This document shows positions 1 through 64,000 of a stretch of 64,000 nucleotides of DNA, piece by piece. The position numbers and the translations under genes are program-made. Within the stretch, counting starts at the first letter, position 1; the number at the start of each line of letters is the position of its first letter. Below the pieces are notes generated by a model, which made no database searches, was not told the DNA's origin, and saw nothing but the letters and a program-made list of their open reading frames with translations. This DNA is from Pleodorina starrii (Eukaryota; Chlorophyta; Chlorophyceae; Chlamydomonadales; Volvocaceae). Where the stretch lies: positions 1 through 64,000 of the forward strand of contig BRXU01000067.1 in the NCBI GenBank assembly GCA_030267565.1. Reading direction: 5' to 3'.

Positions 1-808
1 GCGCCGGTAATTGAACCAGTCGACGTACTCGGCCACCGCGATCTCCAGGTCCTCGATCGACTTCCAGGGGCCCTTGTTGCGAATCAGCTCGGCCTTGAAC
101 AGCGAGTTGAACGCCTCAGCGAGGGCGTTGTCGTACGAATCGCCAGTGGATCCCACCGAGGCCACCGGCCCCCGCCTCGGCCAGGCGCTGGGTGTAGCGC
201 ACCGCGACATACTGAACGCCCTTATCCGAATGATGCACGACCCCGCTGGTGTCATGGCCGTCATGGGATCGGGTCCACAACCCCATCTCGAGGGCGTCCA
301 GAGCCAGGTCCGTGCGCAGGGAGGTCGACAGCTGCCACCCCACCACCCGCCGGGAGAACACGTCAATGACGAAGGCGGCGTATACCCAGCCGGCGAACGT
401 TCTGCAATACGTGATGTCGGCGACCCACAGCCGGTCCGGGGCGGCGGCGGTGAAAGATCGTTCCACCAGGTCCGGGCGGGGTCTCCGGTCCGGTGCCGGC
501 CACCCGTGGTGCGCGGGCCCTTGGCCCGAATGACCCCACGCAGACCCGCCGCCCTCATGAGCCGTGCAAACCGTGCACCTGGCCACCTGGTGGCCGTTCC
601 GGCGCAGCTCGGCGTGGACCTTGGTGACCCCCGTACAACCCCGTAGTTCTCCGCATGCACCTTGGCGATGACCGCGGTCGTGGCCGCGTCGCTGACCGAT
701 CGCGCTGAGGGCGGGGCGGTCTTGGCGGCGTAATAGGTGTCTCGCGGGCGACCTGCAGAACCTTGCAGATCGGCTCGACCCCGTACTCGCCCTTGTGGGC
801 GTCGATTG
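1..808 (-). pseudogene. IS3-family transposase orfB remnant, continues off the left edge
   Basis: This is the integrase (DDE) half of an IS3-family transposase. Reading leftward it shows an N-terminal stretch beginning near IDAHKGEYGVEPIC at about 806, then the DDE-core phrases VADITYCRTFAGWVYAAFV and HHSDKGVQY, and ends near AEAFNSLFKAELI at the left edge. The frame shifts several times, so no single ORF covers it. Its natural partner orfA lies at 2150-2464, and the two are separated by an IS110-family insertion. The C-terminus and right inverted repeat lie outside the window. Confidence 0.85.
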
Positions 809-857
809 TAGGCCACTACCTGTGGTGTGGGCGGTCGAGCTCCCCGATGCTCCTATG

Positions 858-1945
858 TCAAGCCGCAACCTCGAGAACTGGTTCCGGACCAGGGCGATGC
901 CTGAGGTCGATTGGTGACTCCTTGGCCTTCTCATCGGCGCGCAGAGCGGCGAAGACTCGGTCCGAGATCCTCCGTCGTAGCAGTCGCATTGCTTCGGTGT
1001 GGGTCTTGCCGCGGGCCAATTGCTTGGCCACGTAGTCCGCTCCTTCGTAGCCCAGCCTCTGCTGGGTCACGGCGGCCATGTGCAGGGCGGTGTTGATCGT
1101 ACGATTGCCGCCGCGGTTGAGACGGAACCGCTCGTGGTTGCCGGACCATACCGGGATCGGGGGCGGTGCCATTGAACCGGGCGAAGGCGTCCTTGGAGTG
1201 GAAGCGCGCCGCCCCGGCAGTCTCCCCGACAATCGTCCGCCGCACCGAGCACCCCGAGACCGTCCACGGCCAACAGGTGCGGGTACTCGGTGCGCACCAG
1301 GCGCCCCAGCCGCGCTTCGAGCTCATTGATCCGCCGGGTCAGGCTGACGATCTCGGCGATCATGTCCGCGGCGATCTCGACGACCACCCCCGTCCCTGCC
1401 GGCCAGCTGCTCTTGCAGGGAGTCAGGACGCAGTAGCGGCGCAAGGCCCGGGAAGGGACCCTCGATGGCCGGATCAATCTCGTGCAGGAACCACCGCAGT
1501 TTCGACTGCAGGGGCCGAGCGCCGGGCGACCATGGACCGGCGGTGGTCGGCCAGCAGCTTCAGATCGCGTTCCGGGGCCGGCCAGCACACCGCGGTCGGC
1601 AGGTCATCCTCGCGCAGTGCGACGCGGGCGACGGCCTCAGCGTCGATCGGATCGGACTTGCCGCGTTCCCTGGCCCCGCGGCGCATGCCGGCCATCAACC
1701 GGGTGTGCACCCGCACGACCTGGTGGCCGGCCAGCAGCAAGTCAACTTCCAAGGCGCGGGAGAGATGTCGGCAGTCCTCCACCGCTACCTTCACCGCGCC
1801 CTGGGAGCTCAACCATGCCAGGACCTTCTCAGTGGCCGCTGGGCCGGGCCTCGACGGTGAGCTCCTGGAGTCTTCGCCCGAGCCCGTCCACGGCGACCAG
1901 GGTGTGGGTGTTCTTGTGGGTGTCGATACCCACGACGGTGACCAT
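858..1945 (-). pseudogene. IS110-family transposase, multiply frameshifted
   Basis: IS110 transposases are DEDD recombinases that are guided by a bridge RNA. The start at 1945 gives MVTVVGIDTHKNTHTLVAVD, the typical first DEDD aspartate region. The middle (about 1474-1812) has the characteristic KSDPIDAEAVARVAL segment. The C-terminal Transposase_20 domain near 1130-1190 reads GNHERFRLNRGGNRTINTAL and ends at 858. These pieces lie in different frames, needing at least three or four shifts, so the gene is dead unless the sequence is faulty. The total length matches a full IS110 transposase of about 360 residues. Confidence 0.85.
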
Positions 1946-2149
1946 GGCTACCCTCCGTGTGCTCCTCGTGCCTGATCGAAGGGCAGGACGAGCCCCCGGC
2001 GGGCACGCCTCAATCGGACGCCGAACAGCGCACGCTCCTATCAGGCCACACCCGGACCTCGCCCGGCCGGACCGGCGGGGCGGCACATCGCGGACAAGCC
2101 CACCAAGATCGAGGGCAGCGAATAAACGAGCCAACCCCGCCGGCACTTC
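1946..2149 (-). ncRNA. Candidate bridge-RNA region of the IS110 element (inferred by position)
   Basis: IS110 elements encode a structured bridge RNA in the non-coding DNA upstream of the transposase. This 200-bp stretch lies between the inferred left end and the transposase start and has no ORF of its own. I have not demonstrated fold or target loops. The call rests only on position and family knowledge. Confidence 0.3.
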
Positions 2150-2464
2150 CTACGATGACATTGACGCGAAGAAAGCCGAGGCCGACCGCAGGATGGCGTT
2201 GGCCCTGCGGAGCTCCCGAACTTCTCTTTCGAGCTCGGCCAGCCGCTGGGCGTCATCAGTGGTGGTGCCCGGCCGGTATCCCTCGTCGACCTCGGCCTGT
2301 CTGACCCAGTTCCGCAGCGTCTCCGGGTTGATCCCCAGCTGCTGCCCGATCCGCGCCAGCGCCCCGGCCTTCGTCGCTGGGTCCCGTCGGGCCTCCACCG
2401 CCATCCGGGTGGCGCGCTCACGCAACTCATCCGGGTACTTCCTCGGTGCTCCCATGACTCTCAT
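2150..2464 (-). CDS. IS3-family transposase orfA (helix-turn-helix subunit)
   Basis: A 104-residue protein of the IS3 OrfA type. It has an N-terminal HTH_Tnp_1 region beginning GAPRKYPDELRERATRMAVE, a recognition-helix part with LGINPETLRNWVRQAEVDEG, and a C-terminal leucine-rich coiled coil (LAELEREVRELRRANAILRS) used for multimerisation. It would normally make the OrfAB fusion with the orfB piece at 1-808, but the IS110 insertion separates them right after the ASAFFA motif, so no functional transposase can be made. The start at 2464 is an ATG; an alternative lies a few codons in. Confidence 0.85.
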   Translation of the reverse strand: MRVMGAPRKYPDELRERATRMAVEARRDPATKAGALARIGQQLGINPETLRNWVRQAEVDEGYRPGTTTDDAQRLAELEREVRELRRANAILRSASAFFASMSS

Positions 2465-2506
2465 CCTTCCGTGGAATGAAAGCCTCCAACAGACCCGTCA
2501 CGGGAC

Positions 2507-3203
2507 AATCCCGCGCAGACAGCACAACCGGTGCACGACGGGAGTGAACTGGGAGTCGGCGGCCATCGCGGTGATCGCCGCATCCAACCGGTCACGGCGG
2601 GCCAGGGTGGCCAGCACGGCCTCGTGCTCGGCATCGAACGCCATCCGGGTCGCCGGTGTTCCCAGGTGCTGGCGGGCCAGCCACGCGTGGTGGGCACCGG
2701 TCCAGGCCGCCCCGTCGGTGTAGACGATGCCGTGGCGCAGCAGCAGCTTCGACACCCGGTGCCTGGCCCGCATCAGGTCCCCGCGGCAGTCCTCCCTCGC
2801 CCGCACCAGGTCCCGAGCGGCCTCCTGCTCCACACCAGGAACCGTCACCGCGGTGATCTCGTCCAGACGCAACAACCGCGCCAGGTGCACCGCATCACGG
2901 GCGTCGGTCTTGATCCGGTCCCCGGAGGGCCGTTGCAGCTTCGACGGGGCCGCGACCACGCACCGGACCCCGTCGGATTCCAGGGCACGGGCCAGCCCAA
3001 ATCCGGTTGGACCGGCCCTCGTAGGCCACCGCCACCGGCCCGGGCAGCTCCCGGATCCAGGTGCGGATGTGGTCGTGGTCCGGGGTCAGTCTCGCCTGGA
3101 CCAGTTCCCCGGTGGCCCCGTCGATCGCCGCGGCGGCGACCGATCGTGCGTGCACATCCAGGCCGACGCTCGTACGCTCTGTAAACACCGGGGCCTCCCA
3201 CAC
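2507..3203 (-). pseudogene. Second IS110-type (IS116/IS902-like) transposase, frameshifted and truncated by the IS3 element
   Basis: The N-terminus at 3203 reads TERTSVGLDVHARSVAAAAI, an IS110/IS116 DEDD start. After a +1 shift near 3028 the frame continues with DRIKTDARDAVHLARLLRLD, the second conserved segment, and then runs to CLRGI at about 2507. There the homology stops exactly where the IS3 left end begins. About half of the gene, including the C-terminal domain, is therefore missing here and probably lies left of the window. It is a different subgroup from the copy at 858-1945. Confidence 0.8.
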
Positions 3204-4192
3204 ATGTCGGATAGGCCGAGCAGGCGGCCCCTGCTCGGTAACCCACGAATCTGTGTGAGTGAGGCCCCGGCCCGCAACCCCCAGCGAACCCGGGCGGTCA
3301 CTACATACCGTCTAGCGCCTGGATCGCCCGTGATCCGCCGCCCTGGAAGACAGTCTCGGAAAGGACCGCAGCACAGGAGCCGGGCACCTCGTGAATGACC
3401 TGCTCAAGCCAAGATCGCGTGCGAGCTGCACGGTGAGATCCTCATCGATTCGGGCGAGAGAGAACTCTTCCCGATCGAGTCTCCTAGCCCGGGTGGAAAT
3501 GGCCGTCAGTGAGCGGTGGGCGTGGACACTGACGCGCGGGCTGCGCTGGGGTGGCTTCTCCGCGGTGTCGGCACGGCTGACGGTCTCGCGCAACCAGCGG
3601 GCTTGTTTCCGCCCCGACTTGTGCACCGCCGTGGCGCAGTGCTCTGCGCCACTGACGATGCCCCCACACCTGGTCGCCGTAGACGATGATGGCTGAGCTG
3701 ATCAAACAGGCGAAGGACACCACCTCCACCTCACGAGAGTGCCCCCACCCGACAGGGGGTGGGGCACTCCGGGACCCGACCGGGGAGATCGGGTACTTGT
3801 CCCTCGGGCTAGGGACGCGTTGACAGTACCAGGCCACTGAAGGAGCAGGAACAGCACGACCCGCCACGGCACCCACCTTCTGCCTCGGCAACGTTGCCCT
3901 ACCCGGACGATCGTTGGCTACGGCTCTACGGAAAGTCCGAAGACGACCGCTTGGGCGGACACGGCGCAGGAAGCAGCACCGGTGAGCGTTGACGACGACA
4001 GCCTCCCGCCGGGATCGACGGGCGGCACCGGAATTCCGGCCAGTAACAGGCACCCCGGTATGCCCTGATCGCCGCGTTTGTCGGCAACATCGACACCTCT
4101 AACCGGCCATATGTAAAGCAAAGTAAGGGAAGACCGGTCAATCGTGGCGGCGTTCCCACCCGGCGCAGCACCCCCTTGTTCTTCGAGCACTC
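3204..4192. other. About 1 kb with no confident gene; hairpin and motif only
   Basis: The first part is probably the upstream region of the truncated IS110-type element. A minus-strand reading frame at 3312-3626 (about 100 residues, basic N-terminus) has a plausible composition but no recognisable domain and no convincing start. A strong imperfect hairpin sits at 3737-3769, with arms around GAGTGCCCC and GGGGCACTC. A copy of the CGGCCATATGTAAAG motif lies at 4102-4120. Confidence 0.4.
4102..4120 (+). repeat. Dispersed motif CCGGCCATATGTAAAG, copy 1
   Basis: Positions 4102-4120 read ACCGGCCATATGTAAAGCA. Close matches occur at 11395-11415 and 19136-19160, all on the same strand and all outside genes. 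The function is unknown; a solo IS terminus or a regulatory site is possible. Confidence 0.5.
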
Positions 4193-4948
4193 GTGCCGTG
4201 CGGGGAGAATGGTGCTGTGAATCGGCATCTGGACCTGAGCCCCAAGCCACGGCTGTATCCTCGGCAAGTTCTTGGGCCGGGGGTGTGCGATGTGGGCTAC
4301 GCCCTTACCACCGGGCAGGTGAGGCAACGGCCGGTCGTGCCGGATGCCCGGTGCGGGGTCGCCTGGGTCCAGGGGCGCTTGTAGTGGTTCGGCCCCGTCA
4401 CCAGCCCTTGGGTGCCGTCCCGGCCGGGCGTCGCTGTAGTGGGGGTGCGCATCGGGCTCGCTCAGGGACGCAGCGTCGCTGGTGCCCCGTTGGACCGGTG
4501 GCGCAACCAGTGGTGTCCACTGACCGAGGTCTGGGGAACGGCCGCAGCCGTAGAAGCGGAGCATCGGCTGGCTGGTGTGGCCGATGAGGGCGCCGCCGTG
4601 GAACTGCTCGCGCACATCGTCACGGAACGGGCAAGGGAGCATCCGGCTGTTGCACGTACCCTTCGGCTCGTGGAGCACCTGGTGGCCGATCGCACCGTCC
4701 AGCAGATCACCGATGAGCTGGAGGTGAGTGTTCGGCAGGTCCACCGCCGGTGCGTGGCCGATCTCGGTCTGGCACCGGTGCTGGTGCGGCGCATCCTGCG
4801 CCTGCACCGGGCAGCCGCACTGTGGCACCCCGCCTCGGGGAAGAACATCGCCGATCTCGCCGCCCTGGCGGACTACACCGACCAGCCGCACCTGATCCAT
4901 GACTTCCACGCGTTGGCCGGCCAGCTGCCCAGCACCGCGCTGGGATGA
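4193..4948 (+). pseudogene. AraC-family transcriptional regulator with one in-frame stop
   Basis: The frame from 4193 runs to a TAG at 4382-4384, then continues in the same frame to 4948. Together the two parts form an ordinary AraC-type regulator. The N-terminal ligand-sensing part includes PDARCGVAWVQGRL before the stop and PSRPGVAVVGVRIGLAQG after it. The C-terminal HTH_18 domain includes VQQITDELEVSVRQVHRRC followed by the second helix-turn-helix. A separate downstream start at 4412 could give a 178-residue DNA-binding fragment lacking most of the sensor. A single stop suggests a recent knockout or a sequence error. Confidence 0.7.
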
Positions 4949-4998
4949 CGTCCGATACGTACAAGCCGGCACCTCCGACCCTGCCCTAGGGTCAGACC

Positions 4999-5476
4999 AT
5001 GACTGACTGGAACGACATCACCACCGCCCTGAACGCCGTCCTCGGTGGCGACCCCCGCAGCGGGGGGTCCGCGGCTTCGAGCCCTGTGGAAAGCCAGCCA
5101 CCCGGCCGAACACGCCCAGCGCTGCGTCCTGGCCCACTACCTCGCTGACCTGGAGCCGGACCTGGCCGATGAGGTGCGGTGGGACAAGATCGCACTGGAG
5201 GAGTTCTCCCAGGTGCACGAGAACGACCTGAGCCCGGTCGGTATCGCCTCGGCGGCAGGGCTGGCCCCCAGCCTCCACCTCAACCCGGGCGAGGGCTACC
5301 GACGTCAGGGGCACATCACCCGAGCCCGCGAGCATCTCGCCCTAGGACGCACAGCAGCCGGCACCCTGGGAGACGATGGATACAGCACGATGATCCGCAA
5401 AGGCCTCGACGGGCTCGGCGGACGTCTCGACGCCACCGATACGCACCAGAGAAGCCGGGTTCCACGGCATGAGTGA
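4999..5476 (+). pseudogene. Conserved hypothetical protein (tetratricopeptide-like), frameshifted in a G run
   Basis: The start at 4999 gives MTDWNDITTALNAVLGGD. A +1 shift in the G6 tract at 5062-5067 is needed to reach the frame holding HAQRCVLAHYLADLEPDLAD and LHLNPGEGYRRQGHITRARE. The total length is one base over a multiple of three, as expected for a single inserted G, and about 158 residues would be encoded. The family is common in actinobacteria as short TPR-like proteins of unknown role. The homopolymer site makes a sequencing error a real possibility. Confidence 0.6.
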
Positions 5477-5839
5477 CCCAGAACGGTGGCTACCACCGGC
5501 GATCACCGTGGCGTCTCTCCGGTGTCGACTGAACTCGACTATGAGGTGCTGATACCGGGCACGTACCCCAGCCCGGTAGTCTCGGGAGGCTCCTCGCACC
5601 GCTCCGGGACAGGAACGAGACCCGGCTGACGCTGTGGCTCCAGCCCAACCTCTACACCGCTCACTCACCACGCCCAGCCGCCACCCCGTATCGGCGCCAC
5701 CGGCCCGACCCGAGCAGACAGGGGTCCTTCGGGGGCAGAACGGTTCAGGGCGCCAGAACTCCGGCCCAGCCTTTCCAATCGGGTGACACTGCACGAATAC
5801 TTGGTCGAACTCGGAGCAACCGGCACCAGGAGTGTTCAC
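5477..5839. other. 363-bp intergenic region, nothing recognised
   Basis: No ORF with a credible start or domain. It ends with the AGGAG ribosome-binding site (about 5828) of the VOC gene. No clear promoter or terminator was seen. Confidence 0.5.
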
Positions 5840-6241
5840 ATGGCCGCACCTCTCGTCTACCTCAGCTTCCCCGGCACCGCCCGAGAAGCACTGAGCTTCT
5901 ACGCCGACGTCTTCGGCGGTGACCTGAGCCTGCACTCCTACGAAGAGTTCGGCAGGACCGACGGCCCACCTGACGCTGTCGCCCACGGCGTCCTCGACGG
6001 TGTGGTCGCCCTGGCAGGATCGGACGCGCCCGAGGGCGCGGAGACGATGCGACTCGAGGGTCTGATGCTGTCCCTGCTGGGGACGGCCGAGCCGGCCGTC
6101 TTGCACGAGTGGTTCGAGAAGCTCTCGATCGGTGGTTCCCGGATCGATCCCTTGACCCAGCGGCCCTGGGGAGCCTCGGACGGTCAGGTCACCGATCGCC
6201 ATGGACTGCGCTGGCTCATCGGGTACGAGCCCCAGGCATGA
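5840..6241 (+). CDS. VOC-family (PhnB-like/glyoxalase-fold) protein
   Basis: A 133-residue protein with the PhnB-like vicinal-oxygen-chelate layout. It opens with VYLSFPGTAREALSFYADVF, which is beta1 and the helix followed by the V/F-F-G-G-D turn, and later has LSLLGTAEPAVLHEWFEKLS and DRHGLRWLIGYEP at the C-terminus. Such proteins are often metal-binding enzymes or antibiotic-resistance homologues, but the substrate cannot be told here. The ATG at 5840 is preferred because AGGAG lies about 8 bp upstream; the longer frame has no such site. Its stop overlaps the next start (ATGA at 6238), so the two genes are translationally coupled. Confidence 0.8.
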   Translation: MAAPLVYLSFPGTAREALSFYADVFGGDLSLHSYEEFGRTDGPPDAVAHGVLDGVVALAGSDAPEGAETMRLEGLMLSLLGTAEPAVLHEWFEKLSIGGSRIDPLTQRPWGASDGQVTDRHGLRWLIGYEPQA

Positions 6242-6717
6242 CAGACACGCACCTTCTGGCCCAGCTGGCAGAACAGCGCACCCACGTGCTCCAGGCCGTG
6301 AGCGGGCTGACGGAGACGGCGATGAGCCGAGCGCTGACCCCGTCAGGCTGGACCATGACGCAGCTGCTCAATCACCTCGCCTTCGATGTCGAAGCGTTCT
6401 GGATCTCGGCCGTTCTCGGTGGTGACCCGACGGCGATCGCAGCCCTTCACGACGGCTGGGCATCCGAGCCGATGTCCGGCACCGACGCCATCAGGGTCTA
6501 CCAGCAGGAGATCGCCCGAAGCACTGAGGTGCTGGCACAGTCGGATCTGAATGCTCCACCCCGCTGGTGGCCTGCGCCAGGGGACTTCGAGGCACCACCC
6601 ATGACCGATGGACACGAGGTCGTGTTTCGCGTGCTGGTGGAGACGTCCATCCACGCGGGTCATCTCGACATCGTGCGCGAACTGACCGACGGGCATCAGC
6701 ACCTGGTCCTGAGATGA
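6238..6717 (+). CDS. DinB/DUF664-family protein
   Basis: A 159-residue protein of the DinB four-helix-bundle superfamily. The N-terminal helix carries LNHLAFDVEAFW, with a His that would be the first metal ligand, and the C-terminal region has SIHAGHLDIVREL with two more His, matching the three-histidine metal site. The family includes thiol-dependent transferases (mycothiol or bacillithiol linked), which fits an actinobacterium, but the reaction is not determined. It overlaps the VOC gene by four bases and is probably co-transcribed with it. Confidence 0.8.
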   Translation: MTDTHLLAQLAEQRTHVLQAVSGLTETAMSRALTPSGWTMTQLLNHLAFDVEAFWISAVLGGDPTAIAALHDGWASEPMSGTDAIRVYQQEIARSTEVLAQSDLNAPPRWWPAPGDFEAPPMTDGHEVVFRVLVETSIHAGHLDIVRELTDGHQHLVLR

Positions 6718-6831
6718 TGCCGATAACAGGATCGGCGAACTATCCCATCCCCCTGCCCACGCGACGCCCCAAAGCATCCTCCCACTGCGTAGTCCCTGCG
6801 GCGGAAGCGATGCGGGCTCGGGTGTTTCCGG

Positions 6832-7755
6832 TTAGAGGTATTGCCGCAGGAACTGCACCGCGGCGAGGGCGGCTTGTCCGACGACGTGCTCGGCGGCGGG
6901 GACTCGTTTGTCGCGTCTGGCTGATCGTGTGAGAACGCCGACGACGATGGGGGGCTCCTCGGAGTGGGTAATGACGCCTGCTTCGTGGCGCAGGGGCCCG
7001 AAGGATCCGGTTTTGGCGGCGATGCTGACCCCGGGGTAGGCGAAGGCTTGGGCGAAGCGGTGGCCCCAGGCTTGTTGGGCTAGGACGCCGCGCATGAACT
7101 GGCACTGTTGCGGGGATGCTGCGGTGTTCTCCCAGATGCGGGTCAGCAGCAGGCAGGCGTCGTGGGCGGTGATGGCGGATACGAGCAGCGGATCCAGCGT
7201 TCGGGTCGCGGGTTCGGTGTTGGGGTCCATTAGCTGGGTCATCGCCGTGGCCGTGTCAGCGGCCGGCAAGTCTTCGAGCAGCAGTTGCTCGGTGTGGGTG
7301 GTGCCGCCACGGATGCAGGTGGCCAGCATGCCTAGTTCCTCGGCAGTGGCCTGTACCGTGGGGACACCGATCCGCTCCAGCACCGCGTCCCCGGCGGCGT
7401 TGTCGGAGATCGTGATCATCATGCGGACCAGATCTCGCCAGGACATCGACACTGGGTCTTGGCAGATCGCCGTTCCGGTGGGTCCGTGGGCACGGTGCTG
7501 TGTAGTGAGCAGTGTCTGTTGTTGCGGGTCGATGTGGCCGCGGTCTGCGCACTGGCAGAACGCCACCATCGTCGGGAGTTTGTAGAGGGAGGCCGCTGCC
7601 ATGGGCAGGTCAGCGGCCACGCTAACGACGGGCAGCTCGGGGTGCCCGATGACGGCGGCATGAAGGCTGCCCAGCACTCCGGCGTCGTCGAACAGTGCCG
7701 TGAGGTGAGCTTCCAACTCAGTAATGACCTGGTGGGATGCGCCGTGAATCAGCAT
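6832..7755 (-). CDS. Class A beta-lactamase-fold serine hydrolase, no signal peptide
   Basis: A 307-residue protein with the three penicillin-recognising motifs: SLYK (S56 nucleophile, K59), SDN (117-119) and KTG (248-250). It lacks an evident N-terminal signal peptide or lipobox. The omega loop around residues 158-170 does not show the usual ExxLN, so deacylation may be poor and hydrolysis of beta-lactams is not assured. The start at 7755 is chosen for the GAGAGGAG ribosome-binding site just upstream. It follows the LysR gene with the stop codons nearly touching, so the two are one operon, divergent from the penicillin-binding protein gene. Confidence 0.8.
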   Translation of the reverse strand: MLIHGASHQVITELEAHLTALFDDAGVLGSLHAAVIGHPELPVVSVAADLPMAAASLYKLPTMVAFCQCADRGHIDPQQQTLLTTQHRAHGPTGTAICQDPVSMSWRDLVRMMITISDNAAGDAVLERIGVPTVQATAEELGMLATCIRGGTTHTEQLLLEDLPAADTATAMTQLMDPNTEPATRTLDPLLVSAITAHDACLLLTRIWENTAASPQQCQFMRGVLAQQAWGHRFAQAFAYPGVSIAAKTGSFGPLRHEAGVITHSEEPPIVVGVLTRSARRDKRVPAAEHVVGQAALAAVQFLRQYL

Positions 7756-7756
7756 G

Positions 7757-8719
7757 TCAGCTCCTCTCAGAGGCGGCATGGGCGCTCAGCCAGTGGTGGA
7801 GGAACCCGGCGACGGACCGGGCGCTGGGTGTGGCATCGGCGGCGTGGGCTACCCGTAGCCGCAAGGGCAGAATTCCTGCCGGCAGGGCCCAGAACACCAG
7901 GCCCGGCATCGGTTTCAGGTGCGGGCGCAGCAGCACACAGCGCCCTTGGACGGCGTCACCGAGGGCTTCTCGCTCCTGCTCGTACTCCCGCACGGGCGGG
8001 AGGACGGTGACGCCGAGGGAGGTCAGCTCGCTGCTGCGCAGATCAAAGGCGGCAGGGGCCTCCCGTCGAGGGGTGAGCGCCACGGGCGAGTTGATGACCC
8101 GGCGGACATCACGGCGAGACAGACTGCGTGGAACTGCCCCGTGGCTCGAACCCGTGTCCGGGCCTGCTGCGGCCACCAGGTACTGCGGCATGGCCACCAC
8201 CGGGTGCACCGTCAAGGGACCGGTGATCGCCGGGGCGATCAGCAGGCCCACCGAGTCCGGGTCGGCGGCTGCGGCAGAGGCCATGGTCGAGCTCGTCTGG
8301 GAATGGAAACGCAGTCGCGTTGCGGCCGAGGCGTGGGGCTCTGCGGCGGTGGCGAATGCGGGCCAGCCGGCAGCCAGCTCAGCCACCCAGGCGGCCGGCA
8401 TCAAGGCTGGGACGCGCACCGTCACCACCGGTGCAGAGCTCGCCAGCTCGGCACGCAGGCTCAGCAACTGTGCCTGGGCCTCGAGCACACCATAGGCCCG
8501 AGATAAGAACTGTTCACCCTCTGGAGTGAGCCGCACGCCGCGGGCGTGGCGGATGAACAAGGTGATGCCGACACTGTGCTCCAGGCGCCGGATGGTCTGG
8601 GACAGCGGGGGTTGAGCGATACCCAGTTCTTCCGCAGCCCGGCCAACGTGGCCGGCTTCGGCGACAGCCACGAAATACTCCAGCCACCGCAGAAAATTTC
8701 CCTGCACACGAGCTCCCAT
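7757..8719 (-). CDS. LysR-family transcriptional regulator
   Basis: A 320-residue LysR-type regulator. The N-terminal winged HTH is clear: FLRWLEYFVAVAEAGHVGRA, then LGIAQPPLSQTIRRLEHSVG, then RHARGVRLTPEGEQFL. The rest is the periplasmic-binding-like effector domain. It heads the operon with the beta-lactamase-fold gene and is divergent from the penicillin-binding protein at 8792, an arrangement like AmpR-controlled loci. Regulation of both sides by a beta-lactam or cell-wall fragment is an inference from this layout. Confidence 0.85.
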   Translation of the reverse strand: MGARVQGNFLRWLEYFVAVAEAGHVGRAAEELGIAQPPLSQTIRRLEHSVGITLFIRHARGVRLTPEGEQFLSRAYGVLEAQAQLLSLRAELASSAPVVTVRVPALMPAAWVAELAAGWPAFATAAEPHASAATRLRFHSQTSSTMASAAAADPDSVGLLIAPAITGPLTVHPVVAMPQYLVAAAGPDTGSSHGAVPRSLSRRDVRRVINSPVALTPRREAPAAFDLRSSELTSLGVTVLPPVREYEQEREALGDAVQGRCVLLRPHLKPMPGLVFWALPAGILPLRLRVAHAADATPSARSVAGFLHHWLSAHAASERS

Positions 8720-8731
8720 ATCACCCAGACT

Positions 8732-8762
8732 ATGTCTAGCGGTCCGCGGATGTCTTGGACAT
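8732..8762. promoter_or_regulatory. Candidate operator in the LysR/PBP divergent spacer
   Basis: The 72-bp spacer contains an inverted repeat ATGTC-TTG-GACAT at 8750-8762 and a further ATGTC at 8732-8736. The position between divergent genes, one of which is a LysR gene, fits an autoregulatory LysR operator. The binding itself is inferred. Confidence 0.45.
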
Positions 8763-8791
8763 ATGAAGCGAGGTCTTCCTACGGTGTGCTC

Positions 8792-10816
8792 ATGCCCCCG
8801 CTGCCGCCCCCTGGAAGTCGACCTGCGATGTCGTCCACGTCTGCTGCCCCATCTGGTCCTGCTCCCGGTCGCGCCCCGGTGCGCCGATCGTGGCCACTGT
8901 GCCTGGGAGTGTCGTTCGCTCTGGTGGCCAGCGGCTGCACCGCCCTGCGCCCCGATGACGGGCGCTCAACGGCGGAGGCGGTGGCCGCCGCCCTGGCTGC
9001 TGGTGAAGTGGCGCAGATACCGTTCGCCAACGTTGATGCCGCTACCGCCCAACAGCAGTTGCAGGCGGTGACGAAGAATCTGCGCGGTCTCACCCCGACC
9101 GTGGAAGTGGACTCGGTGAGCGACACCGAAAGCGAGGACCGGCGTGAAGCGATCCTGTCCTGGTCATGGGACCTGCCCGGGGTGGAGCAGAACTGGACCT
9201 ACGACTCCACTCTGGAACTCAGCCCTGGTCAAGAGGCCCCGTGGGTGGCGCACTGGTCCCCCACCGTCGTGGAACCCTCGCTGGAAACCGGGCAGGGATT
9301 GCACCTGGTCCCCATCTCCCCCGACCGCGGGGACATCCTCGGGGCGCACGGGGAAGTTCTGGTGACGGAGAGGACCGTGCACCGGGTGGGCATCGACAAG
9401 TCCCAGCTCACGGAGGCCGACCCTGCAGAGGCCGCACGCGACCTGGCCGAGGCCCTGGATATCGGTACGGCGCCCTACATCACGGCTGTCGAACAAGCCG
9501 GCCCCGAGGCGTTCGTCGAAGCTGTTCCTTTACGCGAAGAGGACTTCCGGGCGTTGGACCCCCAGCAGATGCAAGCCGTTCCCGGGCTTCTCGTGGTGGA
9601 GGACGAAGTGCCCCTGGCGCCCTCCCGGGGGTTCGCCTCGGACATCCTGGGTAGCGTCTCTGCGGCCACCGCCGAGGATCTCCAGGCCTCGGATGGGCAG
9701 ATCGAGGCCGGCGCCATGATCGGCCGCGGTGGACTCCAGGAAACCCACGACGACCGGTTGCGAGGGAAGCCCGGTGTCATCGTGGAGAAAGTGGGCCTGC
9801 AAGCCGACGGCGGAATCGCCCCGCACACCGAACAACCACTCGTGCAGATCCCTCCCTCCCCTGGCGAAACGATCCAGGTCAGCCTGGACCGTCATTTGCA
9901 GGCCACCGCCCAGCAACTGCTGGTGGACATCGACTCCGCCTCAGCGATCGTGGCGATCCGTCCCTCCACCGGGGACGTCCTCGCCGCCGCCAACGGACCC
10001 GGTTCCGAGGGCTACCCCACCGCCCTGCTGGGCCAGTACGCCCCAGGCTCGACCTTCAAGGTCGTCACCGCCCTGGCCATGCTGCGCCAAGGCGACACCC
10101 CCGACACGACCGTGGAGTGCACTCCTTCGATCACCGTCGACGGCACCACGTTCAACAACGTCGAGTCCTACCCCGCACAGTTCCTCGGAGAGATCACTCT
10201 CAAAGAGGCCATGGCCCACTCCTGCAACACCAGCTTCATCGCCCAGCACGAGCGGATCACCCAACCAGAGATCGCCGATGCTGCCGCGGCCCTGGGAGTG
10301 GGCATGCAGACAGATCTGGGGGTAGGGACCTTCTACGGGTCCATTCCTGAGAGCGAACCCCCGGCCCAGCACGCCGCTGCCCTGTTCGGGCAGGGCCGCA
10401 CACTGGTGTCCCCGCTGACCATGGCCAATCTCACCGCCTCGATCGCCGCCGGAGAACTCGTCACACCCCGACTGGTCACCACCGAGGATTTGGTCCAGAC
10501 CGATGCCGCCCAGCCCAGCACCACCACGCCTCTGACCAGCCAAGAGGCCGCGCAGTTGCACACCACCATGCGCGAGGTCGTCGCGACCGGACACCTCGAC
10601 ACCTTTCAGGTCCTGTCCCCGGACACCGCGATCGGCAAGACCGGCACCGCAGAGTTCGGTTCCGAGAACCCACCCCGCACGCACTCCTGGGTCATCGCCG
10701 CCCACCAGGACCTCGCCGTGGCCGTGTTCGTCGAAGACGGAGACCTGGGATCGATCACCGGTGCACCCATCATGCTCGGGTTCCTCCAGGCGGCCGCCAC
10801 CGCAGGACAGCCGTGA
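8792..10816 (+). CDS. Penicillin-binding transpeptidase lipoprotein with MecA-type N-terminal domain
   Basis: A 674-residue D,D-transpeptidase that cross-links peptidoglycan at the outer face of the membrane. A long N-terminal leader ends in a lipobox with Cys49 (LVASGC). Residues about 60-165 resemble the NTF2-like MecA_N domain, followed by a PBP dimerisation domain and the transpeptidase domain with STFK (Ser420), SCN (477-479) and KTG (616-618). The ATG at 8792 is chosen because it places the hydrophobic signal near the N-terminus; the longer frame would overlap the LysR gene. It is divergent from the LysR/beta-lactamase operon and overlaps the downstream lipoprotein gene by GTGA. Confidence 0.85.
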   Translation: MPPLPPPGSRPAMSSTSAAPSGPAPGRAPVRRSWPLCLGVSFALVASGCTALRPDDGRSTAEAVAAALAAGEVAQIPFANVDAATAQQQLQAVTKNLRGLTPTVEVDSVSDTESEDRREAILSWSWDLPGVEQNWTYDSTLELSPGQEAPWVAHWSPTVVEPSLETGQGLHLVPISPDRGDILGAHGEVLVTERTVHRVGIDKSQLTEADPAEAARDLAEALDIGTAPYITAVEQAGPEAFVEAVPLREEDFRALDPQQMQAVPGLLVVEDEVPLAPSRGFASDILGSVSAATAEDLQASDGQIEAGAMIGRGGLQETHDDRLRGKPGVIVEKVGLQADGGIAPHTEQPLVQIPPSPGETIQVSLDRHLQATAQQLLVDIDSASAIVAIRPSTGDVLAAANGPGSEGYPTALLGQYAPGSTFKVVTALAMLRQGDTPDTTVECTPSITVDGTTFNNVESYPAQFLGEITLKEAMAHSCNTSFIAQHERITQPEIADAAAALGVGMQTDLGVGTFYGSIPESEPPAQHAAALFGQGRTLVSPLTMANLTASIAAGELVTPRLVTTEDLVQTDAAQPSTTTPLTSQEAAQLHTTMREVVATGHLDTFQVLSPDTAIGKTGTAEFGSENPPRTHSWVIAAHQDLAVAVFVEDGDLGSITGAPIMLGFLQAAATAGQP

Positions 10817-11325
10817 GGAAACCCACCACCTGCGGCCACAGACGGCCCCGGGGTCTTCCCCACGCGGTTCTGGCCACCACAGGACTACTCCTGCTCACCG
10901 GGTGCCACACATCCCCTTTCCGCCAAAGTGAGGCAGATGACTTCGCCTCGGATTGGTTGTCTGGTCTGCAAGCAGCGATCTCCGATGAACTCGGAACCCA
11001 CCCACCACACAACGTTGAGGCAACCGCGCAGTCCATTACGAATTCATCTGATGAGATCCTCGCCAGGATAGGACCGTCTCCCGCATCGTTGCGGGCATAT
11101 ACGGATGCTTCCGACCAGATGATGCACATCGTCTTGTGGGTGAGTGACACCGGTGCCGATCCCTTCACCGACGACGTGCCCGTCTGGGGCCGCGCCTGCG
11201 CCGTAGCAACCATCAACCCCGGCGAACGTCCAGAGCTAATCACCTTGGAAGACCGGACCTGCCCCCAAGACACCCCGCGATCGCCCGACACCCCATTCCC
11301 GCAACACCTGCAGTCCCGCCCATAA
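10813..11325 (+). CDS. Small lipoprotein coupled to the penicillin-binding protein
   Basis: A 170-residue protein starting at a GTG that overlaps the PBP stop (GTGA). The N-terminus is basic, then hydrophobic, then LLTGC, a lipobox. The remainder has no domain I recognise and is predicted to sit outside the membrane. Tight coupling suggests a role next to the PBP, perhaps as a partner or as part of the response to cell-wall stress, but that is inference. Confidence 0.7.
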   Translation: MRKPTTCGHRRPRGLPHAVLATTGLLLLTGCHTSPFRQSEADDFASDWLSGLQAAISDELGTHPPHNVEATAQSITNSSDEILARIGPSPASLRAYTDASDQMMHIVLWVSDTGADPFTDDVPVWGRACAVATINPGERPELITLEDRTCPQDTPRSPDTPFPQHLQSRP

Positions 11326-11394
11326 CCCCACTCTCATACGCAGGCAGTGACGGGCGACTCGATTCTTACAGCCCCCCACGAGGAAGTGACCGAT

Positions 11395-11415
11395 AGCCGG
11401 CCATATGTAAAGTGC
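11395..11415 (+). repeat. Dispersed motif CCGGCCATATGTAAAG, copy 2
   Basis: Positions 11395-11415 contain AGCCGGCCATATGTAAAG. The similarity to the copy at 19136 extends left for another ten or so bases (AGTG-CCG-TAGC), making about 33 bp of related sequence. Confidence 0.5.
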
Positions 11416-11435
11416 AGGACTTCCCGCCGTCCTGC

Positions 11436-11463
11436 CCCCTTTAAGGGGAGTTTTTAAAGGGAG
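11436..11463 (+). terminator. Hairpin with T run after the PBP-lipoprotein operon
   Basis: CCCCTTTAAGGGG at 11436-11448 forms a short palindrome followed by AGTTTTT. An alternative pairing is CCCTTTAA with TTAAAGGG across a 9-bp loop. The position about 110 bp after the lipoprotein stop fits a rho-independent terminator. Confidence 0.45.
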
Positions 11464-11588
11464 CCTCGAAGCGTGAGACGCCCGGTGAGGAAGCCAATTG
11501 CGCCGTGGTCGGTCATCCAGTCATCCGGAGTGTCCGCGGCCTCCTCCACAGGCATGCGGGGGGCAGCTGTGCCGGTAGGGTCGGGGCG

Positions 11589-12329
11589 GTGAGCACAGGA
11601 CGGCGACAGCGGCGCCCAGTGATGAAGTCCAGAAAACGGGTCGTGGTCGCGGCAGTCACCGGTGTGGTGCTGATCGGGTGGCTGGCCGGTGCCCTGTCCG
11701 GCCGACCCGAGGGGTGGTCAACAGGGCGAAGCCTTGCCTGGCCGGGCCCGGAGCGACCGGCAGCGGTGGTCATCGGGGATTCCCAGGCCCACGGCCCCCT
11801 GGAGGCACAGCTGGGGGAGACCTGGGTGAGCCGGGGGCTGGCGGGTGCCGGCTACGAGCCGGTGGTGCTCGGAGAATCCGGAACCGGGTTCCTCAAAAGC
11901 TACGGCAGGTCGCCGTCGTATCTGGAAGGGCTCCGGCAGGGGACGTACACGCTGCCTGCCGAGGACGTCTCGCTGGTGGTCGTGGAAGGCGGCGGCAATG
12001 ATGAGGACTACCCCGATGAGCTGATCGTCGAGGCGGCACAGGCGTCGTTGGATCTGGTGAAGGATCACTACCGCCAAGCCGACGTTGTCGTGGTCGGACC
12101 CCTGGACAGCGGCGACGATGCGCGACGGGTGCGCATCAACGAATTGCTGGCCCAGGTCACCCAGCAAGAGAACGTCTTCTTCCTCGACGCCAGCCGATGG
12201 GGCCAGCAGTACCAGCTGGAAGGGCTGTTCTACGAGGACGGAGTCCATCTCACCGAAGCCGGCCACGAACGCCTCACGAACCCGTTCACCACCGAGCTCG
12301 AGGCGCTGGGCCTGGCACGCATCGAGTGA
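11589..12329 (+). CDS. SGNH/GDSL-type hydrolase with N-terminal membrane segment
   Basis: A protein of about 246 residues with one N-terminal transmembrane or signal segment (VVVAAVTGVVLIGWLAGAL). The SGNH blocks are visible: VIGDSQAHG holds the nucleophile Ser, GGGND is block III, and DGVHLTEAGH holds the catalytic Asp and His. The family covers esterases, lipases and peptidoglycan or polysaccharide O-acetyl esterases; the substrate is unknown but should be outside the membrane. The GTG at 11589 is the likely start; an internal ATG at 11622 is the alternative. The upstream frame lacks a ribosome-binding site. Confidence 0.75.
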   Translation: MSTGRRQRRPVMKSRKRVVVAAVTGVVLIGWLAGALSGRPEGWSTGRSLAWPGPERPAAVVIGDSQAHGPLEAQLGETWVSRGLAGAGYEPVVLGESGTGFLKSYGRSPSYLEGLRQGTYTLPAEDVSLVVVEGGGNDEDYPDELIVEAAQASLDLVKDHYRQADVVVVGPLDSGDDARRVRINELLAQVTQQENVFFLDASRWGQQYQLEGLFYEDGVHLTEAGHERLTNPFTTELEALGLARIE

Positions 12330-12378
12330 ATCCCCGCCCCGGACCAGGAGTCCTCTCCCTTCAGGCGTGAGAGGGGTG

Positions 12379-13081
12379 TCAGGTGCTGGGCTGCAGCCTC
12401 AGGGCGCCGGTTGCGCTCATCGCCGCCGGCCCGGTGAGGGCCTGGACGACCGCCTCGTGCAGGGTCCACGCGTGGTGGCCGGGCCAGTCCAGGCGCAGGG
12501 CCGCCGCCAGCATCTGCTCGGGGGCGTACCGGCATCCCGACGTGCGCAACTGGTCCAGCATCTTGGTCATCACCTCGAGCTCAGCCAAGTCGGTTCGCGG
12601 CGGACACCGGCTCAGGTGCCGGGTCAGGCCAGTCATGGCCTGGTGCACTTGAGGATGATCGGCGAACGGATCACGGGGGGATAGCCGTTGCCCACCGAGA
12701 AGCTGGGGGTGAGAGGCGTCCACCCAGGGGGACACCGCGTCGTTGTCCCCGGTCACCACAGCAAAGGCCATGACTCCGTCGATGTCCTCGGCTTCGGTGA
12801 GCATCCTCGCGTCCGGGGCGTAGGCGATCACCGCGCCGTGAAATGTGGTGGCCCGTGCGGCCTGGGCGACCGTGCCGGTCTTGACCCCGCGGGCTTTCAG
12901 GCGCCGCAGATGGTGGAGCTTCTCCCCCCATGCCCGCAGAAGCCACCAGAACCCCGATCAAGTCCCAACCGAGGTCTTCGCTTTGATCGAAGGCCCAGGT
13001 GATGGCCTGGAACAGGCCATTGGCCGGGGCCACCGGCCCAGCGACATAAGCCCGCGGGTAGCCGCGCAAAAAATCGGGCAT
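12379..13081 (-). pseudogene. Conserved hypothetical protein, frameshifted in a C6/G6 tract
   Basis: The frame from 13081 begins MPDFLRGYPRAYVAGPVAPA. The homopolymer at 12924-12929 forces a shift into the frame that ends at 12379 and includes ELEVMTKMLDQLRTSGCRYA. The length is one base over a multiple of three, so deleting one base would give one 233-residue protein. No known domain was recognised. Continuous codon bias across the break suggests it is a real gene with either a recent mutation or a sequencing error. Confidence 0.55.
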
Positions 13082-13200
13082 TGGCGCCTGGGACTCCTGC
13101 CATGGGAGGGGTGAGCACAGACGGTGGTGGTCGTCGCTCAGAGTACCGCCACCGCCCGGGCTCGCCCAGCCCCGCCCCCCCTGTCGTCCTGGTCCCTGGA

Positions 13201-13249
13201 CACGGCTGCGCCCGGCACCGAGGTGAAGTCGGTGCCGGGCGCAGCCGTG
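13201..13249. terminator. Perfect 21-bp inverted repeat (terminator-like)
   Basis: Arms 13201-13221 and 13229-13249 are perfect reverse complements with a 7-base loop, beginning CACGGCTGCGCCCGG. It lies just downstream of the minus-strand membrane-protein gene, so a terminator is the simplest reading, although no T tract follows. Confidence 0.6.
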
Positions 13250-13267
13250 GTGCGGCAGGGACGGGGC

Positions 13268-13891
13268 TCAGCCGCCCAGGCCGGCCTGGTGGTTGATCCC
13301 GACCTGGTCGACCTTGCGGTGGAAGCGCATCCCGGCGATACCGCCCAGCACCGCCCCGACCAGCGGGACCAGGGCGGTGATGACCAAGGCGATGATGCCC
13401 CCGGTGGTCAGGGTGCCTTCCCCGACCGGGATCCGGGGGAAGCCGTTGAGCTGGCCCAGGAGATTGAACTGGGACCCGGCCACCGCCCCCAGAATCGCCA
13501 GGACCACGGCGATGACAATCGCCCACAGCCACACGGCGATCCCCTGCTTGGCCCCGTCGAAACGGGCCATGCGCCCGGCGACGTAGCCCCCGCAGAAGTA
13601 GGCGATCAACAAGATCAGCGCCAGCACGATCCCGCTGACGATCCCCACCGTGGTCGCGTCCTGGGTGGCTTGCTGGGCGACCTGACCCGGATCGGTGTTA
13701 GTGGCCACCCCCACCCCGGCCCCGATGGCGGAAAGCAGCGCGGTGAGCAACACCGCCATGCCGGTGGCGGTCAGCCAGCCGAAGAACGCCGAGCCGAACT
13801 TCATGCCCCCGAACTGCTCCTTCTCGGCGGCCACCACCTCATTGCGCCGACCCTTGGGAGTGGATGATCCGGGAACGTCTCGATCTGTCAT
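13268..13891 (-). CDS. Integral membrane protein (four predicted helices), stress-type hypothetical
   Basis: A 207-residue protein with a charged N-terminus (TPKGRRNEVVAAEKEQFGG) and about four hydrophobic helices, for example GIVSGIVLALILLIAYFCGG and ALVITALVPLVGAVLGGIAG. It resembles small YrzE/TIGR04086-like membrane proteins found in actinobacterial stress neighbourhoods. No catalytic motif is visible. It is followed by a perfect hairpin at 13201-13249 and stands alone. The function is unknown. Confidence 0.65.
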   Translation of the reverse strand: MTDRDVPGSSTPKGRRNEVVAAEKEQFGGMKFGSAFFGWLTATGMAVLLTALLSAIGAGVGVATNTDPGQVAQQATQDATTVGIVSGIVLALILLIAYFCGGYVAGRMARFDGAKQGIAVWLWAIVIAVVLAILGAVAGSQFNLLGQLNGFPRIPVGEGTLTTGGIIALVITALVPLVGAVLGGIAGMRFHRKVDQVGINHQAGLGG

Positions 13892-14354
13892 GGTGCTGTC
13901 CTCACATTGGGCTGCTGCTCGGGTGTCGTCTCGGGTGGCGGGTTCGTCGCCCTGAGGAGGCGTCGTGACCGGCGGTGGTCCACGGAAAGTGCTGCGCGCG
14001 AACCTCCACCACTAAATCATAAGCAAGCTTCACATTCCACGGTGGTGTTGCCTGCCGACTCGGGCACAGGAGGCCGGCACGATCGGATCGAGGTGACCGT
14101 GGCAGGCGCCCAGGTGACTCGGGCAGGCAGGAGGTGGCCTCCTCCCTCGACCATCCCCCGGTGGCCACGGTTGCGGCTGTGCCGGACACCGTTGCGACGC
14201 TTGTATCCCGGCACGCCCTGGTGCATGCTTCGTGACCGTCCCCGCGGTCGCCCTGCACCTCTGCGCCCCTCCCCTCCATGATTGCGCCCCGTGCCCCACC
14301 ACGGCGACGAGGGGACACGGGGCAGACAGGCCCGGGCCCGGGCCCGGGGTGGGG
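13892..14354. other. 463-bp spacer; motif near 14011-14036
   Basis: No coding frame is convincing. It contains, on the plus strand near 14011-14031, AATCATAAGCAAGCTTCACA, which resembles motifs at about 15293 and 19314. On the minus strand this lies about 130 bp upstream of the membrane-protein gene, so it may be its promoter region. Confidence 0.4.
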
Positions 14355-14552
14355 CTACTTGGCGTGGCGGGCCAGCAGGTCCTCGACCACACTGGGATCG
14401 GCGCTGGACAGATCCCAGGCGCCGGTGGTGTCGTGGTAGTCCTGGGCGGCCTCGGTGATCTTGAACCCGCTGGCATCACGCGGGGGATTCGAGGTCTCGA
14501 GCACGTGGATCAGGTGGGTCTCGGCATCGGCCAGAGCCTGCGGGTCATACAT
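14355..14552 (-). CDS. Small hypothetical protein (65 aa)
   Basis: Starts MYDPQALADAETHLIHVLE at 14552 with a good AAAGGAC site six bases upstream, and ends at 14355. Soluble and acidic, no recognised domain. It lies downstream of the PepSY lipoprotein gene on the same strand, 76 bp away, and may share its transcript. Confidence 0.6.
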   Translation of the reverse strand: MYDPQALADAETHLIHVLETSNPPRDASGFKITEAAQDYHDTTGAWDLSSADPSVVEDLLARHAK

Positions 14553-14628
14553 GGTGGGTCCTTTCACGGAGTCGGTTCTCCAGGGTCGATTCTGCGGGGT
14601 CAGTTCTGCGGGGTTGGGTCCGGTGGGC

Positions 14629-15311
14629 TCAGCGGTCGACTTTGAGCACGGAGCCGTTGTCGACGTTGACGTACACGTCCACCGAGGTGCCCTGGTCATC
14701 GTCGATATCGACCTCCCACACGGTGGTGCCATCCTCGATGTCCAGCTGGGCGCCGTCCAGAGTCCCGTCCACCTCCTCCAGGGCGGTGCGCACGGCGTCC
14801 TCCAGCGGGATCTGGACCTGGGCGAGGTTCTCCCGGTCCTGCTGGTCCAGCTCGTCGTCGCCCTCCTGCGGGGTGACCTCCTGCCCGTCGGCGGAGACCT
14901 CCACTTCCTGCTCACGGTCCTCTACGGCCAGCTTCACCTCCCAGCCATCACCGGCGTCCTTGCGATCGATCTCGAAGACCTGACCGCCGGCCACGGCCTC
15001 CTCCGCGGCCACGATCGCCCCGGCCACCGCGCCGGCCTCCGCCCCGACCCCGGCCGTCCCCGAGGCCGAGGGGGACGCCGAGGCGCTCTCGTCCGCGGTC
15101 GCCGGGCCCGAAGGGGACGCCGAGGCGCTGTCGTCCATAGTGGCGCTCTCGCCCGCGGTGGCGGTGGACTCGGTGGTGGCCTCGCTCGTGGCGGTCCCGC
15201 CGGTGGCCTCTTCACTACCGCCCTGGGTGCCCCCGTCGGCGCAACCAGCCAGCAGGAGGGCGGAGAGTGCCAGGAGGCTCAGGGACAGAACATTTTATCA
15301 GTGTGCTTCAT
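14629..15311 (-). pseudogene. PepSY-domain lipoprotein, start region shifted by one base
   Basis: The mature part carries a Ser/Ala-rich linker and two PepSY-like repeats (for example GDGWEVKLAVEDREQEVEVS and TVWEVDIDDDQGTSVDVYV), typically periplasmic or surface inhibitory or binding modules. The lipobox LLLAGC is intact, but its frame runs into stops immediately upstream. An ATG AAG at 15311 is in another frame. Adding one base to the T4 run at 15293-15296 would join them and give about 227 residues. So either the gene has lost its signal peptide, or the run is misread. The next in-frame Met is at 15138, past the lipobox. Confidence 0.65.
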
Positions 15312-15751
15312 AAATGCTCATTGTTGCGGGGACCGCCCACCGGCGCAAGGGAAGGCTCCGGAGCAAATGGCCAAGTCAGAGCCTCTCGGCGCAGGTGCCG
15401 ACCGCACGGTCACGACTCCTCCAGGGCCCGGAAGCAACCCCCAGGGGACACATGGGATTGGTGAAGGTGGTGGTTGATCGCACCAGGCGCCTGCTCACAG
15501 CACTGGACCACCCGGGCCGAGACCCTGCCTCCTGCGAGAGAAACTACTAGTCAGCTTGCTGTCCATTACGTAGTGTTTGAGGTGCCGCTGTCCCGCAGCT
15601 CGGCGCGCTGGTCAGCGTTTCACCAGATCAGCCGAGGAAGTCACCAGCCTCCGCCGCCCAGCCCTGGGTCGTCCAGACGAGAACCACGACTCATCCACCA
15701 GACACGCTCACGCTGTGTACATCCAGGCTGGAGCACAGGAAGAAGATCACG
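15312..15751. other. 440-bp spacer without a gene
   Basis: No credible ORF. It should hold divergent promoters for the PepSY lipoprotein (minus) and the acidic protein at 15752 (plus). The PepSY start region at 15293-15315 also contains the TATCAGT..GCTTCATA motif. Confidence 0.4.
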
Positions 15752-16009
15752 ATGAACACCTCAGGAACCACCGCACCAGACCCCGACGAGTCCGGAAACC
15801 TCCCCGAGGCCGCCGCCACAGATCAGCAGGGAGGCCTGGTCGACGCCGACGGCGGGGCGCAGTTCAACGATGCCGTGGACCAGCGCCTGACCGAGGGTCA
15901 GGACTCGGATTCCACCACCAGCACCCAGACAAACACCGAGGACGACAAGACGGACCTGCCCGTGCTGGAGGAAGAAGAAGACAGCCCCGTGAAGCCGCAG
16001 AACTCCTGA
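15752..16009 (+). CDS. Small acidic protein (85 aa)
   Basis: Starts MNTSGTTAPDPDESGNLPEA at 15752 after an AGGAAG site and ends at 16009. It is very acidic with a run of five Glu near the end, probably disordered. No domain was recognised. Its place among PPK2, PepSY and DUF2382 genes suggests a general-stress accessory, which is inference. Confidence 0.6.
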   Translation: MNTSGTTAPDPDESGNLPEAAATDQQGGLVDADGGAQFNDAVDQRLTEGQDSDSTTSTQTNTEDDKTDLPVLEEEEDSPVKPQNS

Positions 16010-16109
16010 AGCCCTGACCACGGCCAGCACACCCCTTCACCCCACCGGGCCGCCGAGGAAGTGACCCGGTAGGGCGATCCCGCTCCCATCCCCACCAGTG
16101 AGGTAACCC

Positions 16110-16220
16110 TTGAAGAAGATCCTTTTCGCCATCGCCCCCGTCATCATCAGTCGCGTCATGCAACGCCGGCAGGAGAAGAAGACCCGCGGCACGGTCCAGC
16201 GCACTCCTCGGCGCCGCTGA
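16110..16220 (+). CDS. Very small basic protein (36 aa), TTG start
   Basis: A TTG at 16110, preceded by GAGG about eight bases upstream, opens a 36-residue frame MKKILFAIAPVIISRVMQRR that continues to a TGA at 16218. It has one hydrophobic segment followed by an Arg/Lys-rich tail, the pattern of small membrane-anchored proteins. It lies 100 bp after the acidic protein and is followed by a hairpin, which supports it being a real gene. Confidence 0.5.
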   Translation: MKKILFAIAPVIISRVMQRRQEKKTRGTVQRTPRRR

Positions 16221-16233
16221 ACCGACACCCGTC

Positions 16234-16259
16234 ACCGGTGGGCCGGCCCCACCACCGGC
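16234..16259 (+). terminator. GC-rich hairpin after the 36-aa gene
   Basis: GGTGGG at 16237-16242 pairs with CCCACC at 16248-16253, with outer CCGG pairs. It sits 15 bp after the stop. There is no T tract, as is common in high-GC actinobacteria. Confidence 0.4.
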
Positions 16260-16387
16260 ACATCAGTGGCCGCCCAGTGGCACTGAGGGACGGTAGAGCG
16301 ACCTCGGATCACCAGCCGTGCTGTCACGCGGGAGAATCTTTGGATCCCCTTTGAGGGCCCCAGGGACTTTCCGAGCAGGCCGGCGAG

Positions 16388-17299
16388 TCAGTCACCCACG
16401 GCATCACGACCCCGGCGGATGAGCAGCTCGTCGGGTGGATAGACCACCGAGACGTCCTTGTCCTCGTAGTCGAACTGGGTCAAGAACACCCGCATCGCGT
16501 TGAGTCTGGCGCGCTTCTTGTCGTTGGACTTCACCGTGATCCACGGGGCGTGGTCAGTGTCGGTGCGCAGGAACATCTCCTCCTTGGCTTGCGTGTAGTC
16601 CTCCCACCGGTCCAGGGACGCCAGGTCCATGGGCGAGAGCTTCCACCGGCGCACGGGGTCGATCTGGCGGATCGCGAACCGGGTGCGCTGCTCGTGCTGG
16701 GTCACGGAGAACCAGAACTTGGTGAGGTGGATGCCGGAGTCCACGAGCATCTTCTCGAACACCGGGGCCTGGGCCATGAACTGTTCGTACTGCGGGTCCG
16801 TGCAGAAGCCCATGACGCGCTCGACGTTGGCGCGGTTGTACCAGGAGCGGTCGAACATCACGATCTCCCCCGCGGTGGGCAGGTGCTGGATGTAGCGCTG
16901 GAAGTACCACTGCCCGGCCTCCCGGTCCGAGGGCTTGGTCAAGGCCACCACCCGGGCCGCCCGGGGATTCAGGTGCTCGGTGAACCGCTTGATGGTCCCG
17001 CCCTTGCCAGCCGCATCACGGCCCTCGAACACGACCACGTGCTTCAAGGCGTGATCCTGGGCCCAGTACTGGAACTTCAGCAGCTCGATCTGCAACTGGT
17101 ACTTCTCCAGCTCGTACTCATCCCGGCTCATCAGCTCATCATGGGGATAGTCCTCCCGCCAGGTCTGCACCGCCGAGCCCCCCGGATCGATCAGCTCCGG
17201 GTCCTCCTCGTTACCGTGCGGCACCGTGTACCCCTGGTCCACCAGTTTGTCGATGAACTCCCGCAGGTTCTCCCGCGCCGGATCCATGTCATTGCTCAT
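16388..17299 (-). CDS. ppk2: Polyphosphate kinase 2 (PPK2)
   Basis: A 303-residue kinase that transfers phosphate between polyphosphate and nucleotides in the cytoplasm. The P-loop VVFEGRDAAGKGGTIKRFTE is diagnostic for PPK2, followed by the lid region TKPSDREAGQWYFQRYI and the second conserved segment FDRSWYNRANVERVMGF. Length and motifs fit the single-domain (class I type) enzymes; whether it prefers ADP or GDP is not readable. The start at 17299 is favoured over the upstream Met by GGAGGAG about eight bases before it. It stands alone in a stress-gene neighbourhood. Confidence 0.9.
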   Translation of the reverse strand: MSNDMDPARENLREFIDKLVDQGYTVPHGNEEDPELIDPGGSAVQTWREDYPHDELMSRDEYELEKYQLQIELLKFQYWAQDHALKHVVVFEGRDAAGKGGTIKRFTEHLNPRAARVVALTKPSDREAGQWYFQRYIQHLPTAGEIVMFDRSWYNRANVERVMGFCTDPQYEQFMAQAPVFEKMLVDSGIHLTKFWFSVTQHEQRTRFAIRQIDPVRRWKLSPMDLASLDRWEDYTQAKEEMFLRTDTDHAPWITVKSNDKKRARLNAMRVFLTQFDYEDKDVSVVYPPDELLIRRGRDAVGD

Positions 17300-17784
17300 T
17301 GGTCGATCTCCTCCCGGGCCCGAGGACCCCCTAGGCACTGCAGACCGGTGTCGCGGTCAATGCCGGCAACGGCGGGTGCACCCTCGGACACCACGGAGGG
17401 TCAGCCACTCCCCCACGGGCTGATGCGGCCGTGGGGCCGCCATTGGCCCCCGGCCCCACCACGGCTGGCGACAGCAACGCTGAGGACCACGGTGGGTGGG
17501 GTCAACCCGGGCACCGGTTGTTCCTCGCTACTGGGCACCGCGGCCGTGTCCGACCACCATACTGGTAAGCACCCTGATGGATGATGTGAATATTGCGGAG
17601 CACGCCGTGGCCGAAACCCAGCTACAGCACGCTCACAGCCCCTCAGGCCGACCCGCTATGAACCGAGACACCGCCGGGGCCCACCGCGATTTCGCCGGTC
17701 TCCAGCGATCTAGATGGGTCCATCTCTTCCTCACTACTCTTCTTCCAGGACGCCGGTGCTGGCGTCAGATGAAAGGACCGTCCC
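17300..17784. other. 485-bp divergent spacer between ppk2 and the GAF-ANTAR gene
   Basis: No coding frame is supported. It should contain both promoters; I could not assign -35/-10 elements with confidence. It ends with the AAAGGA site of the GAF-ANTAR gene. Confidence 0.4.
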
Positions 17785-18579
17785 GTGATTGATCCCTCCT
17801 CGGTGGCTCACCGTCCAATCCCCTCCTTTCCCTCGGTCTCCACCACACTGCCTCTGCACGAGGTCCTGGCCGACAGTGCGGACCTGCGAGAGTTCCTGGA
17901 GGAGTTCACCCAGGTCATGGCCGCCCACCTGACCTCCGAGCACACCGCGGTGTGGTGCGCGGTGACCCTGCTGCGCGACGGCCGCGTCGCCACGGTCGCC
18001 AGCAGCAATGCCCGGGCGGAGGTGTTGGACGAGATCCAGTACGACTACGGCGACGGCCCCTGCCTGACCGCGGCCCGCCAGCAACTGATCACCCACACCC
18101 CAGACCTGGCCCAGGGGCCGTGGCCGGAGTACGGGCAGGCGGCCGCCGCCCATGGGGTGCACTCGGCCGTGGCCGCCCCGTTCGATCTGCCCGGCCCGGA
18201 CAAAGCCGCGCTGAACGTCTACGCCGGCACCACGGACGCTTTCGACGAGGACGCGATCGCCGCGATCACCCAGGAAGTCGTGGCCGCCTCCACCGCGCTG
18301 CGCCTGGCGCTGCGCCTGGCCCGCCACCAGGACACCGAGACGGATCTGGCCGCGGCGATGTCCTCGCGCACCGCCATCGACGTGGCGGTGGGCATCCTCA
18401 TCGGCCAACAGCACTGCACCCAGCAAGAAGCCTTCGACCTCCTCACGGCCGCGGCCGGGCGGCGCGGCATCAAAGTGCGCGAACTGGCCACCGAACTCGT
18501 CACCTCCACCACCGGGCAGGCCCCCACCACGCACTTCAACGCCCCTCAAGCGCCCTGGGCCTCTCGCGGCACCGACTGA
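17785..18579 (+). CDS. GAF and ANTAR domain protein (RNA-binding antiterminator type)
   Basis: A 264-residue protein with an N-terminal GAF sensor domain (about 25-180; YGDGPCLTAARQQ is a typical GAF segment) and a C-terminal ANTAR domain (about 195-250; SRTAIDVAVGILIGQQHCTQ then AFDLLTAAAGRRGIKVREL). ANTAR domains bind paired hairpins in mRNA leaders to prevent termination. The signal sensed by GAF is unknown. The start is GTG at 17785 after AAAGGACC. It may act on transcripts nearby, but no target was identified. Confidence 0.85.
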   Translation: MIDPSSVAHRPIPSFPSVSTTLPLHEVLADSADLREFLEEFTQVMAAHLTSEHTAVWCAVTLLRDGRVATVASSNARAEVLDEIQYDYGDGPCLTAARQQLITHTPDLAQGPWPEYGQAAAAHGVHSAVAAPFDLPGPDKAALNVYAGTTDAFDEDAIAAITQEVVAASTALRLALRLARHQDTETDLAAAMSSRTAIDVAVGILIGQQHCTQQEAFDLLTAAAGRRGIKVRELATELVTSTTGQAPTTHFNAPQAPWASRGTD

Positions 18580-18845
18580 GAAGACCCGCTTCCCGCCACG
18601 GCCCCCCGCGCCAGACCCAAGCGGACTAGGGGCTATCCGGGGCGCGGGTCTGTGAGTATGCTCGACGTTGGTCTAGTAGCTGACCGATCCCTTGATCCTG
18701 CTCAGCGAAAGTTCCTCTCCATGCCTTCGTGCTCATCCACGCTGTCTGCATACCCCTCGGTCGCCGCCCCCACCCGATCTCACCTGCACCTTTTCCCTGG
18801 TGCTGACCGCCCGGCACCGGCGACCCGGATTCCGGCGGTGACCGC

Positions 18846-19106
18846 GTGAGCGGCGCGGCAGAAACCCACCCCGCCCCCACCACGATCGCCTCGGGCCCCC
18901 TGGAACGGGCCCTGCGGTTGGGCCCGGACGATCCGTTCCCCGACGAGCTGCTGGAACTACCCCTGGGGGACCTCCAAGTCCTGCACAGCCGCATCTGCCG
19001 GCAACTAGAAATCGAGTACCTTACCGATCCCGAGGGCCGACACCCGATCACCCTCGACCGTCTGCACGAGCTGCAGATCGAGTTCGAGTCCCGCCTGTTG
19101 CACTGA
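18846..19106 (+). CDS. Small hypothetical protein (86 aa)
   Basis: Starts at a GTG at 18846 and ends at 19106. The C-terminal half is amphipathic and helical (LPLGDLQVLHSRICRQLEIE, then LDRLHELQIEFESRLL), suggesting a small coiled coil. No family was recognised. It lies 266 bp downstream of the GAF-ANTAR gene on the same strand, so it could be a regulated target. Confidence 0.5.
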   Translation: MSGAAETHPAPTTIASGPLERALRLGPDDPFPDELLELPLGDLQVLHSRICRQLEIEYLTDPEGRHPITLDRLHELQIEFESRLLH

Positions 19107-19717
19107 GCCACCCCATTTCGTCGTCAGTGTCCGGTAGCGGGCCATGTGTAAAGCGAAGGGTCAGAGCTCGCCTGCGTCCGCGCCGTCGCCGGTCCGATCA
19201 GGAGTTGTTCGGGCGGCCCTGAGGCAGTGATCGCATCCCGGATACAGGACGCAGCCCGCCTGAAGGAATCCCGGGCACGGAACCGCCAACATCGTGACAA
19301 GCATGCTTTCTATCAGTAAGCTTCATACTTACGCTGGCCGCAGTGGTCGGCGTACGGGGTGATCGCACGGTCGGGTACGACGGTGCCGGCACCCCGGGAG
19401 CCTGCCGTTGCTCCGCGGTGAGGTTGTCGCCTCCGTACCGCCAGCCATGACGGTGCGGAGGCGTTCCCCGTGGGTATCGACCTTGTGAGACGACCTCAAC
19501 GGCACCGCACTGTCTCGGCCGCGGCGGCGAGGGACCGCATGGGTCATCCTGGGCCGCACAGAGCCTCAACTCTTAGTGGGACCGTTGATCAGCAGGCTGA
19601 TTATCAGTAGGGTGAGAGGCAGCAGCCGAACGCACCACTCCGCCCACCGGCGGGCACCGTCTGCGCCGGGCTTCCGCCCGTGAGTTCGTGCCACGCGAAT
19701 TACCCAAAGGAGATTTC
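19107..19717. other. 611-bp region with two dispersed motifs, no confident gene
   Basis: Contains motif copy 3 (19136-19160) and the TATCAGTAAGCTTCATA motif at about 19314-19330. A minus-strand frame at 19198-19569 begins downstream of no good ribosome-binding site and has no known domain, so I do not call it. The right end has GTTGATCAG and GGGTGAG upstream of the DUF2382 gene, loosely like a stress sigma-factor promoter, but the spacing is too long to assert it. Confidence 0.4.
19136..19160 (+). repeat. Dispersed motif CCGGCCATATGTAAAG, copy 3
   Basis: Positions 19136-19160 read AGCGGGCCATGTGTAAAG and then CGAAGGG. It begins about 30 bp after a gene end, as copy 2 does about 70 bp after one. 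Confidence 0.5.
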
Positions 19718-20572
19718 ATGGCCACCTACGACGTCAATGCCCTTCTCTCCGCCACCGCCTACGGGTCGGACGGCGACAAGATCGGCAAGATCGAGCAGGT
19801 CTTCCTGGACGACACCACCGAAGAGGTCACCTTCGTGACCGTCAACACCGGTCTGTTCGGCACCAAGGAGAGCTTCGTCCCCGCCGACGGCGCCCGACAG
19901 GACGGCGACCGCCTCGTCCTTCCCTACACCAAGGACGTCGTCAAGGACGCCCCGAACGTGGACGCGGACCAGCACCTCTCCCCGGCCGAGGAGGAGGAGA
20001 TCTACCGCTACTACAAGATGAACTACTCCGGCAACGGTGGCCGCGACGACCGACACGCCACGGAAACCGATCGTAGCGCCGCTCCGGCGGCCGGAACCGC
20101 CGGGTACACCCGCAATGACCGGTACGCCGATGACACCGCGGACCGTCACGACACCGCCGCTCGCGCTGATCTCGACGATAACGAGGTCATTCGTCACGAG
20201 GAGCGCCTGCGCGTGGGCAAGGAGCGTCAGGAGACCGGCCGCGCCCGTCTGCGCAAGTACGTCGTGACCGAGCACGAGACCGTCGATGTCCCCGTTCAGC
20301 GCGAGGAGGTCCGGGTCGAGCGCATTCCCCTCGACGGCACCGAGGTCACCGGCGGCACCATCGGTGAGGACACCGTGGAGGTCACCCTCCACGAGGAGCG
20401 CGCTGTGGTGGCCAAGGAGACCGTGGGCGTCGAAAAGATCGAGCTCGAGAAGGAGACCGTCCGCGACACCGAGCGCGTCGACGCCGAGGTCCGCAAGGAG
20501 CAGGTCGAGATCGAAACCGACGCCGAGCGCGGCACCGGCCTGACCGACGACGATCGCCGCGACCGCATCTGA
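19718..20572 (+). CDS. PRC-barrel and DUF2382 stress protein
   Basis: A 284-residue protein. The N-terminal PRC-barrel (about 10-80) has SDGDKIGKIEQVFLDDTTEE and a GTKESFVP strand; the C-terminal half (about 160-275) is DUF2382, highly charged, with HEERLRVGKERQETGRARLR and a second HEERAVVAKETVGVEKIELE repeat. Members are frequent in actinobacteria and deinococci and are linked to general stress, with no known reaction. The start at 19718 has an ideal AAAGGAG seven bases upstream. A strong hairpin follows at 20591. Confidence 0.9.
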   Translation: MATYDVNALLSATAYGSDGDKIGKIEQVFLDDTTEEVTFVTVNTGLFGTKESFVPADGARQDGDRLVLPYTKDVVKDAPNVDADQHLSPAEEEEIYRYYKMNYSGNGGRDDRHATETDRSAAPAAGTAGYTRNDRYADDTADRHDTAARADLDDNEVIRHEERLRVGKERQETGRARLRKYVVTEHETVDVPVQREEVRVERIPLDGTEVTGGTIGEDTVEVTLHEERAVVAKETVGVEKIELEKETVRDTERVDAEVRKEQVEIETDAERGTGLTDDDRRDRI

Positions 20573-20590
20573 TCGCACCCGATCGACTCC

Positions 20591-20625
20591 GGGGCCGCCG
20601 TCACCGTTGTGGTGACGGGGGCCCC
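20591..20625 (+). terminator. Terminator hairpin after the DUF2382 gene
   Basis: Arms 20591-20605 (GGGGCCGCCGTCACC) and 20611-20625 pair with one mismatch around a five-base loop, 18 bp after the stop codon. Confidence 0.7.
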
Positions 20626-20727
20626 GTCGTCGTACCGGGTACACCGAGCAGCGGCACCTCGATCGGGGCCCTGTCTGGCAGAACCTGGTCGGCCGCACAG
20701 ACGCCGTCTGACCTTGAGCGCGGGCGC

Positions 20728-21471
20728 TCAGGACGTGATCTGCGGACGGTCGTTCAGCAGCCCGGGAACGGCTGTGGAGGTCCGCAACCACCCGGCCAAG
20801 TCACGATCAATGATGCCGGCAAGCTTGAGACAGGCCTGATGGGCGTCCTGCACCTCGAGCCTGATGCGCTGACCGGGCAGTGGGAAACCGTTGACGAACG
20901 GCTCGTGGTGAGCCGCCCGGTTACGGGCAGCATGGACCACGGTGACTGTCTCCAACGTCCACGAGCGGGTGAACTGGGCTCCCTCGGCCCGGGCCATGAG
21001 CCGGCCCCCGGGAAAGGCCCGGTGCAGGCAGTGCACCCACAACGCTTCGTGGTCGGCGCGGAACCGCTGCGGGGCCCGGCCCACATACCCGCCGGGCTCG
21101 AGGAGGCCCTTCCAGAAACCGAGCATCAGCCGGGCCACCAGATGGCCCGGTGTTTGACTCCCCGATGGCAGGGCCCCCCACGCCTGGGCAAGGCTCTGCC
21201 GCGTCGGCCCGTCAAAGCCCACGTCGACCTCGAACCATCGGGGGCCGTAGGCGGTCGTGAGCTGATCGTTGAGCGCGTTGCGCAAAGCGACTTCTACGAT
21301 GGCGACATCAGCCAACAGGGCCGCAGCAACATCACGATCCCAGATGTAGAGCTGCGTGGCGAGACCGACATCATGGCCGGCGGCGTGCAGATAGCTGCCC
21401 ATCCGCAACGGAGTGATCGCCCGTTGCAGAGCACGTTGATGCGCCCCGTTGCTCCATCCCGGCGCTGCCAT
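20728..21471 (-). CDS. Abi-like family protein (HEPN-type RNase candidate)
   Basis: A 247-residue protein of the Abi_2/Abi-like family, related to abortive-infection proteins AbiD and AbiF. It has the conserved N-terminal ALQRAITPLRMGSYLHAAGH and LYIWDRDVAAALLADVAIVE regions and, near the C-terminus, ARNRAAHHEPF, which fits the HEPN Rx4-6H catalytic signature. HEPN proteins of this type are thought to cut RNA during phage infection. No partner gene lies beside it. Some Abi-2 proteins act with an upstream structured RNA; the 21472-21600 region could be inspected for one. Confidence 0.75.
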   Translation of the reverse strand: MAAPGWSNGAHQRALQRAITPLRMGSYLHAAGHDVGLATQLYIWDRDVAAALLADVAIVEVALRNALNDQLTTAYGPRWFEVDVGFDGPTRQSLAQAWGALPSGSQTPGHLVARLMLGFWKGLLEPGGYVGRAPQRFRADHEALWVHCLHRAFPGGRLMARAEGAQFTRSWTLETVTVVHAARNRAAHHEPFVNGFPLPGQRIRLEVQDAHQACLKLAGIIDRDLAGWLRTSTAVPGLLNDRPQITS

Positions 21472-21616
21472 AGATGTCCGATCCCGTCTTCGCTACACTA
21501 GGTTGCGTAGTCCCCGGATCCGCCTCTCTGGACATGAGCCATGATGCGGCCGGGGTATTTTTCTGCCCTCACCCTACTGGCCCCGTGACCGCACCGAGAG
21601 CGGGGTAGAGACAGGC

Positions 21617-22195
21617 CGGTGGCGATCGAGCCGGGCATCGTGAAGAAGCGGCAGCGTGGCAGACATGGTGCTCTCGCTGTCCACCCACGGGCTCACACAC
21701 GGTGACACCAGTGCGCGCCTGGCCGAGGTCTAGGGTACGGAGGTGTCGAAGACGACGATCTCCACGATCACGAACATGGTCCTCAGGGGCATGACCGAGT
21801 GACAGAACCGCGCCCTGGACCCGGCGCTCCTCGTGGATTGCATCCACCTCAAGGTGCGCGACAGACAAGTCGCGAACCGGCCGATCTTTATCGCCCTGGC
21901 CGCGACCGTGGACGGCAACCGCGACATCCTGGAGCTGTGGGGCGGCGACGGCGGAGAGGGCGCAAAGTACTGGCTTGCAGGTCCTGACCGAAATCAAGAG
22001 CCGCGGGGTCGAGGACGTGCTCGTGCTCGCCTGCGACGGCCTCAAGGGTCTGCCCGATTCCGTGGCCAGCGTGTGGCCGACCACGATCGTGCGAACATGC
22101 GCGATCCACCTGGTGGTGGCGAGTTTCCGCTACCCCCGCACGGCAGGACTGGGACGCGATCTCTCAGGCCGCGACCGTGGACGAGACCACAGAGG
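21617..22195 (+). pseudogene. IS256-family transposase relic
   Basis: Fragments of an IS256 (MULE-type) transposase in changing frames. They include IEPGIVKKRQR near 21619, DCIHLKVRDRQVANRPIFIA at about 21835-21895, and VEDVLVLACDGLKGLPDSVA followed by VRTCAIHLV at about 22005-22115. They match roughly residues 120-300 of the intact copy at 46580-47899, but both ends are missing, so the piece is an old decayed copy from another subgroup. No terminal repeats were found. Confidence 0.75.
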
Positions 22196-22561
22196 GGACT
22201 GCAAGAAGAACGGTGGGGGCGGGCCGGATCCAAAGAGGACGTCCGTGTCAGTGTCTACGGCTGAGGTGACAGGCACGATGATCCCTCCGGTCACAGGATC
22301 ACGCACCAAAGATTTCGTCCTTCCGCGCAACACCGAAGCCCACCGCCACCTCAACTTGGGCGAGATGGCCCTCCAACAGGTGGCCAGGGTGCCAGGGCCG
22401 GACCAGCATCCACGTCGAGGCCTGGACCCCGGATATCTGAAGGCACCGGTGGGGTCGGTGCGATAGGAAGTGTGCTGGCGTTCTCGGTGGTGCCTGACAT
22501 ATCCTGGTCTTTGGTCAAGCAGCGGGCCACGACCCCTTTTCGCGTATCGAAAGCTGCTGCC
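22196..22561. other. 366-bp region, no gene recognised
   Basis: Probably continuing decayed DNA of the IS256 relic, then the upstream region of the STAS-type gene. No promoter could be assigned. Confidence 0.4.
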
Positions 22562-22918
22562 ATGGACCACAAGATTTCTGTGACCGTCCACGTCGATCTC
22601 GACGGACGCAACGTCCGGATCGTTGTCACCGGATGTCTCACCGAGTTCAGTCAGCGGGCCCTGCACCCGCTGATCCGCCGGGCCCGCACCCTGACCCCCA
22701 CCGTTGAGGTCACGGTCGATCTCACCCGAGTACGCCATCTGGAGCCCCTCGGTCTGGACCTGCTGCGCCAGGCCGTGGATCAGGACGGGGCCGGGGGAAC
22801 ACGGTCACCGGTGCACTTGGTAATGGCCCAGCCCAGCCGTTCCCAACCGGTGCCCCCGCCGGGCGCACGCCCCGCCGCGCGCCCGGGCACCGGTGCTGGT
22901 GGGAGGATCGCGGCATGA
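22562..22918 (+). CDS. STAS-like domain protein (anti-anti-sigma type)
   Basis: A 118-residue protein with a STAS-like fold pattern: VTVHVDLDGRNVRIVVTGCL, then EVTVDLTRVRHLEPLGLDLL, where the D-T/S-x-V motif resembles the phosphorylatable Ser/Thr region of anti-sigma antagonists. The C-terminal 35 residues are Pro/Arg rich and look disordered. It overlaps the next reading frame by ATGA at 22915. The partner gene is destroyed by the IS5 insertion, so its operon function may be lost. A true STAS assignment is moderately sure. Confidence 0.55.
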   Translation: MDHKISVTVHVDLDGRNVRIVVTGCLTEFSQRALHPLIRRARTLTPTVEVTVDLTRVRHLEPLGLDLLRQAVDQDGAGGTRSPVHLVMAQPSRSQPVPPPGARPAARPGTGAGGRIAA

Positions 22919-22969
22919 GCATGTCCACCCACGTGCTCATCGACGACCCGGCTGCCGCAGTTCCTCTGA
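22915..22969 (+). pseudogene. Gene start truncated by the IS5 insertion
   Basis: ATG at 22915 with a GGGAGGA site upstream opens MSMSTHVLIDDPAAAVPL and then runs straight into the IS5 left terminal repeat at 22970. Only about 18 native codons remain. No continuation was found on the other side of the IS array, so the rest was deleted or lies elsewhere. Confidence 0.55.
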
Positions 22970-23875
22970 GAGATGGTTTCAATAGTTATGGCTGAGGCGT
23001 TGAGTGGAGTCGGCCGGGTTGGTGATCATGGCTGTCATGGCGAGTCAGAGAGCGTCTCGGCGACTAGTCAGCGACCAGCTGTGGGAGTTGCTGGAACCAT
23101 TGATCCCGCCGCCCCCACCGGCGACGAACGGGCGCACCGGTCGGCCTCGGGTTGATGATCGGGCCGCGCTGGAGGGCATTCTGTTCGTGGCCGAGCATGG
23201 CATCGCCTGGAAGAAACTGCCCACCGAGCTGGGCTTCGGCTCCGGGATCACCTGCTGGCGCCGGCTGCGAGCCTGGCAAGAGGCCGGAGCGTGGGAGAAG
23301 CTCCACCACGCCGTGCTCGACCAGCTCGGCCAGGACGGTCAGCTCGACTGGTCCCGGACCTGTCTGGACTCGGTCAGCGTCCGGGCGAAAAGGGGGGCGA
23401 GCTGACGGGGCCGAACCCCACGGATCGCGGCAAACTCGGCACGAAGTACCACTTGCTGGTCACTGCCGACGGGTTGCCGCTGGCGGTGGCGATCACCGGA
23501 GCCAACCGGCACGACTCCATGCTGGTGGAACCGATCCTGGACGGGCTGAGCCCGGTCAGGGGTCGAGGTCGCGGACGGCCACGGCGCCGACCGGGGAAGC
23601 TGCACGCGGACAAGGCGTACGACAACCGGCGGGTGCGCCGATACCTGCGCCGACGCGGAATCACCGCCCGCATCGCCCGGATCGGCGTGGACTCCAGCGA
23701 ACGGCTCGGTCGACACCGCTGGGTCGTGGAACGCACCATCTCCTGGTTACTGGCCTTCCGCCGCTTGGCCATCCGCTACGACCGCAGCGCCACCACGATC
23801 ACCGCACTGGCAACTCTGGCCATCACCGTCATCTGCGCCCGCCGACTACCGCGCAAAGACTATTGAAACCATCTC
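22970..23875 (+). mobile_element. IS5-family (IS427-group) element, copy 1
   Basis: Terminal repeats read GAGATGGTTTCAATAGT at 22970 and its complement ending at 23875. The flanks are TGA on the left and TAA on the right, both fitting the TNA target of the IS427 group but not a matching duplication. It is about 93% similar by eye to copy 2 and in opposite orientation. Confidence 0.85.
23004..23866 (+). CDS. IS5-family transposase, two frames joined by presumed programmed frameshift (copy 1)
   Basis: The first frame (23004-23405) has the DUF4096-type N-terminus with LVSDQLWELLEPLIPPPPPA and GIAWKKLPTELGFGSGITCW. The second frame (from about 23390 to 23866) carries the DDE domain with KYHLLVTADGLPLAVAITGA, LHADKAYDNRRVRRYLRRRG and WVVERTISWLLAFRRLAIRY. 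The frames meet at an A4G6 slippery tract near 23389-23398. The same arrangement occurs in copy 2, which supports programmed frameshifting rather than error. Both frames are otherwise intact, so this copy may be active. Confidence 0.8.
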
Positions 23876-25205
23876 TAATACTGCAACGACAGATCGTGAC
23901 CTCTGCGTTTGTAGTGGCTGGCGCGGGCACGAGCTTGGCATGTTCGTCGCCAGGACGACCAGTGCCAGGTGTGCTCGGGCAGGTGGCGGACGGGGTGGGC
24001 GATCCGGTTGAACAAGCGCCGGATCTCGTGGATCGTCAACGGAATCAACTGGGGTTCGGGCCCGCCGATGGACCCCCCTTTTTCTCGTCCTGGTGGATTA
24101 GGAGCAAGAACGCGGCGGCTGCCATGGACAAGGTGATGTGCCGGTACCAGGCGGTGTAATCCCGGACTTGGTAGTGGTCCAGGCCGGTCTCATTCTTGGC
24201 GGTCTGGAAGCATTCCTCGATCGCCCACCGGCTCCCGGCCACCCTCACCAGCTCCGGGATCGCAGTGCCGGCGGGGCCGAAGCAGAGGTAGTAGGCGATC
24301 TCGGTGCGGTCGCTGACCGAGCGCCGGGCCAGCAGCCAGTGCCCGTAGCGCGGATCCCGCAGCGGGCGGATGTCCACGACCGCCCAGTCGTAGAGCCGGC
24401 GCCCGTGGGCCCCGTCCCCGCAGCTGATCCGCTGCCAGGCCTGCGGGGCCACCTCGGCGATCACCGTGTGCGCCCGGCGCTGGCGCAGATCCATCGAGAT
24501 CACCGCCTGGGACTTCGGCACCGCCAGCACGTGGGCCACCCCGTGGCGCTCCAGCCACAGCCGCAGCGCCCCGACCTGGCCGTAGGCCTCATCGGCGGTG
24601 ACCCACGCGAAGGGCACCCGGGCCTGCAGGGCGCGCTCGATCATCGCCTGGGCCAACTGCGGCTTGGTCGCGAAGTCCCGGTCCTGTGGGATCTTGGCCG
24701 CCGCACACCGTGCCCGGTCCTCGGTCCAGGCCCTGGGCAGGTACAGCTCCCGGTCGATCAGCGCCCGGCCACCCCCGGAGGCATAGGCCAGGAACACCCC
24801 GATCTGGCAGTTCTCGATCCTGCCCGCGGTCCCGGAATACTGTCGGGCGACCCCGGCCGAGCGGGTGCCCTTCTTCAGGAACCCGGTCTCGTCCACGATC
24901 AACACCCCCGCCTCGGGGGCCCCGATCGCCTCGATCACCACCGCGCGCACATCATCACGCAACCCGTCGGTGTCCCAGGAGTAGGAGTTCAACAGCCGCT
25001 GCATGCCCTCCGGGCCGGTGTCGCCGGCGGCCTCGGCCAGACTCCAGCCGTTCTTGCGTTCGAGCTCTCCGAGCAGCCCGCGCACATACCCGGCCATCCG
25101 CCGCCGCGATTCCACCCGCGGGAACCGTGCGGCGAACCGCCCACAGAACGCCGTGAAAGCTCCCGCCCACTGCTGCATCATCTGAGCCTGCACACACCAC
25201 CACAT
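23875..25205 (-). pseudogene. IS701-family transposase with a C-terminal frameshift
   Basis: The DDE residues are visible in VLIVDETGFLKKGTRSAGV, FAWVTADEAYGQVGALRLWL and RWAIEECFQTAKNETGLDHY. The open frame ends at 24045 after 386 residues. Adding one base in the C6T5 tract at 24073-24083 restores about 57 more residues, ending in a TAG whose last base is the first base of IS5 copy 1. With that, the length of about 443 residues matches the family. The shift may be a sequence error or a real knockout. Confidence 0.75.
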
Positions 25206-25247
25206 ACCAGATCACACGACTGGTCACAATATGTCGTTGCAGTATTA
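23876..25247 (-). mobile_element. IS701-family element between two IS5 copies
   Basis: Imperfect terminal repeats begin TAATACTGCAACGACA at 23876 and, on the complement, at 25247. It abuts IS5 copy 1 on the left and copy 2 on the right without any spare base, so its outermost TAA/TTA also serves as the IS5 target trinucleotide. Confidence 0.75.
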
Positions 25248-26153
25248 GAGATGGTTTCAATAGTTCTTCCGAAGCAGTCGCCGGGCGCAGATGACGGTGA
25301 CCGCGAGGGTGACGACAGCGGTGATGGTGGCGGCGCTGCGGTCGTAGCGGATGGCCAGGCGGCGGAAGGCCAGCAACCAGGAGATCGTGCGTTCCACGAC
25401 CCAACGGTGCCGGCCCAGCCGTTCGCTGGAGTCCACACCAATGCGGGCGATCCGCGCGGTGATCCCACGCCGGCGAAGGTAGCGGCGCACCCGTTTGTTG
25501 TCGTAGGCCTTGTCCGCGTGCAGCTTGATCGGTCTTCGCCGTGGACGTCCTCGTCCTCGACCCTTGACCGGGGCCAGCCCGTCCAGGATCGGCTCCACCA
25601 GCATGGAGTCGTGCCGGTTGGCTCCGCTGATCGCCACCGCAAGCGGCAATCCGTCAGCGGTGACCAGCAAGTGGTACTTGGTGCCTGCCTTGCCGCGGTC
25701 CGTGGGGTTGGGCCCGGTCAACTCGCCCCCCTTTTCGCCCGGACACTGACCGAGTCCAGGCACGCCCGGGACCAGTCGAGCTGGCCGTCCTGACCCAGCT
25801 TCTCGAGCACGGCGTGGTGCAGCTTCTCCCACACCCCGGCTTCTTGCCAGGCCCGCAGCCGGCGCCAGCAGGTGATCCCGGAGCCGAAGCCCAGCTCGAT
25901 GGGCAGTTTTTTCCACGCGATGCCGTGCTCGGCCACGAACAGGATGCCGTTCAGGGCCGCTCGGTCATCCACGCGCGGTCGCCCGGTGCGCCCGTTCTTC
26001 GCCGGCGGGGGTGGCGGGATCAAGGGTTCCAGCAACTCCCACAACTGGTCGCTGACCAGCCGCCCGGAGGCTTTCTGACTCGTCATGGCAGCCATGATCA
26101 CGAGCCGGGCAGGCACCGCTCAACACCTCACCCATAACTATTGAAACCACTTC
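25248..26153 (-). mobile_element. IS5-family (IS427-group) element, copy 2, with TTA target duplication
   Basis: Terminal repeats GAGATGGTTTCAATAGTT at 25248 and GAAGTGGTTTCAATAGTT on the complement from 26153. The trinucleotide TTA flanks both ends (25245-25247 and 26154-26156), a TNA duplication. The right duplicate also forms the stop codon of the MocR gene. Confidence 0.85.
25257..26116 (-). CDS. IS5-family transposase, two frames (copy 2)
   Basis: The same two-frame layout as copy 1: the N-terminal frame is 25718-26116 (LVSDQLWELLEPLIPPPPPA) and the DDE frame runs from about 25740 down to 25257 (KYHLLVTADGLPLAVAISGA; WVVERTISWLLAFRRLAIRY). The A4G6-type slippery site lies at the join. 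It differs from copy 1 at scattered residues (for example SGANRHD against TGANRHD), so the two are not a recent duplicate of each other. Confidence 0.8.
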
Positions 26154-27566
26154 TTAGCCGTGGTGGCGTCCGAGGGTTGCACCGAGGATCCGAGCCCCGT
26201 CGGGGAAGGACGCGGGGTGGGGTCCGGAGTAGTTGAGCCGGAGGTAAGGTCCGGTGGGTTCGGCTGGGAACCACTCGGTGCCGCCGGCGATGATGACACC
26301 GGCGTGCTCGCAGTCGTGGGCGAGCTGGGCCAGGTCGGTGTCATCGGGCAGTCGTGCCCACAGGTTCAATCCCCCCGGTGGCACATGCTCCACATGTGCC
26401 TGCGGGGCGTGCTCGGCCAGGTTGGCCAGGAGCTGGTCTCTGCGGGTGCGCAGGTGGTGGCGCAGCCCGCGCAGGTGGGTTTGCCACCCGGGGTGGGTCA
26501 CCACGTCCAAGGCTGCAGTCTGGAGCGCCCCAGAGACGTACATCGCTTCGGCGGCCCGGTCGGTGAGGATGCGCTCCCGCGCCGGGCCCCGGGCGATGAT
26601 TGCGCCCACCCGCAGGGCTGGGGAGACGCTCTTGGTCAGGGACCGCAGGTAGATGACATGCCCGGAGTCGTCGCCGGCAGCCAGGGGCACGGGGGTGGTG
26701 GTGATGCCGAAGTCGTGGGCCCAGTCGTCTTCGACGAGGAAGGCACCATGGGCGCGCACCACCTCGAGCACCTGCTGGGCCCGTTCGGCCGGCCACTGCG
26801 CGCCGGTGGGGTTGGCGTAGTTCGGCTGGGCGTAGAACAGGCGGGCACCGCTCTCATGGAAGGCCCGGTCCAGTTCCACCGGATCCGGGCCCTCGACCCC
26901 GGTGGGCACCGGAACGACATGCACCCCGGCCTGGGAAGCGGCCAGGATCGCCCCCCAATAGGTGGGCGATTCCATGATCACCGGCTGCCCGGCACCGGCC
27001 AGGGCACGGAACACCGAGCTCAGTCCGCTCTGGGTGCCGGGGAGCACGATGACGTCGCTGGGGGTGGATGCGGTGACACCGACCGGGGTGGCCGCGCGCA
27101 GTTCGTGGGCAAACCAGGACTGCAGTTCCGGGACCCCGGCCACCGGGGGACGGGCGATGGCCGCCTCCGAACGGGCCGCCCGGCTCAGCGCGGTACGCAC
27201 CAGACGCTCCGGCAACAGCTCCCGGTCGGGGTAGCCGGAGTGGAAGCCGATCACGTCATGGGGCACGCTGCGCAGCGCGGTGGCCACCGACCGGGCCGGT
27301 GCGTGCGGGGCCCGCAGCGCGGCCGTCTGCCACCCGTAGTCCGCCGGCCGCCCAGTGCGCACGGCACGGACGAAGGTCCCCACCCCGGGCCGGGTCTCGA
27401 CCAAGCCTTGGGTGGCCAGAGTCCGCAGGGCCTTCTGCACCGTCACGGGGCTGGCCTGGTACTGGGCCACCAACGCCCGAGTGGAGGGCAACCGGGCCCC
27501 CGGCGCCGCCGCACCGATCCATTTCCGCAACCCCTCGACAATCCGCGAGCTGTTATCGTTGTCCAT
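26154..27566 (-). CDS. MocR-type regulator: GntR winged helix fused to PLP aminotransferase domain
   Basis: A 470-residue protein. The N-terminal GntR HTH (about 1-75) includes RLPSTRALVAQYQASPVTVQ, followed by a class I/II aminotransferase fold with the Schiff-base Lys in LRSLTKSVSPALRVGAIIA. MocR proteins use pyridoxal phosphate or an amino compound as effector and often control the divergent gene, here an EamA transporter. The start at 27566 overlaps the upstream frame; the longer 610-residue ORF is rejected because it would cover the transporter. IS5 copy 2 inserted exactly at the stop codon, which remains functional. Confidence 0.85.
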   Translation of the reverse strand: MDNDNSSRIVEGLRKWIGAAAPGARLPSTRALVAQYQASPVTVQKALRTLATQGLVETRPGVGTFVRAVRTGRPADYGWQTAALRAPHAPARSVATALRSVPHDVIGFHSGYPDRELLPERLVRTALSRAARSEAAIARPPVAGVPELQSWFAHELRAATPVGVTASTPSDVIVLPGTQSGLSSVFRALAGAGQPVIMESPTYWGAILAASQAGVHVVPVPTGVEGPDPVELDRAFHESGARLFYAQPNYANPTGAQWPAERAQQVLEVVRAHGAFLVEDDWAHDFGITTTPVPLAAGDDSGHVIYLRSLTKSVSPALRVGAIIARGPARERILTDRAAEAMYVSGALQTAALDVVTHPGWQTHLRGLRHHLRTRRDQLLANLAEHAPQAHVEHVPPGGLNLWARLPDDTDLAQLAHDCEHAGVIIAGGTEWFPAEPTGPYLRLNYSGPHPASFPDGARILGATLGRHHG

Positions 27567-27576
27567 GACAAGCAAT

Positions 27577-27588
27577 AGTAGCGCTACT
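27577..27588. promoter_or_regulatory. Palindrome in the MocR/EamA divergent spacer
   Basis: AGTAGCGCTACT is a perfect 12-bp palindrome located between the two start codons, a good candidate MocR operator. Binding is inferred. Confidence 0.45.
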
Positions 27589-27603
27589 GTCTTTGCGCAC
27601 TCT

Positions 27604-28503
27604 GTGATATCGCCTCGGGCGGGCGCAGGACTGTGGTGGGGACTACTGGGGGTCACGGCCTTCTCCTTCACCGTGCCGTTCACCCGGGTGGCCGTCGACG
27701 GGCTCTCCCCACTGTTCATCGGCGCAGGACGAGCTGTCATCGCCGCCGCCCTGGCCGGCGCCGCTCTGGCGCTGACCCGGCAACGCCTTCCGTACCAGAG
27801 CCAGTGGTTCCGGCTGGCGTTGGTCGCCGGCGGGGTCGTGGCCGGTTTTCCGTTGCTGACCTCGTACGCGTTGACCACGACTGACGCCAGCCACGGGGCG
27901 GTGGTCATCGCCCTGCTGCCGGCCGCTACCGCGGTCATGGTCGTGGTTCGAACCCGTGAACGTCCTCCGAAGGCGTTCTGGGTCATGACCGGGGTGGGCG
28001 CGGTCGTGGCGATCGCCTTCGCCGCCGCGCAGTCCGGGAACTTGGGGCAGCTGCACTGGGCGGACGCGCTGCTGTTCGCCGCGGTCGTGGCCGCGGCCGT
28101 CGGCTACGCCGAGGGCGGTCTGCTGGCCCGGGAGCTCGGCGCCTGGCAGACCATCTCCTGGGCCCTGGTGCTGGCCTCCCCCGTGATGCTGGCCCTGACG
28201 GCCCTCGCGATGATCCAGCAACCCCTGGCAGGGACGCCGGTGCAGTGGGCCGCGTTCGCCTATCTCGGGGTTGTGAGCATGTTCTTGGGCTTCTTCGCCT
28301 GGTACCGCGGTCTGGGCATCGGACCCATGGCCCAGGTCAGCCAGATCCAGCTCGTCCAGCCGGTGCTGAGCATCCTCTGGGCCGCGTGGCTACTGGGCGA
28401 GCACCTCACCATGACCACCGTGGCCGGCGGGGTGGCCGTGATCCTCTGCGCGACTCTGGCAGTACGCATCCGGCTCGGCACCACCTCACCGACCAGGACC
28501 TAA
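27604..28503 (+). CDS. EamA/DMT-family membrane transporter
   Basis: About 299 residues with ten predicted membrane helices in two EamA repeats; GVTAFSFTVPFTRVAVDGLS opens repeat one and YLGVVSMFLGFFAWYRGLGI is the diagnostic second-repeat phrase. These export amino acids or metabolites. GTG at 27604 is preferred because it leaves room for the operator; an ATG at 27565 overlaps the regulator start. No ribosome-binding site precedes 27604, so a leaderless message is possible. Control by the divergent MocR is likely. Confidence 0.8.
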   Translation: MISPRAGAGLWWGLLGVTAFSFTVPFTRVAVDGLSPLFIGAGRAVIAAALAGAALALTRQRLPYQSQWFRLALVAGGVVAGFPLLTSYALTTTDASHGAVVIALLPAATAVMVVVRTRERPPKAFWVMTGVGAVVAIAFAAAQSGNLGQLHWADALLFAAVVAAAVGYAEGGLLARELGAWQTISWALVLASPVMLALTALAMIQQPLAGTPVQWAAFAYLGVVSMFLGFFAWYRGLGIGPMAQVSQIQLVQPVLSILWAAWLLGEHLTMTTVAGGVAVILCATLAVRIRLGTTSPTRT

Positions 28504-28585
28504 AAAGCCGGCGCCGTCACCGACGCGCCCGCCTCTCCCCCACCCACCACGCACCGACCACCCGTACCGGAAAGACACCGCACCC

Positions 28586-29812
28586 ATGAACCACCAGCAC
28601 AGATTCCAGCAGTCCGACAAGCTCAAGAACGTCCTCTACGACATCCGCGGCCCCGTGCTGGAGCAGGCGGAGCACATGGAGGCGGAGGGCCACCGGATCC
28701 TCAAGCTCAACATCGGCAACCCCGCGCCGTTCGGCTTCGAGGCACCCGACGCGATCCTCGTGGACATGATCAAGAACCTGCCCAACGCGCAGGGCTACTC
28801 GGACTCCCGCGGCATCTACTCGGCCCGCACGGCCGTGGTGCAGTACTACCAGACGCGCGGGATCATGAACCTCGACACCGACGACGTCTACCTGGGCAAC
28901 GGCGTCTCCGAGCTCATCACCATGACGCTGCAGGCGCTGTGCAACCCGGGCGACGAGATCCTCATCCCCTCGCCCGACTACCCCCTGTGGACCGCGTCGG
29001 TGGCCCTGTCCGGCGGCACCCCCGTGCACTACCGGTGCGAGGAGGACAACGACTGGAACCCGGACCTCGAGGACCTCGCGGCGAAGATCACCCCCAACAC
29101 CAAGGGCATCGTGATCATCAACCCGAACAACCCCACCGGCGCGGTCTACTCCCGCGAGGTGCTGCAGACCATCGTGGACCTCGCCGCGGAGCACGAGCTG
29201 ATCCTGTTCTCGGACGAGATCTACGAGAAGATCACCTACGACGACGCCGAGATGATCAACACCGCGACCCTCACCGGCGAGGACGTGCTGTGCCTGACCT
29301 TCTCCGGGCTCTCCAAGGCCTACCGGGTGGCCGGGTACCGCGCCGGGTGGCTGGCGATCACCGGGCCCAACTGGAAGGCCGAGAGCTTCATCGAGGGCAT
29401 CAAGCTGCTCGCCAACATGCGCATGTGCGCCAACGTCCCGGCCCAGCACGCGATCCAGACAGCCCTGGGCGGCTACCAGTCGATCAACGACCTCATCCTC
29501 CCGGGCGGGCGGCTCAAGGCCCAGCGCGACCTCGCCCACCGGCGGCTCAACGAGATCGACGGCGTGTCCTGCCGGCAGGCCGACGGCGCCCTGTACCTGT
29601 TCCCCAAGCTGGACGTGGAGAAGTTCAACATCGTCGACGACGAGAAGTTCGCCCTCGACCTGCTCAAGGAGCAGAAGATCCTCGTCAGCCACGGCCGGGC
29701 GTTCAACTGGCCGGAGCCCGACCACTTCCGCCTCGTCACCCTGCCGTCCGTGGAGATGCTGGCCACGGCGCTGGACCGGATCGAGGAGTTCCTCGGCAAC
29801 TACCGCCAATAA
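28586..29812 (+). CDS. alaA: Pyridoxal-phosphate aminotransferase, alanine transaminase type
   Basis: A 408-residue fold-type I aminotransferase. The segments LNIGNPAPFGFEAPDAILVD, IIINPNNPTGAVYSREVL, LILFSDEIYEKITYDDA and FSGLSKAYRVAGYRAGWL (PLP lysine in SGLSK) match AlaA-type pyruvate-glutamate/alanine transaminases. Cytoplasmic. GGAAAG lies upstream of the ATG. It follows the EamA gene by 82 bp, and co-transcription would link amino-acid synthesis with export. Codon use is typical of a well-expressed housekeeping gene. Confidence 0.85.
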   Translation: MNHQHRFQQSDKLKNVLYDIRGPVLEQAEHMEAEGHRILKLNIGNPAPFGFEAPDAILVDMIKNLPNAQGYSDSRGIYSARTAVVQYYQTRGIMNLDTDDVYLGNGVSELITMTLQALCNPGDEILIPSPDYPLWTASVALSGGTPVHYRCEEDNDWNPDLEDLAAKITPNTKGIVIINPNNPTGAVYSREVLQTIVDLAAEHELILFSDEIYEKITYDDAEMINTATLTGEDVLCLTFSGLSKAYRVAGYRAGWLAITGPNWKAESFIEGIKLLANMRMCANVPAQHAIQTALGGYQSINDLILPGGRLKAQRDLAHRRLNEIDGVSCRQADGALYLFPKLDVEKFNIVDDEKFALDLLKEQKILVSHGRAFNWPEPDHFRLVTLPSVEMLATALDRIEEFLGNYRQ

Positions 29813-29852
29813 CCGGGCCTCTGTTGCGGGGTCTGGGGCTGGCTCCGATGGC

Positions 29853-31271
29853 CTAGTAGACCAGGGCTGGTTCGGCGTCCGGGCTGATCCTGCGACCGGG
29901 CACCGCCGCGTGCCACGACCGGGCGAGGATCTCCACGGCCCGGCGTGTCTCTTCTGCCGGGTAGCTGAAGGGCAGGCGGAGGAAGCGTTCGAAGACGCCC
30001 CCCATTCCGAACCGGGGGCCTGCTCCCAGCAGGAGACCGCTGTCGCGGGCCGCCAGGGCGAGTTGGGAGCTGACCGGCTGTCCGATGTTGACCCAGGTGC
30101 ACAGGCCTCCCAGGACATGGGGGACGTCCCAGGTCGGGAGGCGTTCCCGGAGCAGGGCTTCGAGGTGGTCGCGCCCCTGGGCGAGCTGCCGTGCCCGGAA
30201 TCGCAGCAGCTCGTCGTAGTTGCCGAGCATTTCCAGGCCGATGAGCTGCTCCAGGATGGGTGTCCCGAGGTCGTTGGCGCAGCGGGCCTGCTCGAGCCGG
30301 CGGATCATGTCCGCATCCGCACGGATCCAGCCGATCCGCAGTCCTCCCCAGACCGTCTTGTTCAGGGATCCGATGAGGATGGCCGGACCGTAGGCGGCCA
30401 GCGGGAGCTGCGGCACGCCGTCGATCCGCAGCTCGGCCATGGTCTCGTCGGCCACCACCACCGATCCGTGACGCGCAGCCACCGCCATGAGACGCTCGCG
30501 CTGGTGCCCTGGCATGACCGCACCGGTGGGGTTGTGGAAGTCGGGCATCACATACGCCAGGGTCGGGCGGGCCCGCTGGAACTCCTGCTCCAGCCCGTCG
30601 TCGTCCCACCCCTGTCGGGCGTCCACGGCGACCGGGACGAGGCGGCGTCCGGCGGACTTCAGCGCCTCGTAGGCGTGCGGGTAGCTGGGGGCCTCCACCA
30701 GTGCCGTGTCGCTGCGGCGCAGCAGGGTTCGCGCCACCAGGGAGATCGCGTGCTGCGCGCCGAGGGTGACCATGATCTGCCCGGGCTCGGTCGGCACCCC
30801 GCGGCCGGTGTAGCGCTCGGCCAGGGCCTTCCGGAGGCGAGGAAGCCCGACTGGGTCGAAGCCGTGGCCGTTCAGATACGCCGGGAGCTCCTGTGCGGCC
30901 CGCGCGACGGCTTCTCCGATCTGCGGTGCTGCCGGAAGAGTGGCTTTGCTGAAGTCGAGGGTGACAGTGGCGGGACCGTCATCCCCCGCAGGTGTGGTGC
31001 CTCGCCCGGGCATCACGACCACGCTGCCTGAGCCCCTGGTGCTGTGCAGGTAGCCGGCCGTGCGCAGGCGCGTGTAGGCCGCCGCGACCGTGGTGCGGCT
31101 GAGACCGAGCTCGGCGGCCAGTTCACGTTCTGCCGGCATCCTCGTGCCGAGGGGGATCCGTCCGTCGAGGGTGAGGAGGCGAATGCGGTCGGCGAGGGCC
31201 TCATAGGCGGGACCGCCCGCGCGCCAGGTGCCGAGATCAACGACCAGCCGACGTGCCGAGAGAACCATCAT
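29853..31271 (-). CDS. MocR-type regulator of the YczR kind (copy 1)
   Basis: A 472-residue GntR-aminotransferase fusion. The HTH holds LPLGTRMPAERELAAELGLS-like spacing (GTRMPAERELAAELGLSRTT), and the PLP lysine lies in LIGSLNKTVWGGLRIGWIRA. It is divergent from a YczE-like membrane protein, the conserved arrangement of YczR/YczE pairs. Adjacent ATGs at 31271 and 31268 are both possible; the longer upstream frame would cover the operator. A paralogue with the same partner lies at 42934. Confidence 0.85.
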   Translation of the reverse strand: MMVLSARRLVVDLGTWRAGGPAYEALADRIRLLTLDGRIPLGTRMPAERELAAELGLSRTTVAAAYTRLRTAGYLHSTRGSGSVVVMPGRGTTPAGDDGPATVTLDFSKATLPAAPQIGEAVARAAQELPAYLNGHGFDPVGLPRLRKALAERYTGRGVPTEPGQIMVTLGAQHAISLVARTLLRRSDTALVEAPSYPHAYEALKSAGRRLVPVAVDARQGWDDDGLEQEFQRARPTLAYVMPDFHNPTGAVMPGHQRERLMAVAARHGSVVVADETMAELRIDGVPQLPLAAYGPAILIGSLNKTVWGGLRIGWIRADADMIRRLEQARCANDLGTPILEQLIGLEMLGNYDELLRFRARQLAQGRDHLEALLRERLPTWDVPHVLGGLCTWVNIGQPVSSQLALAARDSGLLLGAGPRFGMGGVFERFLRLPFSYPAEETRRAVEILARSWHAAVPGRRISPDAEPALVY

Positions 31272-31288
31272 CAGGCCACCGTGCCACA

Positions 31289-31331
31289 ATTGGCCTCTTG
31301 TTGTCAGGCCAATCAGTTGTTGCACTTGGCC
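31289..31331. promoter_or_regulatory. Operator candidate in the YczR/YczE spacer
   Basis: An 8-bp inverted repeat ATTGGCCT (31289-31296) and AGGCCAAT (31306-31313) is followed by a third half-site TTGGCC at 31326-31331. MocR regulators commonly bind such mixed inverted and direct repeats. A related GGCCAG/CTGGCC pair occurs in the paralogous spacer at 44340. Confidence 0.55.
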
Positions 31332-31332
31332 T

Positions 31333-31977
31333 ATGACCTTGCTCGGCTCCTGGCGTGGCACGCAACTGTTGATCGGCCTGTTCCTCTACGGGTTCGCCCT
31401 GGCCATGATGATCCGGGCCACCCTCGGCGTCGCACCGTGGGACGTCCTGAGCCAGGGCTCGTCGCTGCGGACGGGTGTCCCCTTCGGCCTCATGACCAAT
31501 CTCATCGGGGTGGTCGTGCTGCTGCTCTGGATTCCGCTGCGGCAGAAGCCCGGCGTCGGCACGGTGCTCAACGTTGTGCTCGTCGGCCCCAGCGCGGAGG
31601 TCGGTCTGGCGGTGATCGGGGAGCCCGAGGCACTGTGGGCGCGGATCCTGCTGTTCTCCGGCGGTCTACTCCTCCTCGCCCTGGCCAGTGGCCTCTACCT
31701 CGGGGCGCGGCTGGGCCCGGGCCCTCGCGACGGCCTGATGACCGGGCTGCACCAGCACCTCGGTCTGCCCATCTGGTTCGTGCGCACGGCCATCGAGGGC
31801 ACCGTCCTGATGCTCGGCTGGTGGCTCGGCGGCTCGGTCGGAGCGGGCACCGTGGCTTTCGCGCTGCTCATCGGCCCGCTCATCAACCTGACCCTGCCGG
31901 TCCTTCGCGTCCCTGAGCGTCGGAACACACCGATCCCGACGCCGCCCACCCGGCCCGCCATCGACTCCACCCTCTGA
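31333..31977 (+). CDS. YczE/YyaS/YitT-type membrane protein (copy 1)
   Basis: A 214-residue integral membrane protein with about five helices: LLIGLFLYGFALAMMIRATL, LMTNLIGVVVLLLWIPLR, and the family phrase GLYLGARLGPGPRDGLMTGL near the middle. The substrate is unknown; YczE proteins are proposed transporters controlled by YczR. The start at 31333 places it directly after the operator. The downstream small gene begins 38 bp later, so the three genes to 32944 form an operon. Confidence 0.8.
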   Translation: MTLLGSWRGTQLLIGLFLYGFALAMMIRATLGVAPWDVLSQGSSLRTGVPFGLMTNLIGVVVLLLWIPLRQKPGVGTVLNVVLVGPSAEVGLAVIGEPEALWARILLFSGGLLLLALASGLYLGARLGPGPRDGLMTGLHQHLGLPIWFVRTAIEGTVLMLGWWLGGSVGAGTVAFALLIGPLINLTLPVLRVPERRNTPIPTPPTRPAIDSTL

Positions 31978-32015
31978 AACCTCCAAGGCGACCCCGGTCA
32001 CAGAAGGAGCCTCCC

Positions 32016-32255
32016 ATGGCCAGCGGCCTCTACCTCCTGATACTCATCACGCTCTTCGTCCGCATCGGACGGCTCTCCACCCCCGCACGAGAACGCACCG
32101 ACCTGCGCACCTGGACACCGCATGACGTGTGGTGCAACGCCTGGCGCGGGGTGATCGTGCTCGGCGAGCACGGCCCCTCCTACCCACCCCTGCACTCCCC
32201 CGCGCCCCGCCAGCAGCGCGAGGCAGACACAGACACCCCAGGATCACGTTTATGA
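32016..32255 (+). CDS. Small one-helix membrane protein coupled to the next YczE gene
   Basis: A 79-residue protein starting at 32016 with a strong AAGGAG seven bases upstream. The N-terminus GLYLLILITLFVRIGRLS is one transmembrane helix, then a hydrophilic tail follows. Its stop overlaps the next start (ATGA at 32252), indicating translational coupling. No family was recognised. The ribosome-binding site and overlap argue for a real gene even though it is short. Confidence 0.6.
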   Translation: MASGLYLLILITLFVRIGRLSTPARERTDLRTWTPHDVWCNAWRGVIVLGEHGPSYPPLHSPAPRQQREADTDTPGSRL

Positions 32256-32944
32256 GCCCACCCCCGACCACCTCCACCGGTCGGCCTTCGGTGGCACGAC
32301 AGATGAACGCCGGCGAGCAGCTGCGGGCGGAGAAGAAGACCCACCGGCTGATCCAGCTGCTGATCGGGCTAACCGGTTACGGCACCGCCTTGGCCCTGCT
32401 GGTCGGCTCCGGAGTAGGGGCCTCGAGCTGGAACGTGCTGGCCGAAGGCCTCGCCCACCGCTCCGGATTGACTTTCAGGATGGCCACGAACCTGATCGCC
32501 CTGGTGGTGCTGGTGTTCTGGATCCCGCTGCGCGAGCTCCCCGGACTGGGCACCGTCTTCAACGTCGTGCTCGTCGGTACTACCGCTGATGTCGCCGCCC
32601 ACCTCATCCCCGCCCCGGCCACACTGGTCCAACAGCTCACCCACTACAGCCTCGGGCTGGTCCTGTTCGCGTTCTTCGACGCCCTCTACCTCGGGGCCCG
32701 CTTCGGCTCCGGGCCCCGGGACGGACTGATGACCGGAGCCATCCGGGTGACCGACCAACCACTGTGGAAGGTGCGAACCAGCATTGAGGTCATCGTGGTA
32801 GCCATCGGATGGGTACTCGGCGGGACCGTGGGGGCGGGCACCCTGATCCTCGCCTTGGCAGCCGGCCCCCTGGTCCAGGCCTTCCTGCACCACACCACCG
32901 TGCCACTACGCATCGACAACCCACCTGCCTCAACGGCCCACTGA
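32252..32944 (+). CDS. YczE-like membrane protein (copy 2)
   Basis: A 230-residue membrane protein of the same family as its upstream neighbour, with FRMATNLIALVVLVFWIPLR and ALYLGARFGSGPRDGLMTGA. It has a longer basic N-terminal cytoplasmic leader (GEQLRAEKKTHRLIQLLIG). It is far closer to the protein at 44449 (most residues identical) than to the adjacent copy at 31333, so it probably arose by duplication of that locus. Translation depends on the overlapping small gene. Confidence 0.8.
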   Translation: MSPPPTTSTGRPSVARQMNAGEQLRAEKKTHRLIQLLIGLTGYGTALALLVGSGVGASSWNVLAEGLAHRSGLTFRMATNLIALVVLVFWIPLRELPGLGTVFNVVLVGTTADVAAHLIPAPATLVQQLTHYSLGLVLFAFFDALYLGARFGSGPRDGLMTGAIRVTDQPLWKVRTSIEVIVVAIGWVLGGTVGAGTLILALAAGPLVQAFLHHTTVPLRIDNPPASTAH

Positions 32945-33124
32945 ACGAACACACCCCACGGGCTCACCCCATCCCCTCCCCGGCTCAACTGGCCTCTCGG
33001 GGCTCAATGAACCGGCACAGGTGGGGACCTCTACTGCGACTTTGCGGTGATGGCATCCGCGTTGGGGAGTTTCACAACACCCGACCGGCACCGTCGATCA
33101 CAGAGCCGCGCGTTCGGCCTGGAT

Positions 33125-34162
33125 CTATTCAAATCGAGCGCCGAGTTCTCCGGTGACGTGAGCGACAGCACTGGCATACAGGTCTCGCTCCTGACCGGTC
33201 AGATCACCTCGATCAACCAGGAGGCTGCGGTGATGCAGGGACGTGAGGAACCGTTCATAGACCTCCCAAGCATCACAGCGGATCATTACTTCTTCCACGG
33301 TGCCCGTGGCCGCCGGGTGCTCGCTGGCCGCCAGATAGACCTCGATCAAATCCCGGGTCTGGGCCCGGGTCAGGGGCAGATGCCACGGGTCCACCGTGAT
33401 CCGCCCACCGAGGTAAGCGAGGTCTTGGGCGGGGTCCCCGATCTCCGACCACTCCCAATCGATGTACCGCACCGTGGTGTCCCCCTCGACGAGGATGTTG
33501 GGCAGCAACAGATCCCCGTGGATCAGCGCGAAGGACTCCAACCGGTTGAACGTCTTCTGTGCCTCCTGCAGATACGCACCCACCTTCCGCGCCAGTCGTG
33601 GCACGTCGGGCTCGTTCATCACTCCTGGGTGGTTGTCCACCCACCACTCCAGCCCGGCGGCGAATTGACCGGCGATGTCCACCGTCTCCCGGCGTTCCTC
33701 CTCGGGGGTGGTCAGTTCACCGCAGCGGTCGAAGCGCTGGGCATGCAGACGAGCCATCTGCTGGGCATGGGCCCGGACCAGCGCCGGGGTCCACTGCCCC
33801 GGTGGGAGGACACGGCCGGGTACGAAGCTGACCACCATGTACGGAGCACCCAACGGGTTGTCCGCCGACTCCTCCAGCACCAGCGCCTGCGGGCCGATGC
33901 CGGTGGGCACCAGGCTCAGCCCGTGGAATTCCTCCCGCATCGGCCGCGGCAGCTCCTCCACCGGACGCTGGGCGATCCGCACCACCACTCGTTGCTCGCC
34001 GGTCTCCAGCAACCACGCCGCGAAGCTCTCCCCATGCCCCAGCAGGCGCACCTCGTCCCCGTCTCCCGGTGAGGAGCCCAGGCCGACCGCGGCCGGGGCC
34101 TGGCCGGCCAGACGAACCAGTCGGTCGGCCATGGACGGATGCTCAGGACGGACAGGACTCAT
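33125..34162 (-). CDS. Aminoglycoside-phosphotransferase-fold kinase
   Basis: A 345-residue protein of the APH/choline-kinase superfamily. The catalytic loop is ALIHGDLLLPNILVE (HGDxxxxN) and the metal-binding segment YIDWEWSEIGDPAQDLAYL. An N-terminal lobe holds LLGHGESFAAWLLETGEQRV, the nucleotide-binding strand pair. The substrate cannot be assigned; such enzymes phosphorylate antibiotics, sugars or choline. It stands alone; the C-terminus is helical and usual in length. Confidence 0.8.
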   Translation of the reverse strand: MSPVRPEHPSMADRLVRLAGQAPAAVGLGSSPGDGDEVRLLGHGESFAAWLLETGEQRVVVRIAQRPVEELPRPMREEFHGLSLVPTGIGPQALVLEESADNPLGAPYMVVSFVPGRVLPPGQWTPALVRAHAQQMARLHAQRFDRCGELTTPEEERRETVDIAGQFAAGLEWWVDNHPGVMNEPDVPRLARKVGAYLQEAQKTFNRLESFALIHGDLLLPNILVEGDTTVRYIDWEWSEIGDPAQDLAYLGGRITVDPWHLPLTRAQTRDLIEVYLAASEHPAATGTVEEVMIRCDAWEVYERFLTSLHHRSLLVDRGDLTGQERDLYASAVAHVTGELGARFE

Positions 34163-34333
34163 GGCCCCAGTCTGCCCGCAATCACACCTGGCTCGAGAAC
34201 CAATGCCGTGCCCCCCGCGGCACCGAGGAAACGGCCCCAGCGCTCACATCGGAACCCTCACCGCGTCGTTCGAGGGCGCAACGCAGTGGCGCAGACTGCA
34301 CCAGTTACGGCTTGCAGGCGCGGCAATCGTCTC

Positions 34334-35431
34334 TCAATGCACTAGTGACAAATGCGCTCGAGAGCGGTCGCGCACTCGAGTGTTGCTTTCCCGAGGGGTG
34401 ACGTCCGCGAGGGCTTGTCCGAAAGTCAGGCCGTGCACTTCAGCCGCTGGAACGCCGAGACGTTGGGCGATCTCCTCGGTGCCCCATCCCTTGGATTTGT
34501 GGAGCGCCGGAAGGACGACATTGAAGACGCGAGAAGTTTCGCGTTCCATGCCTTCTGGTTCACCGGATCGATAACCGCGTTTGGTTAGCTCGATACAGGC
34601 CTGCCGATAGGACCAGTTCGTCAGCAGCCCAGCTTTGTGAAGTGCGTAGGCCAATGCCATAGCCGAGACGCCCAGGCTGACTTTGAGTCTGAGAACTGTG
34701 GCGATTGACGGCTCCCTGCCTACTTGTGAACGCAGCAAGATGCGGGGCATGAGGAACTCAGAGGCGAACTGATCGGCTTCTTGCTCCGCGTTTCGTTCGC
34801 TGTTTGAGGAGGCGTCCAGGCCAGCGTGCAGGACTAGATGCCCTATCTCGTGCGCCAAATCGAACCGGGAGCGTTCGGCGGTTTTCATCGTGGAGAGGAA
34901 TACATACGGTCGGTCGTCTTCCCACAAGCTGAAGGCGTCCACATCGGCCGTTCCCGGGGGCAAGCTGAGGACTCGAGCACCATGGGACTCGGCCAGGCGC
35001 AATGAGTTTGGCAGAGGGTCAATCCCTAACTGCCACTCGGCACGTAGTTGTTGCGCCGCATCAAGCGGATCGACCCCCGCCAGGTCAGGAATGCTCAGTT
35101 CCGGCAAAGCGAAGTGCTCGGTGATCAGCCCATACAGCTCCACCCCGATACGTCCTGCTGAAGTCGCCGCGTGCTTCTGCGCAGCACTCGAGCGGCGCCG
35201 GGCACGGAAGAACACCCGTTCCTCTTCCAGTGGTGATGTCGCAGGCATGTGGAAGAACGCTGGGGTACAGCCAATTGCTTGCGCTAGCGCGGAAGCGGCC
35301 CGATCCGGAGCACCGTGAGTCTCATAGTTTGTCACTGTGCGGGGAGTGGCCTGAAGCCGGTGGGCCAGCTCAGTCTTACTGAGTCCCGCCCGCAACCTCG
35401 CCAGTGCGATCCGCGAGGGTTCTAGGGTCAC
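34334..35431 (-). CDS. XRE helix-turn-helix and ImmA/IrrE metallopeptidase protein
   Basis: A 365-residue protein. Residues about 7-60 are an XRE HTH (LARLRAGLSKTELAHRLQAT), and residues about 165-260 are the ImmA/IrrE (DUF955) zinc peptidase domain with HEIGH in RFDLAHEIGHLVLHAGLDAS and AEQEADQFASEFLMPR. Such proteins cleave repressors of mobile elements or act as antitoxin-like regulators. It overlaps the upstream gene by ATGA, so the two form a coupled pair. Confidence 0.85.
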   Translation of the reverse strand: MTLEPSRIALARLRAGLSKTELAHRLQATPRTVTNYETHGAPDRAASALAQAIGCTPAFFHMPATSPLEEERVFFRARRRSSAAQKHAATSAGRIGVELYGLITEHFALPELSIPDLAGVDPLDAAQQLRAEWQLGIDPLPNSLRLAESHGARVLSLPPGTADVDAFSLWEDDRPYVFLSTMKTAERSRFDLAHEIGHLVLHAGLDASSNSERNAEQEADQFASEFLMPRILLRSQVGREPSIATVLRLKVSLGVSAMALAYALHKAGLLTNWSYRQACIELTKRGYRSGEPEGMERETSRVFNVVLPALHKSKGWGTEEIAQRLGVPAAEVHGLTFGQALADVTPRESNTRVRDRSRAHLSLVH

Positions 35432-36087
35432 GACAGTTCTACGATCCTGAAGTCGACGTCGTCCTGCGGGCCAGCCGGCCGCTGGGGCACCTCGAAGCTG
35501 GTGAGGTCCTGCGGAGGCAGAAGGATGCGGTGACTCCAGCGGGAAATGTCGCCGTCATCGGTCACGGCTGCAGGAAGGGAAAGCTCGGCGCGCACGGTTG
35601 GCTCGTCCTTCGACCAGTGGTACAGCAACACCCAGGTGAGCGGCTCCTGCCGGGTCCATGTCGCCGGCAGTTCGAGGATGACGTCCAGCATCTGCTGGCC
35701 GTTGCACTGCACCGCGGCTCGGGTCGCCGGACCACGGCGACGCGCCGTCCGCGGGTCTTTCTCGACGGAGACTCCCGTGTCGGCATTTCCTCCGACCACC
35801 ATGATCGAGGTTTTACCGTCCGGGGAAAACACTCGAGGAGAGTTCTGCGGGTCCCCTTGGGCCCACTGGCGCCCGACGAGCTCCTGCCGGAGGTAAGCCA
35901 CAGTCTCCGACCACTGCGTGTACCCACGAGCGGTCACAGGGTGGAAAGCCGTCACATCCTGGGCTCGTGCGACTCCGGTGCGTACGGAGTCCATCAAGAC
36001 CCCGTTGTCCAGCCCGAGGAGCGCCAACACCGATGGAGCATCCTGCGCGGTGACGTACGGCTGGGACTGAAGAGGTTCAGGGATCAT
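35428..36087 (-). CDS. Unknown protein coupled to the ImmA/IrrE gene
   Basis: A 219-residue protein starting at 36087 after GGAAGGAGCC. No domain was recognised. It includes SVLALLGLDNGVLMDSVRTG and AYLRQELVGRQWAQGDPQN, and a C-terminal part rich in beta-like segments. Because it is translationally coupled to the XRE-ImmA/IrrE gene, it may be the partner whose activity the latter controls, as in toxin-antitoxin-like pairs; this is inference only. Confidence 0.6.
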   Translation of the reverse strand: MIPEPLQSQPYVTAQDAPSVLALLGLDNGVLMDSVRTGVARAQDVTAFHPVTARGYTQWSETVAYLRQELVGRQWAQGDPQNSPRVFSPDGKTSIMVVGGNADTGVSVEKDPRTARRRGPATRAAVQCNGQQMLDVILELPATWTRQEPLTWVLLYHWSKDEPTVRAELSLPAAVTDDGDISRWSHRILLPPQDLTSFEVPQRPAGPQDDVDFRIVELS

Positions 36088-36215
36088 GTTGGCTCCTTCC
36101 ACCGGCCTCAGCATAGTGCACAAAACCGGAAAAACTTGGATGCGTGCAGGGGGGCGGACTGGCTCGAAGAAGGTCGGCGCCTGAGGCCCTGAGGCCCTGA
36201 GCACAAGCCCGACGC

Positions 36216-36230
36216 CAACCCCAACTGCAC
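36216..36230 (+). repeat. Intergenic motif CAACCCCAACTGCA, one of about nine copies
   Basis: Related copies: 37032, 37507, 38112, 39741, 42908, 45145, 46030 (weaker) and 48753, all on the plus strand and all outside genes. The function is unknown. Confidence 0.5.
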
Positions 36231-36378
36231 CACATCTGCTGTGGGCCCAGGGGCTGCTGTGCTCCTGAATGTGCTGCACGACTGCCGGAACCTACCGGGG
36301 TGCTTCCGAGCCTGCCGGAGGCGGTCGATCCACCACCCCGAGGGCAGGCGAAGCGCCCGGTGGAACCCGCGGTGTGGG

Positions 36379-37029
36379 ATGCTGACCGGCGTGGGAACCC
36401 AACCCGGCTACGACGAACTGGCCGAACAATACGAGCTCACCTTCCCAGACCCGTTCCAGACACCTTTGGAACGGCATGCGGTCGCCGCCTTCGCGGACAT
36501 GGTCCTGGATCACCATGGCGAGGGCACCGTGGTGGACATCGGTTGCGGAACCGGGCACGTCACCGCCGAACTTGCCCACCGCGGTCTGGAGGTCGTGGGC
36601 ATCGATCCGTCGGAAGCCATGCTGGGCATCGCCCGACGCTCCCACCCCGAGATGGTGTTCCGGCGCGGTGGGGCGAACCTGTACGACTCCCCGGAGCCGA
36701 CCGATCAGCTGGTTCCGTTGCGGGGTGTGCTGGCCCGGTTCAGCCTGATCCACATCGACCCCGACCTAATCGGTGGCGTGCTTGATTCCTGGGCGCAGCG
36801 CATGCCGGCCGGCGGCGTGGTGCTCCTGGCCTTCCAGAGCACCGATGGCGAAGGGCAACCGGTGGTGTCGTTCGATCACGCGGTGGCACCGGCCTGGCGC
36901 TGGCACCCCGAAGAGATGAGCGCACGGCTTGCCCGGGCCGGATTCGACGAGGCCTGGCGCACGATGAGCCGACCTGACTCACTGCACCGCTTCCTCGAGT
37001 GCCACCTGGCCGCCATACGTCGCCCCTAA
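36379..37029 (+). CDS. Class I SAM-dependent methyltransferase
   Basis: A 216-residue protein with the SAM-binding motif VVDIGCGTGHVTAELAHRGL, the acidic post-II residue in VVGIDPSEAMLGIARRS, and a downstream LARFSLIHIDPDLI motif. The substrate is unknown; similar small proteins methylate small molecules. ATG at 36379 is chosen as the first codon that leaves a normal-length N-terminus; GTG at 36391 is the alternative. No operon partner is obvious. Confidence 0.8.
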   Translation: MLTGVGTQPGYDELAEQYELTFPDPFQTPLERHAVAAFADMVLDHHGEGTVVDIGCGTGHVTAELAHRGLEVVGIDPSEAMLGIARRSHPEMVFRRGGANLYDSPEPTDQLVPLRGVLARFSLIHIDPDLIGGVLDSWAQRMPAGGVVLLAFQSTDGEGQPVVSFDHAVAPAWRWHPEEMSARLARAGFDEAWRTMSRPDSLHRFLECHLAAIRRP

Positions 37030-37092
37030 CAGCAACCCCCTTCCGCACAATCGTTGGTGCCTATGGTGGGATCTCAACCAAGGAGCTGACCC

Positions 37093-37323
37093 ATGCCGAT
37101 GATCCACGTCCTCAACGCCACCGCCTCCAGCACGGAACGCAAGCGGGAGCTCATCGCTGAGCTCACGAACACCTACGCGCGAGTGATGAACATGCGTCCG
37201 GACACCATCCGGGTGGTCATCGAGGAGTTCCCGCGGGAGAACTGGGGCGTGGCCGGGGTGACACTGGCCGACTCCGGACAGAACGAATCCCTCAACGCAC
37301 CCGGGAACAGCACTTCGTCCTAG
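37093..37323 (+). CDS. 4-oxalocrotonate tautomerase-family protein
   Basis: A 76-residue protein starting MPMIHVLNATASSTERKREL; after removal of Met, Pro1 would be the catalytic base of the tautomerase superfamily. It has the typical helix (LIAELTNTYARVMNMRPD) and the strand IRVVIEEFPRENWGVAGV. It forms small oligomers in the cytoplasm. The substrate is unknown. GGAGC lies just upstream of the ATG. Confidence 0.8.
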   Translation: MPMIHVLNATASSTERKRELIAELTNTYARVMNMRPDTIRVVIEEFPRENWGVAGVTLADSGQNESLNAPGNSTSS

Positions 37324-37564
37324 CAACAGGAGCCAGCCCTCGGCCTGCAGTCCACCACCTGCCACCTTCAGGAACCTTTTGCGCAACGCGGCAGGTCAAG
37401 GAGTCAGGTAAACCCGGGGCAGTCCCCTCCTCATCTGAGGGCAGCGTTGCCACCACTCATCTGATCGACGCCGCACATTCCCTCGAGCCCAGTCGAGTCA
37501 CAAGAGCAACCCCAACTGCAGCGAGTGTGGAGCAGGCACATCCGCGCCCCCGCGGACTCCGGTT

Positions 37565-38023
37565 CTACTGTTGTTGCGCTACGTCCGGAGCGTCATGCGG
37601 ATGAGTGGCGGGGAAGGTTCCGCGGTCCCGGATGGCAAGGACGGTCCCGCCCAGCAGTCCAACCACCAGCCCGTAAGGGGTGAGGTACACGACGTAGAAG
37701 AACCACACCGGGTCGAGGACCACGTTGAGCACCAGGAAGGGCAGCAGCAGCGCCCCACCGGATACGGTCATCAGCCCGATGCGTACTCCTGCGCTCAGGC
37801 CGTAGTCGGCCCCGGCCTTCCAGCAGGGTCCCCACACCAGCTGGGTCCACACCAGGGCGACCACCGCCAACTCCGCCCAGATCATCACCCAGGTTCCCAA
37901 CCAGCTCGACATGCTGATGCCGTTCATCGCGAAGACGCCGGTGTAGGGCAGGGCGAGTAACGGGGTCAGTGCCTGGAACACCAGGTAGGTGCTGAGCGGA
38001 TGCACGCGCAGGGCTCGTCTCAC
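37565..38023 (-). CDS. Hypothetical membrane protein
   Basis: About 152 residues with four predicted transmembrane helices, for example LSTYLVFQALTPLLALPYT, WVMIWAELAVVALVWTQLVW and YVVYLTPYGLVVGLLGG. No family recognised. GTG at 38023 after GGAAAGG is preferred; an upstream Met at 38104 would add a non-membrane leader. Solitary, with an intergenic motif on each side. Confidence 0.6.
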   Translation of the reverse strand: MRRALRVHPLSTYLVFQALTPLLALPYTGVFAMNGISMSSWLGTWVMIWAELAVVALVWTQLVWGPCWKAGADYGLSAGVRIGLMTVSGGALLLPFLVLNVVLDPVWFFYVVYLTPYGLVVGLLGGTVLAIRDRGTFPATHPHDAPDVAQQQ

Positions 38024-38130
38024 AGAGTGTCGCCTTTCCGCTAGATAGATCTCACCGTATGCGCCATACCAGCAGATACGCGGTAGGGCCTTGCCCGGAA
38101 TCACGGCTAGGGAACCCCAATTGCAACATC

Positions 38131-38493
38131 TCAGCGTCGGTCGATGAAGTCGATCATCGTGTTCATCACCAGTCCCAGCGGATCTGCGGGGTCTGTGGGA
38201 ACCAGTGCTGCGCGCAAGCGCTCACGCAGATCGAGGATGGGTTCGTCCCAGGGCACGAATCCTCCTGGGGCGCCGTTGATGTAGGTGCCGACACGGACCT
38301 TCCCCTGTTCATGGAGCCCGACGATGCAGTCGATAGCTGTGTCCTCAGTCGCGGGATACCCCAGTGCACCCGCCTCTCGCATCACGTTGGCCACCATCAC
38401 CCAGTCGTCCTCGTTGTACTCCCGCATCTCGTGCTCGAGCTTCTCGAGATCTGCGTCCTTCATGGCCCTTCCGTCCTGTGGTGTTTCCGACAT
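38131..38493 (-). CDS. Hypothetical soluble protein (120 aa)
   Basis: Acidic protein beginning MSETPQDGRAMKDADLEKLE with segments EYNEDDWVMVANVMREAGAL and PWDEPILDLRERLRAALVP. No domain recognised. Met at 38493 has GGAG upstream; 38523 is the alternative start. Confidence 0.55.
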   Translation of the reverse strand: MSETPQDGRAMKDADLEKLEHEMREYNEDDWVMVANVMREAGALGYPATEDTAIDCIVGLHEQGKVRVGTYINGAPGGFVPWDEPILDLRERLRAALVPTDPADPLGLVMNTMIDFIDRR

Positions 38494-38645
38494 CACCGGC
38501 TCCGGCAGCTCTGAGTGCACCAAGGTTCGCGTGGCACAGAGTCGATGCTGGTTCCACGATTGAAACCATCCTGATGAGCTCCCCTGAGTCCTTCACCCTG
38601 TCTCCCGTCCACCGCAAGATCTGGACTGGGCGGGTGAAAAAGGGA

Positions 38646-38674
38646 GGGCGAGACGACCCCAAGCCGTCTTGCCC
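38646..38674. terminator. Hairpin terminator after the 39.6-38.7 kb operon
   Basis: GGGCGAGACG (38646-38655) pairs with CGTCTTGCCC (38665-38674) with one G-T pair. It lies just downstream of the PLDc_N gene on the minus strand, where a T-rich stretch follows. Confidence 0.6.
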
Positions 38675-38710
38675 CGTCCGGGTCGACTCAGGCTGGATCC
38701 CGCCCACTTC

Positions 38711-38989
38711 TCACCGGGCGGGCCGGTTCCGGGGTTCGGGCGCGTGGCGCCGCCCGAGGCTCAGCCACAGGAGCGGGCCCACCACAGGGGCGGCCAGCAG
38801 CACGAGCAGCCACAGCAGGCGCTGGCTCACGGTGTAGCGCTCATCCCGGGACAAGGAGAGAACCGCGACGACGAACAGCACGATCACCGCAGCCCCGACC
38901 AGCAGCGCGAGGACCTCCCAGCTGGTGGGGATCAACGGGTTTGCGCCCTCCCCACCCGGGCCAGCGGAGCTCGGAAAACTTGCGATCAT
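38711..38989 (-). CDS. PLD-nuclease N-terminal-like small membrane protein
   Basis: A 92-residue protein with two transmembrane helices (WEVLALLVGAAVIVLFVVAV and LLWLLVLLAAPVVGPLLWL), the second ending in the PLDc_N signature and a basic tail. PLDc_N proteins alone have no known enzyme activity. The start at 38989 has GGAAGGATCC upstream. It is the last gene of a three-gene minus-strand operon with the small membrane protein and the lipoprotein. Confidence 0.65.
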   Translation of the reverse strand: MIASFPSSAGPGGEGANPLIPTSWEVLALLVGAAVIVLFVVAVLSLSRDERYTVSQRLLWLLVLLAAPVVGPLLWLSLGRRHAPEPRNRPAR

Positions 38990-38990
38990 C

Positions 38991-39218
38991 TCAGGATCCT
39001 TCCGGGTCATCGGGACGCAGGCGCGATGCGCGCCGGCGCTCCCACCCGCGCATCAGGGCGGCACCAAGACCGGCCACGCTCAGGGCGGCCAGGGCGGAGG
39101 CGAGAAAGCCTTCGGCCCACCAGCCGGCGGCACCGGCGAGGAACCCGACGACGATGCCGATGACCGCGCTGACCGGATCGGTGATGATCCCGCCGGAACC
39201 CGAAGGCCTGGTGCTCAC
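38991..39218 (-). CDS. Small two-helix membrane protein (75 aa)
   Basis: GTG start at 39218 just after the lipoprotein stop, ends at 38991, one base before the next start region. Two hydrophobic helices (VSAVIGIVVGFLAGAAGWW and FLASALAALSVAGLGAALM) then a basic tail. No family recognised. Co-transcribed with its neighbours by spacing. Confidence 0.6.
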   Translation of the reverse strand: MSTRPSGSGGIITDPVSAVIGIVVGFLAGAAGWWAEGFLASALAALSVAGLGAALMRGWERRRASRLRPDDPEGS

Positions 39219-39221
39219 CGG

Positions 39222-39647
39222 TCAATCCTCGGTGACCTGCAGCTGTGGGGTGAGCCGGATCCATCCTTCCGGGGCTTCCTCCTCGGGCAACCCATCGGGG
39301 GCGTAGTCGGTCTTCACTCCGACCTGGCCGCCGGTGCCCATACGGCCCCCGGACGCATTGCATCCCGCAACCCAGGTGTCCGGGGCGTCCGGATCGAAGC
39401 TGAGCAGACAGTCGCCCATAGTCGGTGAGGACATGGCGAAGAACTGATACCCGTTGTGCGTGGCCAGCAACCGCGAGCTGGCCGGGTCGTAGTCGTGGCC
39501 CTCGGCGGAGACCTGGGCCGGCAGCACATCGGACTCGGATTGCTCACCGTCGTAGACGCCAGGCGCAGAGTCGGCGCAACCGGCGAGGGCCAGCACGGCG
39601 GTCGTGAGGAGCATGGTCACCAGTGGTCTACGAATGATGATCCTCAC
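39222..39647 (-). CDS. Secreted lipoprotein of unknown function
   Basis: A 141-residue protein with a GTG start at 39647, a basic N-terminus and a lipobox LALAGC, so it is attached to the outer face of the membrane. The rest includes LLATHNGYQFFAMSSPTMGD and TWVAGCNASGGRM; two Cys could form a disulfide. No domain recognised. First gene of the operon ending at 38711. Confidence 0.65.
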   Translation of the reverse strand: MRIIIRRPLVTMLLTTAVLALAGCADSAPGVYDGEQSESDVLPAQVSAEGHDYDPASSRLLATHNGYQFFAMSSPTMGDCLLSFDPDAPDTWVAGCNASGGRMGTGGQVGVKTDYAPDGLPEEEAPEGWIRLTPQLQVTED

Positions 39648-39740
39648 TTCCAGTCGGGCACAGGATGCTGCAACCCCTTCCACTGTAGGTGCCGAGAACA
39701 CTGCATCGCGCCGCACCGACACGGCCCCCACGTGCACTGT

Positions 39741-39756
39741 CAAACCCCTATCGCAC
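39741..39756 (+). repeat. Intergenic motif copy (CAAACCCCTATCGCA)
   Basis: Matches the dispersed motif with one change. It lies between the lipoprotein start and the ABC permease end. Confidence 0.4.
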
Positions 39757-39811
39757 TTCCTGAGCCTGGTAGGTGTGGTGGGGCTCGGGCGTAGCCCTCA
39801 CAATTTAGGCC

Positions 39812-41423
39812 TCAGTGTTTCCGGTCGGTGCTGATCGCCAGGGCCACGGCGGTGGCCGTCAGGGCGAGGGCGGCTGCCAGGGCCGCCGGCCAGGCGGCGG
39901 GGTGGAGCAGTACGGTGGCGGGTGCCGCGAGCAGGGCGGGCACCAGGATGAGCCCCCGGCTGTAGCCGATCAGCTGGGCTGCGGGCACCGGTCCCAGGGG
40001 GGGTGTCGATCGGGGGCTGGGTGTGGTCCGGTTCCGGGCCCAGGGCCCGGTAGAGGCCGACCGCACCGATGCCGGTCCCGGCCACGGCCCCGAGGAGCAT
40101 CAGCACCGCCCAGCTGGTGCCGGCCGCGAGCCCGGCCAGCAGTGCCACGGCGCCCAGGACCGCGGCGTTGAGCGCGCACGGGACCACCAGGTGCACAAGC
40201 GCCGCTGCGGTGGGGGCGATCGGGAGGTTCCGTTCGGCGGCGGCCCCGGCGCGCAGATCGGCCAGATAGGCCGTGCCGCGGCCCAGCCCCCGGTATCCCA
40301 CCACCAGCAGCGCGGCCCAGCCGGCGAGCACCACGGTGTGGGCGAAGGCGGCCAGCAGCACCACGGTCAGCCCGAGGTCCACGGCCAGCCCGGCCCGCCA
40401 CCGGCTGGTCCGCAGGGCGGTGAGCGAGGCGAACAGCACCACCGTGCGCGGCCCGGACACCCAGCCCGGTGTTCTCCCCGGCAACCCCCGCACCCCGGGC
40501 ACCGTGGCGGGGGCCAGCGCGGCGGTCAGGTCCTGGGCCGACAGCAGGGACACGGCGTTGCTCAGGTGCCTGGTCCGCGCTCCGGCCGCCCGCAGCTGCA
40601 CCCCGTCCAGGGTCCGGGTCCACCGCAGCGCCCAGACCCAGAACAGCCCGGCCACCACCGCCAGTGCTCCCGCGACCCCCACGGCCCACAGGGGTGGCAC
40701 GAAGACATTCCACCGGCCGGTGGCCCCGTCTCGGGTCCCGGCCAGCACGACCAGGACAGCCCCCAGGGCCAGGAACCAGCCCGCCCAGGGGCGGGACCGA
40801 GGCGGCGTTCGCGCCCCGCCGGCGGTCTGGGCCCAGACGGCGACCCCGACCGCGCTGATCCCCAGACCGGCCCAGCACACCAGCTGTGCCACGGCCTCCC
40901 ACCACGGCGCGCCCCACCTGGCCGCTGGCCCGGCACCGCCCAGCAGCAACAGCCCGGTGCCACCGAACACCGCCCCGGCCGCCGTCGCCACCCACAGCAT
41001 CCGGCGCACGCTGCGGATCGGTTCCTGCGCCCCGGCCCCGGGCAGCGGCCACACCCACACCGCACGCTCCGGGGCCACCCCGACCGGCCCCAGCCCGCGC
41101 AACAGGTCCACGGCACCGACCCAGGCCACCCCGAGCAGCACGGCGACTCCGAGCACCGGCGCCCCGGCCCCCGCCCAGGCGGCCGGGCGGTGCAGCATCC
41201 CGCCGGGGGAACCGGCGGCCCCCAGGTCCGCCAAGGAGGCCCCGAGACCCATGATTCCGGCGACCGCCCAGGCCACCAGCACCACCGTGACGAAGAGCCC
41301 GGTGTACGCATCGACGAACCGATCCGCACCTCGAGCCCGGCCGCGGGTCCTGGCGCGGGCTGCTCGCAGGAACATCTCGATCTCGGCGGGCCCGGCAGGC
41401 TTCACGCCGGCAGCGGCCGTCAC
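39812..41423 (-). pseudogene. ABC transporter membrane protein, C-terminus shifted in a G7 tract
   Basis: A polytopic protein of about 536 residues with around ten helices, for example LFVTVVLVAWAVAGIMGLGA and LTVVLLAAFAHTVVLAGWAA. GTG at 41423 overlaps the ATPase stop (GTGA), so it is the membrane half of the exporter. The G7 run at 39997-40003 throws the last 70 residues into another frame; with six bases the protein would end in a normal helix (AALAAALALTATAVALAIS). As read, the C-terminus is hydrophilic and abnormal. An error in the run is likely. Confidence 0.65.
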
Positions 41424-42103
41424 GACTGGCCCTCCCGTTGCGGAGCAGGCACGACCGGTGGCAGGGCACTGCTGGGGTCGAGGCTCAGCACGGTGGTGCC
41501 CACCGCCTCCGCCAGCGACGCGTCGTGCGTGGCGATCAGCAACCCCGCCCCCGCCTGCCGGGCGGCGACCAGACGATCGGTCAAACGGGCACGCATCAGA
41601 GTGTCCAGGCGCTGTTCGGGCTCATCGAGCACCAGCAGCTCGAACGGGCGGATCAGTGCCGCAGCCAGCAGCGCCCGCCGGCGCTGGCCTGAGGACAGGG
41701 CGAACGGTGAGGCGTCCACCCGGTCGCCCAACCCGAACTCGGCCACCGCCTCGGCGGCCACCACGGGCGCGTCGGCCACCCCGTGACCGCGCAGCACCAG
41801 TTCCAGGTGATGACCCACCGACACCCCGGGCAGGAACGCGTCCTCGTCGAACAGACAGCTCACCGCCCGCCGGTAGACCAGCGAGTTCTCCACCACCGGC
41901 CCGCCCTTCAGCCACCTGTCCCCGCTCACCGGAGCCTGCTGGCCCACGGCCGTGCGCAGCACCGTGGACTTGCCCGCCCCGTTGGCCCCGCGCAGCACCA
42001 CCGCTTCCCCCGGACGCACCTCGAAGTTGACCCCGGCGGTCACCGGCACCCCGGCATAACCACACACCAACTCACGAACGGACAAAACAGGGGCGGAGCT
42101 CAC
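41420..42103 (-). CDS. ABC transporter ATP-binding protein
   Basis: A 227-residue ATPase with Walker A GANGAGKST, the signature ALSSGQRRRAL, Walker B LLVLDEPEQRLD and the switch His in LIATHDAS. It pairs with the membrane protein at 39812, to which it is coupled by GTGA. The signature is LSSGQ rather than LSGGQ. GTG at 42103 has AAAGG upstream; TTG at 42109 is less likely. The substrate is unknown. Confidence 0.8.
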   Translation of the reverse strand: MSSAPVLSVRELVCGYAGVPVTAGVNFEVRPGEAVVLRGANGAGKSTVLRTAVGQQAPVSGDRWLKGGPVVENSLVYRRAVSCLFDEDAFLPGVSVGHHLELVLRGHGVADAPVVAAEAVAEFGLGDRVDASPFALSSGQRRRALLAAALIRPFELLVLDEPEQRLDTLMRARLTDRLVAARQAGAGLLIATHDASLAEAVGTTVLSLDPSSALPPVVPAPQREGQS

Positions 42104-42228
42104 GGACAAGAGCCTTTCAACGGCGACACGGCCACCTCATTCTTCCCCGGCGCCACCGCCTGCAGATCCCCCACCGGCCGGATATCTGACACCGCCATGA
42201 CCCAGCACCGACCCCGGTTGCGTTGTCT

Positions 42229-42870
42229 TCAGGGCGTCGGCCTACGGAGGGTCCCGCTCTGGGCCGGAGCTGGAAATACGCTCCAGCGCGCGAGCTTCTC
42301 GGTGAAGCTGAGCCGGACGGTGGGCCATTCCCGATCGATCACCGAGAACACGACGACATCGCGCACGGTCCCGTCACGCCACAGGTCGTGATTGCGCAGC
42401 ACCCCGTCCTGCTTCGCCCCGAGACCGGCGACGGCGGCCCGGGAGCGGTGGTTGTGCCAGTGCGTGCGGAACTCCACCGCGATACACCCCAGAGTCTCAA
42501 AGGCGTGAGTGAGCTGCAGCAGCTTCACCTGCGTGTTAAGCCCGGTGCCCTGGGCGGAGGCGGCGATCCAGGTGGAGCCGATCTCCAACCGACGGTGCTC
42601 CGCCCGGATGTTCAAGAACGTGGTGACCCCGACAGCGGCTCCATCACCGGGGCGCCGGATCACCCACGGCACGACCCGCCCCTCAGCGTGGGCGGCCAGC
42701 CGGGCCTCGATGTCCTCGCGCATCCGATCCGGTGCTGGCACCCGGGTGTACCAGAGTTGGTGCAACTGGCCTTCCTGAACCACTTCTGCCAGTTCCGGAG
42801 CGTGCTCGAGCGCCAACGGTTCCAGCGTGGCCAGAGAGCCGGTCAGCGTGGGGAGCACCAGGACGTCCAT
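42229..42870 (-). CDS. GNAT-family N-acetyltransferase
   Basis: A 213-residue protein similar to RimJ/RimL-type acetyltransferases. The segments EIGSTWIAASAQGTGLNTQV (acetyl-CoA loop, with Q-G-T-G-L) and AVEFRTHWHNHRSRAAVAGL (the V-x-N-x-R-S-R-A-A feature) are diagnostic. The usual KxDGVLRNHDLWRDG follows. The substrate is unknown, perhaps a small amine or a protein N-terminus. An intergenic motif copy lies just upstream at 42908. Confidence 0.8.
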   Translation of the reverse strand: MDVLVLPTLTGSLATLEPLALEHAPELAEVVQEGQLHQLWYTRVPAPDRMREDIEARLAAHAEGRVVPWVIRRPGDGAAVGVTTFLNIRAEHRRLEIGSTWIAASAQGTGLNTQVKLLQLTHAFETLGCIAVEFRTHWHNHRSRAAVAGLGAKQDGVLRNHDLWRDGTVRDVVVFSVIDREWPTVRLSFTEKLARWSVFPAPAQSGTLRRPTP

Positions 42871-42933
42871 GCCCCCAGATTACTGATCGCGAAAGGGCCC
42901 ACACAGGGAACCCCTACTGCAGAGCTGTGGTGT

Positions 42934-44337
42934 TCAGGCCAGGCCGGTTGGTGGGGTGTCGGTGGCCCGGTGTCCTGAGCGGGCGGCCTGCACGGTGGCG
43001 GTCAGGGCGTGGAGGCCGGCCTCTAGGGTGGGGGTGTCCAGGGAGTAGGGCAGGCGCAGGTGGCGTTCGAAGGCCCCGCCCACCCCGAAGCGGGGTCCGG
43101 CGGCCAGGCGCAGCCCGTGCTGCGGGGCCAGCGCGGCCAACCGGGAGCTGATGGGCTCGGGCATGGTGGCCCACACCGACAGCCCGCCCACCCCGGGGGT
43201 GGCGGTCCAGTCCGGCAGGTGCGCACCGAGCAGGCCCAGCAGGTGGGCGCGGCCGGCCCGCAGCTCTTCCAGGCGGGTGGGGAGAATCGTGTCGATCTGC
43301 TCCAGCAGCGCCACGCAGGCCAGTTGTTCCAGCACGGGGGTGCCCAGGTCGGTGTCGGCCCTGCTTTGTGCCAGGCGCTGGATCAGGGCCGGGTCGGCGC
43401 GGATCCAGCCGATGCGCAGCCCGCCCCAGACGGTCTTGGATACCGATCCGACGCTGATCACGTTTTGGTGGTGGGCGGCCAGGGGCGCGGGCGGGTCTGT
43501 CTCCAGGGCGAGCTCGGCCATGGTCTCGTCCACCACGGTGGGGCACCCCAACCGGAGTCGTTCCCGGTCGGCGGGGGCCAGGCAGAGCCCGGTGGGGTTG
43601 TGGAAGTCCGGCAGCAGGTACGCCAGGTCCGCCCCGTGGGTGGCGGCAGCGAGGGCGGGCAGGTCCCAGCCGGTGTCGGTCAGGGCCACCGGGGTGATCC
43701 GCGCCCGGGTGCTGCGCAGCAGGTGCAGGGCGTGCGGATAGGTGGGGTGATCGACCACCACCCGGGCTCGGGGGCGCAGCAGGGTGCGCACCAGTAGGTG
43801 CAGCCCGTGCTGGGCGCCGGTGGTGATCAGGATCTGCTCCGGGGTCGTGGCCAGCCCGCGGGCCCGGTACCGGGTCGCCACCGCCGCCCGGAGTTCGGGC
43901 AACCCGATCTGGGCGTAGCCGTGGCGGGGCAGGTGGCGGGGCAGCTGCTCCAGTGCTGCGGTGTAGGCCCGATGCAGGGCCGCCCCCGGGGCCGGTGGGG
44001 AGGCGTGGGAGAAGTCGATCAGCTGCCCGTCCACGAGCTCGGTGGCGTGATGGCCAGTACTTATCCCGCCGGGCGGGACGGTGGTGGTGCTGCGGGTTCG
44101 TTGCCGGGTGGTGAGGTAGCCGGTCTCGCGCAGGGTCGTGTAGGCGGTGGCCACCGTGGTGCGGCTGATCCCTAGCCGGGCGGCCAGGTCCCGCTCTCCC
44201 GGCACGGTGGCGCCCAGCGGCAGGCGCCCGTCGAGGATCAGCAGGCGGATCCGTTCGGTGAGCTTCCGGTGCGCCGGGCCGGTGCCGGCTGCCCAGTCCC
44301 CCAGGAGGCGGTCCAGGGTCGGGGCGGTGGTGTGCAT
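42934..44337 (-). CDS. MocR-type regulator of the YczR kind (copy 2)
   Basis: A 467-residue GntR-aminotransferase fusion, paralogue of 29853-31271. The HTH reads GATVPGERDLAARLGISRTT and the PLP lysine region SVGSVSKTVWGGLRIGWIRA; the C-terminal PRFGVGGAFERHLRLPYSL matches copy 1. The 719-residue longer frame is rejected because it runs antisense through the YczE gene. It is divergent from the YczE-like gene at 44449. Confidence 0.85.
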   Translation of the reverse strand: MHTTAPTLDRLLGDWAAGTGPAHRKLTERIRLLILDGRLPLGATVPGERDLAARLGISRTTVATAYTTLRETGYLTTRQRTRSTTTVPPGGISTGHHATELVDGQLIDFSHASPPAPGAALHRAYTAALEQLPRHLPRHGYAQIGLPELRAAVATRYRARGLATTPEQILITTGAQHGLHLLVRTLLRPRARVVVDHPTYPHALHLLRSTRARITPVALTDTGWDLPALAAATHGADLAYLLPDFHNPTGLCLAPADRERLRLGCPTVVDETMAELALETDPPAPLAAHHQNVISVGSVSKTVWGGLRIGWIRADPALIQRLAQSRADTDLGTPVLEQLACVALLEQIDTILPTRLEELRAGRAHLLGLLGAHLPDWTATPGVGGLSVWATMPEPISSRLAALAPQHGLRLAAGPRFGVGGAFERHLRLPYSLDTPTLEAGLHALTATVQAARSGHRATDTPPTGLA

Positions 44338-44339
44338 CA

Positions 44340-44361
44340 GGCCAGGATCGGTTCTCTGGCC
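44340..44361. promoter_or_regulatory. Operator candidate in the second YczR/YczE spacer
   Basis: GGCCAG (44340-44345) and CTGGCC (44356-44361) form an inverted repeat in the 111-bp spacer. The shared GGCC core resembles the operator at 31289-31313. Confidence 0.45.
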
Positions 44362-44448
44362 CTGTTTCTCAAGTCCAGATACCCCCGAGGATGAACACCG
44401 TGTCCCGGACCGCCCGGGCACCGCCGCCCCCGCACCGAAGGACCCCCC

Positions 44449-45144
44449 ATGCCCGTATCCTCGTCCCCTCCGCCCACCGGCCAGCCACTGGTGGTGCGGC
44501 GGATGAGCGCCGGCGAGCAGCTGCGGGCCGAGCGCAAGCCCCGCCGGCTGATCCAGCTGCTGATCGGACTGGCCGGCTACGGCACCGCTCTGGCCTTGCT
44601 GGTCGGCTCCGGGCTGGGGGCCTCGAGCTGGAACGTGCTGGCCGAAGGCCTCGCTCACCGCACCGGGCTGTCCTTCGGGATGGCCACGAACCTGATCGCC
44701 CTGGTGGTGCTGGTGTTTTGGATCCCACTGCGCGAACTGCCCGGGCTGGGCACCGTCCTCAACGTCGTGCTCGTCGGTGCCGCCGCCGATGTGGCCGCCC
44801 ACCTCATCCCTGCCCCAGCCACGCTGGTCGAGCAGCTGACCTACTACAGCCTCGGGCTGGTCCTGTTCGCGTTCTTCGACGCCCTCTACCTCGGGGCCCG
44901 CTTCGGCTCCGGGCCACGGGACGGGCTGATGACCGGGGCCATCCGAGTGACGGGCCAACCGCTGTGGAAGATACGTACCAGCATTGAGGTCCTCGTAGTG
45001 GCCATCGGTTGGGCCCTCGGCGGGACCGTAGGTGCGGGCACCCTGGTCCTCGCCCTGACAGCCGGCCCCCTGATACAGAAGTTCCTGCGCCACACCACCG
45101 TCCCGCTGCAGGTCGATAGCTCAGCCACCTCAACGTCCCGCTGA
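44449..45144 (+). CDS. YczE-like membrane protein (copy 3)
   Basis: A 231-residue membrane protein nearly identical over its core to 32252-32944 (for example ALYLGARFGSGPRDGLMTGA and FGMATNLIALVVLVFWIPLR). Same N-terminal cytoplasmic leader GEQLRAERKPRRLIQLLIG. Five or so helices. Expected to be controlled by the divergent MocR. It forms a monocistronic unit, unlike copy 2 which is last in a three-gene operon. Confidence 0.8.
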   Translation: MPVSSSPPPTGQPLVVRRMSAGEQLRAERKPRRLIQLLIGLAGYGTALALLVGSGLGASSWNVLAEGLAHRTGLSFGMATNLIALVVLVFWIPLRELPGLGTVLNVVLVGAAADVAAHLIPAPATLVEQLTYYSLGLVLFAFFDALYLGARFGSGPRDGLMTGAIRVTGQPLWKIRTSIEVLVVAIGWALGGTVGAGTLVLALTAGPLIQKFLRHTTVPLQVDSSATSTSR

Positions 45145-45219
45145 GCAACCCCAAACGCAACCCCGGTACAGACAGCTGCGAACCCACCAGAGCGCGGCGG
45201 GCGACGTCAGCGGCGCGGG

Positions 45220-45984
45220 TCAGCAGGCATGAGACAGGAGCGCCCTCGACCACACCTGCTGATGGCGTTTCACGTATTCGGTTGCTGTATGCCAATGGCG
45301 GCCGTGGCCGCTGGCGAACATCGAGGCCCACGGTTCCCGGCCGGATCGGTGGGAAGAGTGCAACAGCTCGTACATCGCCCTGGCGCGCAGCACCATGGTC
45401 CCCGGAAGCTGTTGGCGTAGGTTCTGGTCGGCGCCGTAGCCATCAATCAGCGCAGCGAGCCGCGTGGCGGCGACCTCGGGGACTTCACTGGCATCCGACA
45501 AGGTGAATGCCTGGGCCGCGTAGGCCAGGTCCCAGACACGACTACTCGGGCCAGCGCCGTCCCAGTCGATGAACACCCACCGGTCTCCGATGATCAGATT
45601 CCAGGGCGCCAGGTCGTTGTGGCAGATGAGTTCTTCAGAGGGGGCGGGGATCACCACATCCCAAGGGGCATCGACGGTGGGAGTAAATCCCTCGCTCGCG
45701 TCGTGGATCGCTCGCACGATCCGCCCGACCCGATGCAGCCCGGCCAGGCTCAGCGGTGGAGCATGAAGGGCTGAGCATCCCGGGACGAACTCCGTGATCT
45801 GCCGGCCACGATCGTCCCTGCCGAGCACAACAGGGACATCAACGTTCTTGGCCCGCACTGCTGCCATGAATTCAAAGACCGCACTCGTTGCGGTCCCCCA
45901 GGGCTTGCGCACAGTCTCCCCGACGCGCACGACGCCATCGCTGGTGTTGCCCCCGTCCAATGGCACTTCCCGCTCCTCCACCAT
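45220..45984 (-). CDS. Aminoglycoside phosphotransferase-family protein
   Basis: A 254-residue kinase of the APH fold. The catalytic loop is LICHNDLAPWNLIIGD (HND in place of HGD) and the metal-binding segment FIDWDGAGPSSRVWDLAYAA. The N-lobe is short but includes VPVVLGRDDRGRQITEFVPG. It is probably a phosphotransferase for a small hydroxylated substrate; antibiotic resistance is possible but not shown. ATG at 45984 is used. Confidence 0.8.
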   Translation of the reverse strand: MVEEREVPLDGGNTSDGVVRVGETVRKPWGTATSAVFEFMAAVRAKNVDVPVVLGRDDRGRQITEFVPGCSALHAPPLSLAGLHRVGRIVRAIHDASEGFTPTVDAPWDVVIPAPSEELICHNDLAPWNLIIGDRWVFIDWDGAGPSSRVWDLAYAAQAFTLSDASEVPEVAATRLAALIDGYGADQNLRQQLPGTMVLRARAMYELLHSSHRSGREPWASMFASGHGRHWHTATEYVKRHQQVWSRALLSHAC

Positions 45985-46540
45985 CGCAGGCTATCCCGAG
46001 CACACCGCTGAGGACTGCCCATCGAGCCGAGCCCCCACTGCACCGCATTGGTCGTGAACCATACGTAGGGGATCATTCGTCTCGCAGGACGGCTGTTCCC
46101 GTCCTCGGGGAGCAGGCGGGTCTCATTGCGCGGTCAGGTCAGACTCAGACCCCCGTCAGTGGTGATGACCTGACCGGCGACCCACACTCCGTGGTCGGTG
46201 GCCAACCACCCGATCAACCGCGCCGGATCCGTGGGCCGCCCCCAGCGGCCGAACGGGGTGGCCCGCCGCCACGCCTCGAGCTCGACCAGGGACCGGTCGG
46301 TGGTTTCCGGGTCCAGATAGCCAGTGTTCACCGGTCCCGGGTTGATGGTGTTCAGCACGATGCCCACCTCAAGCAGTTCCGCGGCCACCGTGGGCGTCAC
46401 CCCGGCCAGAGCCGCCTTGCTCGTCGCGTAGGCGACCTCACCGCGCATGGGCCCATCGCCCTGACCCGAGGTCATCCAGAACACCCGGCCCGCCGCCCGT
46501 TCCTCGACGGGTCCGGTGCCCCCAAGGCGCTGCCCAGGCC

Positions 46541-47960
46541 GGGACTGTCGCTTTAACGGTGTAAGAGGCGTTTCCATGGTTAATGGTTCTCCGCCGCCGG
46601 CATGCGGTCGGCGAAGGTGATGGCGAAGGCGTTCAGCGCCGGCTTCCACCGTGTGACCCATCGTGTCTGTCCGGTGCCCTTCGGGTCCAGGGATCGCACG
46701 ACGAGGTACAGGGTCTTCATCGCGGACTGCTCGTTGGGGAAGTGGCCACGGGCCCGTACCGCACGGCGGAACCGGGCGTTGAGGGACTCGATGGCGTTGG
46801 TCGAGCAGATCACCCGTCGGATCTCCACGTCGTAGTCCAGGAACGGCACGAACTCCGTCCACGCCCCGCGCCAGAGTCGGCTGATCGCCGGGTACCGGGC
46901 GCCCCACTTGTCCTCCAGCTCCTCCAAAGCGGTCTCGGCGGCTGCGGCGGTGGGGGCGGTGTAGACGGGCCTGAGGTCCTTGGCGAGCTCGTCCCAGTAC
47001 TTCCTCGAGGCATAGCGGAACGTGCCGCGGATCAGGTGGATGATGCAGGTCTGCACCGTGGCCAGCGGGAACACGGCATTCACGCTGTCGGGCAGGCCCT
47101 TGAGCCCGTCGCAGACCACGAAGAAGACGTCCCTCACACCCCGGGACTTCAAGTCGGTAAGCACCGCGTACCAGAACTTCGCGCTCTCCCCGTCACCGTC
47201 CCCGGCCCACATCCCGAGGATGTCCTTGTGTCCGCCCAGGTCCACCCCGATCGCGGCGTAGACGGGCCGGTTGCGGACCTGCCCGTCGCGGACCTTGACC
47301 ATGATCGCGTCGATGAAGATCGCCGCGTAGACCTGCTCCAGCGGACGGGCCCACCACGCGGTCATCTCCTCGATCACCCGATCGGTGATCCGGGTGACGG
47401 TGTCCTTGCTGACCTCGGCGCCGTAGACCTCGCCCAGATGCGCGCTGATCTCCCCGGTGGTCAGACCCTTGGCCGACAAGGACAGCACCACCTGGTCCAG
47501 GTCCGTCAGCCGCCGCTGGCGCTTCTTGACGATCACCGGCTCGAATGACGCCTCGCGGTCGCGGGGGACCTCGATCTGCACGGGGCCGGCGTTGTCGGTG
47601 ATCACCGTCTTGGATCGTTTCCCGTTGCGCGAGTTGCCGCGGTTCCGTCCCTCGGGCTCGCCTTGCTCGTAGCCGAGGTGTTCGTTCATCTCCTCGTCCA
47701 GGGCGGCCTCGACGACCATCTTGGTCAGCTGCTTCAACAGCCCGCCCGGGCCGGTCAGGGCCGCCCCGCTGGCGCGGGCGGCGCGGACCAGTTCCCGGAC
47801 CGTGTCCTGGTCGGCCGCGCTCAGCTGCGCGTTCTCTTCCGGCTCGTCACCGGGTGTCGGTGGGCTCACGTCCACCAGTGTCTCGATCTTCTCGCTCATG
47901 TCGACCCTCCAACCCCACTCGGGGCGATTGGGCCTCTTACACCGTTACTGCGATAGTCCC
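46541..47960 (-). mobile_element. Intact IS256-family element with 8-bp target duplication
   Basis: About 29-bp imperfect terminal repeats begin GGGACTGTCGCTTTAAC at 46541 and, on the complement, GGGACTATCGCAGTAAC from 47960. CCCAGGCC lies directly outside both ends (46533-46540 and 47961-47968), an exact target duplication. Length 1420 bp. Confidence 0.9.
46580..47899 (-). CDS. IS256-family (MULE-type) transposase
   Basis: A 439-residue intact DDE transposase. The core includes IFIDAIMVKVRDGQVRNRPV (first Asp), DVFFVVCDGLKGLPDSVNAV (second Asp) and ICSTNAIESLNARFRRAVRA (catalytic Glu). The N-terminus has the DNA-binding region with LGYEQGEPEGRNRGNSRNGK. Since the frame is whole and the terminal repeats and duplication are intact, this element is likely active. 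ATG at 47899. Confidence 0.9.
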   Translation of the reverse strand: MSEKIETLVDVSPPTPGDEPEENAQLSAADQDTVRELVRAARASGAALTGPGGLLKQLTKMVVEAALDEEMNEHLGYEQGEPEGRNRGNSRNGKRSKTVITDNAGPVQIEVPRDREASFEPVIVKKRQRRLTDLDQVVLSLSAKGLTTGEISAHLGEVYGAEVSKDTVTRITDRVIEEMTAWWARPLEQVYAAIFIDAIMVKVRDGQVRNRPVYAAIGVDLGGHKDILGMWAGDGDGESAKFWYAVLTDLKSRGVRDVFFVVCDGLKGLPDSVNAVFPLATVQTCIIHLIRGTFRYASRKYWDELAKDLRPVYTAPTAAAAETALEELEDKWGARYPAISRLWRGAWTEFVPFLDYDVEIRRVICSTNAIESLNARFRRAVRARGHFPNEQSAMKTLYLVVRSLDPKGTGQTRWVTRWKPALNAFAITFADRMPAAENH

Positions 47961-48567
47961 CCCAGGCCGGGCCGGTGCCGACCGAGCAGGCGTGGCAGTG
48001 TGGCGCTGGGCGAAGTGACGGGTCAGCAGCAGTGTGGACCGGGTGTTGGTGTCCCAAAACGCGTCCAAGGTCTCGGCGGTCATATCGAGGATGGACCCGT
48101 CCCCACCGCTGCGGGCGTGGTTGCACACCAGGATGTCCAAGCGCCCAGTCAGGGCGTGAGCCTGGGCCACGAGGTCCTCGACGGCGTCGGCGTCGCGCAG
48201 GTCTGCGGAGAAGTCGCCGGTGACCGCCCCGTTCTGGAGGACCGCCCGGATGCCGGCGCGCACGGCGTCCAGGTCGTCGGCGCCCCACGGCTGATCCGTG
48301 TCGTGCGGGCTGTAGTGGTGGAAGAACACGCTGGCCCCCAGGGAGGCGAGTTCGACCGCCACTGCGTAGCCGATGCCGCGGCGGCGGGAGACCCCGGTGA
48401 CCAGGGCGGTTCTGCCCTGCAGCGGGCGCGCGGAAGAGTGGTGAGACATGGTGGTGCTCCTGACGCAGTCGGGGATTCGTCGATCACAGGGCAGGCACTC
48501 ACGCAGTCTTCATGTTGGGGAACCTAACAGCGATCACCGCTGCCGGCGACAGGCCGCCGGGAAAAGC

Positions 48568-48756
48568 TCACCCCGTGGCCAGCACTCGGTCACGATCGCG
48601 GCGATATATCGCGGCGTGCTCGAAAAAGTCCTCTCGGCCGCTCTCGACAGCTCGCCCGTCGGTGAACACCGCGAGACCCTCCAGCCGTGCCGCCACCGCC
48701 ACCGCCACCAGCAACTCCGTCAGCTCGTAGGGCTTCCCGTAGGCGTCGATCAGCAA
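48568..48756 (-). CDS. Possible small protein (62 aa), uncertain
   Basis: A TTG-started frame with KPYELTELLVAVAVAARLEG and a charged C-terminus. It has good codon bias but no convincing ribosome-binding site and no known family, and could be a fragment. It lies in the spacer between the SDR and the flippase. Confidence 0.3.
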   Translation of the reverse strand: MLIDAYGKPYELTELLVAVAVAARLEGLAVFTDGRAVESGREDFFEHAAIYRRDRDRVLATG

Positions 48757-48770
48757 CCCCTACCGCAACC
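48753..48770 (+). repeat. Intergenic motif copy (GCAACCCCTACCGCAACC)
   Basis: A good match to the dispersed motif, about 105 bp upstream of the flippase start. The last clear copy before the accessory region. Confidence 0.4.
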
Positions 48771-48875
48771 TAGAAGTAGGTCGTGAGGCCGGGGCGGGAC
48801 CCTTCGGTTTGGTAGGTGGCCGGTAGGCTCGCCGACGATGACTTTCGCAATCTGTGGTGCCGCGGTGGTGGCCTG

Positions 48876-50339
48876 GTGAGGTCCCGGTGGCGGGCGGTGC
48901 TGTTCCCGGCGCCTGATCACACCAACGTGGACAATCCGCTGGGTTCGGCCTTCGCCTTGACCGTGACCGGAGTCTTCATCCAGGGCTTGGCCCGCTTTGG
49001 CTACAGCTTCCTGGTGGTGCACCTGATGGGCGTGGAGGCCAATGGGCAGGTGGCGTTCATGATCTCCGTGGCCACCTTGTTGGTGCTGCTGTGGCCCCAG
49101 GCCACCGGCACCGCCGCGGCGAAGTACATCGCGATGGCCCGCGGCCGCGGGGACCCGGTGGCTCAGGCCGCGGTGGCAGCCTACACGGCCCGCTGGGCCG
49201 GGCTGAGCGCGGTGCTGCTGGGGGTGGCCGGTGCTCTGTGGGTGGGGTGGCAGACTGACACCGGGTGGGTGCCGGCGGTCTCCACGGGCCTGCTCGTGGT
49301 CGCCTTGGGCGCCTACACCTTTGTGCGTGGGGTGCGCACCGGCAACAACCAGTTCGTCACCGCCACCGCTTGGGACACGATCAGCTCGGTGCTCACCCTG
49401 ACCCTGCTGGGAGTGGTGCTGGTCGCCGGGTGGCAGCCGCTGCTGCTGCTGCCGCTGTGCCTGGGCTATCTGCTCTTCGCGCTGCCCTCTTGGTCACGAC
49501 CCAGCCCAGTACCCCTGGACACTCCCACGCGGCGGGCGATCGTGGGGTTCACCGCCTGGGGCTCGGTGCAGCTGCTGGCCGCCTCGGGGCTGCTGCAGCT
49601 CTCCGTGGTGCTGGGCCGGGCCCACGACACCCTCACCGCCCTGGGCCTGTACGGGATCGCGGTGTCGGTGGCGACCCCGGCCAGCATGCTCTCCGGAGCG
49701 ATGCTCACCGCTTTGGCCCCGGCGGTGGCCCGCCGTTTCGCCGCCGGGGACCACGCAGGCCTGACCGCGGAGGTGGACCGGGTCATGCGCATCATGGTCA
49801 CCGTGTTCCTGCCCGTGTTCGGACTGCTCATCCTGTGGGCCGGGCCCGTGCTGGGGTTGCTTTTCCAGGAGCGCGGCACCCCCGCGCAACCGTTGCTGGT
49901 GGTGCTGCTGCTGGCCGTGTCGGTGTCCAGCTTCAACGCCGCCAACCTGCGCCTCAACGGTACCCAGGCCTGGGGCGTGAAGGCTCTGGCCGCCTCCAAC
50001 GTCACCGGCTTCCTGGTCGGACTCAGTGTGATCCTGTGGGTCGGCCCCTCCCTGGGCGTGATGGGCAGCGCCATCGGCTACCTGGTCGGCTCCCTGGTCG
50101 CTGCGGTGGGCCCGCTGGTGATCGTCTGGCGGGTGGATGCCATGCGCTGGTGGCCCCTCGTGCTGCGAATCACCACCGGCTACAGCTTGATCCTCACCGG
50201 CCGGTGGTGGTTGGGCGACCACTTCCATCTGATCCCTACCCTCGGTGCCTCCGCGGCCTTCCTCATCCTGTGGGCCGCACTGAGCTACCGTGACCTCGCA
50301 CTCCTAGCCCGATCAGTGATCCCCCGGCGCAATAGCTGA
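48876..50339 (+). CDS. Polysaccharide/oligosaccharide flippase-type membrane protein (MOP superfamily)
   Basis: A 487-residue protein with about 12-14 predicted helices. The MOP-type N-terminus includes GVFIQGLARFGYSFLVVHLM and the internal TPASMLSGAMLTALAPAVAR matches Wzx/MATE flippases of cell-surface polysaccharide units. No other capsule or wall gene is adjacent, so the substrate is unknown. GTG at 48876 is the likely start; the ORF upstream includes non-membrane residues. Confidence 0.75.
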   Translation: MRSRWRAVLFPAPDHTNVDNPLGSAFALTVTGVFIQGLARFGYSFLVVHLMGVEANGQVAFMISVATLLVLLWPQATGTAAAKYIAMARGRGDPVAQAAVAAYTARWAGLSAVLLGVAGALWVGWQTDTGWVPAVSTGLLVVALGAYTFVRGVRTGNNQFVTATAWDTISSVLTLTLLGVVLVAGWQPLLLLPLCLGYLLFALPSWSRPSPVPLDTPTRRAIVGFTAWGSVQLLAASGLLQLSVVLGRAHDTLTALGLYGIAVSVATPASMLSGAMLTALAPAVARRFAAGDHAGLTAEVDRVMRIMVTVFLPVFGLLILWAGPVLGLLFQERGTPAQPLLVVLLLAVSVSSFNAANLRLNGTQAWGVKALAASNVTGFLVGLSVILWVGPSLGVMGSAIGYLVGSLVAAVGPLVIVWRVDAMRWWPLVLRITTGYSLILTGRWWLGDHFHLIPTLGASAAFLILWAALSYRDLALLARSVIPRRNS

Positions 50340-50491
50340 ACCTCAAATGCGCCGCCGCCCTCATACTCATCGATCAGAAGCCGGCCCTATATGCAGCAGA
50401 GGGGCCGCATTATCCACCCCTGCCAAACCCATTTGACGCGCGCGGGTGCATAACTGGGACTAGATTTTCCATGGGTCTATAGGATGGACTC

Positions 50492-50902
50492 ATGATGCAA
50501 ATTGTCCGCCCCGTGAAGGGCAAGCTCCGGGTGACGCTTCCCTACCAACCCCCCGGGGTGAACCGCCGCCTATTGAAGGCTATCTGCGGTAAGCAGACCC
50601 GGCCGGTATGGAACGCAGAACGCCGATACTTTGAGGTGGCGCGCGAGCACCTCGTGAAACTGATCGACGTACTTCCCAATAAGATCGGCCATCCATTAGA
50701 GGTGGTCCTTCACGGCGCAACACAGACCAAGTGCGTCACGGCATGCTGGGCTGCCAACCCTGACACTCGTTGGGAGTGCGTGTGCTCGTGCGCTGGATCG
50801 AACCACGGCACGGGGCAACCGCTGCCAATGCAGGTGTCGGCCGACCTATCTGTCGGGACGGAGTACACAGCCGAGAGTTACATAGTTCATCCCAGCAGCT
50901 GA
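50492..50902 (+). CDS. Unknown protein (136 aa), accessory region
   Basis: No domain recognised. Composition is less GC-rich than its neighbours. It includes LPYQPPGVNRRLLKAICGKQ and a cysteine-containing C-terminal part (TKCVTACWAANPDTRWECVC) that could bind metal. It is convergent with the gene at 50950. Marks the start of the accessory stretch. Confidence 0.5.
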   Translation: MMQIVRPVKGKLRVTLPYQPPGVNRRLLKAICGKQTRPVWNAERRYFEVAREHLVKLIDVLPNKIGHPLEVVLHGATQTKCVTACWAANPDTRWECVCSCAGSNHGTGQPLPMQVSADLSVGTEYTAESYIVHPSS

Positions 50903-50949
50903 GCACGTCGCAGAACTTCTCATAAGGTTCAGATGTGCCGCAGCAACTC

Positions 50950-51816
50950 TTAGGGTCGATTACCGAATAGTTCGCGGGCTTTTTCGGGTTTTCCTGAGAA
51001 CAGGGTCGCATCTTCCCCCAAGTCCGGCATTGAGATGCGTCCCGCAGCAAAGGTGCCTCGCAGCTCCTCGATGGCGTGTCTTCCCCAGGTGAGCATGGCG
51101 AAAGCTCTGTCTTCAGGGAGGTGGCTACCTTGCAGTGAGCCGCCTCCCTCCATCTCATGGGCGTAGAGGTGACGGTTGAAGATCCCAGGAGCCCAGGCAA
51201 GGCCGTGGGCGTACCCCGAACAGAGTTGCCATTTCTGGTAGAAGTTTGTTCCCCTTACAGCATCGACGCTTTTTAGGTGACCTGTCCTGTCGAGACGCGC
51301 CGTTACAGCTGTCTTCTTTATCCCCAGAGCCATGGCGGCCGCTGTGATCTGATCGCAGGTATCTCTATAGTTCTGAGCGCCTTGGGCGCTCTCCTGCAAA
51401 AGTCCTTCTGGCGGGTTTGACGTGTCAGTGAGGCCCTCAAAGAACTTAATAGCATTGAAGGCCGAGTCGTGTGCGACTTGGAGCGCGCGCTGCTGACGTC
51501 CTTGACGCGTGCTTCCTGTTAGCACCCACATCCCTACGCCTGCGAGCTCGACGGAGCCACGTGTCAGAGTCGCAACTCCGACTGGATGAATGTGACCTGC
51601 CGTAATGCTGGAAACGGCTGTGGCAAGGTCGTTTACGGCAGAGTCCAAGAACGCGCGTGCAACGGCTGCTACGGAGGTTCCGTTTGGCATTCCCCTCGTA
51701 TCACCTGCAAGCAGACTGTCCCTGGCTAGCGGGTACGCGGTGGGATCGGAGGACAGGGTTTGTGCCTCCTCAACCCAGCAACAGAGCCCTGCCCAGTCGT
51801 TGCCTTCTAATGTCAT
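50950..51816 (-). CDS. Unknown protein (288 aa), accessory region
   Basis: Start chosen at 51816 (LEGNDWAGLCCWVEEAQTLS), where AGGGG lies about 12 bp upstream; the longer frame to 52062 adds a low-quality N-terminus. It is helix-rich and soluble, with RHAIEELRGTFAAGRISMPD near the end. No family recognised. The codon usage is less GC-biased than the core genes, suggesting transfer. Confidence 0.5.
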   Translation of the reverse strand: MTLEGNDWAGLCCWVEEAQTLSSDPTAYPLARDSLLAGDTRGMPNGTSVAAVARAFLDSAVNDLATAVSSITAGHIHPVGVATLTRGSVELAGVGMWVLTGSTRQGRQQRALQVAHDSAFNAIKFFEGLTDTSNPPEGLLQESAQGAQNYRDTCDQITAAAMALGIKKTAVTARLDRTGHLKSVDAVRGTNFYQKWQLCSGYAHGLAWAPGIFNRHLYAHEMEGGGSLQGSHLPEDRAFAMLTWGRHAIEELRGTFAAGRISMPDLGEDATLFSGKPEKARELFGNRP

Positions 51817-52549
51817 AGCTTCATGATCCCCTAGTCGTTGTAGGACCACACGAACCGAAACACATCCGTGCGGGTTACTGGCATCCAGGCGGGCGCCTCC
51901 GTCCTTGATGCTCACTGCATGAACCCCCAGTTGAGAACTTTCGGTGCGGCGGTCCCTTACTGTGTGGCTCAGGACGGGAGGCGGGCTGGCGCCGGTCATC
52001 GACGGAATCATCGTGACCGCCGCGCTCTTCGCGCCGACCGGGGACCTGGTGGTGTTCTTCAATCCTCCCGACGGATCCCGTTACGCCTGGATCTATGACC
52101 GTCAGTACCTCCCGTCAAGCGAGGCGGAAAGGGTGGAATTCGCTCGCCTGTCCCTACTGGGGGATCTTGTTCCTCCCGCCCGGTGGGCACAGCCCTTGAC
52201 CGGGCGGACCTGGCGCCGTGGGCCGCCCGGTTCGGTGACGTGCGCTGGGGCGGAAGGACTAACCAGCCGTGACTGCCGGTCGGATAGGAACCTCTTTCAA
52301 TACATGGCGGCCCGCTCGGTTACACCGGCGTGTGGACCGGCCCGGTCGACACGTCACAGACAGTCCAACCGCGGGCAAATGGCGTCAGGAAAGCCGTGAG
52401 TCGGACCCGCCGGATCAGCACCATCATGGTCCTCACCTCATAGACCCCCACGCCCTCACGGTGTAAGACCAACCGGCCTCACACATCCATAATGAAAAGC
52501 CGAACAAGTCCTGTGGTTAGTCCCTTAAGCTGATGGCCGAATTAGCGTC
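51817..52549. other. 733-bp region; contains one arm of the 27-bp inverted repeat
   Basis: A plus-strand frame at 51944-52399 (YAWIYDRQYLPSSEAERVEF) has some protein-like character but an implausible C-terminus, so I leave it uncalled. The perfect 27-bp repeat is at 52470-52496. DNA between 52200 and 52470 looks like decayed mobile-element or chromosomal sequence. Confidence 0.4.
52470..52496. repeat. Left arm of a perfect 27-bp inverted repeat
   Basis: Begins CAACCGGCCTCACACATCCA and is the exact reverse complement of 63948-63974. The two arms bracket about 11.5 kb of accessory DNA. Confidence 0.9.
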
Positions 52550-53419
52550 CTAAGCGAGATTCCCTGGCGTTCCTGTTGAGACAGGTAGGGAAATTCCCAA
52601 TGTCCCGTACAGCGCAAAAACCGTTTCTTGGATGGCACTGGACTTGAAAACGATCCCGAGATCAATCATGTCGTCGAATGTGGCGACGCCAGCTTTGACC
52701 ATCTGCACGACTCCGTTGACTTGACGGGTATGAACGGCTGCGACAACGCCGAGAAGCGACATTCGGGTGCCGACACGCGTCACTCCATCGCGAGTTGTGT
52801 AGGTGCCGCGGTCATAAAGCACAACCGGGCTACCACTTGACCCCGGGAATACCGAAGCGTCGATCAAGAAGGCCGGCAGGTTGTTATAGTCGTTGAAGAT
52901 CGGTGTCGCGGTCTGCCCACGTCGTGCGATTGGCAGCATGGAAGCTTGGTCGAACAGGCCGTTTGGGTATCCAATCATCGTAATTTGCTCGATAGCGTCG
53001 AGTGAGTCCGCGGTCTCTTGTGTTGCAAGGTGCTCGGGGTCAAACCCTCGATAGAACGGGGCGGCACCGTTATCTACCATCGCTTTTAGAATTTCTCCAA
53101 AGAGCATGGCGCCGATGTCGACCTTTGAGTCAGGGTGGCCCACCCAGGTTTGGGCGTTGAAGCCAGTAACCACCATGCGTGTACCACGACTGGCTGGCTG
53201 GCTGGCGTTCTCCGCGGCAGCCATGGTGAAAGCAACTTGATGCGCCCCGTCTAACACATGTTTGTTTGTGATTAAAACTGGCAGTGTTGAGCCGTTTTCG
53301 CCGGGATAATTAATAATGAAACCAGTTCCGGTGGACCTGGCTGTAGGGGTAAGTGCTTCGATAAACACTGTCGTGAAGAAAAGCTGATCCGCGATTGTTT
53401 CAACTGGGGGTCGCACCAT
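52550..53419 (-). CDS. Trypsin-like serine protease, intracellular type
   Basis: A 289-residue protease with the chymotrypsin-fold triad: His in LITNKHVLDGAHQVAFTMA, Asp in DSKVDIGAMLFGEILKAM and Ser in ASVFPGSSGSPVVLYDRG. It has no signal peptide, so it should act inside the cell, as do many defence-linked trypsin-like proteases. Met at 53419 (MVRPPVETIADQLFFTT) is chosen over Met at 53572. It sits just inside the 27-bp repeat with no adjacent partner on the same strand. Confidence 0.7.
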   Translation of the reverse strand: MVRPPVETIADQLFFTTVFIEALTPTARSTGTGFIINYPGENGSTLPVLITNKHVLDGAHQVAFTMAAAENASQPASRGTRMVVTGFNAQTWVGHPDSKVDIGAMLFGEILKAMVDNGAAPFYRGFDPEHLATQETADSLDAIEQITMIGYPNGLFDQASMLPIARRGQTATPIFNDYNNLPAFLIDASVFPGSSGSPVVLYDRGTYTTRDGVTRVGTRMSLLGVVAAVHTRQVNGVVQMVKAGVATFDDMIDLGIVFKSSAIQETVFALYGTLGISLPVSTGTPGNLA

Positions 53420-53749
53420 GAACACAGCATACGTCTTGTCAGTGGATTGGCGCCGTCGCCAGCTACACAAGTCACCGCTTTGGCCGTTGATATACCCCGC
53501 TCCGTGGCATTCCAGGTTGGAGGCTACATCGGCCCATAACGCGCCCGTTAGCCGGACGGCCTCGAAGCGGGACATCGCACTTACCGACTGCGCCCGATGA
53601 TGCACGTTAGAGGGACCTCCAGTGAGTCCGGACGCGCCCATGCGGAGCTCGCGCAACCATATGTGGTTGCCATGCCCGTTTACCCCGTGCGATGAAATGC
53701 CCGCTCAGGCACGGTATGTGCATCACGATGTCCACAGGCACCGACGGCT

Positions 53750-54343
53750 TCAGATAGTCGTCGCTTGAGGTAGCTCCCGGATCCGCCGGTAGAGGGTGGC
53801 TCGGGACATCCCGAGGTCGCGGGCGACTTGGGTGGCCGGCTCCCCGCCGTCGATGAGCCGCAGGGCATTGCGGATCTGGGAGTCGGTGAAGGTCTGGCGC
53901 CGGCCGCCGAGGTCTTTCCCGGCAGCACGGCGTTTGGCCACCGAGTCGGTGATCCGCTCCCGCTTGATCTCCAGCTCCATCTGCGCCAGAGCAGCCATCA
54001 CGGTGAACACCATCGAGCCCATCGGGGTCGCGGTGTCCACGTCTCCTCCACCAAGGTTGAGCACCCGCAACCCGGCACCTCTGCCCCGCAGCGCCTCGGC
54101 GAAGGTCAACATGTTCTGCGTCGACCGCCCCAACCGGTCCAACGTGGTGATGACCAAGGTGTCGCCATCTTCGAGCGCGGCCACCGCCTTGTCGAAAGCC
54201 GGACGTGACGCGCGCCCTCCAGACACTCCGCTGTCGATATAGATGTCATCGCGTCGCACGCCTGTGTTCAGCAGGTCAGCCACTTGACGGTCTGCGTCCT
54301 GTTGCCGCGTCGACACGCGCGCACACCCGATCAGCTTCCCCAT
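53750..54343 (-). CDS. Serine recombinase (resolvase/invertase family)
   Basis: A 197-residue site-specific recombinase. The N-terminal catalytic domain has the active Ser in LIGCARVSTRQQDADRQVAD, the GVSGGRASRPAFDKAVAALE region and LVITTLDRLGRSTQNMLTFA; the C-terminal HTH is AGKDLGGRRQTFTDSQ and RDLGMSRATLYRRIREL. ATG at 54343. It lies immediately outside the Tn402-like terminus at 54447 and may resolve or invert a nearby site. Confidence 0.85.
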   Translation of the reverse strand: MGKLIGCARVSTRQQDADRQVADLLNTGVRRDDIYIDSGVSGGRASRPAFDKAVAALEDGDTLVITTLDRLGRSTQNMLTFAEALRGRGAGLRVLNLGGGDVDTATPMGSMVFTVMAALAQMELEIKRERITDSVAKRRAAGKDLGGRRQTFTDSQIRNALRLIDGGEPATQVARDLGMSRATLYRRIRELPQATTI

Positions 54344-54446
54344 GTCCACCCCATCTGTCTCGCAACCAACGTTGAGTATCCGATTCTAGGGGCACAGATA
54401 AAACACATAGGTGCGAGACACTGGGTGCCCCGGAATCTTGCGGGTG

Positions 54447-54471
54447 TGTCAGTTTCCGAAGTCGGCTGCAC
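54447..54471 (+). repeat. Tn402/Tn5053-like 25-bp terminus, left
   Basis: Starts TGTCAGTTTCCGAAGTCGGC and resembles the class 1 integron/Tn402 terminal repeat (TGTCGTTTTCAGAAG...) at about 21 of 25 positions by eye. Two more weak repeats of the TTCCGAAG type follow inward. The partner is at 58432-58456 in inverted orientation. Confidence 0.55.
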
Positions 54472-54521
54472 AGACTTCCGAAGTCCTCCGCAGCGTTATC
54501 AGAAGGTCCCGTCAAAGGATC

Positions 54522-54662
54522 CTCGTTTCCGCCGACATCACGGCACAGTGCGAAACGATGCTCGACAACGTGGAGACCTTGCTGGGCGAAGTCGGGCTCG
54601 AGCTGAAGCACCTGGTGCGCACGGTGCTGTATCTGACGGACGACGCCGACGTGGTGCGTTGA
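54522..54662 (+). pseudogene. RidA-family fragment
   Basis: The frame shows DNVETLLGEVGLELKHLVRT, typical of the middle of RidA/YjgF imine deaminases, and stops at 54662. Both the N-terminal part and the last third are absent, so it is a relic carried on mobile DNA. Confidence 0.55.
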
Positions 54663-54900
54663 ACACCGCCCATGGCCGCCGGCTGAGCATTCCCTACCCT
54701 GCACGGACCACTGTGCAAGTCGCCGGACTACCCCTGGGCGCCGCAAGTCCAGGGAAACGCCGTCGTGGCGTTCCTGTGACCGAGCCGTCGTCACCGCACA
54801 GGCGATGACACGTCCGGGCAGCAGGCGACGGTGCTGTTCTCCGGGACTGGTCACGTCGTGCGCGTAAGCCGGTAGGCCCGCGCACCGGTGCGGCTGGTGG
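54663..54900. other. 238-bp spacer, no gene recognised
   Basis: No convincing coding frame or hairpin. Likely decayed DNA between the RidA relic and the acetyltransferase. Confidence 0.4.
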
Positions 54901-55428
54901 TCAGTGCTCCAGCAGCTGGGCCATGAGGTACTCGTCGATGCATCGGTCCTGCCGCACCAGGGAACCACGACGTAGCCCCTCGACCTGATAGCCGTGACGC
55001 AGATAAAGGTTCAAAGCGCGCAGGTTGTCGGCCATCACGGTCAGCTCCAGACGCCTCAGGCCCCGCCGGGCCGCCTCGGCGCGAGAGCTCTCCAGCAGGG
55101 CCGAGCCCAGCCCTCGTGAGGCGTGGGCGGCGTCCACGCCAAGCGCCAGGGATCCCACATGTGCGACCCGCCGGTAAGGTGTGACCGCCACAGACAGCCA
55201 CCCCACGAGTTCAGCCGGCCCGCCGGATGGCCCGTGAGGGTCTTCCGCCACCAGGTCGAAGCTGCCGCGATTCCCCTGGGCCGCCAGGCGGTGCCGCAGC
55301 GGGCCGGGATCCGGGTGGCGTTCGCCCGGTTCGAACAGCATGAACGAGGACTGGTGGTCCAGGCGCTGCTGCAGCGTCAGCAGCGCCGGAGCGTCGTCAG
55401 GAACGGTCAGACGGATCATGCCCTCCAT
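54901..55428 (-). CDS. GNAT-family N-acetyltransferase
   Basis: About 175 residues with a clear acetyl-CoA loop (GVDAAHASRGLGSALLESSR) and the C-terminal NLRALNLYLRHGYQVEGL. ATG at 55428 has an AGGGGGC site, whereas a GTG at 55464 overlaps the resolvase stop. The two lie head to tail on the same strand and could be co-transcribed. The substrate is unknown; mobile elements often carry such antibiotic- or stress-acetylating enzymes. Confidence 0.75.
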   Translation of the reverse strand: MEGMIRLTVPDDAPALLTLQQRLDHQSSFMLFEPGERHPDPGPLRHRLAAQGNRGSFDLVAEDPHGPSGGPAELVGWLSVAVTPYRRVAHVGSLALGVDAAHASRGLGSALLESSRAEAARRGLRRLELTVMADNLRALNLYLRHGYQVEGLRRGSLVRQDRCIDEYLMAQLLEH

Positions 55429-55460
55429 GGTGCCCCCTGTCCCATGACGGCCGGCAACGC

Positions 55461-56093
55461 TCACGTGATCCGTCTCTGGGCCAGCAGCTTGGCCCCGTCC
55501 TCGCGCAGCTCACCCGTCGGGGAGACGTGGCGGTAAAGGGTCTGGCGGGTGACCCCGAGCTCCTTGCAGAGTTCCCCCACGTTGGTGCCCGGCTGTCCCA
55601 TGGATGCCGCGGCCAGCCGGACCTTGGCCGGGGTCATCTTGTACGGACGCCCGCCCTTGCGGCCTCTCGCCCGGGCGGAGGCCAGACCTGCGGTGGTGCG
55701 TTCGGAGATCAGCTCGCGTTCGAACTCGGCCAGGGCGGCGAAGATCCCGAACACCAGCTTCCCGGAGGCGGTGGTGGTGTCGATCGCCGCACCTTGACCG
55801 GTGAGGACCTTCAGCCCGATGCCGCGTTCGGTGAGCTCGTGCACCACGTTGACCAGATGGCGCAGGTTCCTCCCCAGCCGGTCCAGTTTCCACACCATCA
55901 GGGTGTCCCCGGACCGCAGAGCCTTCAGGCAGGCGGCCAGCTGCGGGCGGTCGTCCTTGGCCCCGGAGGCCTTGTCCTCATACAGTGCGCCCGCCTTGAT
56001 GCCGGCGGCGAGCAGCGCGTCGCGCTGCAGGTCGGTGGTCTGAGACCCGTCGGCCTTCGACACCCGCATGTACCCCACCAACACGGCGCTCAC
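55461..56093 (-). CDS. Serine recombinase (TnpR/TniR-like resolvase)
   Basis: A 210-residue resolvase. Active-site Ser in VLVGYMRVSKADGSQTTDLQ, then LMVWKLDRLGRNLRHLVNVV, EFERELISERTTAGLASAR and a C-terminal HTH (LCKELGVTRQTLYRHVSPTG). Similar in layout to Tn3/Tn5053-type resolvases. GTG start at 56093 is adjacent to the candidate res site. It lies within the Tn402-like termini, consistent with a TniR role. Confidence 0.85.
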   Translation of the reverse strand: MSAVLVGYMRVSKADGSQTTDLQRDALLAAGIKAGALYEDKASGAKDDRPQLAACLKALRSGDTLMVWKLDRLGRNLRHLVNVVHELTERGIGLKVLTGQGAAIDTTTASGKLVFGIFAALAEFERELISERTTAGLASARARGRKGGRPYKMTPAKVRLAAASMGQPGTNVGELCKELGVTRQTLYRHVSPTGELREDGAKLLAQRRIT

Positions 56094-56215
56094 CCTTCAT
56101 CACTTATACGGCCGTTTGCGTGACAGGACGAACGCAAACCCGGTGAAGCTGCATCACTGTCACTTAACCCGTTACTTATCCTACGTCCTGCAAACGGATT
56201 TATCGTGGCATTGTG
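56094..56215. promoter_or_regulatory. Candidate res/promoter region next to the resolvase
   Basis: Contains the inverted repeat GTTTGCG at 56114-56120 with CGCAAAC at 56133-56139, and a further TCCTGCAAACGGA at about 56187-56199. This layout is expected of a res site upstream of a resolvase gene. Recombination is not demonstrated. Confidence 0.45.
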
Positions 56216-56367
56216 TGACAGACCCCCAGGCGTTCGATGGCGCATTGGTGGATGCGTGTGTCGTAGGGCATGCAAGGCCTGACGGACAGCCGTGGCCGAG
56301 CGTGCTGTGCAATGACTACGCTGAAGACCATTGGAATGATCTAGAGACGTTTGGATGGGAGACCTTG

Positions 56368-56844
56368 GTGCCGTTCGAGGTGTTCGACAAGAGGATGACT
56401 CCGCTGGCGAAGGCGCCCAGTGTCACGATCCAGAAGCGGGGCGTGATCTCGCTGAACAAAGCCGCCCATGACCTGATGGGCGGCGCCGAAACAGTGGAGA
56501 TGCTCTACGACCAGGACCGTCAGGTCATGGCCCTGCGCCCAGCCGATGACTCGTCCCCGCATGCCTATGCGGTCCGCACCGGTTCCAAGCGCGGGCCTGG
56601 TCAAGCTATTGTCTCGGCCACCGCCTTCACGCAGCACTACGGGATCGACACCACCGCCACCAGGCGGTGGAAGCCGTTCGTCGAGGATGGCATGCTCTGC
56701 GTGGATCTCACACAGGAGGGCGTCGTCATCACCGGCAATCGCGCCAAGGCCCTGAGCGCGTCAAGCGCAGGCGAAGGCCTCGACGTCTCCACAGCAGATT
56801 CCCCCTCTGTTCCGCCGACGCAGAACAACGCCGACCGGCCCTGA
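56368..56844 (+). CDS. AbrB-like conserved protein, paralogue A
   Basis: A 158-residue protein, same length and alignment as 58600-59076. It has a swapped-hairpin-like first half (APSVTIQKRGVISLNKAAHD) and a second half with VSATAFTQHYGIDTTATRRW and EDGMLCVDL. I see a resemblance to AbrB/MazE-type DNA-binding proteins, not a firm assignment. GTG at 56368, aligned with the ATG of the paralogue and after GGGAG, is chosen over the longer frame from 56068, which overlaps the resolvase. The upstream TGCAATGACTACGCTG resembles the paralogue's promoter region. Confidence 0.65.
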   Translation: MPFEVFDKRMTPLAKAPSVTIQKRGVISLNKAAHDLMGGAETVEMLYDQDRQVMALRPADDSSPHAYAVRTGSKRGPGQAIVSATAFTQHYGIDTTATRRWKPFVEDGMLCVDLTQEGVVITGNRAKALSASSAGEGLDVSTADSPSVPPTQNNADRP

Positions 56845-57076
56845 GTCCCACCCGCACTGCAGCGGCATGAGGTCCTGACTGCCGGCAGCGGGGCGATTAC
56901 CTCCGCACGAGGCACCGCCATCACCCACACAGCATCCGGCACGCCCAGCAGGCCCGCTCCCCCATCCGGTCCCTCGACCGTCACGTTGTGCACAGGACTA
57001 TGGGACAACGCCACCGGTCGTGCACACGAGTATGGAAACCCAAGATGACCGAACTCGACTGCACACACGCGGGCCT
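56845..57076. other. 232-bp spacer, no gene recognised
   Basis: Ends with CCGAACTCGACTGCAC near 57050, which is loosely like the inner part of the Tn402-like termini, immediately before the IS3 left end. Confidence 0.4.
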
Positions 57077-57109
57077 TGACCCCGAATCGTGGACACGGTG
57101 TCGTTTCGG

Positions 57110-58018
57110 TTATGCCGCTTCCGTGAGCGTAGCGGAGGCGGCGGTTTCGTAGGCGTTCGGGGCGATGTTCCCGATCGCGGAGTGGCGTCGGCGGGTGTTG
57201 TAGCGGTTCGCCCATCGGAACACGGCCCGGTAGGCGGTGGGCGCGTCGGGGAACGCGGCGCGGCCTTCGAGCAGCTCACGCTTGAGGGCCGCGTTGAGGC
57301 TTTCGGCGAGGGCGTTGTCGGCCGATGAGCCGACCGCTCCCATCGACTGCCTCACCCCGAGCTGCTCGCACAGCGCTGCGTAGGACTTCGATGTGTAGAC
57401 CGAGCCGTGGTCGGAGTGGAACACCGCCCCGGCCAGCGTCCCACGCTCGCACCAGGCGACCTTCAGCGCGTCCTCGACGAGCTCGGTGCGCATGTGCCCG
57501 GCCATGGCCCATCCGGCGAGCTTCCGGGAGCCCAGGTCGATGCAGGAGGCGAAGTAGAGGTTCGTGCCGTCCTCGAGGGGCAGGTAGGTGATGTCACCGA
57601 CGTAACGGCAGCACGGCGCGCCGGTGCTGAAGTCGCGGCCGATCAGGTCGGGGAACCGCCTGCCGGACTGGTCCGGGATCGTGGTCCTCACGCGTTTGCG
57701 CAACCGGATCCCGGCCAGAGCGTGCTCGCGCATCACCCGGGCCACGCGCTTGTGGTTGACCCGGTCACCGGCCGGCACGTCCTCGTTGAGGTCGGCCGTG
57801 ATCCGGGGCGCGCCGTAGGCGCGGTCCCCGCCCCGGGCCGGGTCCTGCAGCACCCGGATCCGCGATACCAGCGCCGCGTCGGCCGCCGCCCTGGCCGCCC
57901 GTGCCGGCTCGGCGGCCAGCCAGGCGTAGAACGACGACCGGGCGATCTCGATGACCTCGCACAACCGCTTCACGCCCCAGGCGTCCTTGTGGTCCTCGAC
58001 GAACTGGAAGCGGTTCAC
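57110..58018 (-). CDS. IS3-family transposase orfB
   Basis: A 302-residue integrase-like DDE protein. The core has YVGDITYLPLEDGTNLYFAS, VFHSDHGSVYTSKSYAALCE (the second Asp is in this region) and NALAESLNAALKRELLEG (catalytic Glu). The start GTG at 58018 overlaps the orfA stop, typical of IS3 programmed frameshift to OrfAB. The 427-residue longer frame includes a shadow of orfA and is not a real N-terminus. Intact, so possibly active. Confidence 0.85.
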   Translation of the reverse strand: MNRFQFVEDHKDAWGVKRLCEVIEIARSSFYAWLAAEPARAARAAADAALVSRIRVLQDPARGGDRAYGAPRITADLNEDVPAGDRVNHKRVARVMREHALAGIRLRKRVRTTIPDQSGRRFPDLIGRDFSTGAPCCRYVGDITYLPLEDGTNLYFASCIDLGSRKLAGWAMAGHMRTELVEDALKVAWCERGTLAGAVFHSDHGSVYTSKSYAALCEQLGVRQSMGAVGSSADNALAESLNAALKRELLEGRAAFPDAPTAYRAVFRWANRYNTRRRHSAIGNIAPNAYETAASATLTEAA

Positions 58019-58344
58019 CAGTTCGTCTCCCCGGCGAAATACTTCGCCGCCTGGCGGAGGATGTCCCGCTTCTGGGCCAGCTTGGCCTGCTCGGCCCGCA
58101 ACGCCGCGTTCTCGGCCTCCAACCGGGCGATCCTCGCCCCCGGCGACTCCGGCCGGCCCTGCGTCGGAGCGGCCGTGGCCGCGCCCGCCGTCGTCCCGGA
58201 GCCGAACTTGTCGACCCATTCCTTCAACGCGCCCCGGGACACGCCCAGATCCGCTGCGATCCCTTTGAGCGTCGCGCCCGGGGTGGACTCGTACAAGTCC
58301 ACCGCCCGGCGACGGAACTCGTCGGTGTAGTTCTTCCTGGCCAT
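58015..58344 (-). CDS. IS3-family transposase orfA
   Basis: A 109-residue HTH subunit: KNYTDEFRRRAVDLYESTPG and IAADLGVSRGALKEWVDKFG are the helix-turn-helix, followed by a coiled coil (RLEAENAALRAEQAKLAQKR). It overlaps orfB by the TGA/GTG arrangement at 58015-58018, so the OrfAB fusion would form by frameshift there. Confidence 0.85.
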   Translation of the reverse strand: MARKNYTDEFRRRAVDLYESTPGATLKGIAADLGVSRGALKEWVDKFGSGTTAGAATAAPTQGRPESPGARIARLEAENAALRAEQAKLAQKRDILRQAAKYFAGETNW

Positions 58345-58431
58345 CCTTGGATTCTCGCTTCTCCCAGCATCGTGCTGGATTCCGCGTGTCCAAGATCAGG
58401 GGTCAAGCGCCCGCGCCATCACGGGCCTGAC

Positions 58432-58456
58432 CGTGCAGCCAACTTCGGAAAACGAC
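58432..58456 (-). repeat. Tn402/Tn5053-like 25-bp terminus, right
   Basis: On the complement it starts TGTCGTTTTCCGAAGTTGGC and differs from the left copy at about three positions. It is inverted relative to 54447-54471, giving a putative element of about 4.0 kb. No 5-bp target duplication is visible. Confidence 0.55.
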
Positions 58457-58599
58457 ACGGGCGAAAATTTTCCGGATGAGACGTCTCGCATCCCATGCCT
58501 TCCAAGACGCATGTCCCACACGACGGTGGGTGCTCCGACACTGACTGCAATGGCTACGATGCGCACGACAAGAATCAGGCGTGAGCTATAGGAGAAACA

Positions 58600-59076
58600 A
58601 TGCCGTCCGAAGTGTTCGACAAGAGAATGACACCACTGGCCAAGGCGCCGAGCGTGACGATCCAGAAGCGCGGGGTAATCTCGCTGAACAAGACAGCCCA
58701 CGACCTCATCGGCAACGCCGAGACAGTGGAGCTGCTCTACGACCGCGATCGCCAGGTGATGGCACTGCGCGCTGCCGATGACTCCTCCCCGCACGCCTAT
58801 GCGGTCCGGAGCGGGTCCAAGCATGGGCCTGGTCAGGCGATCGTTTCGGCCACTGCGTTCACCGCCCACTACGGCATCGACACCACCGCCACCCGGCGGT
58901 GGAGGCCCTTCATCGAAGACGGCATGCTCTGCGTGGACCTCACCACCGAGGGCACGATCATTACCGGGAATCGCACCAAAGCCACGGCATTGTTAGATTC
59001 GGACGAAACGGATGACTTCTCTGATAAGGATGCTTCGGTTGATTCACCGGTTGGGGCTCGTTCCGAAACCGCCTAA
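58600..59076 (+). CDS. AbrB-like conserved protein next to lsr2, paralogue B
   Basis: A 158-residue protein that begins MPSEVFDKRMTPLAKAPSVT after a strong AGGAG. Middle motifs GVISLNKTAHDLIGNAETVE and IVSATAFTAHYGIDTTATRR match paralogue A. The tail is divergent and acidic. It immediately precedes lsr2 (54 bp), so the two may be one transcript, and a partial copy of its end plus the leader of lsr2 recurs at 63864. A DNA-binding role is inferred from the AbrB-like pattern only. Confidence 0.65.
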   Translation: MPSEVFDKRMTPLAKAPSVTIQKRGVISLNKTAHDLIGNAETVELLYDRDRQVMALRAADDSSPHAYAVRSGSKHGPGQAIVSATAFTAHYGIDTTATRRWRPFIEDGMLCVDLTTEGTIITGNRTKATALLDSDETDDFSDKDASVDSPVGARSETA

Positions 59077-59130
59077 AACCCAGCTGAAGCACTACTCCCC
59101 TGTCGGGGAAGATTGAAAGGAACAGCCTTT

Positions 59131-59460
59131 ATGGCTCAGAACTTTGAGGTCCTTCTCGAGGACGATCTCGACGGCGGCCCCGCCGAGGAGACCGTGACCA
59201 TCGCCCTGGATGGCAAGGACTATGAGATCGACCTTTCCACCAACAACGCCGAGAAGTTGCGCGAGACACTGCGCCCCTACGCGGCCGCCGGCCGCAAGAC
59301 CACACGCAGCGGCGGCGCCCGCAGCACCGTGAATCGTGCGGCCAAGGGGGATCCGGACACCGCGAAGATCCGGGCCTGGGCCAAGGAGAACGGGCGCGAG
59401 GTCTCCGACCGGGGCCGCATCCCCCAGAGCATGCGGGGCACCTACTACGCCACCCACTGA
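59131..59460 (+). CDS. lsr2: Lsr2 nucleoid-associated / xenogeneic silencing protein
   Basis: A 109-residue protein. The N-terminal dimerisation domain has VTIALDGKDYEIDLSTNNAE, and the C-terminal DNA-binding domain ends with IRAWAKENGREVSDRGRIPQ, which contains the R-G-R-like AT-hook motif and the conserved W. Lsr2 silences AT-rich foreign DNA in actinobacteria. ATG at 59131 follows AAAGGAAC. Notably it lies immediately upstream of the most AT-rich DNA in the window, so it may silence that island. Confidence 0.9.
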   Translation: MAQNFEVLLEDDLDGGPAEETVTIALDGKDYEIDLSTNNAEKLRETLRPYAAAGRKTTRSGGARSTVNRAAKGDPDTAKIRAWAKENGREVSDRGRIPQSMRGTYYATH

Positions 59461-59520
59461 GCCACTTACAACACCATTTTTACAGCGGCACTTCGGCGCC
59501 CTTCTAAAAATCACTCTAGG

Positions 59521-61314
59521 ATGATTATGCCAAATGAAACGACTGAATTAACAGTTCAAGGGCAAGGAATACAGAACCTGTTTACCCTTTATTCAACAAA
59601 CACTTTTATGGTGAATCGCCGATACCAACGTAAATTAGTATGGGCTGTCGAAGAAAAAGAACGATTGATAGACTCAATCGCAAAAAATTTGCCCATACCA
59701 TTGATATTACTTGCAGAACATGCAGGAGAAAGTTCATCTGGATTTGAAATCATTGACGGGCTTCAGCGACTCAATACAATATTTTCATTTCTTGAAAATG
59801 AGTTTAGCTATAAGGGAAAGTATTTTGACCTAGAAACACTCGCCGACACTAAGTTTTTGCGAGACAATGGCGGGCTAGTTCAAAAAACACCGGTTCTAGA
59901 TAGAACCGAATGTCTAGCTATATCAAATTATCAGCTGCCTGTATCAACATACCGCTCGGCAACAGAGGCTTCTGTAGACGAAGTTTTCCGAAGAATTAAT
60001 TCTTCTGGTCGCAAACTTAGCTTGCAAGAAATTCGCCAGGCGGGGGTGACTTCCGACTTGGCAACTTTAGTGCGACGCTTGAGCGCATCAATCCGTGGTG
60101 ACGCTTCCATGTCAGACATTTTACCACTCAGTGAAATGCCAAAAATTAGCATCACTAGTCGTGATCTTCCCTACGGAATACAGAGCGATAATATTTTCTG
60201 GATCAAAAATGGAATCTTAGATCGCGATGCCGTAAGAGAATCCCGCGATGAAGAACTAGTGTTGGATATCGTCTTGGATCTTGTTCTCGATCCCATTGCG
60301 GTAAGTGGCAGTGATTATAGGAACTCAGCTTACGGTAGAGATTCAAAGACAACGACATCCTCGGATGTAGTTGCAGCTCGCCTCAATATTATAGGCGCGG
60401 AAAATATTTCTGAACGCTTCATTCTCACACTTGATTTAATACGTCAAATGATTGACCGCACTGAAACGCCTTGGTCCAAATGGGTTATTACTCAACAAAA
60501 CCCACGAGGGATTCCGCGCTACTTTCATGCAGTTTTTGTTGCGCTGTATGAGTTAATGTTTTCAGAAAATATGGAGGTCAGTGATCTTGAAGGCCTAAAC
60601 AGAGAACTAAAGAATTTTTGGGATCGAGACCTAACCATACCTGGCGGTGGAGGCACTTGGGGATCCAATCGCAAGCGTCCGCTTTTCGATGCCATTAAGG
60701 CACACCTTCGACCATTTTTTAAAAAACGTAACGACCCTCTTTCTGTGGCAATTCGGGAAGCAGCTACACAGTTCGAAATTGAACTTCAAATGTCACTGAC
60801 AGAAAAATCATTGTTCGAGCTTAAACAAGGTTTCACTAGGCTGGACGCTTCAAAACAGTTCGACGATGAAGCCTTCGAAAAAGTAATGCGAACTGCTAGT
60901 GCTATGGCGAATCATGGCAAATCGTCCAGTGGACTTATTATTTTTGGTGTGGCGGACGATGAAATTGATGCCCGACGAGTTGTCCAGATACACAAAATAA
61001 AGTCGTATCCGGTGGGTAGTTATCAGGTTACTGGCACCCAGCATGAAATTAAGCTTCTTAAAAGAACGACTGATGAACACCTTCGATGGCTGGTTGACAG
61101 AGTTAGAAGATCAAAGCTTGAGGAATCTTTCGCAAATCGACTCGCCGCAAGCCTTGAAGTATTCGATTACCATGGCTACTTAATTTGGACCTTATCACCA
61201 CAAGCTGGTGAAAATCCCACTTCATGGAATGGCCAATTTTTTGTGCGCCGAGGAAATTCCACCGTTGAGGTAACTGGTCAGGAGACGATGGAGCTTATGC
61301 GGCGATTTATTTGA
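59521..61314 (+). CDS. DUF262 and AlbA_2 (Schlafen-like) fusion protein, defence candidate
   Basis: A 597-residue protein in AT-rich DNA. Residues about 20-200 are DUF262 (ParB/Srx-like), with RRYQRKLVW (33-41) and IDGLQR (78-83), the nucleotide-binding or nuclease signature of GmrS-type proteins. Residues about 425-560 resemble the AlbA_2/Schlafen domain: LFELKQGFTRLDASKQ, then ASAMANHGKSSSGLIIFGVAD. DUF262 proteins occur in anti-phage restriction systems, and Schlafen domains in RNA-directed defence. Alternative starts are at 59521 and 59527. No membrane helix. Confidence 0.75.
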   Translation: MIMPNETTELTVQGQGIQNLFTLYSTNTFMVNRRYQRKLVWAVEEKERLIDSIAKNLPIPLILLAEHAGESSSGFEIIDGLQRLNTIFSFLENEFSYKGKYFDLETLADTKFLRDNGGLVQKTPVLDRTECLAISNYQLPVSTYRSATEASVDEVFRRINSSGRKLSLQEIRQAGVTSDLATLVRRLSASIRGDASMSDILPLSEMPKISITSRDLPYGIQSDNIFWIKNGILDRDAVRESRDEELVLDIVLDLVLDPIAVSGSDYRNSAYGRDSKTTTSSDVVAARLNIIGAENISERFILTLDLIRQMIDRTETPWSKWVITQQNPRGIPRYFHAVFVALYELMFSENMEVSDLEGLNRELKNFWDRDLTIPGGGGTWGSNRKRPLFDAIKAHLRPFFKKRNDPLSVAIREAATQFEIELQMSLTEKSLFELKQGFTRLDASKQFDDEAFEKVMRTASAMANHGKSSSGLIIFGVADDEIDARRVVQIHKIKSYPVGSYQVTGTQHEIKLLKRTTDEHLRWLVDRVRRSKLEESFANRLAASLEVFDYHGYLIWTLSPQAGENPTSWNGQFFVRRGNSTVEVTGQETMELMRRFI

Positions 61315-61360
61315 ACTATTTTCTGATTCGCTTTATCCATTCCTGATCGAACCTCGTCGA

Positions 61361-61400
61361 GGAACCCGGCTCACTAGCAATGGTGAGTCGGGTTCCTTTG
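61361..61400 (+). terminator. Terminator after the DUF262 gene
   Basis: GGAACCCGGCTCAC (61361-61374) pairs with GTGAGTCGGGTTCC (61383-61396) with one mismatch around an eight-base loop, then TTTG. It lies 47 bp after the stop codon. Confidence 0.7.
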
Positions 61401-61479
61401 CCCTGGACCATTGAAAAGCCGACCGAACTCGACCTTTTCTCCTATGGGAGATCGGCCGTTATCGGTTGAGATGTTCGGG

Positions 61480-61684
61480 TTAGGTGCGTACTGCGTTCTC
61501 GATCACTGCTCGAGCGCTGCCGTCCTGCTCGGTAAGCTTCTCGATCAGATCGGAGACGTCCTGGGCCACCCGCACACCGAGCTGGATCGTAGATTGCCAG
61601 CGTAGCCATCGGGAGTTCCACCGCCTGTGCCGCTTGTACCGGCGGGGTGGACACCACCGGTGTCGCGGGTTGGGGTGTCTTCAT
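61480..61684 (-). pseudogene. Frameshifted small plasmid-type protein fragment
   Basis: Starts MKTPQPATPVVSTPPVQAAQ at 61684; after a one-base shift near 61600 the frame holds IQLGVRVAQDVSDLIEKLTE and ends at 61480. About 68 residues. It resembles small ribbon-helix-helix or partition-associated proteins on plasmids, without firm assignment. It is probably a relic of a mobile element. Confidence 0.4.
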
Positions 61685-61959
61685 GTCCGGGGGGGGTGCG
61701 TTGTCGGCCGAGTCGATGTGCTTATCGGGTGTCGGGCTGGGCCAGCGGTGCTGTAAATCCTCATAAAGGCCAGCCGGCCAGCGAAGCACTTCAGAGATGG
61801 CCCCTTAAGTGGTTGCAGGCCACAGGACTGCCGGTAAGTCGCACAACAACCTGGCCACCGTGAAGTACCACCCACCGGCCGAGGGTAATGATCCCGGGGC
61901 CTCCACCCTATGTCGCTCTAGTGTCGTAGAACGGCCGATCTGTAGGGCATGATGTCAAC
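61685..61959. other. 275-bp spacer upstream of the AAA gene
   Basis: No gene recognised. It must hold the promoter of the AAA/TOPRIM pair, but no clear -10/-35 could be assigned. Confidence 0.35.
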
Positions 61960-63153
61960 ATGACTCAAGCTCTAACCAAAATTGTGGCCAAGAACTTTCG
62001 GTCCTTAAAGTCCGTCGAAGTTCCCCTGTCGCCCTTGACGGTCCTCGTGGGCCCAAATGGAGCGGGCAAATCGAATCTACTAAAAGTCCTGTCATTTGTG
62101 CGTGATGCGGCTCGACTGATCGATGTGGACGAAGCCATTGCTCGTGAAGGCGGATTTGAAAGAATCCAACGCCAGGATGGAAACAATAAGCCAGTTCATT
62201 TGGAGCTCCATGGGCTTGTTACCAGCAACTCCAGCGAAAGTGCACTGGACTCCTATGAAATCAGACTGACACCGAGAAAAGGAAGAGTCAGTCGGGCAGA
62301 AACTCTTCAGTTCAAGAGGACGCAAGGTCCGGGTCGACGACTCACTATCAGCGTGTCACGTGACCAAGTGTCAATTGCCGATGATCAAAGTCAGGGAAAT
62401 GCGTCACCGCACGTTGTTTCGCTTGCTTCGACTCAAACCTCCGGCCTGGGCACGATAGCTCGACTCGGCAGCACCGAACTGGGTGAAGCCCCTCGGGAGT
62501 TTTTCGATTTTCTTTCAAGCATTCGATACTTGGATCCAGACGTCAATGCCGCTAAACAACCAGCCCGAAAAAATAAAAGGTCCGCTCTTGCAGACGATGC
62601 ATCAAATCTGGCAGCAACACTGCTTTCGCTTAAAACTGAGGACGAAGATAGCTTCAATGATTTGATTCGCGACCTCAAGCAATGCCTCCCAGGCCTTGAA
62701 GGCATTGACATGGAGGAAATTGGCGGAGCTTCGAGATCCGTCGTAGTGAGATTGCGGGAAGCAGGGATATCCACCCCTCTGGAGCTCGCCGATGCATCAT
62801 TTGGAACCGTACGGATGCTGTCCCTCTTGGCGGCCCTCCATGATCCCATGCCCCCCAAGTTGACTATTATTGAAGAAATTGATCATGGACTGCACCCCTA
62901 CGCTTTGGATGTTTTGATCGAACGGATGCGGGTTACGAGCAAAAGAACACAACTGATTATTGCTTCGCATTCCCCTACTTTTGTAAATCGATTGGAGCCT
63001 TCGGAAATCGTCATTTGTGACCGAGATCCAGAGACGGGGGCCTCAATCATCCCAGCGCGCAACCCCGAAGAGCTGGCACAGGCCATCGCGGCAACAGACC
63101 TTGGGTTGGGCGAGCTGTGGTTTTCCGGCACTGTGGGCGGTGTCCCCCTGTGA
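61960..63153 (+). CDS. AAA ATPase of the AAA_21/OLD-like type, defence candidate
   Basis: A 397-residue ATPase. Walker A GPNGAGKSN is at residues 31-39, the Walker B region LTIIEEIDHGLHPYALDVLI near 300-320, and LIIASHSPTFVNRLEPSE carries the switch His. The N-terminal KIVAKNFRSLKSVEVPLSPL is the usual RecF/OLD-like opening. It overlaps the next gene by GTGA (63150), so they act together. Such ATPase/TOPRIM pairs include PARIS, OLD/Gabija-like and RloAB-type systems. ATG at 61960. Confidence 0.85.
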   Translation: MTQALTKIVAKNFRSLKSVEVPLSPLTVLVGPNGAGKSNLLKVLSFVRDAARLIDVDEAIAREGGFERIQRQDGNNKPVHLELHGLVTSNSSESALDSYEIRLTPRKGRVSRAETLQFKRTQGPGRRLTISVSRDQVSIADDQSQGNASPHVVSLASTQTSGLGTIARLGSTELGEAPREFFDFLSSIRYLDPDVNAAKQPARKNKRSALADDASNLAATLLSLKTEDEDSFNDLIRDLKQCLPGLEGIDMEEIGGASRSVVVRLREAGISTPLELADASFGTVRMLSLLAALHDPMPPKLTIIEEIDHGLHPYALDVLIERMRVTSKRTQLIIASHSPTFVNRLEPSEIVICDRDPETGASIIPARNPEELAQAIAATDLGLGELWFSGTVGGVPL

Positions 63154-63815
63154 GCCCCCGTAGAAATCAAGGATCCAGAAGAAGACCTTCAAACGTCCAA
63201 GGTCAAGGAGTTATACTAGTTTTTGGAGAGAATCCAAATGACTCCAAAAGCGTCCGAGAGTTGGTTTTATGGAAGAACGAGGGCCTCTCTGATAACCGCA
63301 TTCAAGTCCGACGCGATCCCCCGTCTCTGACGCGAGATGCGGGAAGTAACCCTATCCGGTCATGGGTGAACAATATTCAAAGTATTGTTCAGGCGGAGGA
63401 AGCACAGGGACACCGAGTTGTGGCCGTACTTGTCCACAGGGATGCCGACAAAGCTGACGTCGATGGAGCGGAAGAGCAAAGACTTCTGGAGCAGTTGGCT
63501 CCTATTCAAAATAGTAAGCCCGTTGTCCCGGTTCAAATGATGGAGGCCTGGTGGCTTCTTTTCCCGGATGCCATTGAAAGCGTGAAGCCCACTGCTTGGA
63601 GGAACACTGTTCCCCGCCGAAGCCAGAATGTTGAAACAATAGTGGACCCAAAGGCGAAGTTGAAACAATACACGCGTTCAAATAGGTCTCATCATGAGTA
63701 TATCGAGTCAGATTCATTAACAATTGCACAGAAAATTCGGGAAACCAACCCGTCGCCGTCAGGCCGAAGCGCATCGTTCGACCGCTTTGTCACAATGGTT
63801 CAAGACATAAAATAG
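63150..63815 (+). CDS. TOPRIM-like (DUF4276/RloB-type) partner protein
   Basis: A 221-residue protein with a TOPRIM-like pattern: an early acidic VILVFGENPNDSKSVRELVL, then VVAVLVHRDADKADVDGAEE with the DxD pair, and VVPVQMMEAWWLLFPDAIES, typical of DUF4276. A nuclease role is likely but catalysis is not shown. GTG at 63150 overlaps the ATPase stop, giving strict coupling. It resembles, in layout only, the AriA/AriB and RloA/RloB pairs. Low GC content, as for the neighbours. Confidence 0.75.
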   Translation: MSPRRNQGSRRRPSNVQGQGVILVFGENPNDSKSVRELVLWKNEGLSDNRIQVRRDPPSLTRDAGSNPIRSWVNNIQSIVQAEEAQGHRVVAVLVHRDADKADVDGAEEQRLLEQLAPIQNSKPVVPVQMMEAWWLLFPDAIESVKPTAWRNTVPRRSQNVETIVDPKAKLKQYTRSNRSHHEYIESDSLTIAQKIRETNPSPSGRSASFDRFVTMVQDIK

Positions 63816-63863
63816 GTCTGTCAAAACAGTGTTCACCCATGCCAAGACTGATTTGCCGGCTGA

Positions 63864-63941
63864 GGATCGTTCCGAGCCCGCCTAATACCGAACTGCGGCA
63901 CTACACCCCTACCGGGGACATGGAAGGGAACAGCTCTTATG
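63864..63941 (+). repeat. Duplicated copy of the end of the AbrB-like gene and the lsr2 leader
   Basis: The end of a reading frame (DRSEPA then stop) followed by a leader with CCCCTACCGGGG and a start ATG at 63939 resembles 59059-59133, where the frame ends RSETA, the leader has CCCCTGTCGGGG, and lsr2 begins. The lsr2-like frame after the ATG ends after eight codons. Confidence 0.65.
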
Positions 63942-63947
63942 GGGCCC

Positions 63948-63974
63948 TTCATTATGGATGTGTGAGGCCGGTTG
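63948..63974. repeat. Right arm of the perfect 27-bp inverted repeat
   Basis: Starts TTCATTATGGATGTGTGAGG and is the exact reverse complement of 52470-52496. It extends right into DNA beyond the window. Confidence 0.9.
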
Positions 63975-64000
63975 CCGCCGGCGGCGAGCAGGGCGCGTAG

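Follow-up and report, generated by a model that had tools for sequence, protein, structure and literature searches.

In both arms of the exact 27-bp inverted repeat in the window (the whole stretch of 64,000 nucleotides analysed here), sequence comparison shows the same end of a single IS110-group element, in opposite orientation and each time attached to an ISL3-type tip. It is very probable that an RNA-guided IS110 subfamily inserts at ISL3 tips and that the two arms are the fossils of two such insertions. Between them lies plasmid DNA of mosaic make-up that carries defence genes, and not a unit moved by the 27-bp ends (Table 1). The preliminary description of this DNA had offered two options, the termini of one large transposon or the ends of two related elements flanking the interval. 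The latter was right in substance, as the arms are the left ends from two IS110 copies belonging to a single subfamily; that both sit in ISL3 tips, which this subfamily apparently targets, goes beyond it.

Table 1 Features of the inverted repeat, its flanks and the enclosed interval.
Feature	Position	Strand	Basis or remark
Left IS110 copy: truncated noncoding left end (bridge-RNA region) of an IS110-group element	52281-52493	-	Plasmid matches and alignment
Putative right target guide CTGTGA, predicting target TC/ACAG	52354-52359	-	Same place as the relatives' right guide
Putative left target guide GGCTTTCC	52388-52395	-	7/8 against its own tip GGCTTTTC
Left arm of the 27-bp repeat, CAACCGGCCTCACACATCCATAATGAA	52470-52496	+	Outermost IS110 left-end bases, core GA and 1 target base
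ISL3-type inverted-repeat tip GGCTTTTC, core TC included	52494-52501	-	Adjoins the left IS110 remnant
Trypsin-like protease; PADLOC candidate defence family PDC-S45	52550-53656	-	PF13365, E 6e-9; PDC-S45, E 1e-84
Serine resolvase 1	53750-54349	-	PF00239
Serine resolvase 2	55461-56093	-	PF00239, E 3e-45
IS3-family insertion sequence flanked by two diverged direct repeats	57110-58393	-	rve PF00665; plasmid matches annotated IS3
GmrSD_N and Schlafen/AlbA_2 protein	59521-61314	+	PF03235, PF04326
HEC-01A/HEC-01B two-gene candidate defence system, AAA_21 ATPase and partner	61960-63815	+	HEC-01A, E 4e-124; HEC-01B, E 6e-23; PF13304
Right ISL3 copy	63943-65356 of the contig, past the window end		85.6% identity to K. 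flava ISL3
Right ISL3 outer tip GGCCCTTC	63943-63950	+	
Right arm of the 27-bp repeat	63948-63974		Reverse complement of the left arm
Right IS110 left-end footprint, 24 bp	63951-63974	+	Remainder of IS110 absent
C-terminal coding end of ISL3 transposase pseudogene	63966-64000	-	Runs on to ~65250 in the contig

The arms are identical over 27 bp and their similarity ends just beyond each arm, both as previously described. The earlier expectation that a chance match would be negligible was likewise borne out: when up to 3 mismatches were allowed, a 24-bp stretch of the arm had two matches, against a mean of 0.00 in 100 dinucleotide-preserving shuffles. A repeat search prolonged the arm pair inward to 45 nt at 84%, and a pattern search of the 136-Mb assembly, again allowing up to 3 mismatches, located the 27-mer in at least 2 places, the two arms. 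No intact source IS110 was found in the same assembly, the two IS110-type matches being only 31% and 35% identical. When the 27-mer was sought elsewhere, as the preliminary description had suggested, further exact copies were found on the Kocuria rosea 13 plasmid, at the end of a nearly whole IS110 element, and on a K. flava plasmid, in a truncated IS110.

The left arm belongs to an IS110 fragment that begins ~190 bp outside it and lacks the transposase gene and right end. Similarity begins at 52289 against the K. rosea element and at 52281 against K. flava. The remnant matches the K. rosea 13 plasmid, where the left arm aligns to a nearly whole element (~1.39 kb), and five Rhodococcus plasmids; in both Rhodococcus regions whose annotation was read, the matching stretch lies upstream of an IS110 transposase. 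K. flava carries the same truncated form of the left end. There is no ISL3 body beside the left tip, the tip alone pointing to a left ISL3 copy, and its position is that of GGCTCTTC-like tips in 12 of the 13 other elements counted below (K. flava included; the exception is L095).

Extending the right side, a check that had also been suggested, revealed an ISL3 transposase pseudogene running on past the arm, but no 8-bp duplication around the right ISL3 copy (flanks TCTTATGG and ACATTGCC). We assign this element to the ISL3 family from its DNA identity to the K. flava element (1413 aligned positions, 34 gap columns), whose transposase is PF01610 (DDE_Tnp_ISL3; E 6e-53) and which has both repeats and GTTATCC (7 of 8) on each side. 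The first 32 nt from 63943 are identical to the K. rosea 13 IS110 left end plus tip, after which ISL3 sequence follows; the opposite inverted repeat of the right ISL3 is intact, and the near one is interrupted by the IS110 footprint. The right end of the interval (63650-63942) has no plasmid homology at E 0.01, so that the search yielded no uninterrupted version of the site where the right ISL3 inserted.

Relatives of the IS110 element in Rhodococcus, Brevibacterium, Garicola, Miniimonas and Leucobacter likewise lie at GGCTCTTC tips. Apart from the loci counted or set aside below, ends were read in 20 of the loci listed. The Rhodococcus relative (L010:1699-2763) encodes DEDD_Tnp_IS110 (PF01548, E 1e-26) and Transposase_20 (PF02371, E 3e-19). 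In these relatives, ~285-315 nt of noncoding sequence separate the left end from the gene start, as in the IS110 group, and the right end lies at most ~45 nt from the end of the transposase match. An ISL3 transposase domain is present past the right end in L010, L016, L028 and L093; L015 has an N-terminal fragment with no Pfam match, yet at the DNA level it matches the beginning of an annotated ISL3 element. Among the ten examined elements with a right-end flank, two (L017 and L024) show no recognised ISL3 there, and one (L095) has a different guide and is inserted in an IS481 element matching that guide, a label resting on DNA matches, with no Pfam match in the downstream frame. Uninterrupted counterparts are provided by the K. 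flava ISL3 (GGCCCTTC/ACAGATGAG), the B. spongiae ISL3 (GGCTCTTC/GTAAATGAG) and a Paenarthrobacter IS481 (AAGAGGTCTTC/ATGTCC). One further candidate, L092 (3 mismatches), showed no IS110 end and was taken as chance.

The guides were identified manually, at fixed columns of the alignment. Across 14 elements, the left guide matches the tip at 8/8 bases in eight, 7/8 in five and 6/8 in one, the left-arm guide of K. flava matching its own tip at just 6/8; the K. rosea left guide entered this count from the alignment. Outside the count are L016 (left end cut), L024, L077, L079 and L080 (locus without left end), L014 (near-identical to L010) and L028 (left guide not placed). For the right guide, 19 of 24 bases are matched over six guide classes, which were set after the data had been seen; 1 of 720 re-pairings does as well, and one class, L028, fails with 0/4 matched. 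The CTGTGA guide of the left remnant, also read by hand, is outside the guide-tip count for that copy, and the K. flava ISL3 carries GGCCCTTC/ACAG, as this guide predicts.

The noncoding region of the relatives has a predicted fold with conserved helices; helices 2 and 3 are separated by a loop that bears one guide on each of its two sides. Over 44 of the 59 predicted pairs, the other 15 (in a 3' hairpin) being excluded, pairing holds in 96.3% of cells and both partners have changed in six pairs, the fold having been derived from the same eight related sequences on which it was counted. None of 500 shuffles reaches the observed pairing, two-sided changes or covariation score, and 1 of 500 reaches the other two measures. 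No Rfam match at gathering score was obtained for L001, L002, L083 or L088. By eye, the noncoding region holds candidate donor guides in ATAGGAGTC, similar to the right end TATAGGAGTGTC, and ATAGTGA, complementary to the left end TCACTAT. A putative structured RNA with target guides for both flanks is seen among the relatives, except for the right guide of L028. The guide and fold results strongly support insertion of this subfamily at ISL3 tips under the direction of a putative bridge (seek) RNA encoded upstream of the gene: in its target loop, GGCTCTTC would serve as left guide and a sequence such as CTGTGA, CTGCGA or TTTACGA as right guide, each matching one side of the ISL3 end around a TC core.

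We envisage no movement of the interval by its ends; instead, an ancestral plasmid would have carried two ISL3 copies whose tips faced each other over the present interval, and each tip would then have been struck by an IS110 of one subfamily. On the left, later loss of the IS110 body and the ISL3 would have spared the tip and ~210 bp of IS110; on the right, a deletion between two GGCCGGT stretches, one in the IS110 and one in the ISL3, would have removed all but 24 bp of the IS110. It is these two residual ends that would now make up the perfect 27-bp inverted repeat. The window copies are without transposase and so give no sign of activity.

A single 11.5-kb transposon with the arms as its terminal inverted repeats would account for the exact inverted match and for the recombinases and accessory genes within, and is nonetheless very improbable. 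The arms do bracket the interval geometrically, but each is an internal piece of a composite of IS110 end and ISL3 tip: the ISL3 copy around the right arm runs 1.4 kb beyond it, and the left arm is the end of the longer IS110 fragment. No duplication was seen, and the sole transposase inside, among the proteins scanned, is that of the IS3 element. In the comparison with relatives that had been called for, the K. flava plasmid shares only the left part of the interval, carrying the left arm and 2 kb inward with the adjacent protease-resolvase block, yet a single 27-mer in all. Even harder to credit is a shared regulatory or recombination site, a short repeat unconnected to insertion sequences. 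The repeat is indeed short and exact, with at least two copies in the assembly, but both exact copies found elsewhere are IS110 ends. A search of the genome contig collection gave no exact match to the 20-mer CCTCACACATCCATAATGAA, on which ground a chromosomal short repeat was rejected.

It also seems improbable that two ISL3 copies form, or once formed, a composite transposon carrying the interval, with the IS110 insertions incidental. Two ISL3 tips do face each other across it; however, they differ (GGCTTTTC against GGCCCTTC), so that the ISL3 copies are probably different elements, the left ISL3 is gone and its outer end lost to view, and K. flava shares the left part only. Compatible with the two insertions, and additional to them, would be a past inversion of the segment by homologous recombination between inverted IS110 copies that stayed intact long enough. 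Two copies of one element in opposite orientation, and a right ISL3 without duplication, fit such an exchange of flanks, but the opposite order was seen in no relative among the K. flava and K. rosea plasmid regions compared, and we consider this step unlikely.

Within the interval, the protease and two recombinases noted previously were recovered by domain searches. Four other Kocuria plasmid loci were compared; homology stops at 54420-54444, just upstream of resolvase 1, in three of them and reaches 54492 in the fourth.

The IS110 subfamily placed here at ISL3 tips resembles IS621 (PMC11208160) and the seekRNA element ISEc21 (PMC11187229): the transposase is also of the IS110 family, the gene is preceded by a long noncoding region, left and right target guides likewise share one internal loop, and the core dinucleotide is part of the pairing. 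The IS621 core is CT and its targets are REP sequences (PMC11208160), whereas here the core is read as TC and the target is an ISL3 end; unlike in the known bridge-RNA systems (PMC11208160, PMC11187229), donor guides were matched here by eye, from sequence alone. Both papers mention a precedent, IS4321/IS5075 in Tn21 ends; these elements belong to the same superfamily and likewise target a terminal inverted repeat that is part of a different transposable element. IS4321/IS5075 are of the IS1111 group, with a downstream RNA region and subterminal repeats, and target Tn21-family ends, in contrast to the IS110 group and ISL3 ends here. ISKrh6 of Kocuria rhizophila, likened here by its description (PMC12500396), is also a Kocuria IS110-family element with an upstream RNA region, its estimated length being 1,476 bp against ~1.39 kb for the K. 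rosea copy. Within the open-licence literature and the terms chosen, no report of an IS110 element in ISL3 ends was found, and the word ISL3 has 0 occurrences in each of PMC11208160, PMC11187229 and PMC12500396.

A tempting reading as an island with perfect ends is thereby replaced by a specific history, with the warning that, in mosaic plasmids, a single site-specific element that has inserted independently can produce exact inverted repeats. Whether an actinobacterial IS110 clade lives as RNA-guided hyperparasites of other insertion sequences is an even call; its bridge RNAs would be fitted to the tips of particular ISL3 subfamilies, the right guide shifting with ISL3 subtype, with at least one natural redirection to the beginning of an IS481 transposase gene, and each insertion would break a terminal repeat or transposase start, immobilising the host element. 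Across genera, the loci form a natural series for comparing guide with target, redirected relative included, which is useful for understanding how IS110 guide RNAs switch target in nature.

Comparison within the window showed the two 27-bp arms to be exactly identical, a shuffle test placed their match beyond chance expectation, and a pattern search of the 136-Mb assembly allowing up to 3 mismatches found no copies besides these two, so the inverted repeat is real. The preliminary description had offered two readings: termini of one large transposon, or ends of two related elements. The former is wrong, since the left arm is an IS110 end, the right arm lies inside an ISL3 copy and the interval is a mosaic; the latter is right and now specific, namely IS110 left ends at ISL3 tips, the outermost bases of the ISL3 inverted repeat.

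A plasmid search with 52420-52750 matched nine records. K. flava plasmid 1 matched at 97% along the entire query, the match to K. rosea 13 plasmid unnamed3 ended exactly at the arm's inner edge (52496), five Rhodococcus plasmids matched 52442-52508 or a shorter part, and two Arthrobacter plasmids matched the protease part only. Annotation of two Rhodococcus regions places an IS110 transposase 235 bp downstream of the matching stretch, and K. rosea 13 carries an almost complete IS110 (about 3042-4433 of its plasmid locus, L008; transposase match in two pieces) terminating in the identical 27 bases of the arm. L008 also contains, at 16493-16542, a more diverged remnant of an IS110 left end. The truncated form retained in the window also occurs in K. 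flava. The 27-mer, which the preliminary description had proposed following into actinobacterial genomes, was sought in Kocuria plasmids and occurs once in each of the entire K. flava and K. rosea 13 plasmids (≤3 mismatches), in the latter at the IS110 end.

At the right end, which the preliminary description had proposed extending in search of a transposase or a target duplication, extension past the window recovered ISL3 transposase sequence; from 63966 onward it is matched by plasmid genes of Kocuria, Microbacterium and Rhodococcus that carry an ISL3 transposase annotation. The 8-bp sequences on the two sides of this ISL3 copy differ. The copy has an intact right inverted repeat (GGCCCTTCACAGATGAGCATGGG), whilst its left one consists of GGCCCTTC followed by 24 bases from the IS110 left end and after these by transposase coding sequence; over its initial 32 nt the copy is identical to the end of the K. 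rosea IS110 together with the tip. The switch from IS110 to ISL3 falls within GGCCGGT, found in both parents, and the simplest origin of the right footprint would thus be deletion between short matches.

Coordinates of features on contig BRXU01000067.1
Feature	Position	Remark
Left IS110 remnant	52281-52493	all that is retained
Window ISL3 copy	63943-65356	85.6% identity to K. flava element
Collinear with K. flava	52281-54444	90%
Common to K. rosea 13 and window	52289-52496, 53674-54322, 54327-54492, 55477-56771	other DNA in between
Homology breakpoints, K. flava and two additional K. rosea plasmid loci	54420-54444	just upstream of serine resolvase 1
Direct gene-segment copies	56369-56668, 58601-58900	84% alike; flank IS3 element
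Inverted pair	22966-23901, 25222-26157	936 nt, 87% alike, 1.3 kb between
29-nt inverted repeats	46541-46569, 47932-47960	90% alike, about 1.4 kb apart
Direct-repeat families (several)	31048-32737, 44114-44937	spacings 12.2 and 13.1 kb

Scanning genome contigs with the Rhodococcus IS110 transposase gave 68 loci, with ends inspected in 20. GGCTCTTCA adjoins all six loci that have a left end and ≥78% identity (L015, L017, L018, L019, L021, L071), as well as L028 (53% identity); L016 (79%) has its left end cut, and L024, L077, L079 and L080 are partial matches at 62-73% in loci without a left end. Within 420 bp of the eight others (≤60% identity) the exact tip is absent, L029 having a looser GGTCCTTCG. 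Searching the genomes behind previously found loci added one further B. aurantiacum site (L091). A pattern scan through one order (396 genomes) gave matches in seven (four already known; L093 and L094 new), and with the pattern adapted to Kocuria, one genome out of 295 from a single family matched (L095). L092, from the 396-genome scan, looks like a chance match and was rejected as an IS110 site. At L094, at least two CRISPR-type repeats (GTCCCCGCGCGAGCGGGGGTGATCCC) upstream of the tip adjoin an IS110 of the same subfamily, whose transposase frame continues into unrelated sequence.

Natural uninterrupted sites have GGCCCTTC then ACAG across the insertion point in the K. flava ISL3, GGCTCTTC then GTAA in the B. 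spongiae ISL3, and AAGAGGTCTTC then ATGTCC in a Paenarthrobacter IS481; judged by sequence, these agree with IS110 insertion at tips. Taking TC as core, most elements begin A(C/T)TAT... after it and end ...AGGAGTG before it, the right ends of L028 and L095 departing from this. Ten elements had right-end flank available: an ISL3 transposase domain lies immediately past the right end in four (L010, L016, L028, L093), ISL3 end sequence in three (L008, L015 and L077, the last assigned solely through similarity to L015) and an IS481 partner in one (L095), with no partner recognised in L017 and L024.

The noncoding region upstream of the transposase is alignable across genera, with an RNAalifold consensus of 59 pairs. 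Statistics covered 44 of these (the 15-pair 3' hairpin excluded) in eight related sequences, the structure being derived from the same alignment: 96.3% of cells were paired and six pairs had changes on both sides. No shuffle in 500 reached this pairing, the six two-sided changes or the covariation score, and 1/500 reached the other two measures; structures shifted by 1 to 3 columns paired 31-51% of cells. Between helices 2 and 3 is a loop whose 5' side carries a putative guide, GGCTCTTC (first G predicted paired), and whose 3' side carries a variable stretch with terminal GA, the layout described for the IS621 bridge RNA in PMC11208160. Among 14 elements, the putative left guide matched the left target side at 8/8 bases in eight, 7/8 in five and 6/8 in one. 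Right guides predicted ACAG in K. rosea, GCAG in Rhodococcus, GTAA in Brevibacterium, ATGT in L095 and, in Garicola, GGAG (GGAC observed), with L028 mismatching (0/4); the total was 19/24, against a re-pairing mean of 9, and only the true pairing among 720 reached 19. By its sequence L095 is a telling case: its putative guide is AGAGGTCTTC, and insertion lies at exactly that sequence, where an IS481-type transposase has its start codon, with a right-end core of CC versus TC. In another locus, L103, the start of an IS481 transposase is preceded at about 1440-1502 by an inverted repeat (GACCTCTTAG...CTAAGAGGTC) that ends beside the start codon, a point equivalent to the insertion point of this redirected IS110 relative. 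The mechanism is of a known kind; our search terms found no description of ISL3 tips as an IS110 target in open-licence literature.

The interval, which looks like a mosaic rather than a unit, contains two serine resolvases, a PDC-S45 protease, a HEC-01A/B pair, a GmrSD_N/Schlafen protein and an IS3 element. Its best plasmid matches, among those listed, are Kocuria plasmids, and no counterpart appears past 58940 in the best 20 of 180 plasmid records. Although the 136-Mb assembly has the size of a eukaryotic one, the examined part of the 178,219-bp contig is Kocuria-like plasmid DNA, probably from a bacterial associate or contaminant of the eukaryote assembly. Within 54350-54492, the K. flava and two K. 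rosea breakpoints lie ≤25 bp apart, as if modules were exchanged at the resolvase 1 res site; homology to K. rosea 13 plasmid unnamed3 reaches 54492, interrupted near 54325 by another IS110 element. The diverged gene-segment copies flanking the IS3 element belong to proteins of 258 and 158 aa without Pfam hit. Elsewhere in the window, the 29-nt inverted repeats may mark the termini of a further insertion sequence, and the spacings of the direct-repeat families suggest a diverged duplication.
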